This document shows positions 1-39,177 of a stretch of 39,177 nt of DNA, in pieces. The stretch comes from Candidatus Omnitrophota bacterium (GTDB taxonomy: Bacteria > Omnitrophota > Gorgyraeia > Zapsychrales > Zapsychraceae), in assembly GCA_022703565.1 (NCBI GenBank), contig JAKLDK010000005.1, positions 1 to 39,177 on the forward strand. The letters run 5' to 3'. A program made the position numbers and the translations under genes. Under the pieces are notes generated by a model that saw only the letters and a list, made by a program, of their open reading frames with translations, had not been told where the DNA came from and ran no database searches. How positions within the stretch are numbered: position 1 is the first letter of the stretch; each line of letters begins with the position of its first letter.

Positions 1-37
1 AATAACGATTAAGGCTGTTGTTCCAGCCCCCCCCCTA

Positions 38-65
38 TTGACAAACTTGTAAAGTATGCTATTCT
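38..65 (+). promoter_or_regulatory. Sigma-70-type promoter of the toxin-antitoxin operon
   Basis: A perfect -35 TTGACA (38-43) is followed after 16 bp by TATTCT (60-65). TG sits one base before the -10, giving an extended -10. The start of transcription should fall near 72, inside the first pair of AGTTAAC boxes, about 100 nt before the first start codon. Confidence 0.6.
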
Positions 66-136
66 AGTTAACGAAAGTTAATAAATATGAGTCTAGTCAA
101 GCGCAGATAGAGATGTATAAGTTAACATGAGTTAAC
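66..136 (+). promoter_or_regulatory. Two pairs of AGTTAAC operator-like boxes
   Basis: AGTTAAC (66-72) and AGTTAAT (76-82) form one pair, and AGTTAAC (120-126) and AGTTAAC (130-136) the other. Within each pair the boxes are exactly 10 bp apart, one helical turn, and the GTTAAC core is itself a palindrome. The first pair overlaps the predicted transcription start and the second lies in the leader. This is the expected layout for binding by the HTH antitoxin encoded just downstream; the assignment to that protein is inference. Confidence 0.55.
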
Positions 137-174
137 CAAGCATAAGGCTTTAAATCTATCATCAGGAGACTAAC

Positions 175-444
175 ATGGAAAATATAAAATATATTTCTAT
201 TCCCCAATTAGCCAAAATTTTGAATACTAGCCGGATTGCTGTTTATAAGAAAGTAAAGAGCGGCGAAATCGAGGCGATCCGTGTCGGGAAAAATTACGCT
301 ATTTCCGAGAAATTCGTTTTGGAGAACATGGGGAAATTAATCAAGCGAAACAAAGAAAGAAGCGAAAGCGCGATGATTGAGCTTGCCGTAGACAAGGCCT
401 TCAACCAATACAAAGAAACGTTCAAGAAGCTGGGCAGCGAATAA
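175..444 (+). CDS. Excisionase/MerR-type helix-turn-helix protein, probable antitoxin
   Basis: An 89-aa protein. Residues 5-50 match the small HTH fold of excisionase-family DNA-binding proteins: ISIPQLAKILNTSR-type helices, then a wing containing AIRVGKNYAIS. The remainder is a charged helical tail that could wrap the partner toxin. The start is supported by AGGAG (164-168) six bases before ATG. Its stop overlaps the start of the Doc/Fic gene (TAATG), so the two are translationally coupled. Canonical Doc partners are Phd/AbrB-type antitoxins; HTH partners of this type occur next to doc in other genomes, but the pairing here rests on gene order. It probably represses its own promoter through the AGTTAAC boxes. 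Confidence 0.75.
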   Translation: MENIKYISIPQLAKILNTSRIAVYKKVKSGEIEAIRVGKNYAISEKFVLENMGKLIKRNKERSESAMIELAVDKAFNQYKETFKKLGSE

Positions 445-866
445 TGCGCAAAATAGAAATAGCCGAAGTCGAGAAAGTCGCGTTTGCCCTGGCAAAGAAA
501 CTGCTTAGTTTTGACGAGCCGATACCGGATTTTGCGACGCGTTTCCCTAATATTTTGGAAAGCTGCCTGGAGACGCCGTTTCAAACTTACGGCCAGGGCG
601 ATTTGTATCCGACTACTATAAAAAAGGTGAGCATTTTATTTTATCTAATCATCAAAAATCATCCTTTTCAAAACGGCAACAAGAGAATCGCGGTTATGGC
701 GCTTCTTTATGCCTTGTCGCTTGACGGGAAATGGCTTCAAGTTGACCCGCGCAATTTATACGAGTTTGCGGTTTTAGTCGCCGAAAGCTCGCCGAAGAAT
801 AAAGAAACGGTCTTAATTTTTATTGAAGGGTTTATCGAGAAATATTTGGTGCCGTTTCATTTATAA
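444..866 (+). CDS. doc: Doc/Fic-family toxin (death-on-curing type)
   Basis: A 140-aa protein of the single-domain length typical of Doc. Residues 73-81 read HPFQNGNKR, the Fic-superfamily active-site loop in its Doc form: Lys replaces the Gly of the AMP-transferring Fic enzymes. Phage P1 Doc uses this altered loop to phosphorylate EF-Tu and stop translation; the same activity here is inference. The acidic residue of the P1 loop is Asn (N77) here, a variation worth noting when predicting activity. There is no separate promoter. It overlaps the upstream HTH gene by one base. Base composition looks more GC-rich than that of the flanking genes, which fits acquisition by transfer next to a tRNA gene. 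Confidence 0.82.
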   Translation: MRKIEIAEVEKVAFALAKKLLSFDEPIPDFATRFPNILESCLETPFQTYGQGDLYPTTIKKVSILFYLIIKNHPFQNGNKRIAVMALLYALSLDGKWLQVDPRNLYEFAVLVAESSPKNKETVLIFIEGFIEKYLVPFHL

Positions 867-1002
867 ACGAGATATTATCTACTATCGCGTCTACCAATCA
901 TTTAATCCAAATATTTGACTAAAATAAGCAATAATGATAGACTAATTTGCTTTTTTACTTATTGTCAACTTCACTATTAATATACCTATTAATATAAATA
1001 TA

Positions 1003-1076
1003 CGGGGAGTAGCGCAGCTGGCTAGCGCGCAACGTTCGGGACGTTGAGGTCGTGGGTTCAAACCCCACCTCCCCGA
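1003..1076 (+). tRNA. tRNA-Pro (anticodon CGG)
   Basis: The cloverleaf can be drawn by hand. The acceptor arms are CGGGGAG (1003-1009) and CTCCCCG (1069-1075), with discriminator A1076. The D-stem is GCGC/GCGC, the anticodon stem CAACG/CGTTG (from 1030) with loop TTCGGGA, and the T-stem GTGGG/CCCAC around TTCAAAC. The anticodon CGG lies at 1037-1039 and reads CCG. CCA is not encoded, which fits the CCA-adding-type enzyme gene at 5657. A T-run (1081-1086) follows and may end the transcript. Confidence 0.95.
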
Positions 1077-1153
1077 TAATTTTTTTCGTAAGTTAAATTA
1101 ATAATTTTAAAAAAGGGACAATTCATTAGAAAGAATATGTTCCAAGTCTTCAG

Positions 1154-1225
1154 TTACAGGTCACCAGTCACAGGCCACAAGAATAATTAGTTTCCTGTGG
1201 CTTGTGACTTTGTGGCATGTGGCAC
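1154..1225. repeat. Degenerate inverted repeat of GTCACAGGCCACAAG type
   Basis: The left arm (1154-1181) holds repeated units resembling ACAGGTCAC, AGTCACAGG and CCACAAG. The right arm (1194-1225) holds the complementary units CCTGTGG, CTTGTGAC, TTGTGGC and ATGTGGC. The inner 16 bases of the arms match at 14 positions, and a 12-nt AT-rich loop separates them. Transcribed, it would form a long hairpin ending about 8 nt before the acylphosphatase start. It may be a dispersed REP-like element; a genome-wide copy count was not possible. Confidence 0.55.
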
Positions 1226-1233
1226 TAAATAAT

Positions 1234-1503
1234 ATGATTCGAGCGCATGTAATTTATTCTGGCCGGGTGCAGGGTGTTGGGTTCCGCTATACAGTTTTAG
1301 AATTGGCCAATCAACTGCATGTTACTGGTTGGGTTAAGAATTTACCCGACGGCAGGGTTGAAGCGGTAATTGAGGGTGATGAGGATAGTGTCAAGAAGCT
1401 TGCTCTTGAAATCGATCAGGCGTTTAAGCGTAATATCCGAGATAAGCTGCTCAACTATTCCGAAGGAATAAATGAATTCCAGAAGTTTGAAATTGTTTAC
1501 TAA
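1234..1503 (+). CDS. acyP: Acylphosphatase
   Basis: Acylphosphatase hydrolyses carboxyl-phosphate bonds of small acyl phosphates in the cytoplasm. The 89-aa product has the family's usual length. The N-terminal motif GRVQGVGFR holds the phosphate-binding loop and catalytic Arg, and the WVKNLPDGRVE segment holds the catalytic Asn. ATG at 1234 was chosen because it gives the normal N-terminus. An upstream in-frame GTG (1204) would add ten residues encoded by the repeat right arm and is unlikely. No clear Shine-Dalgarno is visible. The gene lies 18 bp before the phosphoesterase gene. Confidence 0.92.
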   Translation: MIRAHVIYSGRVQGVGFRYTVLELANQLHVTGWVKNLPDGRVEAVIEGDEDSVKKLALEIDQAFKRNIRDKLLNYSEGINEFQKFEIVY

Positions 1504-1521
1504 TAAATCCGAGGCTAAATT

Positions 1522-4766
<3,245 letters not shown>

Positions 4767-4767
4767 C

Positions 4768-5655
4768 ATGAAAGAATTTGTAGATGAATTTATAAATTAT
4801 TTGTCGGTCGAAAGGGGCTTGGCGCAAAACACACTTTTGGCTTATCGACGAGATTTAGACAAATATATGCTGTATTTAAAGAATTGCTCGGTTGTTTTGG
4901 CAGATAATGTTAAGCGGGAAGACATTACTAATTATATGTTTGAGCAAAAGAAAAAGGGGCTTTCTGCTAATTCAATTGCGCGTAATTTAGCGGCGATAAA
5001 AATGTTTCATCGGTTTTTAGTCCGGGAGCGTTTAGCCAAGGAAGACCCGACTAATTTAATTGAAACGCCTAAGCTTTGGAAAAGGATTCCGGAAGTCTTG
5101 ACTGTTAATGAAGTTGAGTCAATGATTACGGCGGCCCAAGGTAAAACTTGGCAGTCAACACGGGATAAAGCTATTTTGGAGTTGTTTTATGCGAGCGGTG
5201 TCCGGGTTTCTGAGCTTGTTAATTTGAAACTGGACAATATTAATTTGGATGTCGGATATGTGCGTTGTATCGGAAAAGGCAGCAAGGAAAGAATTATACC
5301 CGTCGGGAAGAGAGCCCAGGAAGCGATAAAACGTTATTTGGAAAAAGTCCGGCCTAAGCTTGCGAAAAAAAGCTTTGAAACAAATATATTCTTAAGCCGT
5401 TTAGGGAAAAAGATTAGCCGGCAGAGCGTTTGGAAAATTATTAAATTGTATGCCCGCTTGGCAAAAGTGAAAAAAGAGATTAAACCGCATACTTTAAGGC
5501 ATTCTTTCGCGACTCATTTGCTTGAACATGGCGCGGATTTGCGCTCCGTGCAGGAAATGCTCGGGCATTCGGATATTTCGACGACACAGATTTATACGCA
5601 TGTTGATCGGGAGCGTTTAAAAACAATACATAAACAGTTTCATCCGCGAGGATAA
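4768..5655 (+). CDS. xerD: Tyrosine recombinase XerC/XerD
   Basis: The 295-aa product has the length and layout of Xer recombinases, which resolve chromosome dimers at dif. There is an N-terminal SAM-like core-binding domain (residues 1-90) and a catalytic domain with all active residues: R146 (ASGVRVSEL), K170, H241-x-x-R244 (HTLRH), H267 (LGHSDI) and the nucleophile Y276 (IYTHV). The closing GHSDISTTQIYTHV block is typical of XerC/D rather than phage integrases, and no mobile element surrounds it. XerC and XerD cannot be firmly separated by eye; XerD is the more likely call. Confidence 0.9.
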   Translation: MKEFVDEFINYLSVERGLAQNTLLAYRRDLDKYMLYLKNCSVVLADNVKREDITNYMFEQKKKGLSANSIARNLAAIKMFHRFLVRERLAKEDPTNLIETPKLWKRIPEVLTVNEVESMITAAQGKTWQSTRDKAILELFYASGVRVSELVNLKLDNINLDVGYVRCIGKGSKERIIPVGKRAQEAIKRYLEKVRPKLAKKSFETNIFLSRLGKKISRQSVWKIIKLYARLAKVKKEIKPHTLRHSFATHLLEHGADLRSVQEMLGHSDISTTQIYTHVDRERLKTIHKQFHPRG

Positions 5656-5656
5656 G

Positions 5657-6925
5657 ATGGTTATTGCTTTAAATAAATTAGACAAGAAAATCTTTAATAT
5701 CGTAAGGAAGGTTGGGCAATCGGCGGATAAGCATAGCCTGCCTATTTATGTTGTTGGCGGAGTTGTCCGGGATATTCTTCTTAAGAAGGATATATTTGAT
5801 TTAGATTTTGTCGTGGAAGGCGATGGTATAAAACTAGCAAATATCTTGGCCAGAGAATTAAATCTTAAGCCAATTGTACATTCTAAATTTGGTACGGCTA
5901 CTTTAATCCTGCAAGATAACATCCGTCTTGATTTTGTAAGCGCGAGAAAAGAAGTTTATTCCTATCCGGGGGCTTTACCGAATGTCGAACTGGGAAAATT
6001 GGCAGACGACCTTTTTAGAAGGGATTTTACAATAAATGCGATGGCAATTGCTATTAACCAAGATAATTTTGGTGTTTTAATTGATAAATTCAACGGGTCA
6101 GAAGACCTTAGCTCGGGAATTATCCGGGTTTTACATGATAAAAGTTATACTGATGACCCGACGAGAATCCTGCGGGCGGTAAGGTTTGAGCAGCGCCTGA
6201 AATTTAGTATCAACAGCCATGATTTGGGTTTAATTAAAAAAACTTTAAAGAGCAAGGCAATTAATAGCGTTGGCCAGGTGCGTTATTTTAATGAAATAAA
6301 GAAAATGATTGTTGAGGAAAATGCTTTAGCTTGTTTTAAAAGATTAAGGATATTAAAGGCTGAGAAAATAATTGGTGCTCGTATTCGGCTGGATTTGAAA
6401 TTATTGTCGAAAACTATTAGCAATATAAAAGGAGTAAAGAGAGATAAATTTTATCAAGGCCAATATTCTTCTTGGATATTTTTGTTTATGGCTATGGTTT
6501 CTCCTTTGAGCGTTAACAGCCTTTCTAAGTTAATCAAGCGGTTTGGAATTAATAACCACGATCGTAATGCGATATTGCATTCTTTGAAAAAAGAAGGGAT
6601 TGCTCAAGCTTTAAGCCAACGCCAATTGAAGGGTAGCCAAATTTATTGCATTTTAAATCAGCTGCCGTTAGAAACCATTTTATTTATTAGGGCTTACACT
6701 TCTAACAAGAACGTAAATGTAAATATTGATCATTATTTACAACGTATAGCTAAGGTTAAACTATTGTCCGACGGAAATGATATTAAATCGCTGGGGAATA
6801 TTGCTCCTAAGGAAATCGGGAAAATAATAAGCAAATTATTATTGGCTAAAATTGACGGTTTGGTTAAGAATAAAAAAGAGGAATTAAATTTAGCTAAGAA
6901 AATCAAGCTAGATGCTGGATTATAG
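5657..6925 (+). CDS. CCA-adding / poly(A) polymerase family nucleotidyltransferase
   Basis: A 422-aa class II nucleotidyltransferase that adds nucleotides to RNA 3' ends. The head domain shows GGVVRD (residues 34-39) followed by the metal-binding pair in DLDFVVEG (D48, D50), then DLFRRDFTINAMA and DDPTRILRAVRFEQRL. These are the standard family signatures, including the region that selects ATP and CTP. The C-terminal half is helical and has no HD motif that I can see. The lone tRNA in the window lacks an encoded CCA, so CCA addition is the likelier role, but an A-adding or poly(A) enzyme is possible. It lies one base after xerD. Confidence 0.88.
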   Translation: MVIALNKLDKKIFNIVRKVGQSADKHSLPIYVVGGVVRDILLKKDIFDLDFVVEGDGIKLANILARELNLKPIVHSKFGTATLILQDNIRLDFVSARKEVYSYPGALPNVELGKLADDLFRRDFTINAMAIAINQDNFGVLIDKFNGSEDLSSGIIRVLHDKSYTDDPTRILRAVRFEQRLKFSINSHDLGLIKKTLKSKAINSVGQVRYFNEIKKMIVEENALACFKRLRILKAEKIIGARIRLDLKLLSKTISNIKGVKRDKFYQGQYSSWIFLFMAMVSPLSVNSLSKLIKRFGINNHDRNAILHSLKKEGIAQALSQRQLKGSQIYCILNQLPLETILFIRAYTSNKNVNVNIDHYLQRIAKVKLLSDGNDIKSLGNIAPKEIGKIISKLLLAKIDGLVKNKKEELNLAKKIKLDAGL

Positions 6926-6939
6926 GACAGGAGGAATTT

Positions 6940-7293
6940 ATGGGCCGAATGGAGAAGGTAAACGAACAGTTAAGAAGAGAAATAGGAACTATTTTGCTAA
7001 TGGAAATGTCTGACCCCAGATTTGAACTCGTATCAATAACTTATGTCGAGACCAGCCCGGATTTGAGATACGCGAAGGTGTTTTTTAGCGTAATGGGCGA
7101 TGAAGAAAAGATTAATAATGCCCAGCAAGGTTTAAATAATGCCCGAAATAAAATACGCAGTCTAGTTGCGCAGAGAATAAAAATGCGATATATCCCGGAA
7201 ATAAACTTTTTCTATGACAAGTCTATTGAGTATAGCGCTCGCATCGAAGAAGCGTTAAAGGAGATAAAGGATGAAAATAAACGAGATACTTAA
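6940..7293 (+). CDS. rbfA: Ribosome-binding factor RbfA
   Basis: RbfA binds the 30S subunit during late 16S rRNA maturation. The 117-aa protein shows the KH-like RbfA fold: RVEKVNEQLRREI-type start (here RMEKVNEQLRREI), SDPRF, a YAKVFFSV strand and the terminal basic segment RIKMRYIPEINFFYD. AGGAGGAA just before ATG 6940 gives a strong ribosome binding site. The gene opens a small translation and RNA group (rbfA, nrnA-like, truB, ribF) in the same order as many bacterial genomes, where nusA and infB usually precede; those are not present here. The end overlaps the next gene by 23 nt. Confidence 0.95.
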   Translation: MGRMEKVNEQLRREIGTILLMEMSDPRFELVSITYVETSPDLRYAKVFFSVMGDEEKINNAQQGLNNARNKIRSLVAQRIKMRYIPEINFFYDKSIEYSARIEEALKEIKDENKRDT

Positions 7294-8230
7294 GGTTATT
7301 AAGGCCAATAGTACATTTCTGCTTTCGGCGCATGAAAATTTAGACGCTGACGCGATGACTTCTGAATTAGTTATGGCGGCATATTTAAGAAAATTAGGGA
7401 AAAAAGTTTATATAATAAATCATAGCCCGGTACCAAGCCGGTTAAAATTCTTGCCCGGAGCAAATAATATTAAACAATACAAAAAGGGTATGCGTGTTGG
7501 TTATGATGTTTTGATTGTGGTTGATTGCGGTGAACTGCGGCGGATTGGCGATGTCAGGTATCTTCTTTTAAAGGATAAGAAAATAATCAGCTTTGATCAT
7601 CATGCGACCAATCATTATTTCGCGGATTATAATGTAGTTGACCAATATTCCTCATCTACGGCGGAAATAGTTTATGAATTCTTGACTAATGCCGGTTTCA
7701 AACTTAACCGCACGATGGCGATGCTTTTGTATTCGGGGATTATTACCGATACCGGATGTTTTCGGTATAGCAATACTTCCGCCAAAACACATCTGATTGT
7801 ATCCGAATTGCGTGGTTATAATTTCCCAGCGCATGTAATTTATAAGAAGTTGTTTGAGGTAATTCCGACGGATGAAACAAAGGGATTCTTAAGGACGATT
7901 TCCCGGCACACTACTTGCTTTAACAACCAGGTATTATTAATTGAGTTAAAAAAGAAAATATTTAATAAATTCTCCGAAGATTTTGATTTAAGGGACAGCA
8001 TTTTTTCTTTTTTCCGGACGGTTAAGGGATTGGAAGTTGTCGCCATCCTTTCGGAAGTAAAGCATAATGTTACCAAAATAAATTTACGTTCCATGGGCGC
8101 TATTGATGTTGCTAAATTGGCCAATGTTTTCGACGGTGGAGGGCATAAAGCGGCTAGCGGCTGTGTAATTAAGGCAAAAATAAAAGAAGCATCAAAAATA
8201 CTGTTAAAGGAAATTAAAAGGCACTTATGA
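7271..8230 (+). CDS. nrnA: DHH-family phosphoesterase, NrnA-like
   Basis: A 319-aa protein of the DHH/DHHA1 family. NrnA degrades nanoRNAs and can remove the 3'-phosphate of pAp. The motifs are HENLDADA (residues 21-28; family usual HxxPDxDA), VVDCG (D85), DHH (109-111) and near the C-terminus GGGHKAASG, the DHHA1 substrate-binding loop. A Leu stands where Pro is usual in the first motif. AAGGAG lies just before ATG 7271, inside the rbfA end. Position between rbfA and truB is the standard neighbourhood of nrnA, which supports the subfamily call. Confidence 0.9.
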   Translation: MKINEILKVIKANSTFLLSAHENLDADAMTSELVMAAYLRKLGKKVYIINHSPVPSRLKFLPGANNIKQYKKGMRVGYDVLIVVDCGELRRIGDVRYLLLKDKKIISFDHHATNHYFADYNVVDQYSSSTAEIVYEFLTNAGFKLNRTMAMLLYSGIITDTGCFRYSNTSAKTHLIVSELRGYNFPAHVIYKKLFEVIPTDETKGFLRTISRHTTCFNNQVLLIELKKKIFNKFSEDFDLRDSIFSFFRTVKGLEVVAILSEVKHNVTKINLRSMGAIDVAKLANVFDGGGHKAASGCVIKAKIKEASKILLKEIKRHL

Positions 8231-8892
8231 AAGAAGGGATCCTAATTATAAATAAACCTTCCGGGATTACTTCCCATGATGTGGTAGAAGCAATCCGCCG
8301 GAGATTTAAAATGAAAAGAGTCGGCCACGCGGGGACGCTTGATCCGATGGCAACCGGTGTTTTAATGGTTCTTTTAGGCCGGTATACAAAATTATTTAAT
8401 AGTTTCGCTTCTTTTGATAAGGCGTATTCTGCCACGATGATATTGGGCTTAAATACTGATACGGCAGATATTCAAGGAAAAGAAACAGCTCGGGCATCAA
8501 TAGCAGGCATAACACCGGAGAAAATAGAAAAAGTTTTTAACGAATTCGTCGGCGAAATTGACCAGGTTCCGCCGATGTATTCTGCGGTAAAAGTAAAAGG
8601 AAGAAAACTTTATGAATTGGCCAGAAAAGGAATTCAAGTCGAACGTGAAGCGAGAAGAATTAAGATAAATAAACTAGAAATCGTTCAGATTAACTTGCCG
8701 GAAGTAAAATTCTATCTTGAGTGTTCAAAGGGAACTTATGTCCGGCAGTTGGCCGAAGATATCGGAAAAAGATTGGGTTGCGGTGGCTGCATCTCGCAGA
8801 TTGAAAGGACACAAGTGGGCAGTTTCAACATCAAAGACGCAGTAACAATTGAGGATGTTAATGAAAGTAATGTGCGGGATTGGAAAAATTAA
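8227..8892 (+). CDS. truB: tRNA pseudouridine-55 synthase TruB
   Basis: TruB converts U55 in the T-loop of tRNAs to pseudouridine. The 221-aa product carries LIINKPSGITSHDVV and the catalytic block GHAGTLDPMATGVL with D39, followed by MYSAVKVKGRKLYELAR and the GTYVRQLAEDIG motif. It is shorter than the E. coli protein because the C-terminal PUA-like extension is missing; the catalytic domain is complete. Its ATG overlaps the nrnA-like stop by four bases, and its end overlaps the start of ribF. Confidence 0.95.
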   Translation: MKEGILIINKPSGITSHDVVEAIRRRFKMKRVGHAGTLDPMATGVLMVLLGRYTKLFNSFASFDKAYSATMILGLNTDTADIQGKETARASIAGITPEKIEKVFNEFVGEIDQVPPMYSAVKVKGRKLYELARKGIQVEREARRIKINKLEIVQINLPEVKFYLECSKGTYVRQLAEDIGKRLGCGGCISQIERTQVGSFNIKDAVTIEDVNESNVRDWKN

Positions 8893-9790
8893 AAAGATTG
8901 ACCGCCCTATAATTTTAGCTATTGGTATTTTTGATGGGATACATCTCGGGCATCAAAGATTATTATCTGATGTAATAAAAAGGGCTAAGAAAACAAACAG
9001 TATTCCGGCGGTCCTGACCTTTGATCCTCATCCGGTACATGTTTTACATCCGCGTATTTACCTGCCGTTTATTATTTCTTTGGAACAAAGGTTGATGTTA
9101 TTCAAGGAATTAGGAATAAAATTGTGCTTTGTGATGCCGTTTAACCGGAAATTAGCGCATTTGTCGGGCAAGACTTTTTTTGAAAAATATTTAGCCAATA
9201 AGTTTAAGATAAGAGAGATTGTCGTCGGAGATGATTTCCATTTTGGCTCGGGGAGGAAGAATTCTCTGCGCGATCTTTATGATATCGGCGAGAAATATAG
9301 TTTCAAGCCCGATATAGTTAAATTAAGAAAATTGCACAAAAGAAAAATCAGCAGCACCAATATAAGAAAATTGATTATGCAGGGGAAATTAGCGAAAGTA
9401 AAAGAATCGCTAGGGCGGGATTATTCAATTGTTTCCCGTGTTATTAGAGGTGACGGCCGGGGTAACAAATTGGGTTTTCCGACGGCAAATCTTGATATCA
9501 GTAATTTAGCCCTTCCGCCTTATGGGGTTTATGCGGTAAAAGTTGTTCTTGGGGGCAAGAATTATCTTGGTATGGCGAGCGTGGGATTTCGCCCGACATT
9601 TAAATTTAAGAAAGTAGTGGTTACGGCTGAAGTATTTATTTTCGATTTTTCGCGCAATATTTATGGCAAAATAATTAAGGTCGATTTTATTAAAAAGTTT
9701 CGTTCCGAAATAAAATTCAAAAATACCGGAGCATTGATTCAAAAAATGAAAGAAGACGAAGTAAAAATTAGAAAATATTTTAATATTTAA
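8861..9790 (+). CDS. ribF: Bifunctional riboflavin kinase / FAD synthetase
   Basis: RibF makes FMN from riboflavin and then FAD. The N-terminal adenylyltransferase domain shows IGIFDGIHLGHQRLL and DDFHFGSGR; the linker has the KISSTNIRKLI motif. The C-terminal kinase domain shows GDGRGNKLGFPTANLD and the Pro-x-x-Gly-Val-Tyr-Ala segment. ATG 8861 was chosen because GAGG (8851-8854) lies six bases upstream; ATG 8870 is an alternative. It overlaps truB by 32 nt, so it is coupled to that gene. The product is 309 aa, normal length. Confidence 0.93.
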   Translation: MKVMCGIGKIKKIDRPIILAIGIFDGIHLGHQRLLSDVIKRAKKTNSIPAVLTFDPHPVHVLHPRIYLPFIISLEQRLMLFKELGIKLCFVMPFNRKLAHLSGKTFFEKYLANKFKIREIVVGDDFHFGSGRKNSLRDLYDIGEKYSFKPDIVKLRKLHKRKISSTNIRKLIMQGKLAKVKESLGRDYSIVSRVIRGDGRGNKLGFPTANLDISNLALPPYGVYAVKVVLGGKNYLGMASVGFRPTFKFKKVVVTAEVFIFDFSRNIYGKIIKVDFIKKFRSEIKFKNTGALIQKMKEDEVKIRKYFNI

Positions 9791-9958
9791 ACTTTTTTAT
9801 GATATTATTCTAAGGTATTAACTCGCAGCAGCAATGGTAATATGTAAGCCATTGAATAGCAATAGTTTGCAATATCGTCTTTCCGCAGCGCCTCCTAAAA
9901 TAGGCATTATATCCAATCAAAAAAACTAATTATATATTATATTTTAATAAAATAAGTG

Positions 9959-9987
9959 TTGACTTGGGGAATAAGTTTGCCTATACT
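9959..9987 (+). promoter_or_regulatory. Strong promoter of the dcw cluster
   Basis: TTGACT (9959-9964) and TATACT (9982-9987) are separated by 17 bp, near the sigma-70 consensus. Predicted transcription would begin about 9994, at the first MraZ box. This is the best promoter found in the window and precedes about 16 kb of co-directional genes. The 255-bp gap it lies in otherwise holds only a small hairpin (9832-9854) with no T-run. Confidence 0.72.
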
Positions 9988-9994
9988 AGCAAAT

Positions 9995-10021
9995 AAAGTG
10001 GAACAAAGTGGAGCGTAGTGG
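9995..10021 (+). promoter_or_regulatory. Triple MraZ-binding box
   Basis: Three direct repeats, AAAGTGG (9995-10001), AAAGTGG (10005-10011) and GTAGTGG (10015-10021), have an exact 10-bp period. This matches the known MraZ operator, a row of GTGG boxes one helical turn apart upstream of mraZ. They overlap the predicted transcription start, so MraZ bound here would repress the cluster that encodes it. Confidence 0.8.
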
Positions 10022-10045
10022 TTTAACAGCCAAATTATATAATAT

Positions 10046-10483
10046 ATGTTTTACGGTGAATACCAACACAATATCGATCGAAAATCCCGGCTAATCTTAC
10101 CGTCGAAATTTCGTGAAGTTTGCAAAGAATATGGTGTGGAGAAATTCTTTCTTACCCGCGGATTGGATAAATGTATTTTTATGTTTAGCGCCGAAGAATG
10201 GCGTACGCAAGAGCAAAAATTCAAGACGATGTCATTTACCAAACAAGAATCAAGAAATTTTAATCGATTATTCTTTTCCGGCGCTGTTGATATTGTTCCG
10301 GATAAGCAGGGTAGATTTATTATCCCGCCGTATCTAAAAGACTACGCGGGAATAAAACGTGAAACTGTGATTATTGGTATTTCTAATAGAATTGAAATTT
10401 GGGATAAGAAGCTTTGGGAAACATTTTATTCAGGTTCAAGTGAATCATTTGAGAAGATAGCAGAAAATATTCTCAATGTATAG
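10046..10483 (+). CDS. mraZ: Transcriptional regulator MraZ
   Basis: MraZ is the DNA-binding regulator of the division and cell wall cluster. The 145-aa protein contains two SpoVT-AbrB-like swapped-hairpin domains, each with the signature: DRKSRLILPSKFR (residues 11-23) and DKQGRFIIPPYLKDYA. The N-terminus MFYGEYQHNID is typical of the family (usual MFxGxxxxxlD), which fixes the start, although no Shine-Dalgarno is visible before it. The triple GTGG box 25 bp upstream is its expected autoregulatory target. Confidence 0.95.
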   Translation: MFYGEYQHNIDRKSRLILPSKFREVCKEYGVEKFFLTRGLDKCIFMFSAEEWRTQEQKFKTMSFTKQESRNFNRLFFSGAVDIVPDKQGRFIIPPYLKDYAGIKRETVIIGISNRIEIWDKKLWETFYSGSSESFEKIAENILNV

Positions 10484-10533
10484 ATATTTATACTTGGTAT
10501 TTTAAAAACATACTCTCTATAGGGGGGAGCACA

Positions 10534-10797
10534 ATGTTTATGAAGAATAGCAAGGATATAGTTTTTCTGCACTTAACTGATCTTCCCAATTGCGGTTGTG
10601 TTTTTTGCCTAGCTCGAGATAAAAACACCGGCAAAACAAAGATGTATTTGGTGGCCGAGGGGCAAGACGCAATCTATTCTCGCGAGAGTGTAACTGAAGC
10701 TTGGATGAAGCTAGAAGACCCGCAGGATTATTTAAATATTAAAGAAAGCTTCGTTGAAGCGGTGGAAGCGAGAAATGTCCCTTGTTTCTGTGAATAG
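10534..10797 (+). CDS. Small Cys-rich protein of unknown function
   Basis: An 87-aa product, not recognised. Cysteines cluster at both ends: CGCVFC (C20, C22, C25) near the N-terminus and CFC (C84, C86) at the very end, a five-Cys set that could bind a metal or Fe-S cluster. The middle is acidic and probably mixed alpha-beta. There is no signal peptide or membrane segment. A G-rich ribosome site (GGGGGG, 10522-10527) precedes ATG 10534; ATG 10540 is an alternative. It lies between mraZ and rsmH, where these two genes are normally adjacent. Confidence 0.7.
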   Translation: MFMKNSKDIVFLHLTDLPNCGCVFCLARDKNTGKTKMYLVAEGQDAIYSRESVTEAWMKLEDPQDYLNIKESFVEAVEARNVPCFCE

Positions 10798-10832
10798 CAA
10801 ATATTAAAGAAAATATTTAATAGGAATAATTT

Positions 10833-11765
10833 ATGGGACTGGATATTATGAATGAAATTCATAATAGAGGCGAAATTTCTTTTAAGCATACATCGGTTAT
10901 GCTTAATGAAGTTATAGAATATTTAGCATTAAAAGAAGGCGATATTGTTATTGACTGCACTTTAGGCTTGGGCGGTCATTCAGAAGCCATATTAAAAAAA
11001 ATCGGCCCGACGGGAAAGTTGATTGGCCTTGATTTAGATTCAAATGCAATAGAATTAGCCAGCCAGAGATTATCCGAATATAAGGATCAATGCTATTTTT
11101 TCAACGAAAACTTCCGTAATATTAATAAAATTCTGGAAATCTTGAATGTCCAAAAAGTTAACGGAATTCTGCTGGATATCGGTATTTCCAGCTTTCAGTT
11201 AGATTCTTCCGACCGAGGTTTTAGTTTACGTTCTGATGGCCCTTTGGATATGCGGATGGACCAGAACAGCAAAATTTCCGCTTTTGATTTAGTCAATTCG
11301 CTCTCCGAGCAGGAATTGTCGAATATTTTGAAGAATTACGGTGAAGAGAGATGGCACAAGCGTATTGCTCAAAATATTGTTTTGGCCCGCCGGAGCAATC
11401 CGATAAAAACAACTGGTGAGCTAAGGCAGCTTATTATGAAATCTTCGCCGGTAAGTTCCCAAAAGATGAAAATACATCCGGCGACCAGGTCTTTTCAGGC
11501 GTTACGGATTGCAGTTAATTGCGAGTTAGATTCTTTGGAGAATTTCTTAAATTCATGCGTAGATAAATTGCTTCCAAAAGCGCGTGTTGCGATTATTTCC
11601 TTTCATTCTTTGGAAGACAGGATTGTTAAAAATAAATTTCGCGAATTAGCCAAAGCTGATCAACTAAATATTCTAACTAAAAAGCCATTAAGGCCGGCGC
11701 AAGAAGAAGTTAATAATAATTCTCGCTCGCGTAGTGCACGTTTAAGAGTCGCGGAAAGGATTTAA
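10833..11765 (+). CDS. rsmH: 16S rRNA m4C1402 methyltransferase RsmH (MraW)
   Basis: RsmH transfers a methyl group from S-adenosylmethionine to N4 of C1402 in 16S rRNA. The 310-aa protein shows HTSVMLNEVIEYL at the N-terminus, the SAM-binding stretch DCTLGLGGHSEAIL, LLDIGISSFQLD, the RGFSLRSDGPLDMRM block and the C-terminal ISFHSLEDRIVK with RPAQEE. All are diagnostic of the family. AGGAA lies about eight bases before ATG 10833; a second in-frame ATG lies at 10848. Confidence 0.96.
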   Translation: MGLDIMNEIHNRGEISFKHTSVMLNEVIEYLALKEGDIVIDCTLGLGGHSEAILKKIGPTGKLIGLDLDSNAIELASQRLSEYKDQCYFFNENFRNINKILEILNVQKVNGILLDIGISSFQLDSSDRGFSLRSDGPLDMRMDQNSKISAFDLVNSLSEQELSNILKNYGEERWHKRIAQNIVLARRSNPIKTTGELRQLIMKSSPVSSQKMKIHPATRSFQALRIAVNCELDSLENFLNSCVDKLLPKARVAIISFHSLEDRIVKNKFRELAKADQLNILTKKPLRPAQEEVNNNSRSRSARLRVAERI

Positions 11766-11766
11766 A

Positions 11767-12174
11767 TTGAGGGTAGATAAATTTGTAAAATATATATTTT
11801 GTGCTATTGTCCTGGCCTTATCTTATATTAATTTGCAAATGAAGATTGTTGATTTGGCTTACAGCAATGATGCCAAAGAACATGAAATAATGGCTCTCAA
11901 TGAAGAGAATGGTGACATTAACTACAAGATTTTAACGCTTAAGTCAGCAAAGAATATTGGTTCAAAAATTATTAACGGGCAGTCTAATCTTAAATTTACC
12001 GATTCCGAACGTATTGTTTACCTTGATTTAAATGAACAAAGTGCTAAAAATAAGAAAACAGCAGCCGGGCAAAGCAATAAAAAGCAGGTTTCAACATTAA
12101 GCATTGCCGATAAAAATAAAGTTAAACAAAAAAGTGTAGTAGATAAGAACCTTGCGTTGAAGAAGCGTTATTAA
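11767..12174 (+). CDS. ftsL: FtsL-like divisome membrane protein
   Basis: Between rsmH and ftsI, the normal site of ftsL, lies a 135-aa protein with one membrane segment (about residues 6-25) and a heptad-patterned coiled coil (30-75). That is the bitopic layout of FtsL, the small divisome protein that with FtsQ and FtsB helps activate FtsWI. The Lys/Gln-rich tail from about 90 is not typical of FtsL. The start is TTG 11767, six bases after AAAGGA and one base after the rsmH stop. Sequence similarity is too weak to judge; the call rests on position and topology. Confidence 0.72.
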   Translation: MRVDKFVKYIFCAIVLALSYINLQMKIVDLAYSNDAKEHEIMALNEENGDINYKILTLKSAKNIGSKIINGQSNLKFTDSERIVYLDLNEQSAKNKKTAAGQSNKKQVSTLSIADKNKVKQKSVVDKNLALKKRY

Positions 12175-12226
12175 TTTGTCCGGTTAATAATTTTAAAAAT
12201 ATTTAATAGAAAAGTATTTCCGAAAA

Positions 12227-13903
12227 GTGTTAATACGAAAACACGTTATCCGCTTTAGCTTTGTTTTTATCGCCTTAATTATTTTTCTTATTATTTTTGC
12301 TTTCAAGTTATTCTTTATCCAAGTATTTAATTCTTCGCATCTAACTATCCTTGCCGATAAACAACATAACAATTTTGTAGAATTAGAGCCGATCAGAGGG
12401 ACGATTTATGACCGCAATTTAAGACCACTGGCTTTTAACGTTCCGGTTTATTCTTTATTCGCTAATCCTCGGGCAATGAGTAGCCGGGATAAAATAAGGG
12501 CTATCGAAAATTTGCCGGGTTTGTTAGGCGTAAATAGTTCTTTTGTTGCCGAATGTTTAAAGAAGAATCGATATTTTGTTTGGATCAAAAGAAAAATCAA
12601 CAAAGATGACGCGATGAAAGTTGAGGCCTTAAAAATTGGCGGGTTAGGTTTCCGCAAAGAAAGCCGGAGATTTTATCCTAATAAATCTTTAGCTGCGCAT
12701 ATTATTGGTTTTGCTAATGTGGATAATACCGGGTTAGAAGGTTTGGAGCTTTTTTATGATAATGAATTGAAAGGTAAACCGGGCTGGATGAGGATAATTC
12801 GCGACGCGAGGCAAAGGCAGCTTTTGCTGGAAGATGATATTCTTCCTCCTTTAAATGGGCATAGTATGGTTTTAACGATTGATGAAACTATTCAATTTAT
12901 TGCGGAAGATGCGTTAGAAAAAGGATTAAAAAAACATAACGCCAAAGCCGGAACGATAATAGTTATCGATGTAAAAACCGGTGAAATTTTAGCGCTAGCT
13001 AATAAACCAACCTACAATGTTGACGAGGTGTCTTCAAGCAGTATTGAAAGCCGGACTAACAGGGCCATAAGTTATGTTTATGAACCCGGTTCGGTATTTA
13101 AGATAGTTACGGCCGCGGCGGCTTTGGAAGAAAATATTTTTGATGAGAAAGATAAGGTTTTTTGTGAGAATGGGAAATACCGGGTAGCGAGTAATATTTT
13201 GCACGACCATACTTCGCATGGTTGGCTTACTTTTAGAGAAGTATTTGAAGTTTCCAGTAATATTGGGGTTACAAAAATTGCTCAAAGGTTGAAACCGGAT
13301 ATTATCTATAAATATGGTAAAAGGTTTAGATTCGGGCAAAAAACAGATATCGATTTAAAAGGCGAAGTACAGGGAGTTTTTAAGCATCCTTCAGTATGGT
13401 CAAAGACTTCAATCGGAGCTATTCCGATAGGGCAAGAAGTGTTAGTTACGCCGTTACAATTAGTTTGTGCGATTGCCTCAGTTGCCAATAACGGGGTATA
13501 TATGAAGCCTTTTGTAGTAAAGAGCATAAAAGATGATAAGGGTGTTTTGATACAGCAATTTCTCCCGCAAGAAATTGACCGGGTCATAAGCGAAGATACG
13601 GCTAATCGTTTAAAAGAGATTTTAGTCGGTGTTACTGAAACTGGTACAGCTAAACAAGCTAAGATAAAAGGGATGAGAGTCGCGGGCAAAACTGGGACAT
13701 CGCAAAAAGTTGTAGGCAAAGCATATTCACATGATTATTTTTATGCCTCATTTATGGGTTTTGCTCCGGCGGATAATCCCCGCTTAGCGGCTATTGTTGT
13801 GTATGACGAGCCGCACCCAGCTTATTTCGGCGGTGTTGTTTCAGCTCCGGTATTTAAAGAGGTAATTGAGAATTCACTAAGGTATCTTGAGGCCAAACAA
13901 TAA
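12227..13903 (+). CDS. ftsI: Peptidoglycan transpeptidase FtsI (PBP3-type)
   Basis: FtsI cross-links septal peptidoglycan in the periplasm with FtsW. The 558-aa class B penicillin-binding protein has an N-terminal membrane anchor (about 9-32), a pedestal domain with RGTIYDRN, and a transpeptidase domain with the three active-site motifs: S289-V-F-K292 (EPGSVFK), S343-S-N345 (VSSNIG) and K488-T-G490 (GKTGTSQK). There is no C-terminal PASTA domain. The start is GTG 12227, with no convincing ribosome binding site, so the exact N-terminus is the least certain part. Confidence 0.94.
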   Translation: MLIRKHVIRFSFVFIALIIFLIIFAFKLFFIQVFNSSHLTILADKQHNNFVELEPIRGTIYDRNLRPLAFNVPVYSLFANPRAMSSRDKIRAIENLPGLLGVNSSFVAECLKKNRYFVWIKRKINKDDAMKVEALKIGGLGFRKESRRFYPNKSLAAHIIGFANVDNTGLEGLELFYDNELKGKPGWMRIIRDARQRQLLLEDDILPPLNGHSMVLTIDETIQFIAEDALEKGLKKHNAKAGTIIVIDVKTGEILALANKPTYNVDEVSSSSIESRTNRAISYVYEPGSVFKIVTAAAALEENIFDEKDKVFCENGKYRVASNILHDHTSHGWLTFREVFEVSSNIGVTKIAQRLKPDIIYKYGKRFRFGQKTDIDLKGEVQGVFKHPSVWSKTSIGAIPIGQEVLVTPLQLVCAIASVANNGVYMKPFVVKSIKDDKGVLIQQFLPQEIDRVISEDTANRLKEILVGVTETGTAKQAKIKGMRVAGKTGTSQKVVGKAYSHDYFYASFMGFAPADNPRLAAIVVYDEPHPAYFGGVVSAPVFKEVIENSLRYLEAKQ

Positions 13904-13904
13904 A

Positions 13905-15359
13905 ATGATTCTGAAAGAATTATTAAAAAATGTTTATCCGGATAAAATCGATAGCCAATTCGCGAACCTGGATATTAATTTGATTTTAGCCAATTCAAAA
14001 GAAACAAATGAAAAAACATTGTTTGTCGCGATGAAAGGGCAAAAAGGGCATGGGCTGGATTATATCGACGAAGTAATAAAGAATGGTTGTAAGGTGATTG
14101 CGGCTGAGGACTTTTCATCGGCCAAGAAAATACCTGGGGTATTATTTCTTACAGTAAAGGACGCAAAAGAATTTTTAAATAAAATCGTCCGGGAATTCTA
14201 TGACAAACCGGATCAGAAATTAAATGTTGTCGGAATTACCGGAACAAACGGCAAAACAACAATTACATATCTACTTGAAGCTGTTTTAAAACAAAATAAT
14301 GTAAATTGCGGAGTTATTGGAACTATCAATTATCGTTATTTAGATAAATGTTTTGATTCGAAAAATACAACACCCGGATTGATTCAGAATTATCAATTCT
14401 TGTCCGAATTAGTACAAAACAATATTTCTCATTGTATTATGGAGGTTTCCTCTCATGCCCTTGACCAGGGCCGGGTTGACACAATTAATTTCTCCGCAGG
14501 TATATTTACCAACTTAACCGTCGATCATTTGGATTATCACAAGGATCTGGAAAATTATTTTCAGGCCAAGTTAAAACTTTTTAAGATGCTTAAGAAAAAT
14601 GCGTTGGCTATTGTAAACAATGACGATCCTTACGCCAAAAGAATAATTGAGAATACAAAAGCTAAAATTATAACTTATGGGATTAAAATTAAATCTGATG
14701 TAATGGCAAAAGAAATTAAGGCTAATCCTGACGGCAGTATTTTTAATGTTGTTACCAAGAAAAGTTCATTTGAAATTAGAACGCCATTAATTGGCTTGCA
14801 CAATATTTATAATATTCTCGCGGCTGTCGGGTATCTCTTAAATGCCGGAATAAAGCCCGAAACAATAAAAGAAGTCCTGGCTAATTTTGTTGGAGCTCCG
14901 GGGCGCTTGGAAAGGATTGATTGTGGGCAGAAATTTTATATTTTTATTGATTATGCCCATACCGAGGATGCATTAAGAAACATTTTAAAAGCCTTGAGAG
15001 AAGTAAGTGATTCAAAAATTATTCTTCTTTTTGGCTGCGGCGGTGATCGCGACAGAACGAAAAGGCCGATGATGGGTAAAGCCGCTTGTGAGCTGGCGGA
15101 TTATTCTATTGTGACAAGCGATAATCCCAGAAGCGAAGAGCCGATTAAGATTATCGAGGAGATTATAAAAGGTTTTAATGAGAATAATTACGAAATTGTT
15201 GAAAAGCGCGAAGAGGCGATAAAAAAAGTTTTAGAAATTGCCCAGCCCGGGAACATTATTGTTTTGGCCGGAAAAGGGCATGAAAATTATCAGATATTTA
15301 AAGATAAGACGATTCATTTTGACGAAAAAGAAATTATAAAGAAATATATCAAATGTTGA
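13905..15359 (+). CDS. murE: UDP-MurNAc-tripeptide synthetase MurE (meso-DAP type)
   Basis: MurE adds the third residue to the peptidoglycan stem peptide. The 484-aa protein has the Mur-ligase P-loop GITGTNGKTT, the HALDQGRVD region and DNPRSEEP in the C-terminal domain. DNPR is the motif that selects meso-diaminopimelate, whereas lysine-type enzymes differ there. That predicts a Gram-negative type stem peptide. ATG 13905 directly follows the ftsI stop and was preferred to the upstream TTG at 13887. Confidence 0.96.
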   Translation: MILKELLKNVYPDKIDSQFANLDINLILANSKETNEKTLFVAMKGQKGHGLDYIDEVIKNGCKVIAAEDFSSAKKIPGVLFLTVKDAKEFLNKIVREFYDKPDQKLNVVGITGTNGKTTITYLLEAVLKQNNVNCGVIGTINYRYLDKCFDSKNTTPGLIQNYQFLSELVQNNISHCIMEVSSHALDQGRVDTINFSAGIFTNLTVDHLDYHKDLENYFQAKLKLFKMLKKNALAIVNNDDPYAKRIIENTKAKIITYGIKIKSDVMAKEIKANPDGSIFNVVTKKSSFEIRTPLIGLHNIYNILAAVGYLLNAGIKPETIKEVLANFVGAPGRLERIDCGQKFYIFIDYAHTEDALRNILKALREVSDSKIILLFGCGGDRDRTKRPMMGKAACELADYSIVTSDNPRSEEPIKIIEEIIKGFNENNYEIVEKREEAIKKVLEIAQPGNIIVLAGKGHENYQIFKDKTIHFDEKEIIKKYIKC

Positions 15360-16702
15360 AAGTTAGCGAAATTATACGATGTACGAACGGGAAATTAGTG
15401 CAAGGGAGCAGTTCCCTTGTTATTAATGGAGTATCAATTGATACGCGTACAATAAAAAAAGGTAATCTTTTTGTCGCTATTGTTGGCCCGAATCATGATG
15501 CCCATCATTTCTTATCCGACGCTGTTAAAAGCAAATCCAAGGCATTGCTCGTGTCTAAAGATGTTTCTTTCCCCAAAGGAGTTACAGTTGTTAAGGTTGC
15601 CGATACGACGATAGCTTTAGGGCTTATTGCAAAATATTACCGCAGCAAATTTAAAATTCCTTTTATCGCTGTCACGGGTAGCGCTGGGAAAACGACGACC
15701 AAAGATTTAATTGCGGATGTATTAAGCTCAAAATTTAATGTTTTAAAGAATTATAAAAACTTAAATAATCAATTTGGAGTGCCTTTAACTTTATTTAATT
15801 TAAATAAAAAACATGATATCGCGGTTATTGAAGTCGGGACGAATCGAAAAGGGGATATCAATTGGCTTGGAAGTATTGTTGCGCCAAGTATAGCAGTTTT
15901 GACAAATGTCGGTGAGTCGCATTTGGAAGAATTGAAAACAGTTAAAGGAGTTTATCGCGAGAAAATCCAACTATTGAATTATCTGCCGAAGAATGGAAAA
16001 GTTATTTTTAATAATGATGATCAATTGTTAAAGGAATTATCGCTAAGAAAAGGTTTGAATAAAATAAGTTATTCGATTTTCTCTAAGGCTGATTATAAGG
16101 TTGAAAATATTATTTCTGATGACGGTATTCTAAAGTTTGAAACTAAGGGGCAACTTTTCTCAATTCATTCTATTGCGCAGCATAGTGTTTATAATGCTTT
16201 ACCTGCGATTATAATTGCGCGCATATTTAATATCAGTTGGCAAAGAATTGCAAAAAAGATTAAAGATTTTGATTCCGGTTATGGCCGGCAGAAAATAATT
16301 AAGACTCCTCGGGCCACAATTATTGATGACACTTACAATTCTAACCCAGTTTCATTAAGGAGCGCTATAGATTCTCTGATAAGTATTAAAGGCCAAGGGA
16401 AGAAATTCTTGATTTTGGGAGATATGTTGGAATTGGGAACAGAATCGGTAAAGTTGCATCGAGAAATTGGGAAATATTTAGTTGGTAAGTACGTAGATTA
16501 TGTTTTTACCTTTGGCAAATATTCTAAGAATATTACTGATTTTTTAAAAGATAAAAGTACAATTAAAATTAAGCATTATACGAATATTGATAACCTGAAT
16601 AATAAGCTAAAAAAGGTTTACCAACAATCAGATATCATTTTGGTTAAAGGTTCACGCGGGATGAAAATGGAAAGAGTAGTCGATTTTTTAATTAAGAGAT
16701 AA
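15353..16702 (+). CDS. murF: UDP-MurNAc-tripeptide:D-Ala-D-Ala ligase MurF
   Basis: MurF adds D-Ala-D-Ala to UDP-MurNAc-tripeptide, completing the pentapeptide. The 449-aa protein has an N-terminal UDP-binding domain (VSIDTRTIKKGNLFVAI), the ATP loop VTGSAGKTTTKD, NLNNQFGVPLTL, and the C-terminal DDTYNSNPVS motif, all characteristic of MurF. Its start lies seven bases inside the end of murE. Its D-Ala-D-Ala substrate would come from the ddl product further down the cluster. Confidence 0.96.
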   Translation: MLKVSEIIRCTNGKLVQGSSSLVINGVSIDTRTIKKGNLFVAIVGPNHDAHHFLSDAVKSKSKALLVSKDVSFPKGVTVVKVADTTIALGLIAKYYRSKFKIPFIAVTGSAGKTTTKDLIADVLSSKFNVLKNYKNLNNQFGVPLTLFNLNKKHDIAVIEVGTNRKGDINWLGSIVAPSIAVLTNVGESHLEELKTVKGVYREKIQLLNYLPKNGKVIFNNDDQLLKELSLRKGLNKISYSIFSKADYKVENIISDDGILKFETKGQLFSIHSIAQHSVYNALPAIIIARIFNISWQRIAKKIKDFDSGYGRQKIIKTPRATIIDDTYNSNPVSLRSAIDSLISIKGQGKKFLILGDMLELGTESVKLHREIGKYLVGKYVDYVFTFGKYSKNITDFLKDKSTIKIKHYTNIDNLNNKLKKVYQQSDIILVKGSRGMKMERVVDFLIKR

Positions 16703-16710
16703 GGAGCGGT

Positions 16711-17796
16711 ATGTTTTATTATTTATCACAGCTAAAGGATTTTTATTTCGGTTTTAATATTTTTCGATATATAACTTTTCGCGCGGCTATGGCGGCGGTG
16801 ACAACATTTCTTTTATGCCTTATTTTTGGCCCGTTTTTTATTAATAAATTGAAGAAAATGAAGATTCAGGAAATTGCCAAAAGGCATGATTGCCCGGACT
16901 TAGATAAATTTGTTGATTCTAAGCAAGGTACTCCGACGATGGGCGGGATTTTTATTGTTGGCAGCATAATAATATCGGTTTTACTCTGGGCGGATTTGGC
17001 TAACCGTTTTATCTTGCTCACGTTAATGACCTGCATCTGGTTGTATATTTTAGGCTTTATTGATGATTATTATAAATTAAAAGGCATCGGGAAAAGGGGT
17101 TTACCGAAACGGACTAAATTGCTTTGGGAAGTTTTATTGGGTTGTTTTATAGGCGCATATGTTTATTTTAGCCCGGAAACGACCACAAAGCTGGCAATAC
17201 CTTTTGTGAAAGATTTTATAATCACAATGGGTTGGTTTTATATCCCTTTTGTAGCGATTGTCCTTATCGGTACATCAAACGCGGTCAATCTTACCGACGG
17301 CTTAGATGGTTTAGCCATCGGATGCGTTTTAATTGTTAGCATTACTCTTGCGATATTAAGTTATGTGGCCGGTAACGTGAACTTCTCCGAATATTTATTG
17401 GTCCCTTATGTGAGCGGCGCCGGTGAATTAACTGTTTTTTGTGCGGCTTTGATTGGTGCGAGTTTAGGATTTTTATGGTTCAATTGTTTTCCGGCAACAA
17501 TTTTTATGGGCGATACCGGATCATTAGCTTTAGGCGGAACTTTGGGAGTTATTGCTGTTTTTATTAAGCAGGAAATGGTTTTGGCAATTGCCGGCGGAGT
17601 TTTTGTCGCGGAAGCTTTATCGGTTATCCTGCAGGTTGCGTCTTTTCGTTTATATGGCAAAAGGATTTTTAAAATGTCGCCTTTGCATCATCATTTCCAA
17701 TTTTGCGGATGGAAAGAATCGAAAATTATTATTCGATTCTGGATAATTGGGATTATTCTGGCGTTATTGGCCTTAACAACTTTAAAGATAAGATAA
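16711..17796 (+). CDS. mraY: Phospho-MurNAc-pentapeptide transferase MraY
   Basis: MraY transfers phospho-MurNAc-pentapeptide to undecaprenyl phosphate, giving lipid I at the inner membrane. The 361-aa polytopic protein (about ten hydrophobic segments) contains GTPTMGG, the Asp-rich motif GFIDDYYK, NAVNLTDGLDGLA, FMGDTGSLALGG and the C-terminal PLHHHFQ. These include the catalytic Asp and the metal-binding residues. A short ribosome site (AAGGAG) lies just before ATG 16711. Confidence 0.97.
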   Translation: MFYYLSQLKDFYFGFNIFRYITFRAAMAAVTTFLLCLIFGPFFINKLKKMKIQEIAKRHDCPDLDKFVDSKQGTPTMGGIFIVGSIIISVLLWADLANRFILLTLMTCIWLYILGFIDDYYKLKGIGKRGLPKRTKLLWEVLLGCFIGAYVYFSPETTTKLAIPFVKDFIITMGWFYIPFVAIVLIGTSNAVNLTDGLDGLAIGCVLIVSITLAILSYVAGNVNFSEYLLVPYVSGAGELTVFCAALIGASLGFLWFNCFPATIFMGDTGSLALGGTLGVIAVFIKQEMVLAIAGGVFVAEALSVILQVASFRLYGKRIFKMSPLHHHFQFCGWKESKIIIRFWIIGIILALLALTTLKIR

Positions 17797-17797
17797 T

Positions 17798-19087
17798 ATG
17801 CTAAATTTGAAAGATAAGAAAATAACAATTGTCGGCGCGCAAAAAAGCGGAATTGCGATTGCGGAGTTGGTTTTATCTTTGGGCGGAATCCCTAAGATGA
17901 CTGAAAAGAAAAAGCCAGAAGATTTGAATCCGGAAGTTTTAAGATTTTTGCAGAATAATAGTATTGCGCTTGAATGCGGCGGGCATACTAAAGAATTTGT
18001 GGCGGATAGCTATTTGCTTGTCTTAAGCCCGGGTGTGCGTTTTGACTTGCCGACGGTAATTTGGGCAAAAGAGAATAAAATACCGGTTTTAGGCGAAATA
18101 GAATTTGCTTTTCAATTTTGCGATAAACCAGTTATTGCTATTACTGGCAGTAATGGGAAGACAACTACAGTTACTTTGACTGATAAAATAATTAAGGAAG
18201 CGGGTTTCAAATCCTGCCTTTGCGGAAATATCGGAAGCCCATTCTCAAAGTTTGCTTTGCAATCAGACAGTTTTGATTATTTTGTTTTGGAGGTAAGCTC
18301 TTTTCAGATGGAATCGTTATTAGCTAAAGATAATAAGGAAGGTTTTAAGAAATTTAAACCTTTTATCGCGGCAATTCTAAACTTTAATCAAAATCATCTT
18401 GATCGGCATAAAGATATGGATGAATATTTTGAGGCGAAAGCCCGGATATTCCAGAATCAGTATAAAAATGATTTTGCGGTATTAAATCATTCTAGTGAGA
18501 AACTAAAATTTTTAGCCCAGAAATTAAGTTCAAAAGTAGTATTTTTTAACGACGATAGAGACAATAAATTCTCGGACAATCAAAATCATTTGGCGGTTTT
18601 AGCCATTGCCAATATCCTGAAAATAAAACCGGAAATTTGTAAGAAAGTTTTTTCGGAGTTTAAAGGGGTGGAACATCGTTTGGAATGGGTCAGGAATTTA
18701 GATGGAGTTGAATATATCAATGATTCTAAATCTACAACGGCCGAGGCGGGTGAATGGGCCATAAATAGAATGACTAAGCCGATTGTAATGATTTGCGGAG
18801 GCTCCGATAAACATCTTGATTATTCTTGGCTAAAAAAGTTAGTTAAGGATAAGGTGAAAACAATGATTGTTATCGGCGATATCAAGGGCCAGTTGAAAAA
18901 TACTTTTGCCGATGTTGTTAATGTTATCGAGGGCGAATCGTTTGAAGCGGCGGTAAAATTAGCGCAAAATAACTCGACGAATGGAGATTGCGTTTTGTTG
19001 AGCCCGATGACGGCTAGTTTTGATATGTTTGATAATTTTGAAGAGCGTGGCAAAGTGTTTAAACAGATAGTAAATAAACTTAAATAA
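17798..19087 (+). CDS. murD: UDP-MurNAc-L-Ala:D-Glu ligase MurD
   Basis: MurD adds D-Glu to UDP-MurNAc-L-Ala in the cytoplasm. The 429-aa protein has a Rossmann-like N-terminal domain (VGAQKSGIAIAELV), the P-loop ITGSNGKTTTVTLTD, NFNQNHLDRH, a Mur-ligase hinge with GVEHRLEWV, NDSKSTTAEA and ICGGSDKHLDY near the end. The order and the NDSKSTT motif separate it from the other Mur ligases of this cluster. One base separates it from mraY and one from ftsW. Confidence 0.95.
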   Translation: MLNLKDKKITIVGAQKSGIAIAELVLSLGGIPKMTEKKKPEDLNPEVLRFLQNNSIALECGGHTKEFVADSYLLVLSPGVRFDLPTVIWAKENKIPVLGEIEFAFQFCDKPVIAITGSNGKTTTVTLTDKIIKEAGFKSCLCGNIGSPFSKFALQSDSFDYFVLEVSSFQMESLLAKDNKEGFKKFKPFIAAILNFNQNHLDRHKDMDEYFEAKARIFQNQYKNDFAVLNHSSEKLKFLAQKLSSKVVFFNDDRDNKFSDNQNHLAVLAIANILKIKPEICKKVFSEFKGVEHRLEWVRNLDGVEYINDSKSTTAEAGEWAINRMTKPIVMICGGSDKHLDYSWLKKLVKDKVKTMIVIGDIKGQLKNTFADVVNVIEGESFEAAVKLAQNNSTNGDCVLLSPMTASFDMFDNFEERGKVFKQIVNKLK

Positions 19088-19088
19088 A

Positions 19089-20177
19089 ATGAAAAGTATC
19101 CGTACCTCTATCGCGACAATATTGATTTTGCTTTTGAGCATTGGGGTTATTATGATCTACAGCTCAAGCGGAATTTATGCCCGGCAGGAAATGGGAGATT
19201 CTACCTATTTTCTAGTACGGCATATTCTTTTTCTTTTTATCGGGTTTATTTTTATGTTTTTTAGCATGTCTTTTGACTATCGCCGGATACAACCATATTC
19301 AAAGGTAATTTTGTTGGTATCAATATTCTTGTTGGCTTTGGTATTGATTCCTCATATTGGGAAAACAAGTTATGGTGCCCGCCGTTGGTTTAAGATTGGG
19401 CCATTTAGTTTTCAGCCTTCAGAAATGGCTAAAATAGCGATGTTGATATATGTCGCTGATTTTCTTTCTCGGAAAAAAGAAAGAATTCTATATTTTTGGG
19501 AAGGTTTTGTTCCGCTTATCTTAGCGATGGGAGTTGTTTGCGTGCTGATAGTAAAGGAGCCTGATTTGGGAAATGCGGTTCTTATCGGGATGATTACGTT
19601 AATTGTTATGTATATCTCCGGAGCTAGTGTTTTGCATATTGCTTCTTTGGGGATAATGGCTCTGCCGGCATTATATTATTTAGTTTTTAGAGTGCCTTAT
19701 CGTTTAGCTCGTATGATGGCTTTTTGGAATCCGAATGAAGATGTAAAAGGGATTGGATTTCAACTCTATCAGTCACAGATTGCTTTGGGTTCGGGCGGAA
19801 TCTTTGGAGTTGGTTTAGGGCAAAGTAAGCAGAAACTATTATATTTGCCGGCGGCACATACTGATTTTATATTGTCGATTATTGGGGAAGAATTCGGTTT
19901 AATCGGGACATTGGCGGTAATCATTCTTTTTGTTTTATTTATTTGGCAAGGGGCAAGAATTGCAAAAAGGACAGTTGACCCGTTTGGTTATTATCTGGCC
20001 ATTGGAATAATTTCGATGATTGGATTGCAAGCAGTAATAAATATAGGCGTTAGTATTGGCGCTTTGCCGACCAAGGGCTTGCCGCTTCCTTTTGTAAGTT
20101 ATGGCGGTTCGGCTTTAATTTTTAACATGATGGCAGTAGGATTCCTACTAAATATTTCACGGATACAGGATTTATGA
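19089..20177 (+). CDS. ftsW: Septal peptidoglycan glycosyltransferase FtsW
   Basis: FtsW is the SEDS-family polymerase of septal glycan strands, working with FtsI. The 362-aa protein has about ten membrane segments and the family motifs GARRWFKIGPFSFQPSEMAK, VKEPDLGNAV, the GIGFQLYQSQIALGSGG loop, HTDFILSIIGEEFG and the C-terminal KGLPLPFVSYGGSAL. Location between murD and murG is standard for ftsW and argues against the related RodA. Its stop overlaps murG by four bases (ATGA). Confidence 0.95.
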   Translation: MKSIRTSIATILILLLSIGVIMIYSSSGIYARQEMGDSTYFLVRHILFLFIGFIFMFFSMSFDYRRIQPYSKVILLVSIFLLALVLIPHIGKTSYGARRWFKIGPFSFQPSEMAKIAMLIYVADFLSRKKERILYFWEGFVPLILAMGVVCVLIVKEPDLGNAVLIGMITLIVMYISGASVLHIASLGIMALPALYYLVFRVPYRLARMMAFWNPNEDVKGIGFQLYQSQIALGSGGIFGVGLGQSKQKLLYLPAAHTDFILSIIGEEFGLIGTLAVIILFVLFIWQGARIAKRTVDPFGYYLAIGIISMIGLQAVINIGVSIGALPTKGLPLPFVSYGGSALIFNMMAVGFLLNISRIQDL

Positions 20178-21253
20178 AAATTATATTAGCTACTGGTGGT
20201 TCAGGCGGGCATTTATTCCCGGCAATTAAAGTCGCGGAAAGTTTAAGGCAAAAAGGATATAAAACTCTTTTTATAGGTTCTTTTGCCATGACGAGGGACC
20301 ACTTAACAAAAAGAGGGTTGGATTATATTGATTTAAATTTAAAAGGTATAAATCTTAGAGATATAAAAGGTACAGTTCAGGCGATTTGGCTGTCTGTAAA
20401 AGCTTTTTTTACTACTGTAAGTTTGTTGAGAAAAGTTAAACCAAACGCGGTTTGTGGTTTTGGCGGATTTTCTTCATTCGCGGTTGTTTGTGCGGCAAAG
20501 TTTTTACGCATTCCCTGCCTAATTCATGAACAAAATGTTCTGCCCGGGCGAGCCAACAAGATATTGGCTAAGTTGGCGGATGAGATATTAATCAGTTTTA
20601 GCCAGACTTTTAATTATTTTAATAAAAAGAAAACAATGCATGTTGGTTGCCCTATTCAGGCTAAGAAGACTAATTGTTCTCGTGAGCAATTGTTGCGCCA
20701 ATTTAATTTGAGTGTGGATTTGAAAACTATATTTGTTTTCGGCGGCAGCCAGGGCAGCGTGCAGATTAATCGAGTTTTTACCAAAGCTTGCGAATTATTA
20801 AAAAAAGATTTTAATTTTCAGGTGATTCATTTATGCGGAAAGAATGATTATGAGCAAATGAAGAAATATTATTCAACCAGTAACATCAAATATGCTCTTT
20901 TTACATTTTTGGAAAATATTGCCGAAGCTTTGGAAGTTTGTGATTTAGTTATTTCTCGTTCGGGGGCTGTTTCTGTTACTGAAATATCCGCGTTTAAAGT
21001 GCCGAGCATATTAATTCCTTATCCGCATGCCTCCGGACATCAATTAGCTAATGCTAAGGTTTTAACCGATAAAGGGATGGCCTTCTTGCTCGAAGATAAA
21101 GATTTAACTGAGCATCGATTGCGCGATATTGTAATTAAGGCGATAAATAACCGGGAAAATATTATAAATAAGCTGAATTCCGATGATAATGATATTAATT
21201 TCTCGAATGCGGCTGAACGTATAAGTGAAGAAATGATAAAGTTAGCCCGATGA
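20174..21253 (+). CDS. murG: Lipid II synthase MurG (GlcNAc transferase)
   Basis: MurG adds GlcNAc to lipid I on the inner face of the membrane, making lipid II. The 359-aa GT-B enzyme shows the glycine-rich loop ATGGSGGHLFPA at the N-terminus, GFGGFSS, HEQNVLPGRANK, the GGSQGSVQINR motif opening the C-terminal domain, and SRSGAVSVTEISAF with PYPHASGHQLANA, the UDP-GlcNAc-binding region. AGGA lies before ATG 20174, and its stop overlaps the next gene by four bases. Confidence 0.96.
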   Translation: MKIILATGGSGGHLFPAIKVAESLRQKGYKTLFIGSFAMTRDHLTKRGLDYIDLNLKGINLRDIKGTVQAIWLSVKAFFTTVSLLRKVKPNAVCGFGGFSSFAVVCAAKFLRIPCLIHEQNVLPGRANKILAKLADEILISFSQTFNYFNKKKTMHVGCPIQAKKTNCSREQLLRQFNLSVDLKTIFVFGGSQGSVQINRVFTKACELLKKDFNFQVIHLCGKNDYEQMKKYYSTSNIKYALFTFLENIAEALEVCDLVISRSGAVSVTEISAFKVPSILIPYPHASGHQLANAKVLTDKGMAFLLEDKDLTEHRLRDIVIKAINNRENIINKLNSDDNDINFSNAAERISEEMIKLAR

Positions 21254-22035
21254 TTAAATATAAGAAATATGTTTTATGTTTGTTGTTTCTAACTATTTTA
21301 TTTATTCCGTACGGTTTTGCTGACGAGTGGAAAGAGTTTGGGCGGGGAAGGCATTTTAAGATTTATTATGATAAGGCTCCGGAAGATTTTGTAAAAAAGG
21401 TTAGTAAATATTCCGAGGAATCTTTTAACGAGATTATGCGGAATTTGGGATTTGCGAAATATAAAGAATGGAAATGGGATAAAGATATTAAGGTCTATGT
21501 TTATAACGATATGGATAGTTACCGGGAGGAAGCCTCGCATATTAAATGGTCGCACGGCTCAGCTTTGGTTCGAGAGAAGGTTATTTTAACGTTTCCTTCG
21601 GCACATGGATTTTTTGATTCAACGTTACCTCATGAATTAGGGCATATAATATTTCGGGAATTTATCGGGCAAGATACAGTTGTACCTTTGTGGTTGGAAG
21701 AAGGGGTTGCGATGTATCAAGAAACTGCGCGCAGGTTTGGCGCTGATGAGATTATCAAAAAAGCAATTTCCGAGGGGAAATTTATACCGCTTACCGAATT
21801 GTCTAACATGGGTTTACATAATAATACTGACCAGGAAAGGCTTTCTCTGTTTTATTCTGAGGCCGCCAGTATTATTAGTTTTATAATTAACGAATTGGGA
21901 GAATTTCGTTTTATGCGCTTTTGCCGGGAATTAGGCCAGGGGACAACTTTTGAAGAAGCCTTGAAATTAGTTTATACTCGTTTTAATAACGTGGAGCAAT
22001 TAAACAAAGCTTGGGTGGAATATATAAACAAATGA
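21250..22035 (+). CDS. Secreted gluzincin-type metallopeptidase (peptidase MA-like)
   Basis: A 261-aa protein with an N-terminal signal sequence (about residues 1-24, hydrophobic core VLCLLFLTILFI, possible cleavage near GFA-D), so it should act in the periplasm. The zinc motif HELGH (H128, E129, H132) is followed by PLWLEEGVAMY, where E151 fits the third ligand seen in peptidase MA/gluzincin proteins. It begins in an ATGA overlap with murG and ends in an ATGA overlap with murC, so it is translationally locked into the cell wall operon. A role in peptidoglycan or divisome protein processing is inference; the substrate is unknown. Confidence 0.8.
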   Translation: MIKYKKYVLCLLFLTILFIPYGFADEWKEFGRGRHFKIYYDKAPEDFVKKVSKYSEESFNEIMRNLGFAKYKEWKWDKDIKVYVYNDMDSYREEASHIKWSHGSALVREKVILTFPSAHGFFDSTLPHELGHIIFREFIGQDTVVPLWLEEGVAMYQETARRFGADEIIKKAISEGKFIPLTELSNMGLHNNTDQERLSLFYSEAASIISFIINELGEFRFMRFCRELGQGTTFEEALKLVYTRFNNVEQLNKAWVEYINK

Positions 22036-23426
22036 GCAAACAATATCATTTTATCGGAATAGGCGGTATCGGAATGGGGGCAATCGCTTCCATTTTATTA
22101 GACAAAGGTTTGGGGGTAAGCGGGTCGGATCTTGTTGAAAATAGGATAACTTTAAATTTAAAAGAAAAGGGCGCGAAAGTATTCTTGGGGCATAAGAAGG
22201 AGAATATCGACGGAGCTGATATTATTGTTTATTCGTCAGCTGTGAAAAAAGATAACCCGGAAGTAATTTCTGCCAAAGAAAAGAATCTACTGGTTATTCC
22301 CCGGGCAAAATTGCTGGCTGAATTAATGGAGGAACATACCGGTATCACAGTGGCCGGGGCGCATGGTAAAACTACAACGACATCAATGGTGGCCAATCTT
22401 TTAATAAAAGCAAAGTTTTGTCCAACAACTACTATCGGGGGTATATTAAAGAATATTGATACCAACGCGAGTTTAGGCAAAAGCGAATATTTTGTCTCGG
22501 AATTAGATGAAAGCGACGGTTCATTTTTATATTTCTCGCCGCAATATTCAATCATAACGAATATTGACCGCGAGCATATGGATTTTTATTTGACCTGGGA
22601 AAGCATTTTAAAAGCTTACGAGGATTTTATTAGAAAGACCAAAGAAGATGGTTTGATTATTGCTTGCGGTGATGATGTTAATTTAAATAATTTACTTAAG
22701 AAGTCTAACCGCAAATTTATCAGTTATGGTTTTACGCAAGTTAATGATTATTTGGCGCTTAATATCAAAAGTGAAGGTTTTACGACTAATTTTGATTGTT
22801 TTAAATCCGGCGAGAAATTGGGCAACATCACCTTGAATATTCCGGGTCGGCATAATGTTTTAAATGCTTTAGCGGCAATTGTCTTAGGGCTGGAATTAAG
22901 AATAGATTTTAATTTGATAAAAAAGAGTTTGGCGGAGTTTGCCGGAGTTAGACGGCGGTTAGATGTCAAAGGCCAAGTAAATGATATTATGGTAATAGAT
23001 GATTATGGGCATCATCCGACCGAAATCAAGGCGACACTGGCGGCTGTTAATTCCCTGAGGAAAGAAAGGCTTATAACTGTTTTTCAACCGCATCGCTATA
23101 CCCGGCTTTTTCATTTGATGGAAGATTTTTCTACGAGCTTATTAGATTGCGATTTTCTGGTTATTACTGATATTTATGCGGCCAGTGAAAAACCCATAGA
23201 AAATGTTAGTTCGGAAAATTTATGTGATAAAATAAAAGAAAAAGGGAATAAAAACGTAATATATCTGCCCAAGGATAAGATATTATCCTTTTTGCTTGAT
23301 TTTATAAAGCCGGGAGATATTGTATTAACTTTAGGAGCGGGCGATATTACAAAAATATCAGATCAAATAGTAGATAAATTAAACCAGCGTCTATCCAAAA
23401 AAGAGGAGAAAAAAGATGAGCGATAA
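22032..23426 (+). CDS. murC: UDP-MurNAc:L-Ala ligase MurC
   Basis: MurC adds L-Ala to UDP-MurNAc, the first step of stem-peptide assembly. The 464-aa protein starts with the glycine-rich FIGIGGIGMGAIA, then GSDLVENRIT, the P-loop VAGAHGKTTTTSM, SELDESDGSF, IDDYGHHPTEIKAT and FQPHRYTR, all specific to MurC. ATG 22032 was chosen because it overlaps the previous stop and gives the normal N-terminus; an upstream in-frame start (22011) would add seven residues. It overlaps ddl by 11 nt. Confidence 0.96.
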   Translation: MSKQYHFIGIGGIGMGAIASILLDKGLGVSGSDLVENRITLNLKEKGAKVFLGHKKENIDGADIIVYSSAVKKDNPEVISAKEKNLLVIPRAKLLAELMEEHTGITVAGAHGKTTTTSMVANLLIKAKFCPTTTIGGILKNIDTNASLGKSEYFVSELDESDGSFLYFSPQYSIITNIDREHMDFYLTWESILKAYEDFIRKTKEDGLIIACGDDVNLNNLLKKSNRKFISYGFTQVNDYLALNIKSEGFTTNFDCFKSGEKLGNITLNIPGRHNVLNALAAIVLGLELRIDFNLIKKSLAEFAGVRRRLDVKGQVNDIMVIDDYGHHPTEIKATLAAVNSLRKERLITVFQPHRYTRLFHLMEDFSTSLLDCDFLVITDIYAASEKPIENVSSENLCDKIKEKGNKNVIYLPKDKILSFLLDFIKPGDIVLTLGAGDITKISDQIVDKLNQRLSKKEEKKDER

Positions 23427-24395
23427 TCTTTACCGGTTTGGACGTATTGGTGTTTTGATGGGCGGTTATTCTTCCGAGCGGGAAGTTTCTTTGAAATCAG
23501 GTACTGCAATTTATGAATCTTTGCTGTCGCAAGGGCTTAATGTTGCGGCTGTTGATATTAATACTAGTGATTTGAATAAAATAAAATTGCAGCTTTTAGA
23601 GTCGCGCATTGATATTGCTTTTATTGCTTTGCATGGCAAATTGGGCGAGGATGGAGTAATCCAGTCAATTTTAGAGGATTTATGCATTTCTTATGTCGGT
23701 TCGGGCGTTAAGGCCAGCCAATTAGCGATTAATAAATTAACAGCGCATCAAGTTTTTAGGGAAAACAATATTCCGACTGCGAAGTATATTTCTCTTTTAA
23801 ATACGGATAAGATTAATTTGGAGAAAATAATTAATGACTTGGATGGATTTCCTTTGGTTATAAGCCCGCATCTGAAGGCTCAAGCATTGGTATTAGCATT
23901 GCCAGAAATATTAATGAGTTTGAACTCGGATTAACCGAAGCTTTTAAATATGACAATAGTGTTTTAGTAGAGCAATTCATAAAAGGACGAGAGCTCACGG
24001 TTGGAATTCTAGGCAATAAAGCGTTGCCGATTGTTGAAATAATTCCAAAACGCGAATTCTTCGATTTTACGGCAAAATATCAAAAAGGTTTAACGGATTA
24101 TATTGTCCCGGCGCAAATTGATGATGAGATAAAAGTGCGTATGCAAAATTTGGCTCTGGAAGCGCATCAGGCGTTAGGTTGCCGTGATTTCTCCCGGGTT
24201 GATATTATTTTAAGCGATGAGGGAATAGGTTATGTACTGGAAGTAAATACTATTCCCGGTTTTACTGCAACCAGTTTGTTACCTAAGGCGGCTAAGGCCG
24301 ATAATATTAGTTTTAATCAACTTTGTTTTTGTTTGATAGAAATGGCATATGGCAAGAAAAAGATTGAAAATCAAAATATCGCCGTCAGCAATTAA
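23416..24395 (+). pseudogene. ddl: D-Ala-D-Ala ligase Ddl, interrupted by a one-base frameshift
   Basis: Ddl joins two D-Ala residues for MurF. The first 149 codons (23416-23862) give a normal N-terminus (VLMGGYSSEREVSLKSG, ALHGKLGEDG, YVGSGVKAS, FPLVI). After 23862 the frame must change by one base to continue as K-P-A-S-E-G-S-S-I-G-I-S, the expected ATP-binding loop, then ELTVGILG, IIPKREFFDFTAKY and VLEVNTIPGFTATS to the stop at 24395. One A is missing from a Lys codon in the run ATA-AG. Restoring it gives 326 aa, normal for Ddl. GAGGAG precedes ATG 23416. An assembly error is likelier than true decay, since the rest is well conserved. Confidence 0.88.
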
Positions 24396-25107
24396 GATTT
24401 TTATTGTTCCTCTGCTTGTTTTTGGGATCAGTTTCGGAATTTTTCAGGGAATTTTATATTGGGCCTCACATAGCGAATATTTTAGAATTAAAGCGGTTGT
24501 GATTGACCCGGCATTGCAGTTTATTAATCTGCGCGACGTAAATTATTTAATCGGCGATAATATTTTTGCTGTAAATTTGGAAAGGCTAGAGAGAAAAGTC
24601 GCCAACAAGTATCCTCAGGTTTCCGATTTAAAAGTTACCAAGAAGTTTCCCGATAGAATTTATTTTGAAGCTAGCAAAAGAAATCCTTTGCTTCAGGTTC
24701 TTTTATCCGGCCGGATTTTAACCTTGGATGAGAACGGTATATTGCTTTCTACCATAACTAAAAAAGATGAGCGTCTGCCGCTGGTGGAAGGGTTAAAATC
24801 GTCGGATAAAACAATCCGGCTGGGGTATTATATGGGGGGAAAAGATTTAAAGGCAGTGATAAACTTGGTTAAAGAATTTAATCAAACAAATTCTGCGCAA
24901 ATATGCCGGATTAATACTGTCAATGTGTCTAATATCTCCAAGATTGAGATGGTTTTGTCCAATAAATTAACAATCATCGTCGATAAAGACGATATAAAGC
25001 GCCGGATGAAGATATTGTCGTTTCTGCTTAATCAAGGGCAAATTAATTTAGAAGAAACAAAGTATATCGACTTGCGTTTTAAAGAACCGATTCTGGGGAA
25101 GAAATAA
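24349..25107 (+). CDS. ftsQ: Cell division protein FtsQ
   Basis: FtsQ is a bitopic divisome protein linking early and late division proteins. The 252-aa product has a basic cytoplasmic start, one membrane segment (about 16-38), a POTRA domain (about 45-115: a FRIKAVVIDP strand, then INLRDVNYLIGDNIFAVN and VSDLKVTKKFPDRIYFEA) and an FtsQ beta domain (LDENGILL, LPLVEG). This order is diagnostic. It begins 47 bases before the ddl stop, and its own stop overlaps the ftsA start (TAATG). Confidence 0.9.
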   Translation: MARKRLKIKISPSAIKIFIVPLLVFGISFGIFQGILYWASHSEYFRIKAVVIDPALQFINLRDVNYLIGDNIFAVNLERLERKVANKYPQVSDLKVTKKFPDRIYFEASKRNPLLQVLLSGRILTLDENGILLSTITKKDERLPLVEGLKSSDKTIRLGYYMGGKDLKAVINLVKEFNQTNSAQICRINTVNVSNISKIEMVLSNKLTIIVDKDDIKRRMKILSFLLNQGQINLEETKYIDLRFKEPILGKK

Positions 25108-26348
25108 TGTTTAGAAAAGTTATGAAACAAAAAGTGTTTTGCGGACTAGACGTTGGAACAAAGACTTTGAAGGCTGCGTTAATAAAAGTTGAGAATAATA
25201 ATCAAAAAGAAATCTTGGCGTTATCTGACCAAAAAACTTATGGGATAAAAGATAGCGCTATTTCTAATTTAAGCGAAGTGTCTGAATGCATTCAGAAGGT
25301 TCTAGATGAATTGCTAAAAATGAATAAAGCCAAATTTAAAATAGTTAACATCGGAATCAATGCGAGTTTAGTTAATATCCGTCGGACGACAAGTGTAATA
25401 CCGCTTTTAGATAAGAATGGAAAGATAATTTCCGCTCGTGATATAGATTTGGTTAATAATAATGCCAAATTAATCGGGATGAAGTTGGAAGAAGAGGTTT
25501 TACATAATTTGCCGGAATATTATATTGTTAACGATGATAATCAGGCCATCAATCCAACCGGGCTGTATGCGAAGAAGCTTGGCGTAGTATCTCTTTTGGC
25601 AATAACCAATGTTAATTTTCTGCGAAATTTAACCCGGGCCGTTAATCAGGCCGGATATGAGGTTGATAAAATTACTTTTAATGACTATAGCGCGTCTGAT
25701 GTTGTTTTAAGCGAAGATGATAAAAAAGAAGGCGTCCTTCTGATTGATATAGGATCTCAAATTACTAGCCTGGTATTTTTTAAAGATGGAGTCTTTAAAT
25801 TCTTAGAGAAAATAAGTATCGGGAGTGATAATTTTACCTTGAAAATCGCAGAGAAACTGAATCTTAATTTTGATTTAGCTGAGGAGATCAAGAAGACTTA
25901 TGCGATTGCCTCGAGTTCGGAAAAATATAGTCAGGAAGAAATTTTAATTAAAAGAGAGAACAATTATTATCCGATAAAACGGGAGTTGATATATCAGGCG
26001 ATTGAAGGCGAAATTTATTTTATGATTGAAGCGATTAAGGAGATAATTGTTAAAAATGGGATTGCTAGTCAAATTAACAAAGGGATAACTTTTATCGGCG
26101 GAGGTTCGTTGTTGCCGGGCTTGATTGAGAAGATTGGCGCGGAGGTAAAGCATACGGTAAAACTGGGTAAAGCCACGGGGATTTCATATAAAAATATTTA
26201 TAAAGGCCCATCCTATGCTTCGGCTATCGGCATAGCTTCTAGCGGTATTAACAAAGGTCTTATCAAAAAGATTATCTCTTCTGAAAAAACTTCAGCTTGG
26301 CAACAGGCGGTCAATAGGTTTAAAGAATTATATTTTGAATACTTTTAG
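25107..26348 (+). CDS. ftsA: Cell division protein FtsA
   Basis: FtsA is the actin-like protein that anchors FtsZ filaments to the membrane. The 413-aa protein shows the ATPase signatures CGLDVGTKTLKAALI (phosphate 1), LLIDIGSQITSLVFF (phosphate 2) and FIGGGSLLPGL (adenosine), with an FtsA-type 1C insertion between the first two. It ends in an amphipathic segment rich in aromatic and basic residues (WQQAVNRFKELYFEYF), the expected membrane-targeting helix. No ftsZ follows; the next gene is on the other strand and the two stop codons overlap. Confidence 0.92.
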   Translation: MFRKVMKQKVFCGLDVGTKTLKAALIKVENNNQKEILALSDQKTYGIKDSAISNLSEVSECIQKVLDELLKMNKAKFKIVNIGINASLVNIRRTTSVIPLLDKNGKIISARDIDLVNNNAKLIGMKLEEEVLHNLPEYYIVNDDNQAINPTGLYAKKLGVVSLLAITNVNFLRNLTRAVNQAGYEVDKITFNDYSASDVVLSEDDKKEGVLLIDIGSQITSLVFFKDGVFKFLEKISIGSDNFTLKIAEKLNLNFDLAEEIKKTYAIASSSEKYSQEEILIKRENNYYPIKRELIYQAIEGEIYFMIEAIKEIIVKNGIASQINKGITFIGGGSLLPGLIEKIGAEVKHTVKLGKATGISYKNIYKGPSYASAIGIASSGINKGLIKKIISSEKTSAWQQAVNRFKELYFEYF

Positions 26349-26722
26349 ATTTTAGCGCGGGGTTGTTGGTTAGCATTACGGTCCCGGTAATGCATCTTGC
26401 TTAAATGGTAGCTCATGTCTTTCAGTAAGCCGTTGGCCCTTCTAAAACCGTTGAATATATATAGCATCCAGAATGAATTCAATAAAACCAGGAATGTAAT
26501 AATTATTGAATTTATGCCTTGTAAGGCCAGAAAGTGCTCCAACGGAGACTTGTCTGCAGTTTGATAAGTGGCGTCGAGAATATTTAAAGTATTAATGAAC
26601 CAGAATAAGAATATTACGACTAAAACAATTTGGAAGAATGTAAAGTAAAAATGGCGCATCAGCCATTTAGCGCTCAAATTATCCCAATGCCTAACCTTAT
26701 TCATAAAATCGTTATATGCCAT
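26345..26722 (-). CDS. Two-TM membrane protein of unknown function
   Basis: A 125-aa product, not recognised. It has two hydrophobic segments (about residues 27-48 and 70-92), a cytoplasmic-looking basic N-terminus (KVRHWDNLSAKWLMRH) and a basic C-terminal tail (HYRDRNANQQPRAKI). AAGGAT sits a few bases before the ATG, a fair ribosome binding site. It is the only convincing minus-strand gene in the window, and its stop overlaps the ftsA stop by four bases, so the two transcripts run into each other. Confidence 0.68.
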   Translation of the reverse strand: MAYNDFMNKVRHWDNLSAKWLMRHFYFTFFQIVLVVIFLFWFINTLNILDATYQTADKSPLEHFLALQGINSIIITFLVLLNSFWMLYIFNGFRRANGLLKDMSYHLSKMHYRDRNANQQPRAKI

Positions 26723-26776
26723 TTTCGTATCCTTTTAATAATATTTTATATCACTTAGAAGTTAAAGCAATAAATA

Positions 26777-26805
26777 TTGGGAAAATCTTAATCTTTCTAT
26801 ATAAT
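26777..26805 (+). promoter_or_regulatory. Candidate promoter of the prepilin gene
   Basis: TTGGGA (26777-26782) and a perfect TATAAT (26800-26805) are separated by 17 bp in the gap between the divergent minus-strand gene and the prepilin gene. The leader would be about 40 nt. No sigma-54 (GG-N10-GC) site was seen, although pilin genes often use one. Confidence 0.45.
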
Positions 26806-26850
26806 AAATATTAAACGAAACGTAATGTTTTCTTCTGGAAAGGCTTATCT

Positions 26851-27315
26851 ATGAAAAAAAGAATAATTCGCGGTTTTACTCTGGTTGAAACTATGATTGT
26901 TGTTGTTATTGTTGGTGTTCTCGCGGGGTTAGCGCTACCTCGCTGGAATATTGTTTTGGAACGTTTTAGGGCTAAGGAAGGAGAAAAGATTTTAAAAGAG
27001 ATCCTTGGCTCCGAATTAAGGTATAAAATTGATCATAACGGGCTTTATACCTCACCGCAGGGTACTTCTGCTCTTGAAAACCTAGATGTGTATTCTAATC
27101 TTCAAGAAGCTAAAATGAAAAACTTTGAGTTCCCTTTCCTATTGGCGCAGGGTACGACTTTAGGGACGGTAGATACTCATTCTAATATTTTAGCTTCTGT
27201 TGAAAGGAAGACTAACAAGTATGTTTTATACATTAGTATAACCGGAGAAATCCTTTGCGAACCCGACGATATGTTAGACAACGTTTGTATCAAATTGGGC
27301 TATAAGCCTTGGTAA
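26851..27315 (+). CDS. Type IV prepilin-like protein
   Basis: A 154-aa protein with a classic class III signal: a short basic leader ending in G8, then FTLVETMIVV with Phe at +1 and Glu at +5 (E13) of the mature protein, followed by a hydrophobic helix. Two Cys near the C-terminus (ILC...NVC) could close a disulphide loop. It may be a type IV pilin or a type II secretion pseudopilin; no assembly genes lie nearby to decide. GGAAAGG precedes the ATG. A hairpin with a short T-run follows it. Confidence 0.85.
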   Translation: MKKRIIRGFTLVETMIVVVIVGVLAGLALPRWNIVLERFRAKEGEKILKEILGSELRYKIDHNGLYTSPQGTSALENLDVYSNLQEAKMKNFEFPFLLAQGTTLGTVDTHSNILASVERKTNKYVLYISITGEILCEPDDMLDNVCIKLGYKPW

Positions 27316-27334
27316 TTAATGTTATGTTTTTTAC

Positions 27335-27368
27335 AAAGACTGACAATCTATAGGGTTGCCAGTCTTTT
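27335..27368 (+). terminator. Rho-independent terminator-like hairpin
   Basis: AAAGACTGACAA (27335-27346) pairs with TTGCCAGTCTTT (27356-27367): eleven pairs and one A-C mismatch, with a nine-base loop. The T-run is short (TTTT), so strength is uncertain. It would separate the prepilin transcript from the U32 gene. Confidence 0.6.
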
Positions 27369-27386
27369 GCTATAGGAGTGAAATAA

Positions 27387-28604
27387 TTGTCAAAAATTAA
27401 AAAACCCGAATTATTAGCGCCTGCCGGAGATTGGCCTTCGCTTAGGGCCGCTGTTAAAAATGGTGCCGATAGTATTTATTTCGGCATCAAATCGATGAAC
27501 ATGCGGGATAATGCCGAAAACTTTGATGTTTTAGAATTGAAAAAAGTAATGCAATACCTGCACGAAAATGCCAAGAAGGGGTACCTCTCTCTAAATATAA
27601 TCATCATGAACGATGAACTATCGAAGGTAGAGAAAATACTAATTAAAGCTAAAGAAGCGAAGGTTGATGCCGTAATTTTGTGGGACATGGCGGTATTGTC
27701 TTTAGCTAAGAAAATCGGATTGGAAATACATATTTCAACACAAGCCAGTGTTTCTAACATAACGGCTATTAAAGAATATGTCCGCTTGGGTGCCAAAAGA
27801 ATAATTATGGCGCGAGAATGTACCTTGGCGGATTTAAAAGAAATTAAAAAGAATATAAATGAAGAAAATATTGATTGTGAAATGGAAGCTTTTATTCATG
27901 GGGCAATGTGTGTAAGCGTTTCGGGAAGATGTTTTTTATCCCTTTATTCGCATGGTTTGTCCGCGAATAAAGGAAAATGTGTTCAACCATGCCGTCGGGA
28001 ATATTTAATAAAAGATAAAGAAGAAGAGATGGAGTTTATTGTCGGCGAAGATTATTTATTGTCGCCTAAAGATTTGTGTGCGATTGATTTTATCGAGGAG
28101 ATAATAAATTCCGGTATAGATTCTTTGAAAATTGAAGGCCGAATGCGTTCTCCTGAATATGTCAAAGCAGTTGTTTCTACATACCGGAAAGCTATTGACT
28201 TGTTTCTTTCCAAGGGGTTAACTTCCGAGGACAAGAAAGCATTTAAAAGTGATTTAAGCGCGGTTTATAACCGTGGTTTTTCGACCGGATTTTATTTCGG
28301 TCAACCGCAGGATGCAGTTAGCTTGAAATTAGAAAATACGCACCAAAAAGTCTTTCTGGGGACGGTGACCCGGTATTTTAAGAAAATTCAAGTTGCTGAA
28401 ATTGCTTTAAAAAGTGCGGGGCTTGCGCGAAAAGATGAGATTATTTTTATTGGTAAGAATACAGCGGCCGAAACGATTGAAGTTAAGGAAATAGCGTTAC
28501 ATAATAAATTTATCGACAAGGCAAGCAAGGGTGATATTATTGGGGTTAAGGTCCCGTTTGTGGTTAAGCCAAAGGACAAAGTTTTTCGTTGGGAAAAGAA
28601 GTAA
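27387..28604 (+). CDS. Peptidase U32-family protein (TrhP/YegQ-like)
   Basis: U32 proteins such as TrhP help make 5-hydroxyuridine in tRNA; others are described as collagenase-like peptidases. The 405-aa product shows the N-terminal PELLAPAGDWPSLRAAVKNGAD block, THISTQASVSN-like strand (IHISTQASVSN), the MEAFIHGAMCVSVSGRC motif and the KGKCVQPCRREY motif. The four Cys lie at the positions used in this family for Fe-S binding. The start is TTG 27387, with AGGAG (27373-27377) upstream. TrhP is the likelier role, but UbiU/V-like functions in this family cannot be excluded. Confidence 0.87.
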   Translation: MSKIKKPELLAPAGDWPSLRAAVKNGADSIYFGIKSMNMRDNAENFDVLELKKVMQYLHENAKKGYLSLNIIIMNDELSKVEKILIKAKEAKVDAVILWDMAVLSLAKKIGLEIHISTQASVSNITAIKEYVRLGAKRIIMARECTLADLKEIKKNINEENIDCEMEAFIHGAMCVSVSGRCFLSLYSHGLSANKGKCVQPCRREYLIKDKEEEMEFIVGEDYLLSPKDLCAIDFIEEIINSGIDSLKIEGRMRSPEYVKAVVSTYRKAIDLFLSKGLTSEDKKAFKSDLSAVYNRGFSTGFYFGQPQDAVSLKLENTHQKVFLGTVTRYFKKIQVAEIALKSAGLARKDEIIFIGKNTAAETIEVKEIALHNKFIDKASKGDIIGVKVPFVVKPKDKVFRWEKK

Positions 28605-28669
28605 TCCTGACTAATGTTATTTATTAAACGATAATATTCTTTTGATTCTTTTTTAAAAAAGGAGAGCAA

Positions 28670-30148
28670 ATGTCAGACAAGATTTTTCTTTTACTAATCG
28701 TTGTTTTTTGTTGTATCGGAGTAATGCTTTATTTAAATTATGTCGAACAAACCGGAGCCATAAATCCTTTTGCCAGCTTGATAGACTTGGGCGGATTAGC
28801 CAAAAGCAAACTGGAATCTCCTATTAAGGTTACAAAAGAAAAAGATTTCTTTAACTTTAATCTACGAAGAGAATTGTTGCGGTTATCGGAGAGGCAAACA
28901 GAAATGCAGGCCCAAAGGCATGAAATGATTAAAACTCGGACCAAAACATTGAATCAGCTATTAATGGTTAATGATAAAGTTAAAGATGAGGCTATAAAAT
29001 ATGCCGAAATTCTTATAAGTGAAGAAAAAAAGTTCTTGGATCTTAATAAAGATTGGACGGAAGTCGGTAAAGAAATAATGGTTGCTTTTCTTACTGAGGA
29101 TATTCCTTTGAGAGAAAAAGCTTATACTGAGGCGGAAGGAAAAATATTAAAGCTCTTCGAAGCTGTTGCTGATAAACCGAAAGAAGAGATTAGGGGTGTT
29201 AATGATATTTTAAGTGATTTTAAACAAATTGTTGTTGCCGGTAATGAAGGTGTAGTCGACGGCTGCCCGGATGTAGAAGCGTGCTTAAAGGAATATTTAG
29301 ATGAGATTTATAAGGGCTGGCAAAATCTGGGGCAGGAATCAATTAGTAAGGCAAAGATTGATATAGACAAAATTTTAGAATTATCAACCTTACGCGAATA
29401 TGAGAATAGAATCATAATTAATAATAGTTCAGCAACGGAGAGTTTTATTGTCCAATCAGAATCAAGATTGGATAGTGAATATAAAGATCTGGTTGAGAAA
29501 ATTGTTCAGATTTCAGGGAAAGACCTTCTTGATTATATGCTTTTCTTAAAAGAATTGGAGAAAGAACAACTTATTGCGCTAGATAATCTAAAAGTAAATC
29601 AGCAGCATTTTTATAATGCGTATGATTCTTCTCAGAAGAAAATTAAGAATCGTATAGCGGATCTATTAAATATTTCAACGATGAAGTTCGGGGCTTTTGA
29701 TAATAGTTACATTAGTTTCTCGGAGGAGATGAAAAAGAATTTAATTGAATTATCAAAGAATGAGCAGCAAATATTTAATTTATTAGAAAGTTCGAATAAG
29801 GAAAGAAAAGATTTGGTTTACAAAATTGCTGACAGAAAAGGTATTGACCTTGATCTTTTGTTGGAAGAACAAGGTTTGGACAAGAAAGATGCTAAACCGG
29901 TTTCTGCGCAAAGTAAACGTGAATGGAAAGGAGCAGCTACTCTTCCAGCGGATGTTTCTGCCCCAGCAGAAGATGCGGAAGGGCAGATAATTGATAAAGA
30001 TGCTGCTGAACGTAATTTTCAGGAAAATTTAGAAAGGGTTAGAAGCCGCCGCGATGATAGGCTTAAAAATCAGCAAAGACAGCAGGGTATTTTAAATCAG
30101 ATGCAAAAAGAAAGAGAAAAAGTTACTGATGGCGGATTTTATAAGTAA
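28670..30148 (+). CDS. Membrane-anchored coiled-coil protein of unknown function
   Basis: A 492-aa product, not recognised. A single N-terminal membrane segment (about 5-24) is followed by an almost wholly helical, charged protein with long heptad-like stretches (about 60-160, 240-380). One Cys pair (GCPDVEAC, near 197-204) interrupts it. The last 90 residues are low-complexity: an Ala/Pro-rich linker, then an Arg/Gln-rich tail (NLERVRSRRDDRLKNQQRQQ). AAAGGAG precedes ATG 28670. It overlaps the next gene by 20 nt, so the two probably work together. A periplasmic or cytoplasmic scaffold is possible; neither can be shown. Confidence 0.75.
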   Translation: MSDKIFLLLIVVFCCIGVMLYLNYVEQTGAINPFASLIDLGGLAKSKLESPIKVTKEKDFFNFNLRRELLRLSERQTEMQAQRHEMIKTRTKTLNQLLMVNDKVKDEAIKYAEILISEEKKFLDLNKDWTEVGKEIMVAFLTEDIPLREKAYTEAEGKILKLFEAVADKPKEEIRGVNDILSDFKQIVVAGNEGVVDGCPDVEACLKEYLDEIYKGWQNLGQESISKAKIDIDKILELSTLREYENRIIINNSSATESFIVQSESRLDSEYKDLVEKIVQISGKDLLDYMLFLKELEKEQLIALDNLKVNQQHFYNAYDSSQKKIKNRIADLLNISTMKFGAFDNSYISFSEEMKKNLIELSKNEQQIFNLLESSNKERKDLVYKIADRKGIDLDLLLEEQGLDKKDAKPVSAQSKREWKGAATLPADVSAPAEDAEGQIIDKDAAERNFQENLERVRSRRDDRLKNQQRQQGILNQMQKEREKVTDGGFYK

Positions 30149-30368
30149 TCTTATATTCTTGATAGTTGCTTTTTTATCGTTTGTTTTTGGGTACTGGATG
30201 TTGTCTAGTCCGCAGAAAATTATTAAACTGCAGCAAAAATTCTATTTATTGATAAATTGGCGGATGGAACCGGTTTCAATGGCAAAAGAAATTCGTAATA
30301 CCAAAATCATGGGTTTGTTTTTAATTATTTGCGATGTATTGTCAATAGCATATTTCTTATTTTTTTAA
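30129..30368 (+). CDS. Small two-TM membrane protein of unknown function
   Basis: A 79-aa protein with two hydrophobic helices (about 3-24 and 60-78) flanking a basic loop (SSPQKIIKLQQKFY to AKEIRNTK). The start lies inside the end of the coiled-coil gene, 20 bases before its stop, without a clear ribosome binding site, which suggests translational coupling. Topology would place both ends on the same side of the membrane. No family is recognised. Confidence 0.6.
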   Translation: MADFISNLIFLIVAFLSFVFGYWMLSSPQKIIKLQQKFYLLINWRMEPVSMAKEIRNTKIMGLFLIICDVLSIAYFLFF

Positions 30369-30442
30369 TGTTTTTTATGGTTATAGCTTCGTTAGTTTTA
30401 AACATATTTTAAGTAACTGATTGCCCCGTAAAACATTAGCGC

Positions 30443-30481
30443 TTGACATAAATATAAAAAGAAATAATAATATCGTATAAT
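30443..30481 (+). promoter_or_regulatory. Candidate promoter upstream of the SPFH gene
   Basis: A perfect TTGACA (30443-30448) is present. TATAAT (30476-30481) lies 27 bp away, too far to pair with it. TAATAA (30465-30470) at 16 bp is the likelier -10. The TATAAT may serve a second start with a weak -35. Confidence 0.4.
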
Positions 30482-30516
30482 TTGTAAATGTAGCCCTACC
30501 AATGGAAAGGATTTTT

Positions 30517-31374
30517 ATGCAATTATTTCAATTCTTAATCGTAGGTGTAATCGTAATCTTCATCATGGGAATCAGGATAGTCCGCCCCACTAACCGAGGT
30601 TTAATCGAAAGATTAGGTAAATATCATCACTTTGCCAACCCCGGATTTAATTGGATTATCCCGGTTATTGATAGCATGTACCTGGTTAATATAACCGAAC
30701 AAATGATTGATGCTGAACCGCAAGAAATTATTACGAATGACAATCTTAACGCCCGTGTTGATGCTCAAGTATATTTTAAGATAAAACCCGACGAGGATAA
30801 TGTTAAGAATTCACAATATTATGTCAATAATTTTAGATATCAAATTGTAAGTTTGGCGCGCACAACACTTAGAAATATAATCGGTACGATGACCTTAAAG
30901 TCGGCCAATAGTGAGCGTGGAAAGATTAACCAGGAACTTTTAAAGACGCTGGAAAAAGAAACTACTAATTGGGGTGTCGAGATTGTTCGTACTGAGTTAA
31001 AAGAAATTGATCCGCCTAAAGATGTTCAAGAAACAATGAATAAGGTTGTTAAGGCTGAGAATGAAAAATTAGCGGCAGTTGATTATGCGACTGCGGCTGA
31101 AACAGCAGCTGATGGTACAAAAAGGTCGGAAATTAAAAAGGCTGAAGGTATAAAGCAGGCGATGATTCTGAAGGCTGAAGGTGAAGCCGAAGCCATTCGT
31201 TTAGTTAATGAAGCGGCTAATAAATATTTCACCGGCAATGCCCAAGTATTAAGAAAAATTGAGGCAGTTGAAAAATCTTTACAAAATAATGCAAAAGTCG
31301 TTCTGCCAAATAATGCCGAATTAGTTAATGTGATCGGAGAAATGGCGGGAATTGCTCCATTAAAGAACTTATAA
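30517..31374 (+). CDS. SPFH/Band 7 (stomatin/prohibitin-like) membrane protein
   Basis: SPFH proteins form oligomeric membrane scaffolds linked to lipid microdomains and protease control. The product (285 aa) has an N-terminal membrane segment, then the Band 7 signatures RIVRPTNRGLIERLGKY, FNWIIPVIDSMY, TNDNLNARVDAQVYFKI, and the helical tail with KAEGIKQAMILKAEGEAEA. That is the stomatin/slipin (HflK-like) pattern. AAGGA a few bases before ATG 30517 marks it as the start; the in-frame ATG at 30502 has no ribosome site. No NfeD partner gene lies beside it; the next gene encodes a CBS protein. Confidence 0.88.
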   Translation: MQLFQFLIVGVIVIFIMGIRIVRPTNRGLIERLGKYHHFANPGFNWIIPVIDSMYLVNITEQMIDAEPQEIITNDNLNARVDAQVYFKIKPDEDNVKNSQYYVNNFRYQIVSLARTTLRNIIGTMTLKSANSERGKINQELLKTLEKETTNWGVEIVRTELKEIDPPKDVQETMNKVVKAENEKLAAVDYATAAETAADGTKRSEIKKAEGIKQAMILKAEGEAEAIRLVNEAANKYFTGNAQVLRKIEAVEKSLQNNAKVVLPNNAELVNVIGEMAGIAPLKNL

Positions 31375-31417
31375 GCTATTATAAATCAATACTTTATAGC
31401 CAGATAAGGAAATGTTT

Positions 31418-31918
31418 ATGGATAAAATCTCTGAAAGCAATCCTCTAAAGTCGTTATTTCAAAGGCTTAAAATTAAAGATGTTATGACTTATCAGTACAA
31501 TTTTGTTTACGATGACCAGGATTTAAGTATTGCAGTTGGTAAGTTTTTAAATAATCCGATAAGCCATTTGATAGTTTTAGATAGAAAAGATAAGCTTGCG
31601 GGCCTATTAACACCAAAATACATTTACAAAGCTCATTCCCCAAAAAGAATAATCAATGATACTGTTGAAATTAGCCGTGATGTTATGATTGACGGAGACG
31701 CATTTTATGACAGAAACGCTCTTAATAATTATATATTACGTAGTATTATGAAGAAAGATCCGTTTACCTTACATCAGGAAGATTCTCTATCCGAAGCAAT
31801 ATCTAATATGAAAAGGGGCAACCTCAGCTGTATTCCTATCATTGATAGCCAGAAAAAGGTATTAGGCCTAATATCTAGCAATGATATTGTTGATTTTTTG
31901 TCTAACGTAATCAAATGA
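31418..31918 (+). CDS. CBS-domain pair protein
   Basis: A 166-aa protein consisting almost entirely of two CBS motifs: IKDVMTYQYNFVYDDQDL with ISHLIVLDRKDKLAGLLT (about 18-75), and IMKKDPFTLHQEDSLSEAI with SCIPIIDSQKKVLGLISSNDIV (about 108-164). Such modules bind adenine nucleotides or S-adenosylmethionine and act as energy or ligand sensors. There is no catalytic domain, so it presumably regulates a partner. AAGGA (31406-31410) fits ATG 31418 better than ATG 31412. Confidence 0.85.
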   Translation: MDKISESNPLKSLFQRLKIKDVMTYQYNFVYDDQDLSIAVGKFLNNPISHLIVLDRKDKLAGLLTPKYIYKAHSPKRIINDTVEISRDVMIDGDAFYDRNALNNYILRSIMKKDPFTLHQEDSLSEAISNMKRGNLSCIPIIDSQKKVLGLISSNDIVDFLSNVIK

Positions 31919-31922
31919 TACT

Positions 31923-31948
31923 AAAATAGTCTATAAAAGCTATTTTTT
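31923..31948 (+). terminator. AU-rich terminator-like hairpin
   Basis: AAAATAG (31923-31929) pairs with CTATTTT (31940-31946), extended by a T-G wobble, with further Ts to 31948. It lies right after the CBS gene. The stem is weak and AT-only except for one pair. Confidence 0.38.
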
Positions 31949-32073
31949 ATACATCTAGTTAAATTTTATTAAATAAATATTGATTACCCTAGCAGATATG
32001 ATAACTTAGTTTGTGTCGCATAAGTTGAGTAAGATGTACTATTTAGGTATCTTTTACTTGAAGGGGGGAAATT

Positions 32074-32607
32074 ATGCTAGATGAACAAGCTGAAATTGAG
32101 GCGGCTCAAGAACAAAAGCAACAAGATATTGATATCCGGCTTTTTGTTTGTTTCAAACTTGCCCACGAAGAATACGCGCTTGATATCCAGTCCATCCAAG
32201 AAGCAATAAAAGAATTCAGAATAACTCCTGTTCCCCAAATGCCGGAATTTTGCCTGGGAATAATCAACAATAGAGGCAGTGTTATTCCTGTCTTTGACTT
32301 AAGAAAGAAATTCCATTTAGATCCCAAGCCTTTTGATGCCAATACAAGAGTTTTGGTTGCTTTGGTAGACAATATTACCATAAGCCTTGTCGTCGATGAA
32401 GTCTTGGATAATATTAAATTCGAAACTTCTAAGATTGATCCCGCGCCAACAGTTCGAATGAAAATTGAAAGAGAATATGTTGAAGGTTTGGGTGAAATCG
32501 ATAAAAGGATGATTATTATTCTTAATTTATCTAAAATGCATGAATTTATCAAAAAAGAAATCGCGGATTATCAGAATAAAATAACAGAAAAAAGACACGA
32601 TGCATAA
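32074..32607 (+). CDS. cheW: Chemotaxis coupling protein CheW
   Basis: CheW links chemoreceptors to the kinase CheA. The 177-aa protein has a single CheW domain: VCFKLAHEEYALDIQSIQE (about 26-44), PVPQMPEFCLGIINNRGSVIPVFDLR, and IVVDEVLD-like strand (LVVDEVLDNI) through the C-terminal strand RMIIILNLSKM. An N-terminal Gln/Glu-rich segment of about 20 residues is additional. A G-rich ribosome site (AAGGGGGG) precedes the ATG. No cheA, cheR, cheB or cheY lies in the window; the kinase must be encoded elsewhere or past the right edge. Confidence 0.92.
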   Translation: MLDEQAEIEAAQEQKQQDIDIRLFVCFKLAHEEYALDIQSIQEAIKEFRITPVPQMPEFCLGIINNRGSVIPVFDLRKKFHLDPKPFDANTRVLVALVDNITISLVVDEVLDNIKFETSKIDPAPTVRMKIEREYVEGLGEIDKRMIIILNLSKMHEFIKKEIADYQNKITEKRHDA

Positions 32608-32618
32608 AAAGGAGACAT

Positions 32619-33557
32619 ATGTCTGCTAAAGTTACTGATAAAAAGAGTGATATTTTATTGGAAGCTGGAACTAACGAGTTGGAAATAGTTGAATTTTCTC
32701 TAGGTAATTCTTTGTATGGCATGAATATTGCTAAGGTTCGAGAGATTATAAAGTCTGACATATCTATTGTCCCTGTTCCCGATTCCCACTCGTCTATTGA
32801 AGGCGCTATAAATTTAAGAGGCAAAATAATTCCGGTAGTAAATTTAGGCCGGCATCTTAATGAAGATATAAAGCTTGATAAGAGAATAAGCCGAATAATT
32901 ATTTCAGAATTTAACCGTATTATTGTCGGGTTTTTAGTAAGTTCAGTTGCAAAAATTCACCGCATTTCTTGGCGGCAGGTTGAAAAGCCTTCGGATATGC
33001 TCCAAACTGAACAAGGTTATGCCGTAGGTATCGTTAAAATAAAAGATAAGGTTTTGTTCATTCTTGATTTTGAAAAGATAGCTGCGCATATAAACCCTCG
33101 CGCTAATATTCAGTCTCCGGAAACAATGAAGTTTAAGGCCCAAGAAATTTCTTTCAACCGCGCGGCAAAAGTTGTTCTCGTCGCCGAAGATTCAGATTTT
33201 ACTAGAAACATGATAATTGATTATTTGGGTGAGGCTGGTTATCGGGTCATCTCGACTACGAATGGGGAAGAAGCTTGGGCTCAGATTGCCAAGAGCATTG
33301 ATTCTCCAAATTTTCAGAAAATTGATGATACGATTAATTTAGTTATTACTGATATTGAAATGCCCCAAATGGATGGCTTGCATCTTATTAAGAAAATAAA
33401 AGAAAATTCCAAGACAAGAAAATTGCCTTGCATTGCTTTTTCTTCTATGATTTCGCCGGAATTATCCGCTAAATGTAAAAGCATTGGAAGTGACGGAGAA
33501 ATTTCTAAACCAGAAATCGAAAAGCTAGTTTCAGTTGTCGATAACAAGGTATTATAA
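32619..33557 (+). CDS. cheV: CheV-like CheW-receiver fusion protein
   Basis: CheV couples receptors to CheA and adapts signalling by phosphorylation. The 312-aa protein has a CheW domain (about 18-160: VEFSLGNSLYGMNIAKVREII, EGAINLRGKIIPVVNL) and a response-regulator receiver domain (about 184-310). The receiver is complete: acidic pair E190-D191, phospho-acceptor D245 (ITDIEMPQMDG), SS at 275-276 and K297 (SKPEI). AAAGGAG precedes ATG 32619. It directly follows cheW and precedes a PilZ gene with a 13-bp gap, so the three likely share a transcript. Confidence 0.9.
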   Translation: MSAKVTDKKSDILLEAGTNELEIVEFSLGNSLYGMNIAKVREIIKSDISIVPVPDSHSSIEGAINLRGKIIPVVNLGRHLNEDIKLDKRISRIIISEFNRIIVGFLVSSVAKIHRISWRQVEKPSDMLQTEQGYAVGIVKIKDKVLFILDFEKIAAHINPRANIQSPETMKFKAQEISFNRAAKVVLVAEDSDFTRNMIIDYLGEAGYRVISTTNGEEAWAQIAKSIDSPNFQKIDDTINLVITDIEMPQMDGLHLIKKIKENSKTRKLPCIAFSSMISPELSAKCKSIGSDGEISKPEIEKLVSVVDNKVL

Positions 33558-33570
33558 AAGAGGTGCAAGT

Positions 33571-34014
33571 ATGAAAATTATGAAACAAAAACCTCAGCTC
33601 GTTGAAAGAAGAAAGTTTTTAAGGATTCCTTCGGAAGATGTTTTGAATTGTAAGGTTTTCTCAGTGGTTGATTTGGTTGAAGAGGTCAAGGGATATGAGA
33701 TTCAAGCTATAATGAAAAATATTAGTGCCGGAGGGGTTCTCTTTGAATCAAACAGCCGATATGAAGTCGGCTCAATTCTCAAGCTTTCAATTGATGTTAA
33801 AGGATGGGAAAACTTTAAGCCGGAGTTTTTTAAGGGAGATGTACTTTCTAGAAAACAACCATTGGTTGTTTTGGCTAATGTGGTTAGAGTTGAGGTTGTT
33901 GAACCTTACTCGAAATATGATATTGGTGTTTGTTTTTCAGCAATTGATGAAGGTCATCGCTGGGCGATGATAAAATATGTTGATAGGAAAGTAAAAGAAA
34001 AAACAGTTTTTTAG
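33571..34014 (+). CDS. PilZ-domain protein (c-di-GMP effector)
   Basis: A 147-aa protein consisting of one PilZ domain. The c-di-GMP-binding signatures are present: R14-K-F-L-R18 (the RxxxR motif) near the N-terminus and N50-I-S-A-G-G55 (the D/NxSxxG motif). It therefore should bind c-di-GMP, which links second-messenger control to the chemosensory genes around it. ATG 33571, with AGAGGTG just upstream, was chosen; an upstream in-frame ATG would start inside the cheV-like gene. Its stop codon touches the 5' arm of the structured RNA candidate that follows. Confidence 0.88.
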   Translation: MKIMKQKPQLVERRKFLRIPSEDVLNCKVFSVVDLVEEVKGYEIQAIMKNISAGGVLFESNSRYEVGSILKLSIDVKGWENFKPEFFKGDVLSRKQPLVVLANVVRVEVVEPYSKYDIGVCFSAIDEGHRWAMIKYVDRKVKEKTVF

Positions 34015-34131
34015 CGTTATTGCCCTCCAAGTCCGAAAGGGCGTGGATTAATGGCGCGGGATGTTTCCATCTTTCGCAAAGCGTAGTAAATAAAGGTGTC
34101 ACGGTTAAACCGTGGGGTTACACTTAACGCT
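34013..34131 (+). ncRNA. Candidate structured leader RNA, unassigned class
   Basis: A closing helix AGCGTTA/TAACGCT (34013-34019 with 34125-34131) encloses three hairpins. Hairpin A is GCCCT/AGGGC (34022-34026, 34038-34042). Hairpin B is 34054-34063 with 34068-34077: nine pairs, two of them G-U, one mismatch and loop TTTC. Hairpin C, CACGGT-TAA-ACCGTG (34100-34114), is extended by GTGT/ACAC around a GGGTT bulge. The single-stranded CGCAAAGCG and GGGGTTAC and the CC-GAAA-GG element recall the c-di-GMP-I riboswitch, but spacing does not fit that class. The region ends 153 nt before the Cache gene. Confidence 0.5.
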
Positions 34132-34200
34132 CTTTTGAAATTAACCAGGCTATCTTTTTGGGATTGTTATTATTACTTCCAATCTTTTTTGACAATAATG

Positions 34201-34217
34201 GAGCGTTAAAGTTGTCA
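34201..34217 (+). promoter_or_regulatory. Competing pairing partner of the leader RNA
   Basis: GAGCGTTAA (34201-34209) is the exact 9-nt complement of TTAACGCTC (34124-34132), the 3' arm of the structured RNA closing helix. The same arm can pair upstream for 7 bp, so the two pairings exclude each other. TTGTCA (34212-34217) also pairs with TGACAA (34190-34195), placing the element in a hairpin loop. It lies about 75 nt before the Cache-protein start codon. Confidence 0.4.
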
Positions 34218-34284
34218 TACCCAAGAAAATAAAGTTAGCACGGATGATATATATTGTTTATTAATTGAGTTTAAAGGAGAATTT

Positions 34285-34800
34285 ATGAAAAAGATATTAT
34301 TAACAGTTGCGGTTTTTGCTATGTTAGCTTTTGTCATTTCTACTATAGCTATGGCTGAAGATCTAACAGCGCAATCTTGCAAAGACAAAGCAATTGCTGC
34401 TGGTAAGCTTCTAGAAGCCGAAGGCGAAGCAGCTATTGCTAAGCTTAAAGATGCGGCTGGCGAATTTAGCTGGGCTGGCGGAGAAGGCTATATTTGGGTT
34501 CATAATTTAGATGGCATGATGGTTATGCATCCTAAAAAGCCGGCTATGGATGGAACGGCTCTTCTAGAAATCCGCGATGTTAACGGTGTTTACCTTTTTG
34601 CGGCGATGAATGAAATTGCTGGAGAAAAGGGTGCGGGTTGGGTAGCTTATGCATGGCCTAAACCGGGCGCTGAAACACCTTCGCCAAAGGTTTCTTATGT
34701 TGTAAAAGCTGGTAATTATGTAGCTGGTGCTGGAATTTATGATGTTACAAAAGATGATATCAAAAAGCAATTTCCAGAAGATCCAATTTATGAGGAATAA
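34285..34800 (+). CDS. Secreted stand-alone Cache-domain protein
   Basis: A 171-aa protein with a clear signal peptide (KKILLTVAVFAMLAF core, likely cleavage after AMA at residue 23). What remains is a helix and one Cache-type sensor fold: YIWVHNLDGMMVMHP, ALLEIRDVNGVYLFAAM, GAGWVAYAWPKPG, VSYVVKAGNYVAGAGIYD. In receptors this fold is usually the periplasmic ligand-binding part of an MCP or kinase; here it stands alone with no membrane anchor or output domain. It sits 182 bp before an MCP gene that lacks a Cache domain. AAAGGAG precedes the ATG. Confidence 0.82.
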   Translation: MKKILLTVAVFAMLAFVISTIAMAEDLTAQSCKDKAIAAGKLLEAEGEAAIAKLKDAAGEFSWAGGEGYIWVHNLDGMMVMHPKKPAMDGTALLEIRDVNGVYLFAAMNEIAGEKGAGWVAYAWPKPGAETPSPKVSYVVKAGNYVAGAGIYDVTKDDIKKQFPEDPIYEE

Positions 34801-34834
34801 TTGAGTTCAATTTGTTTGGATGCTAATTAGTTCT

Positions 34835-34875
34835 AAGGAGTACTTGTTCCCTAATTATAGGGGCAGGTACTCCTT
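34835..34875. repeat. Long hairpin after the Cache gene
   Basis: AAGGAGTACTTG (34835-34846) pairs fully with CAGGTACTCCTT (34864-34875), counting one T-G wobble, and the interior CCCTA/TAGGG pairs again. No T-run follows, so it is not a classic terminator. It may protect the 3' end of the Cache mRNA, allowing more secreted protein than receptor. Confidence 0.6.
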
Positions 34876-34938
34876 GGTTATCAGAAATAATACATTGTTT
34901 TGATATTTAAATAGATTTTCATTCTAAGATGCCTCAGC

Positions 34939-34954
34939 AGTATTTTAAAATACT
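34939..34954. promoter_or_regulatory. Perfect 16-bp palindrome before the MCP gene
   Basis: AGTATTTTAAAATACT is an exact palindrome 28 bp before the first MCP start. It suits a dimeric repressor or activator, or a transcription-start-proximal hairpin. No -35 and -10 pair is clear around it. Confidence 0.35.
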
Positions 34955-34982
34955 CTAGGAATTAGGAATAAGGAGACATGAT

Positions 34983-37115
34983 ATGAAATTAAACTTAAGC
35001 AAGAAACTAATTGCCGGATTTCTTGGTGTGGCTCTTTTAGTTGCTGTGGCTGGAGGAGTCGGAATGAAAATGGCTAATTTAATTGCCGGAGCAGGTAATA
35101 CTATTGCTAAAGAAAAAACTCCATCACTCCGGGCTGTTATGGAAGCAAAAGCACTAGTTGCTGAATCGCAAAAGAATTTAACGCAACTGACTAATGCTTT
35201 AGCTGGCCTAGGCCCGATAAAAGAAAGATTGTTGGAAAATATTGGCGATGCGCAAATGCGTGTGGAGATGCTGTTGTTTGGAACAAATTCAAAAGAGTTT
35301 AAAGAATCTATTAGCGGACAAATGTATGTTAAAGACGGAATGACAATTACGGTTCCCAAAGGTACGCCAAAGGGTATTGAAATAGCAACACAATCCGAAG
35401 AAAAATTAAAAACATTTTCTAAAGATGTCGAAGCTCTAATTAAAAATCAGGATGAATTTGCTAAATATGCTGCGCATACAGATAAGGGTGTTTTTGCTTT
35501 AGATGTTTTTATAAATATGGTTCAATTGCAGCATTTAGATTGGATTAAGAATTTAAAAGATGCGGTAAATATGGGTAATACTTATACCGGACAAACTGAC
35601 CATACCAAGTGTTTTATGGGCAAATGGCTGGTATCATACAATGTAGATGACCCTAAATTAACAGAAATAATTGAAAAATTTAAAAAGAATCATGAAAAGC
35701 TTCATGGCTTAGCTATAGAAGTTAATGGAGTAAAAGATGGCCAAGAGAAAATTAAGTTGCTCGCTAAAAAAGGTTCTGTTATAGGTAAAATTGAAAATAA
35801 TTTCAATGAATTACAAAAATACGTTCAAACAAAGTATGGTAAATTAAGCGCGGAAAAACAAGCTATTATGGATAAAGTTAATACATCGGTTGAAGAGCTA
35901 AATAAGGTTTTTGAAGAGCTTGTAAAACAAGTTGAGAATGAGGCTGATGAAGCTATTAAAAAAGCTGATGCGGCTAAAATCCAAGCGAACACCATTTTGC
36001 CGGTTGTTACTATTATTGCAATTATTATAGCTATTGTTTTAGGTGTTGTTTTGAGCGGTGGCATTGTGAAACCGATACAAAAGATTGTCGTATTAGTCAA
36101 GCAAATTGCCGAGGGTGATTTGACCCAAAAAGTCAGAATTGAAACCGGTGATGAATTGGAAGATTTAGGAAAGAATATTAGTTCGATGACGGATAGCTTG
36201 AATCATATCGTTTCGGATGTCAAAGGCTCGGCGGAACAAATTGCTGCTGCGGCAGAACAAATTTCTGCTTCTACTCAGAAAATTTCTGATGGAGCCCAAC
36301 AGCAATCAGCCAGTTTTGAGGAATTATCATCATCTGTCCAAACTAATGCGGATAGCTGTCGTTCAGCAAATGATTTATCACAGGACGTTTCTAGGAATGC
36401 CGAAAAGACTGATGCGGCTATGGATAGCACGGTTGAGGCGATGAATCAGATGGAAAAAAGTTCAGCTCAAATTGCGGAGGCGGTTTCTCTTATTACTGAT
36501 ATTGCTGATCAAACAAATCTTTTGGCTTTGAATGCCGCAATTGAGGCCGCTCGTGCGGGTGAGCATGGAAAAGGTTTTGCTGTTGTTGCCGATGAGGTAA
36601 GGCAATTAGCAGAGCGTTCGGCTTCGTCTGCAAAAGATATAGAAAACTTAATTAGAGATAGCAAGAAACAAGTTGAGAACGGAGTTTCAATTTCTAAAAC
36701 TGCCGGAGATAATTTGAAGAATATTATCGGCAATATTAAGAAAGTTGCTGATGGAATTGGCTCTGTTTCAAGCGCAACGCAAGAGCAGGCAGCTTCTATG
36801 GAGGAAAACACCTCTATTACTGAATCTAACGCGGCAGCAGCGGAAGAGTTAGCGGCAGCAGCGGAAGAGTTAGCGGCTCAGGCTGATACTTTACAAAAAA
36901 TGGTTGCTAGTTTTAAAGTTAAAGAAGGGATAGAAAAAGATTCGTTAAATTTAAAAAATACTGAGAATATTGTTAGTGAACCGGTTGCTGTTCCAGCGTT
37001 AAAACCAAAGAAAGATTTTGAGAAGAAGGTAGCTAAAAAAGACGAAGCTAATGAGCCCAAGGTTTTTAGGGATAAAAAAATAAAAGGTGAAGAAGAGAAA
37101 TTAAGAATTGGGTAA
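34983..37115 (+). CDS. Methyl-accepting chemotaxis protein with periplasmic CZB domain
   Basis: This 710-aa receptor has TM1 (about 8-30), a periplasmic helical region (31-335), TM2 (about 337-358), HAMP (359-411) and the signalling domain. The signalling hairpin tip is conserved ([21 protein letters not shown], about 507-527, then [18 protein letters not shown]). Inside the periplasmic region a CZB zinc-binding pattern is visible: H184 (HLDW), D206-H-x-x-C210 with GKW, and H237-x-x-x-H241. No Cache domain is present. The C-terminus is a Lys/Glu-rich tail without a CheR-binding pentapeptide. AAGGAG precedes the ATG. A 21-bp exact tandem repeat adds a heptad (617-630). Confidence 0.9.
36831..36872 (+). 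repeat. 21-bp exact tandem duplication in the MCP gene
   Basis: Two identical 21-bp units (36831-36851, 36852-36872) each encode the heptad AAAAEEL in the descending helix of the signalling domain. The repeat is in frame and adds exactly seven residues. Confidence 0.9.
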
Positions 37116-37268
37116 TTCTTCAATCGTAAATTTTAAAAATATAGTTGCTTCGTGAGAAACTGAAAGGAGGTGGGACGAGGTTCTCGTTTCCTAAACACAA
37201 TTTTAATTATTAATTACATAAACAAAGTTTTAAAACATTAGATGTAAGAAAGGAAATTGGAGGCTAAG

Positions 37269-37757
37269 ATGAAATCAATCAAAATTATTTTAAGTGTTAT
37301 GTTGGCAGCTGTGATGGTTGTATCTTTTTCTCAAGCTGTAATGGCTCAAGATGCAGCAGCAAAAGTTAAAGATGCAATGAAATTGCTTCAAGAAAAAACA
37401 GCAGCTCTTGGTGCAGCCAAAGTTGATGGTGTAAGTTTGTTTTTTGGTGCAGATGAAATGAATGGCAATTATGATGTTGTTGATGAAGTTGCCGAAGCCC
37501 AAAGCTGTACCGCAACTCTTTTTGTTAAGAAAGACGATGGTTTTATGAGAATTAGTACCAATGTTATCAAAGATGGAAACAGAGCCGTTGGCACTATGCT
37601 TGACCCAGCTGGCGCAGCTTTCGCCGCTATTTCTAAAGGCGAAGCTTATTATGGCCAAGTTGATATCTTAGGTGACAAATACGAAGCTGGTTATGAGCCG
37701 ATTAAAGACGCTAGTGGCGCAATCGTTGGTGTTTTTTATGTCGGATTTAAATTATAA
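37269..37757 (+). CDS. Second secreted stand-alone Cache-domain protein
   Basis: A 162-aa protein with a signal peptide (SIKIILSVMLAAVMVVSF core, likely cleavage after VMA at residue 26) and one Cache domain: a helix, then CTATLFVKKDDGFMRISTNV, RAVGTMLDPAGAAFAAISKG, EAYYGQVDILGDKYEAGYEPIKD and GAIVGVFYVGF. This wording matches the Cache_3-Cache_2 type found in many MCP sensor regions. It again has no membrane anchor or output domain, and again an MCP gene follows, 33 bp downstream. ATG 37269 was chosen because GGAGG lies just upstream. It is only distantly similar to the first Cache protein, so the pair is not a simple recent duplication. Confidence 0.85.
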   Translation: MKSIKIILSVMLAAVMVVSFSQAVMAQDAAAKVKDAMKLLQEKTAALGAAKVDGVSLFFGADEMNGNYDVVDEVAEAQSCTATLFVKKDDGFMRISTNVIKDGNRAVGTMLDPAGAAFAAISKGEAYYGQVDILGDKYEAGYEPIKDASGAIVGVFYVGFKL

Positions 37758-37790
37758 ATTACATCGTAAACAGGCAAAGGGGACGAGGAT

Positions 37791-39177
37791 ATGTTTAAAA
37801 ATATGAAACTGGGAGTTAAGATCGGAGGAGGTTTTGGCCTTCTAATTGTCTTAACAATTGCTTTGGGCGCGATTGCTTTTATTAGCATGGATGCAGTTAA
37901 AAAAGCAACTTTTTCTCTCGCCCAAGAAAGTGTTCCGGAAGTAAAGCTCTCAAATAATATCGAAAGATTTTCTCTCCGGGCTCTTTCGGAAATGCAAAGA
38001 TTTTCATTGAGCGAAAAACCAAAGTTTTTGCAAGGAGTTCGCGACAATCTATCCCAAGTTAAAATTTATTTGGAAGAAGCAAAAAAACATGGTGCCTCAT
38101 CCCCCCGCCTCGTAAAACTTAAGGAATCAGCTGAACAATCAATTACTATGGTTGCCGAATATGAAAAAGTATTAAGCCAAATGGGATCTTTAAATGATCA
38201 ATTGGCTTTGGAGCGTACAAAAGCAGAAGAAGCTTCAAAGAAATATTCGGAATCAATAAAAAGTTTTCTTAAGGTACAAACATCTGAGATGGAATCGGAA
38301 GTTAATATTGGAGCGAAAGCTGATAAATTAATTGTTCGTTTGAAGAAAATCAAATTAGTGAGTGATATAACTGGCTTAGGTACTGAAATAGATAACTTGT
38401 TCTGGCGATCCCAGGCTCGAAGGGATTTGAAGGTTTTAGATCCTGTTAATTCTATTTTTGATAAAGCAAATAAAGATTTTCAGGATTTGGATGCCATAAC
38501 CAAAGAAAAGAATTTGAAGAAAATAATAGTTGAGTGTAAAGCAGCAGCTGATAGCTATGGCAATGCTATAAAATCGTTTATTTCGAAATGGCAAGCGAAG
38601 GAAGAAGCTACTAAGGAAGGAGATAAATTAGCCGCTGAAGTTTTAAAGTTGGCTAAAGGCGCGTCTTTAATTGGCATGGAAGATATTAATAAGGCCTCGG
38701 ACACTTCATCAAAAGCTTTGACCAAGGCTTCTTTAAGCCTATTGATTGGAATAATCGTAATTTTAATTATCGCAATTATTATTGCCTTGATTATTACCGG
38801 TTCAATTGTAAAGCCGGTTAAAAAAGTTGTAGATGTTTTAACAATAATGTCGCAGGGAGATCTAAGGAATAGAACCAAGGTTGATTCTAAAGATGAAATT
38901 GGGATGTTAGCTAAAACGATGAATGATTTCTCGGATAAATTAGTACAAATGTTACAGCAGATAGGAGAAGCTAGCGAACAATTAACCGGAGCGACTGAAG
39001 AAATACAATCTTCGTCTCAGCAATTAGCCGACGGAGCGCAACAGCAATCAGCTAGTTTTGAAGAGTTGACGAGCTCGATTCAAGCTTCGGCGGAAAATGC
39101 CCGCAAAGCCGACGGATTATCTAAAGATGCCAGCCAAAATGCTGAAAAAACTATTACTGCGATGGATAGTACCATTG
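37791..39177 (+). CDS. Second methyl-accepting chemotaxis protein, cut by the window end
   Basis: The open frame runs from ATG 37791 past the right edge (462 codons seen). There is TM1 (about 8-33: a GGGFGLLIVLTIALGAIAFI-type segment), a long all-helical periplasmic region (about 35-310) resembling the helical bimodular sensor type, TM2 (about 317-340), HAMP (SIVKPVKKVV onward) and the start of the signalling domain with [15 protein letters not shown], almost identical to the first MCP. No Cache domain is visible. AAAGGGGA lies before ATG 37791; ATG 37803 is an alternative start. The 3' end, hairpin tip and tail are missing. Confidence 0.88.
   Translation, partial: MFKNMKLGVKIGGGFGLLIVLTIALGAIAFISMDAVKKATFSLAQESVPEVKLSNNIERFSLRALSEMQRFSLSEKPKFLQGVRDNLSQVKIYLEEAKKHGASSPRLVKLKESAEQSITMVAEYEKVLSQMGSLNDQLALERTKAEEASKKYSESIKSFLKVQTSEMESEVNIGAKADKLIVRLKKIKLVSDITGLGTEIDNLFWRSQARRDLKVLDPVNSIFDKANKDFQDLDAITKEKNLKKIIVECKAAADSYGNAIKSFISKWQAKEEATKEGDKLAAEVLKLAKGASLIGMEDINKASDTSSKALTKASLSLLIGIIVILIIAIIIALIITGSIVKPVKKVVDVLTIMSQGDLRNRTKVDSKDEIGMLAKTMNDFSDKLVQMLQQIGEASEQLTGATEEIQSSSQQLADGAQQQSASFEELTSSIQASAENARKADGLSKDASQNAEKTITAMDSTI

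Follow-up and report, generated by a model that had tools for sequence, protein, structure and literature searches.

A predicted exported gluzincin encoded between murG and murC in the dcw cluster of Candidatus Omnitrophota

Results

A peptidase gene within the dcw cluster

Few bacterial gene clusters are as conserved as dcw. The window analyzed here is a stretch of 39,177 nucleotides from a Candidatus Omnitrophota bacterium (assembly GCA_022703565.1, contig JAKLDK010000005.1). It contains a run of dcw genes on one strand, with a gene for a predicted metallopeptidase located between murG and murC. The features are as follows.

17798..19087, + strand: Mur ligase resembling murD, part of this cluster
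19089..20177, + strand: ftsW (PF01098), with a 4-base overlap with murG
20174..21253, + strand: murG; its terminal four bases, ATGA, are shared with the start of the peptidase gene
21250..22035, + strand: Peptidase_MA_2 gene inside dcw, 261 aa (PF13485; H128-E129-L-G-H132, E151, Y202)
22032..23426, + strand: murC; its start ATG is part of the ATGA in which the peptidase gene ends
23416..24395, + strand: ddl (D-Ala-D-Ala ligase); a frame change splits the gene in this contig
24349..26348, + strand: ftsQ and ftsA, dcw genes further downstream

Profile searches identified the two neighbors as murG (TIGR01133, 287.7 bits) and murC (TIGR01082, 528.4 bits). The peptidase matches PF13485 with 61.5 bits for the whole protein, against a curated cut-off of 32.4. 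This is its sole Pfam domain and covers residues 76-260 of 261 amino acids. All 23 orthologues match it as well (E ≤ 0.001). Membership in PF13485 places the protein in a superfamily only. None of the NCBIfam models matched the peptidase at E ≤ 0.01, and no peptidoglycan-hydrolase family was matched in the profile search. The source genome (1.87 Mb in 185 contigs, 92.33% complete) contains one copy of the gene.

The initial annotation reported four-base ATGA overlaps of the peptidase gene with both murG and murC, and took them to tie its translation to cell wall synthesis genes. Both overlaps are read directly in the sequence. A functional tie to wall synthesis does not follow from them. The ftsW/murG junction at 20174-20177 also overlaps by four bases, so the overlaps around the peptidase gene are ordinary operon packing. 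Among related loci, an exact NTGA overlap is found at 40 of 74 murG/peptidase junctions and 32 of 77 peptidase/murC junctions. The gene order is therefore conserved, and the overlap itself is not strict.

Two further features of the cluster were observed. The N- and C-terminal parts of ddl are in different frames at 23416-24395, and, judged by coordinates, both parts share a single frame in a relative (L031); the split is either an assembly error or a broken gene. In addition, no murB separates murC from ddl in the window (at 23426); the gene is located on another contig of the genome (G000:C183:4271-5131). In other orders, a murB-sized open reading frame occupies this place.

Conservation of the murG-peptidase-murC order

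The peptidase gene is located inside the dcw cluster, flanked by dcw genes of its own strand, and this place is conserved among related genomes. A homologue was found in 54 of 55 genomes of the same order (E ≤ 0.001), and 46 of the 55 contain a high-scoring copy (219 bits or more). Forty-four of these copies are located between murG and murC, and the other two (G004 and G028) lose the murG side to a contig end. Across all fetched loci, the strict murG-peptidase-murC order is found in 74 genomes from 18 families, all in one class of uncultured Omnitrophota. Occurrence at the same junction in other genomes, which the initial annotation had left to be checked, is thus not limited to the source genome. 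Beyond these 74, one locus is cut by a contig end (G116), and in three genomes of family f11 murG is the sole recognized neighbor.

The class sample comprises 147 genomes, of which 104 contain some homologue and 43 contain none (E ≤ 1e-6); gene context was read for part of these matches, several fragmentary or weak ones being left unfetched. In the phylum sample, a homologue was found in 94 of 117 genomes (profile search, E ≤ 1e-10). The 23 retrieved loci with an assigned organism all come from Candidatus Omnitrophota/Omnitrophica metagenome-assembled genomes. PF13485 had no match in 14 control genomes.

Nine genomes of the same order have no high-scoring copy. In the assemblies of six (G002, G025, G029, G035, G047 and G052) murC was not found at E ≤ 1e-40, and the murG-murC region is therefore probably missing. 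In the other three (G017, G039 and G042) murG adjoins murC and leaves no room for the peptidase gene. Because these three do without it, the dcw peptidase is not indispensable. All three carry the copy associated with secretion genes described below; a link between loss of the dcw copy and presence of the secretion copy would rest on these three genomes. The 43 genomes of the class sample with no homologue likewise indicate that life without the peptidase is possible in the class.

We also searched for murC in 30 genomes chosen for having shown no dcw copy, and found it in 24. In 23 of these 24, murG is located within 270 bases of murC and no peptidase gene lies between them; in the remaining one (G080) no murG was found. 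Four of the 23 (G213, G196, G223 and G216) belong to other classes. Together, the carriers and the murG-murC junctions that lack the peptidase gene indicate that the dcw copy is a feature of one class in the sample examined.

Putative export signal, active site and predicted fold

The peptidase has a hydrophobic stretch at its N-terminus, approximately residues 1-24, up to the sequence GFA/DE. The N-termini of the A1 orthologues are similar. Its hydropathy and an A-X-A pattern mark this region as a putative signal peptide, consistent with the initial annotation.

The HELGH motif corresponds to residues 128-132 and the downstream sequence WLEEGVA to residues 148-154. H128, E129, H132, E151 and Y202 are conserved in all 178 homologue rows, in which some genes are repeated through overlapping loci. 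From the motif and knowledge of the family, we take E151 to be a zinc ligand and Y202 to be the catalytic tyrosine. The complete zinc site claimed earlier, HExxH plus a downstream glutamate, is thus borne out in every row. In an alignment of 23 rows, the stretches around the active site are nearly invariant.

The initial annotation called for structure prediction as a check on the gluzincin fold. An AlphaFold model of the peptidase, calculated with 23 sequences, has a pLDDT of 87.8 and a pTM of 0.83, with values below 50 at residues 19-22 only. In Foldseek, the peptidase domains of M9 collagenases (E = 9.1e-06) rank among the best matches, together with M1-type enzymes. The best VIA match is an M9 collagenase (8jt1_A; Z = 19.0, 3.7 Å over 238 residues), followed by the M30 enzyme lugdulysin (Z = 14.7) and M1 aminopeptidases (Z about 12-13). 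Fold families absent from these Foldseek and VIA lists were given no evidential weight. The model thus agrees with the expected fold, and the peptidase is predicted to be a gluzincin of the MA(E) type, with HExxH, a downstream glutamate and a thermolysin-like catalytic fold.

The M9 collagenase domains (8jt1, 7zoc and 4ar1), with Z scores up to 19.0, are only 12-15% identical to the peptidase. Searches of PDB chains by phmmer and by profile found no M9 chain at E ≤ 1. M9 collagenases carry additional activator and collagen-binding domains. Unlike them, the peptidase is a single compact domain with a putative signal peptide and without these additional domains. Weak sequence matches in the PDB to TPR designs, a T33_dn2A chain and GAPDH were set aside, which left no usable relative among the solved structures.

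A paralogue in a type II secretion-like operon

The same-order search revealed a second set of peptidases encoded between gspF and gspG, with 27-40% identity to the protein in the window. Products of the surrounding operon match the T2SSE, T2SSF, T2SSG, T2SSK, PilM and PilN families. This context accounts for 38 of the 178 homologue rows, and in the phylum sample it is also found in other classes (L114-L124). One example is located at 6286-7104 of L094, and many of L073-L124 are arranged likewise. Peptidase copies are therefore held by two separate envelope-machine operons, dcw and type II secretion-like. In L094 (75-2520), L117 and L120, ATP-synthase-like gamma and alpha/beta genes lie next to the secretion-like operon.

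The dcw and secretion copies have the same catalytic residues and a mean identity of 33%, and differ in operon and in their place in the tree. Only four positions separate them sharply, and the sequence therefore gives no sign of a dedicated substrate. A strict requirement of the secretion-like operon for its copy was rejected, as the source genome has gspE-gspF-gspG with no peptidase gene in between (L199).

The gene tree follows genomic context. In a tree of 139 rows, from which rows shorter than 200 aa, same-order copies above 60% identity and other copies above 85% identity had been dropped, the dcw label requires 2 changes, compared to a mean of 46.6 after shuffling. The type II secretion label requires 3 (33.3 after shuffling) and the other contexts 4 (28.9). 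A tree of 88 rows, built without six rows that were long or distant, half of the rows with secretion context and most of the dcw rows from the same order, requires 3 changes for the dcw label. Placing all dcw rows in one clade changes the likelihood of this tree by 0.06 log units and is not rejected (p-AU = 0.495). Branch support was assessed by SH-aLRT only. These sequence comparisons are compatible with a single origin of the dcw copy and do not prove it.

Discussion

Proposed role of the dcw peptidase

We propose, with a probability of roughly 0.4, that the peptidase gene has been passed down vertically as part of dcw in one class of Omnitrophota and encodes a periplasmic zinc endopeptidase acting on a protein of the wall or division machinery. 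A copy of an older family of small exported gluzincins would have entered between murG and murC, and its sister copies are found in type II secretion-like operons; this direction of duplication is the one we infer. Translation from one shared message would keep its production in step with that of MurG and MurC. It would be exported by Sec and lose its signal peptide, as its N-terminus suggests, and the mature form would then function as a periplasmic zinc endopeptidase. Its most probable substrate would be a periplasmic protein of the machinery for wall synthesis or division, which it would mature, trim or turn over. The paralogue would do likewise for the secretion machine encoded around it, and its presence in that operon points to a more general role in envelope machines.

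The proposal is supported by the retained slot, the tree that follows context, the invariant catalytic residues, the predicted gluzincin fold, the two envelope-machine operons and, by analogy, the periplasm-acting gluzincin VgrG2b discussed below. Against it, three genomes of the order lack the gene where murG adjoins murC, 43 of the 147 class genomes contain no homologue at E ≤ 1e-6, the dcw and secretion copies differ sharply at only four positions, and the gene may sit in the operon just for expression. The strongest alternative is a general quality-control peptidase for misfolded envelope proteins in the periplasm, placed in dcw only to be expressed steadily during growth. Copies in several unrelated operons and the absence tolerated by three genomes of the order would fit this. 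We consider this unlikely, as the context-specific clades and the strictly retained murG-murC slot suggest a dedicated role.

A peptidoglycan peptide hydrolase would account for the dcw and type II secretion-like contexts together: it would cut stem or cross-link peptides for septation, and the paralogue would clear the wall for the secretion machine. The likely export to the periplasm, as predicted from the N-terminus, agrees with this. However, no peptidoglycan-hydrolase family was matched, the nearest folds (M9, M30 and M1) are those of protein-cleaving enzymes, and a periplasm-acting gluzincin, VgrG2b, is reported to have shown no such activity (PMC6899460). Since the related folds cut proteins and VgrG2b, by analogy, caused blebbing at midcell and showed no wall hydrolysis, a protein substrate seems preferable, and the hydrolase is rather improbable. 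A bolder generalization, which we hold to be improbable, is that Omnitrophota evolved a family of operon-dedicated periplasmic gluzincins, one for the wall and division machinery and one for type II secretion, that locally open or mature the envelope. In that case no gluzincin built into a dcw cluster would have been known before the copy described here, which might also be the first to cut peptidoglycan peptides.

The M9 collagenases as best fold matches, the putative signal peptide and the paralogue in a secretion-like operon could also indicate a peptidase released to obtain nutrients by cleaving proteins from the environment or a host. This is very doubtful. The protein totals 261 aa without the extra collagenase domains and has no sequence match to M9 chains of the PDB, and retention in dcw over 18 families is not expected of such an enzyme. 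Least probable is a passenger gene that has no role in wall synthesis and was inherited after being fixed once in the cluster: operon position by itself is not function and the gene is missing from some genomes, but every catalytic residue is kept in 178 of 178 rows and the slot is retained over 18 families.

Comparison with VgrG2b and relation to published work

The C-terminal domain of VgrG2b, a distant MA(E) gluzincin, offers a comparison for the proposed dcw peptidase. It is reported to act in the periplasm, to cause blebbing at midcell and to have lacked peptidoglycan hydrolase activity when assayed by the authors, with MltC, PBP5 and PBP6a among its candidate interactors (PMC6899460). 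As a periplasm-acting MA(E) gluzincin it resembles the predicted dcw peptidase, and its phenotype is at the division site; the likeness is an analogy. Unlike the dcw peptidase, VgrG2b is a delivered antibacterial type VI effector with an immunity protein.

No paper describing a murG-murC peptidase was found in the literature on Omnitrophota, dcw, gluzincins and type II secretion, a search that most subscription papers fell outside, and a full-text search for PF13485 also found none. The peptidase is not mentioned in the consulted portions of two surveys of division genes in the superphylum (PMC12283558 and PMC5147048), and a term search in the main text of PMC10066038 gave no occurrence. A predicted exported peptidase with an intact active site, encoded between murG and murC, points to a proteolytic step in cell wall construction or division that is so far undescribed. 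As a class-wide extra member of dcw, it suggests a step that model bacteria lack or carry out by other enzymes. The paired copy in the type II secretion-like operon provides a natural comparison toward a shared principle.

Homologues in further contexts

Related peptidases are also found outside the dcw and secretion contexts. Tandem pairs form a tree branch of their own (L181, L182, L184, L185 and L195). A third clade (L086, L088, L090, L091 and L110) is located beside a protein of about 870-1990 aa, as measured from called frames, and near ATP-synthase-like genes. Two homologues (G203:C10:9760-10470 and G223:C32:53019-53777) are located within open frames of 868 and 793 aa, respectively, and are possibly fusions.

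Follow-up and report, generated by a model that had tools for sequence, protein, structure and literature searches.

Successive gene pairs for secreted Cache proteins and Cache-less chemoreceptors in an Omnitrophota genome suggest split chemoreceptors

The stretch of DNA analysed here (the window, 39,177 nucleotides) makes up all of contig C131 in the 1.87 Mb genome of a Candidatus Omnitrophota bacterium. Towards its right end are two successive gene pairs, each consisting of a gene for a small secreted Cache protein and a gene for a chemoreceptor (MCP) that lacks a Cache domain (Table 1). An earlier note had picked out these pairs from the letters alone; the open reading frames lie where it placed them, and the Pfam matches agree. 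The Cache and the MCP of each pair are separate open reading frames with their own starts and stops, 182 nt apart in the first pair and 33 nt apart in the second. MCP2 is incomplete, running off the end of the contig. Co-folding of Cache2 and MCP2 as one chain, read through the in-frame stop that separates them, was considered and dropped, since with so short a linker the Cache would end up at the wrong receptor end.

Table 1. Genes and features around the two Cache/MCP pairs (positions in the window)
Feature	Position	Strand	Description	Basis
CheW	32074..32607	+	CheW, 5' of both pairs	
CheW-REC	32619..33557	+	CheV-like, 5' of both pairs	
PilZ	33568..34014	+	PilZ-domain protein, between CheW-REC and Cache1	
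Cache1	34285..34800	+	Secreted single Cache (sCache_2/dCache_2 type)	ORF and Pfam matches
Inverted repeat	34835..34875	+	AAGGAGTACTTG / CAGGTACTCCTT, in the Cache1-MCP1 gap, without a T-run	
MCP1	34983..37115	+	TM, all-helical ectodomain with CZB, TM, HAMP, MCP signalling domain; no Cache	
Cache2	37269..37757	+	Secreted single Cache (sCache_3_3 type)	ORF and Pfam matches
MCP2	37791..39176	+	TM, all-helical bimodular ectodomain of ~290 aa, TM, HAMP, start of signalling domain; no Cache	

The inverted repeat is possibly an mRNA stabiliser or attenuator. Promoter and terminator scans of this region gave nothing that exceeded shuffled sequences. Elsewhere in the window, at 10833-26348, is a dcw cell-wall and division cluster (mraW, a PBP gene, mur genes, mraY, ftsW, ftsQ and ftsA) in which no ftsZ-sized ORF follows ftsA.

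Cache1 (171 aa) matches the Pfam families dCache_2 (E = 1.4e-23) and sCache_2 (E = 2.1e-18), and Cache2 (162 aa) matches Cache_3-Cache_2 (E = 5e-32) and sCache_3_3 (E = 1.7e-29). The two proteins are therefore clearly different, as had been noted. That one pair is a copy of the other as a unit is ruled out by these distinct families and by the MCP1 and MCP2 ectodomains, which are 14% identical in a joint alignment. In the two proteins Pfam finds nothing but Cache domains, with no two-lobed solute-binding-protein fold. Both also lack a CXXCH heme motif, which rules out a stand-alone heme Cache, and each has one cysteine.

Both proteins start with a hydrophobic segment leading to an AxA-type site, AMA/ED in Cache1 and VMA/QD in Cache2, and no lipobox cysteine or second TM segment was seen when the sequences were read by eye. 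They are predicted to be secreted and anchor-less, with the signal peptide likewise assigned by eye. If the N-terminus instead stayed uncleaved, the Cache would be membrane-anchored and could associate there with the MCP in a hetero-oligomer. Most copies do have one TM-like segment, and the cleavage sites were judged by eye, but AxA-type sites are present in Cache1, Cache2 and their relatives, and sequence comparison shows that, set against the TM-linked helix in fused receptors, the helix following the site is far shorter, so that we regard an anchored Cache as very unlikely.

The Cache2 profile matches the PDB entries 8py0 (E = 7e-24) and 8py1 (E = 2e-23). In the formate receptor PacF, modification of R142, T145 or T158 alters formate binding (PMC12501870). 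The equivalents in Cache2, identified by motif and spacing, are R94, T97 and T109, a triad that is invariant in a 14-row Cache2 alignment and that each of the 26 paired Cache2 copies examined also has. The Cache1 profile matches 4k08 and 5g4y. Seven residues contact propionate in PscD (PMC5062169), and their counterparts in Cache1 (Y69, W71, H82, F105, Y122, W124 and K135) are kept in 4/4 MCP-paired Cache1 copies. Judged from this residue conservation, the ligand pockets of the soluble Caches are predicted to be intact. Because the PacF triad and the PscD contact residues are kept, Cache2 probably binds formate and Cache1 probably a C2/C3 carboxylate, namely acetate, glycolate, propionate or pyruvate.

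Neither MCP has a Pfam match to Cache: MCP1 matches CZB (184-247), HAMP and MCPsignal, and MCP2 matches HAMP. AlphaFold models of the ectodomains, built from alignments of homologous partner MCPs, are nearly all helix for MCP2 (pLDDT 86.5) and nearly all helix with two short strands for MCP1 (pLDDT 86.6). The periplasmic regions are thus helical or CZB-type, as the earlier reading had it. In Foldseek searches against the PDB, the MCP2 ectodomain came closest to the HBM domain of McpS (E = 3e-4, TM-score 0.79 by target length), followed by the TorS sensor domain from TorS-TorT complexes; it is modelled as a helical bimodular fold, and Pfam HBM is not listed for it at E 0.1. For the MCP1 ectodomain the nearest structures, by weak matches, were PilJ and McpS. 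When 30 partner ectodomains were scanned with Pfam, the matches were 4HB_MCP_1 (23), TarH (9), CZB (3) and HBM (2), along with CHASE3, and none of the 25 families listed is a Cache family. In MCP1, the CZB domain is flanked by TM1 and TM2 and is hence periplasmic; the residues in it that are likely to bind zinc (H, C, H, H) are kept in the window and in genome G197 and lost in G078.

Cache2 was used to scan 84,980 species genomes, in which its nearest relatives were from Omnitrophota MAGs, and surveys covered 384 Omnitrophota, 250 Burkholderiales, 194 Desulfobulbales and 40 Riflebacteria-phylum genomes. With the Cache2 profile, scores exceeded 190 bits for the stand-alone relatives and reached at most 170 bits for fused ones. 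Of the 30 stand-alone copies with readable flanks, 27 have a directly adjoining MCP gene in the same orientation: six in Omnitrophota (the window, L051, L052, L053, L054 and L190), one in Verrucomicrobiales (L056), 11 in Desulfobulbales, one in Riflebacteria (L059) and eight in Burkholderiales. All evaluable copies were paired in the surveys of Desulfobulbales (11/11) and Burkholderiales (3/3). The three unpaired copies are L050, L055 and L060, the last with an MCP ~0.8 kb off. Two loci that end at a contig end (L065 and L178) were left out of the count, and the receptors of L064 and L066 are near-identical and thus do not represent independent pairs. The MCP gene comes first in L052, L054, L179 and L190, and L053 has one MCP on each side; the order flips between genomes and the pairing persists.

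The genome of the window encodes four MCP signalling domains plus the incomplete MCP2, and by informal judgement two of five MCPs beside two stand-alone Caches is far above expectation. With 27/30 copies paired across several phyla and only four to five MCPs in the window's own genome, chance adjacency is ruled out. Pseudogenes or domain debris are excluded by the conservation across phyla. Nor is it credible that the Caches are remnants of broken Cache MCPs: one Omnitrophota copy, in G061, does appear broken, but the others are intact, share 42-60% identity between phyla and have invariant ligand residues, and the partner MCPs are full-length. In the G061 copy (L032, G061:C142:27507-27785), residues 5-68 and 127-160 are found in two overlapping pieces.

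Full-length Omnitrophota relatives of Cache1 were collected above 180 bits. An MCP1-type receptor is found 3' of Cache1 in four Omnitrophota genomes, that of the window and G078, G197 and G307, with ectodomains in the latter three that are 32-35% identical to MCP1. In G307, a CheW-REC gene lies 5' of the pair, as in the window. Two genomes, G018 and G409, have a Cache1 relative without an adjoining MCP. The search across genomes that the earlier note had called for thus found that Cache2 keeps its adjacency in several phyla and Cache1 in several families of Omnitrophota, and the idea survives the note's first refuting condition, a lack of conserved adjacency in relatives. Its suggestion that the pairing was kept or acquired more than once also holds, since the Cache families pair independently and G078 has both pairs on different contigs. 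The Cache2 of G078, too, sits with an MCP1-type receptor, from which it follows that Cache type and ectodomain type recombine.

One could imagine that the Cache is a promiscuous soluble co-receptor for several MCPs or kinases and that adjacency reflects joint regulation only. Orphan Caches would fit, as would G023, with an MCP on both sides of its Cache, and G248, where genes for an OmpR-type regulator and a histidine kinase, in place of an MCP, lie close behind a Cache1-like gene (L145 1468-3504), possibly a kinase version of the arrangement. Promiscuity is nevertheless improbable, given that in most genomes a single ectodomain family is found beside a given Cache clade.

The earlier note had also proposed that the phylogenies of paired proteins be compared. 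Trees were made for Cache2, the partner ectodomain and the partner signalling domain from 24 pairs. Cache distances correlate with those of the ectodomain at 0.71 and of the signalling domain at 0.55, and at 0.56 and 0.11, respectively, when each is controlled for the other. In the eight pairs with a 300-aa ectodomain, the difference is pronounced (r = 0.90 for the ectodomain and 0.28 for the signalling domain), whereas four-helix-bundle pairs show no ectodomain preference (0.81 and 0.87). The evidence that Cache tracks the ectodomain more than the signalling domain is therefore confined to the 300-aa class. In the Cache tree and the ectodomain tree alike, the Riflebacteria pair clusters with pairs from Desulfobulbales, which suggests that Cache and receptor were transferred together.

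These correlations bear on the idea that the Cache is a co-expressed periplasmic ligand buffer or scavenger that does not dock, while the MCP ectodomain senses a ligand of its own. McpS, the nearest fold to MCP2, binds malate and succinate directly in PDB structures, and MCP2-type receptors exist without a Cache. However, a co-regulated buffer needs no co-variation with the ectodomain over the signalling domain, as is found in the 300-aa class, and we consider a buffer unlikely.

Among 20 MCP2-type ectodomains in Desulfobulbales, Cache2 adjoins three, a different soluble Cache adjoins four and 13 have none, so this ectodomain has no strict need for a Cache. A third type of soluble Cache, sCache_2-like and ~150 aa long, is encoded directly 5' of MCPs. 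It is found with MCP2-type helical receptors in Desulfobulbales (L206 2726-3259, L207 2602-3081, L208 987-1454 and L210 792-1286), and with Cache-containing MCPs in Omnitrophota (L010, L011 and L024). Secreted proteins with two to four tandem Cache domains and no signalling domain also occur (L027 1477-3204 in G108:C50, G157:C12 and G263:C20). A plasmid search found orphan Caches in Bradyrhizobium and Methylobacterium, without an MCP.

As a pairing of genes, split receptors are well supported by the sequences compared here; as a physical complex they are hypothetical, if plausible. Such pairs are known from five or more bacterial phyla, so that a detachable subunit in the periplasm has probably taken over the sensing. 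We consider it reasonably probable that each Cache acts as a periplasmic co-receptor of the formate or acetate type that docks on the adjoining helical MCP. The small Cache would bind a short carboxylate, formate for Cache2 and acetate, glycolate, propionate or pyruvate for Cache1; the loaded protein would then dock on the helical ectodomain of its neighbour and alter MCP signalling, much as for TorT with TorS or maltose-binding protein with Tar. The best-scoring fused relatives of Cache2 are the membrane-distal half of Cache_3-Cache_2 MCPs, and Cache2 is the counterpart of the membrane-distal sensing module of such receptors, detached from its TM tethers. This reading is favoured by the conserved adjacency and ligand residues, by the co-variation with the ectodomain in the 300-aa class, by the resemblance of the MCP2 ectodomain to TorS and by the four Desulfobulbales genomes in which the MCP2-type ectodomain adjoins another soluble Cache. 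Counting against it are the orphans L050, L055, G018, G409 and those on the two rhizobial plasmids, which may serve distant or several receptors or act otherwise, as well as the 13 MCP2-type ectodomains with no Cache, the direct ligand binding of McpS and the four-helix-bundle class, in which the signalling domain follows the Cache at least as closely as the ectodomain does. In characterised couples of solute-binding protein and receptor, the genes adjoin for 10/11 kinases and 3/11 chemoreceptors (PMC11113362), which makes adjacency suggestive of partnership and not a requirement for it.

It is conceivable, if still tentative, that soluble Caches, of at least three kinds of family, are in general detachable sensor subunits of the periplasm, paralleling the solute-binding proteins. 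In several phyla they would serve as plug-in modules for helical-bundle MCPs, and in one genome possibly for a histidine kinase, and would move together with the receptor ectodomain. Four-helix-bundle and HBM-like receptors are common, and to our knowledge most have no known ligand. If the pairs work as proposed, ligand screens on isolated receptor domains would overlook sensing by soluble Caches, and an adjoining Cache gene would supply a testable ligand prediction, such as formate or acetate. A pair is also present in a named strain, Aquabacterium lacunae KMB7 (L061), in which the model is directly testable.

Among the extracellular sensor domains of bacteria, no family is larger than Cache, and over 90% of Cache domains are fused to a signalling protein (PMC12889525). 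No description of Cache-MCP gene pairs or split receptors was found in the literature searched, whose coverage left most subscription papers outside. The canonical Cache chemoreceptor carries Cache and signalling domain on one polypeptide, unlike the pairs described here. Cache2 is homologous to PacF and the sCache_3_3 ligand-binding domains of 8py0 and 8py1 and keeps the R/T/T triad, but the PacF domain lies inside an MCP and Cache2 is a separate secreted protein. Likewise, Cache1 keeps 7/7 pocket residues of the sCache_2 carboxylate receptors PscD, McpP and Adeh_3718 (5g4y and 4k08), in which the Cache is located between TM1 and TM2 of the MCP. The sCache_heme proteins and Tll0287 also lack a fused signalling module, but have a CXXCH motif and a c-type heme, and stand-alone heme Caches have been given redox-related roles (PMC12889525). 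McpS shares the fold of the MCP2 ectodomain, but binds its ligand directly and belongs to HBM, under which MCP2 is not listed.

The closest parallels are receptors that depend on a binding protein: Tar, which uses maltose-binding protein, Trg, which uses the ribose- and galactose-binding proteins, and TorS, which uses TorT. These likewise combine a separate secreted binder lacking a signalling domain with a receptor that has a helical ectodomain, and the fold of the MCP2 ectodomain is near that of TorS, which docks periplasmic TorT. The binders differ in that Cache1 and Cache2 are single Cache domains rather than two-lobed proteins, and their docking is putative. By this analogy, the pairs would represent binding-protein-dependent chemoreception with the Cache fold as the binder.
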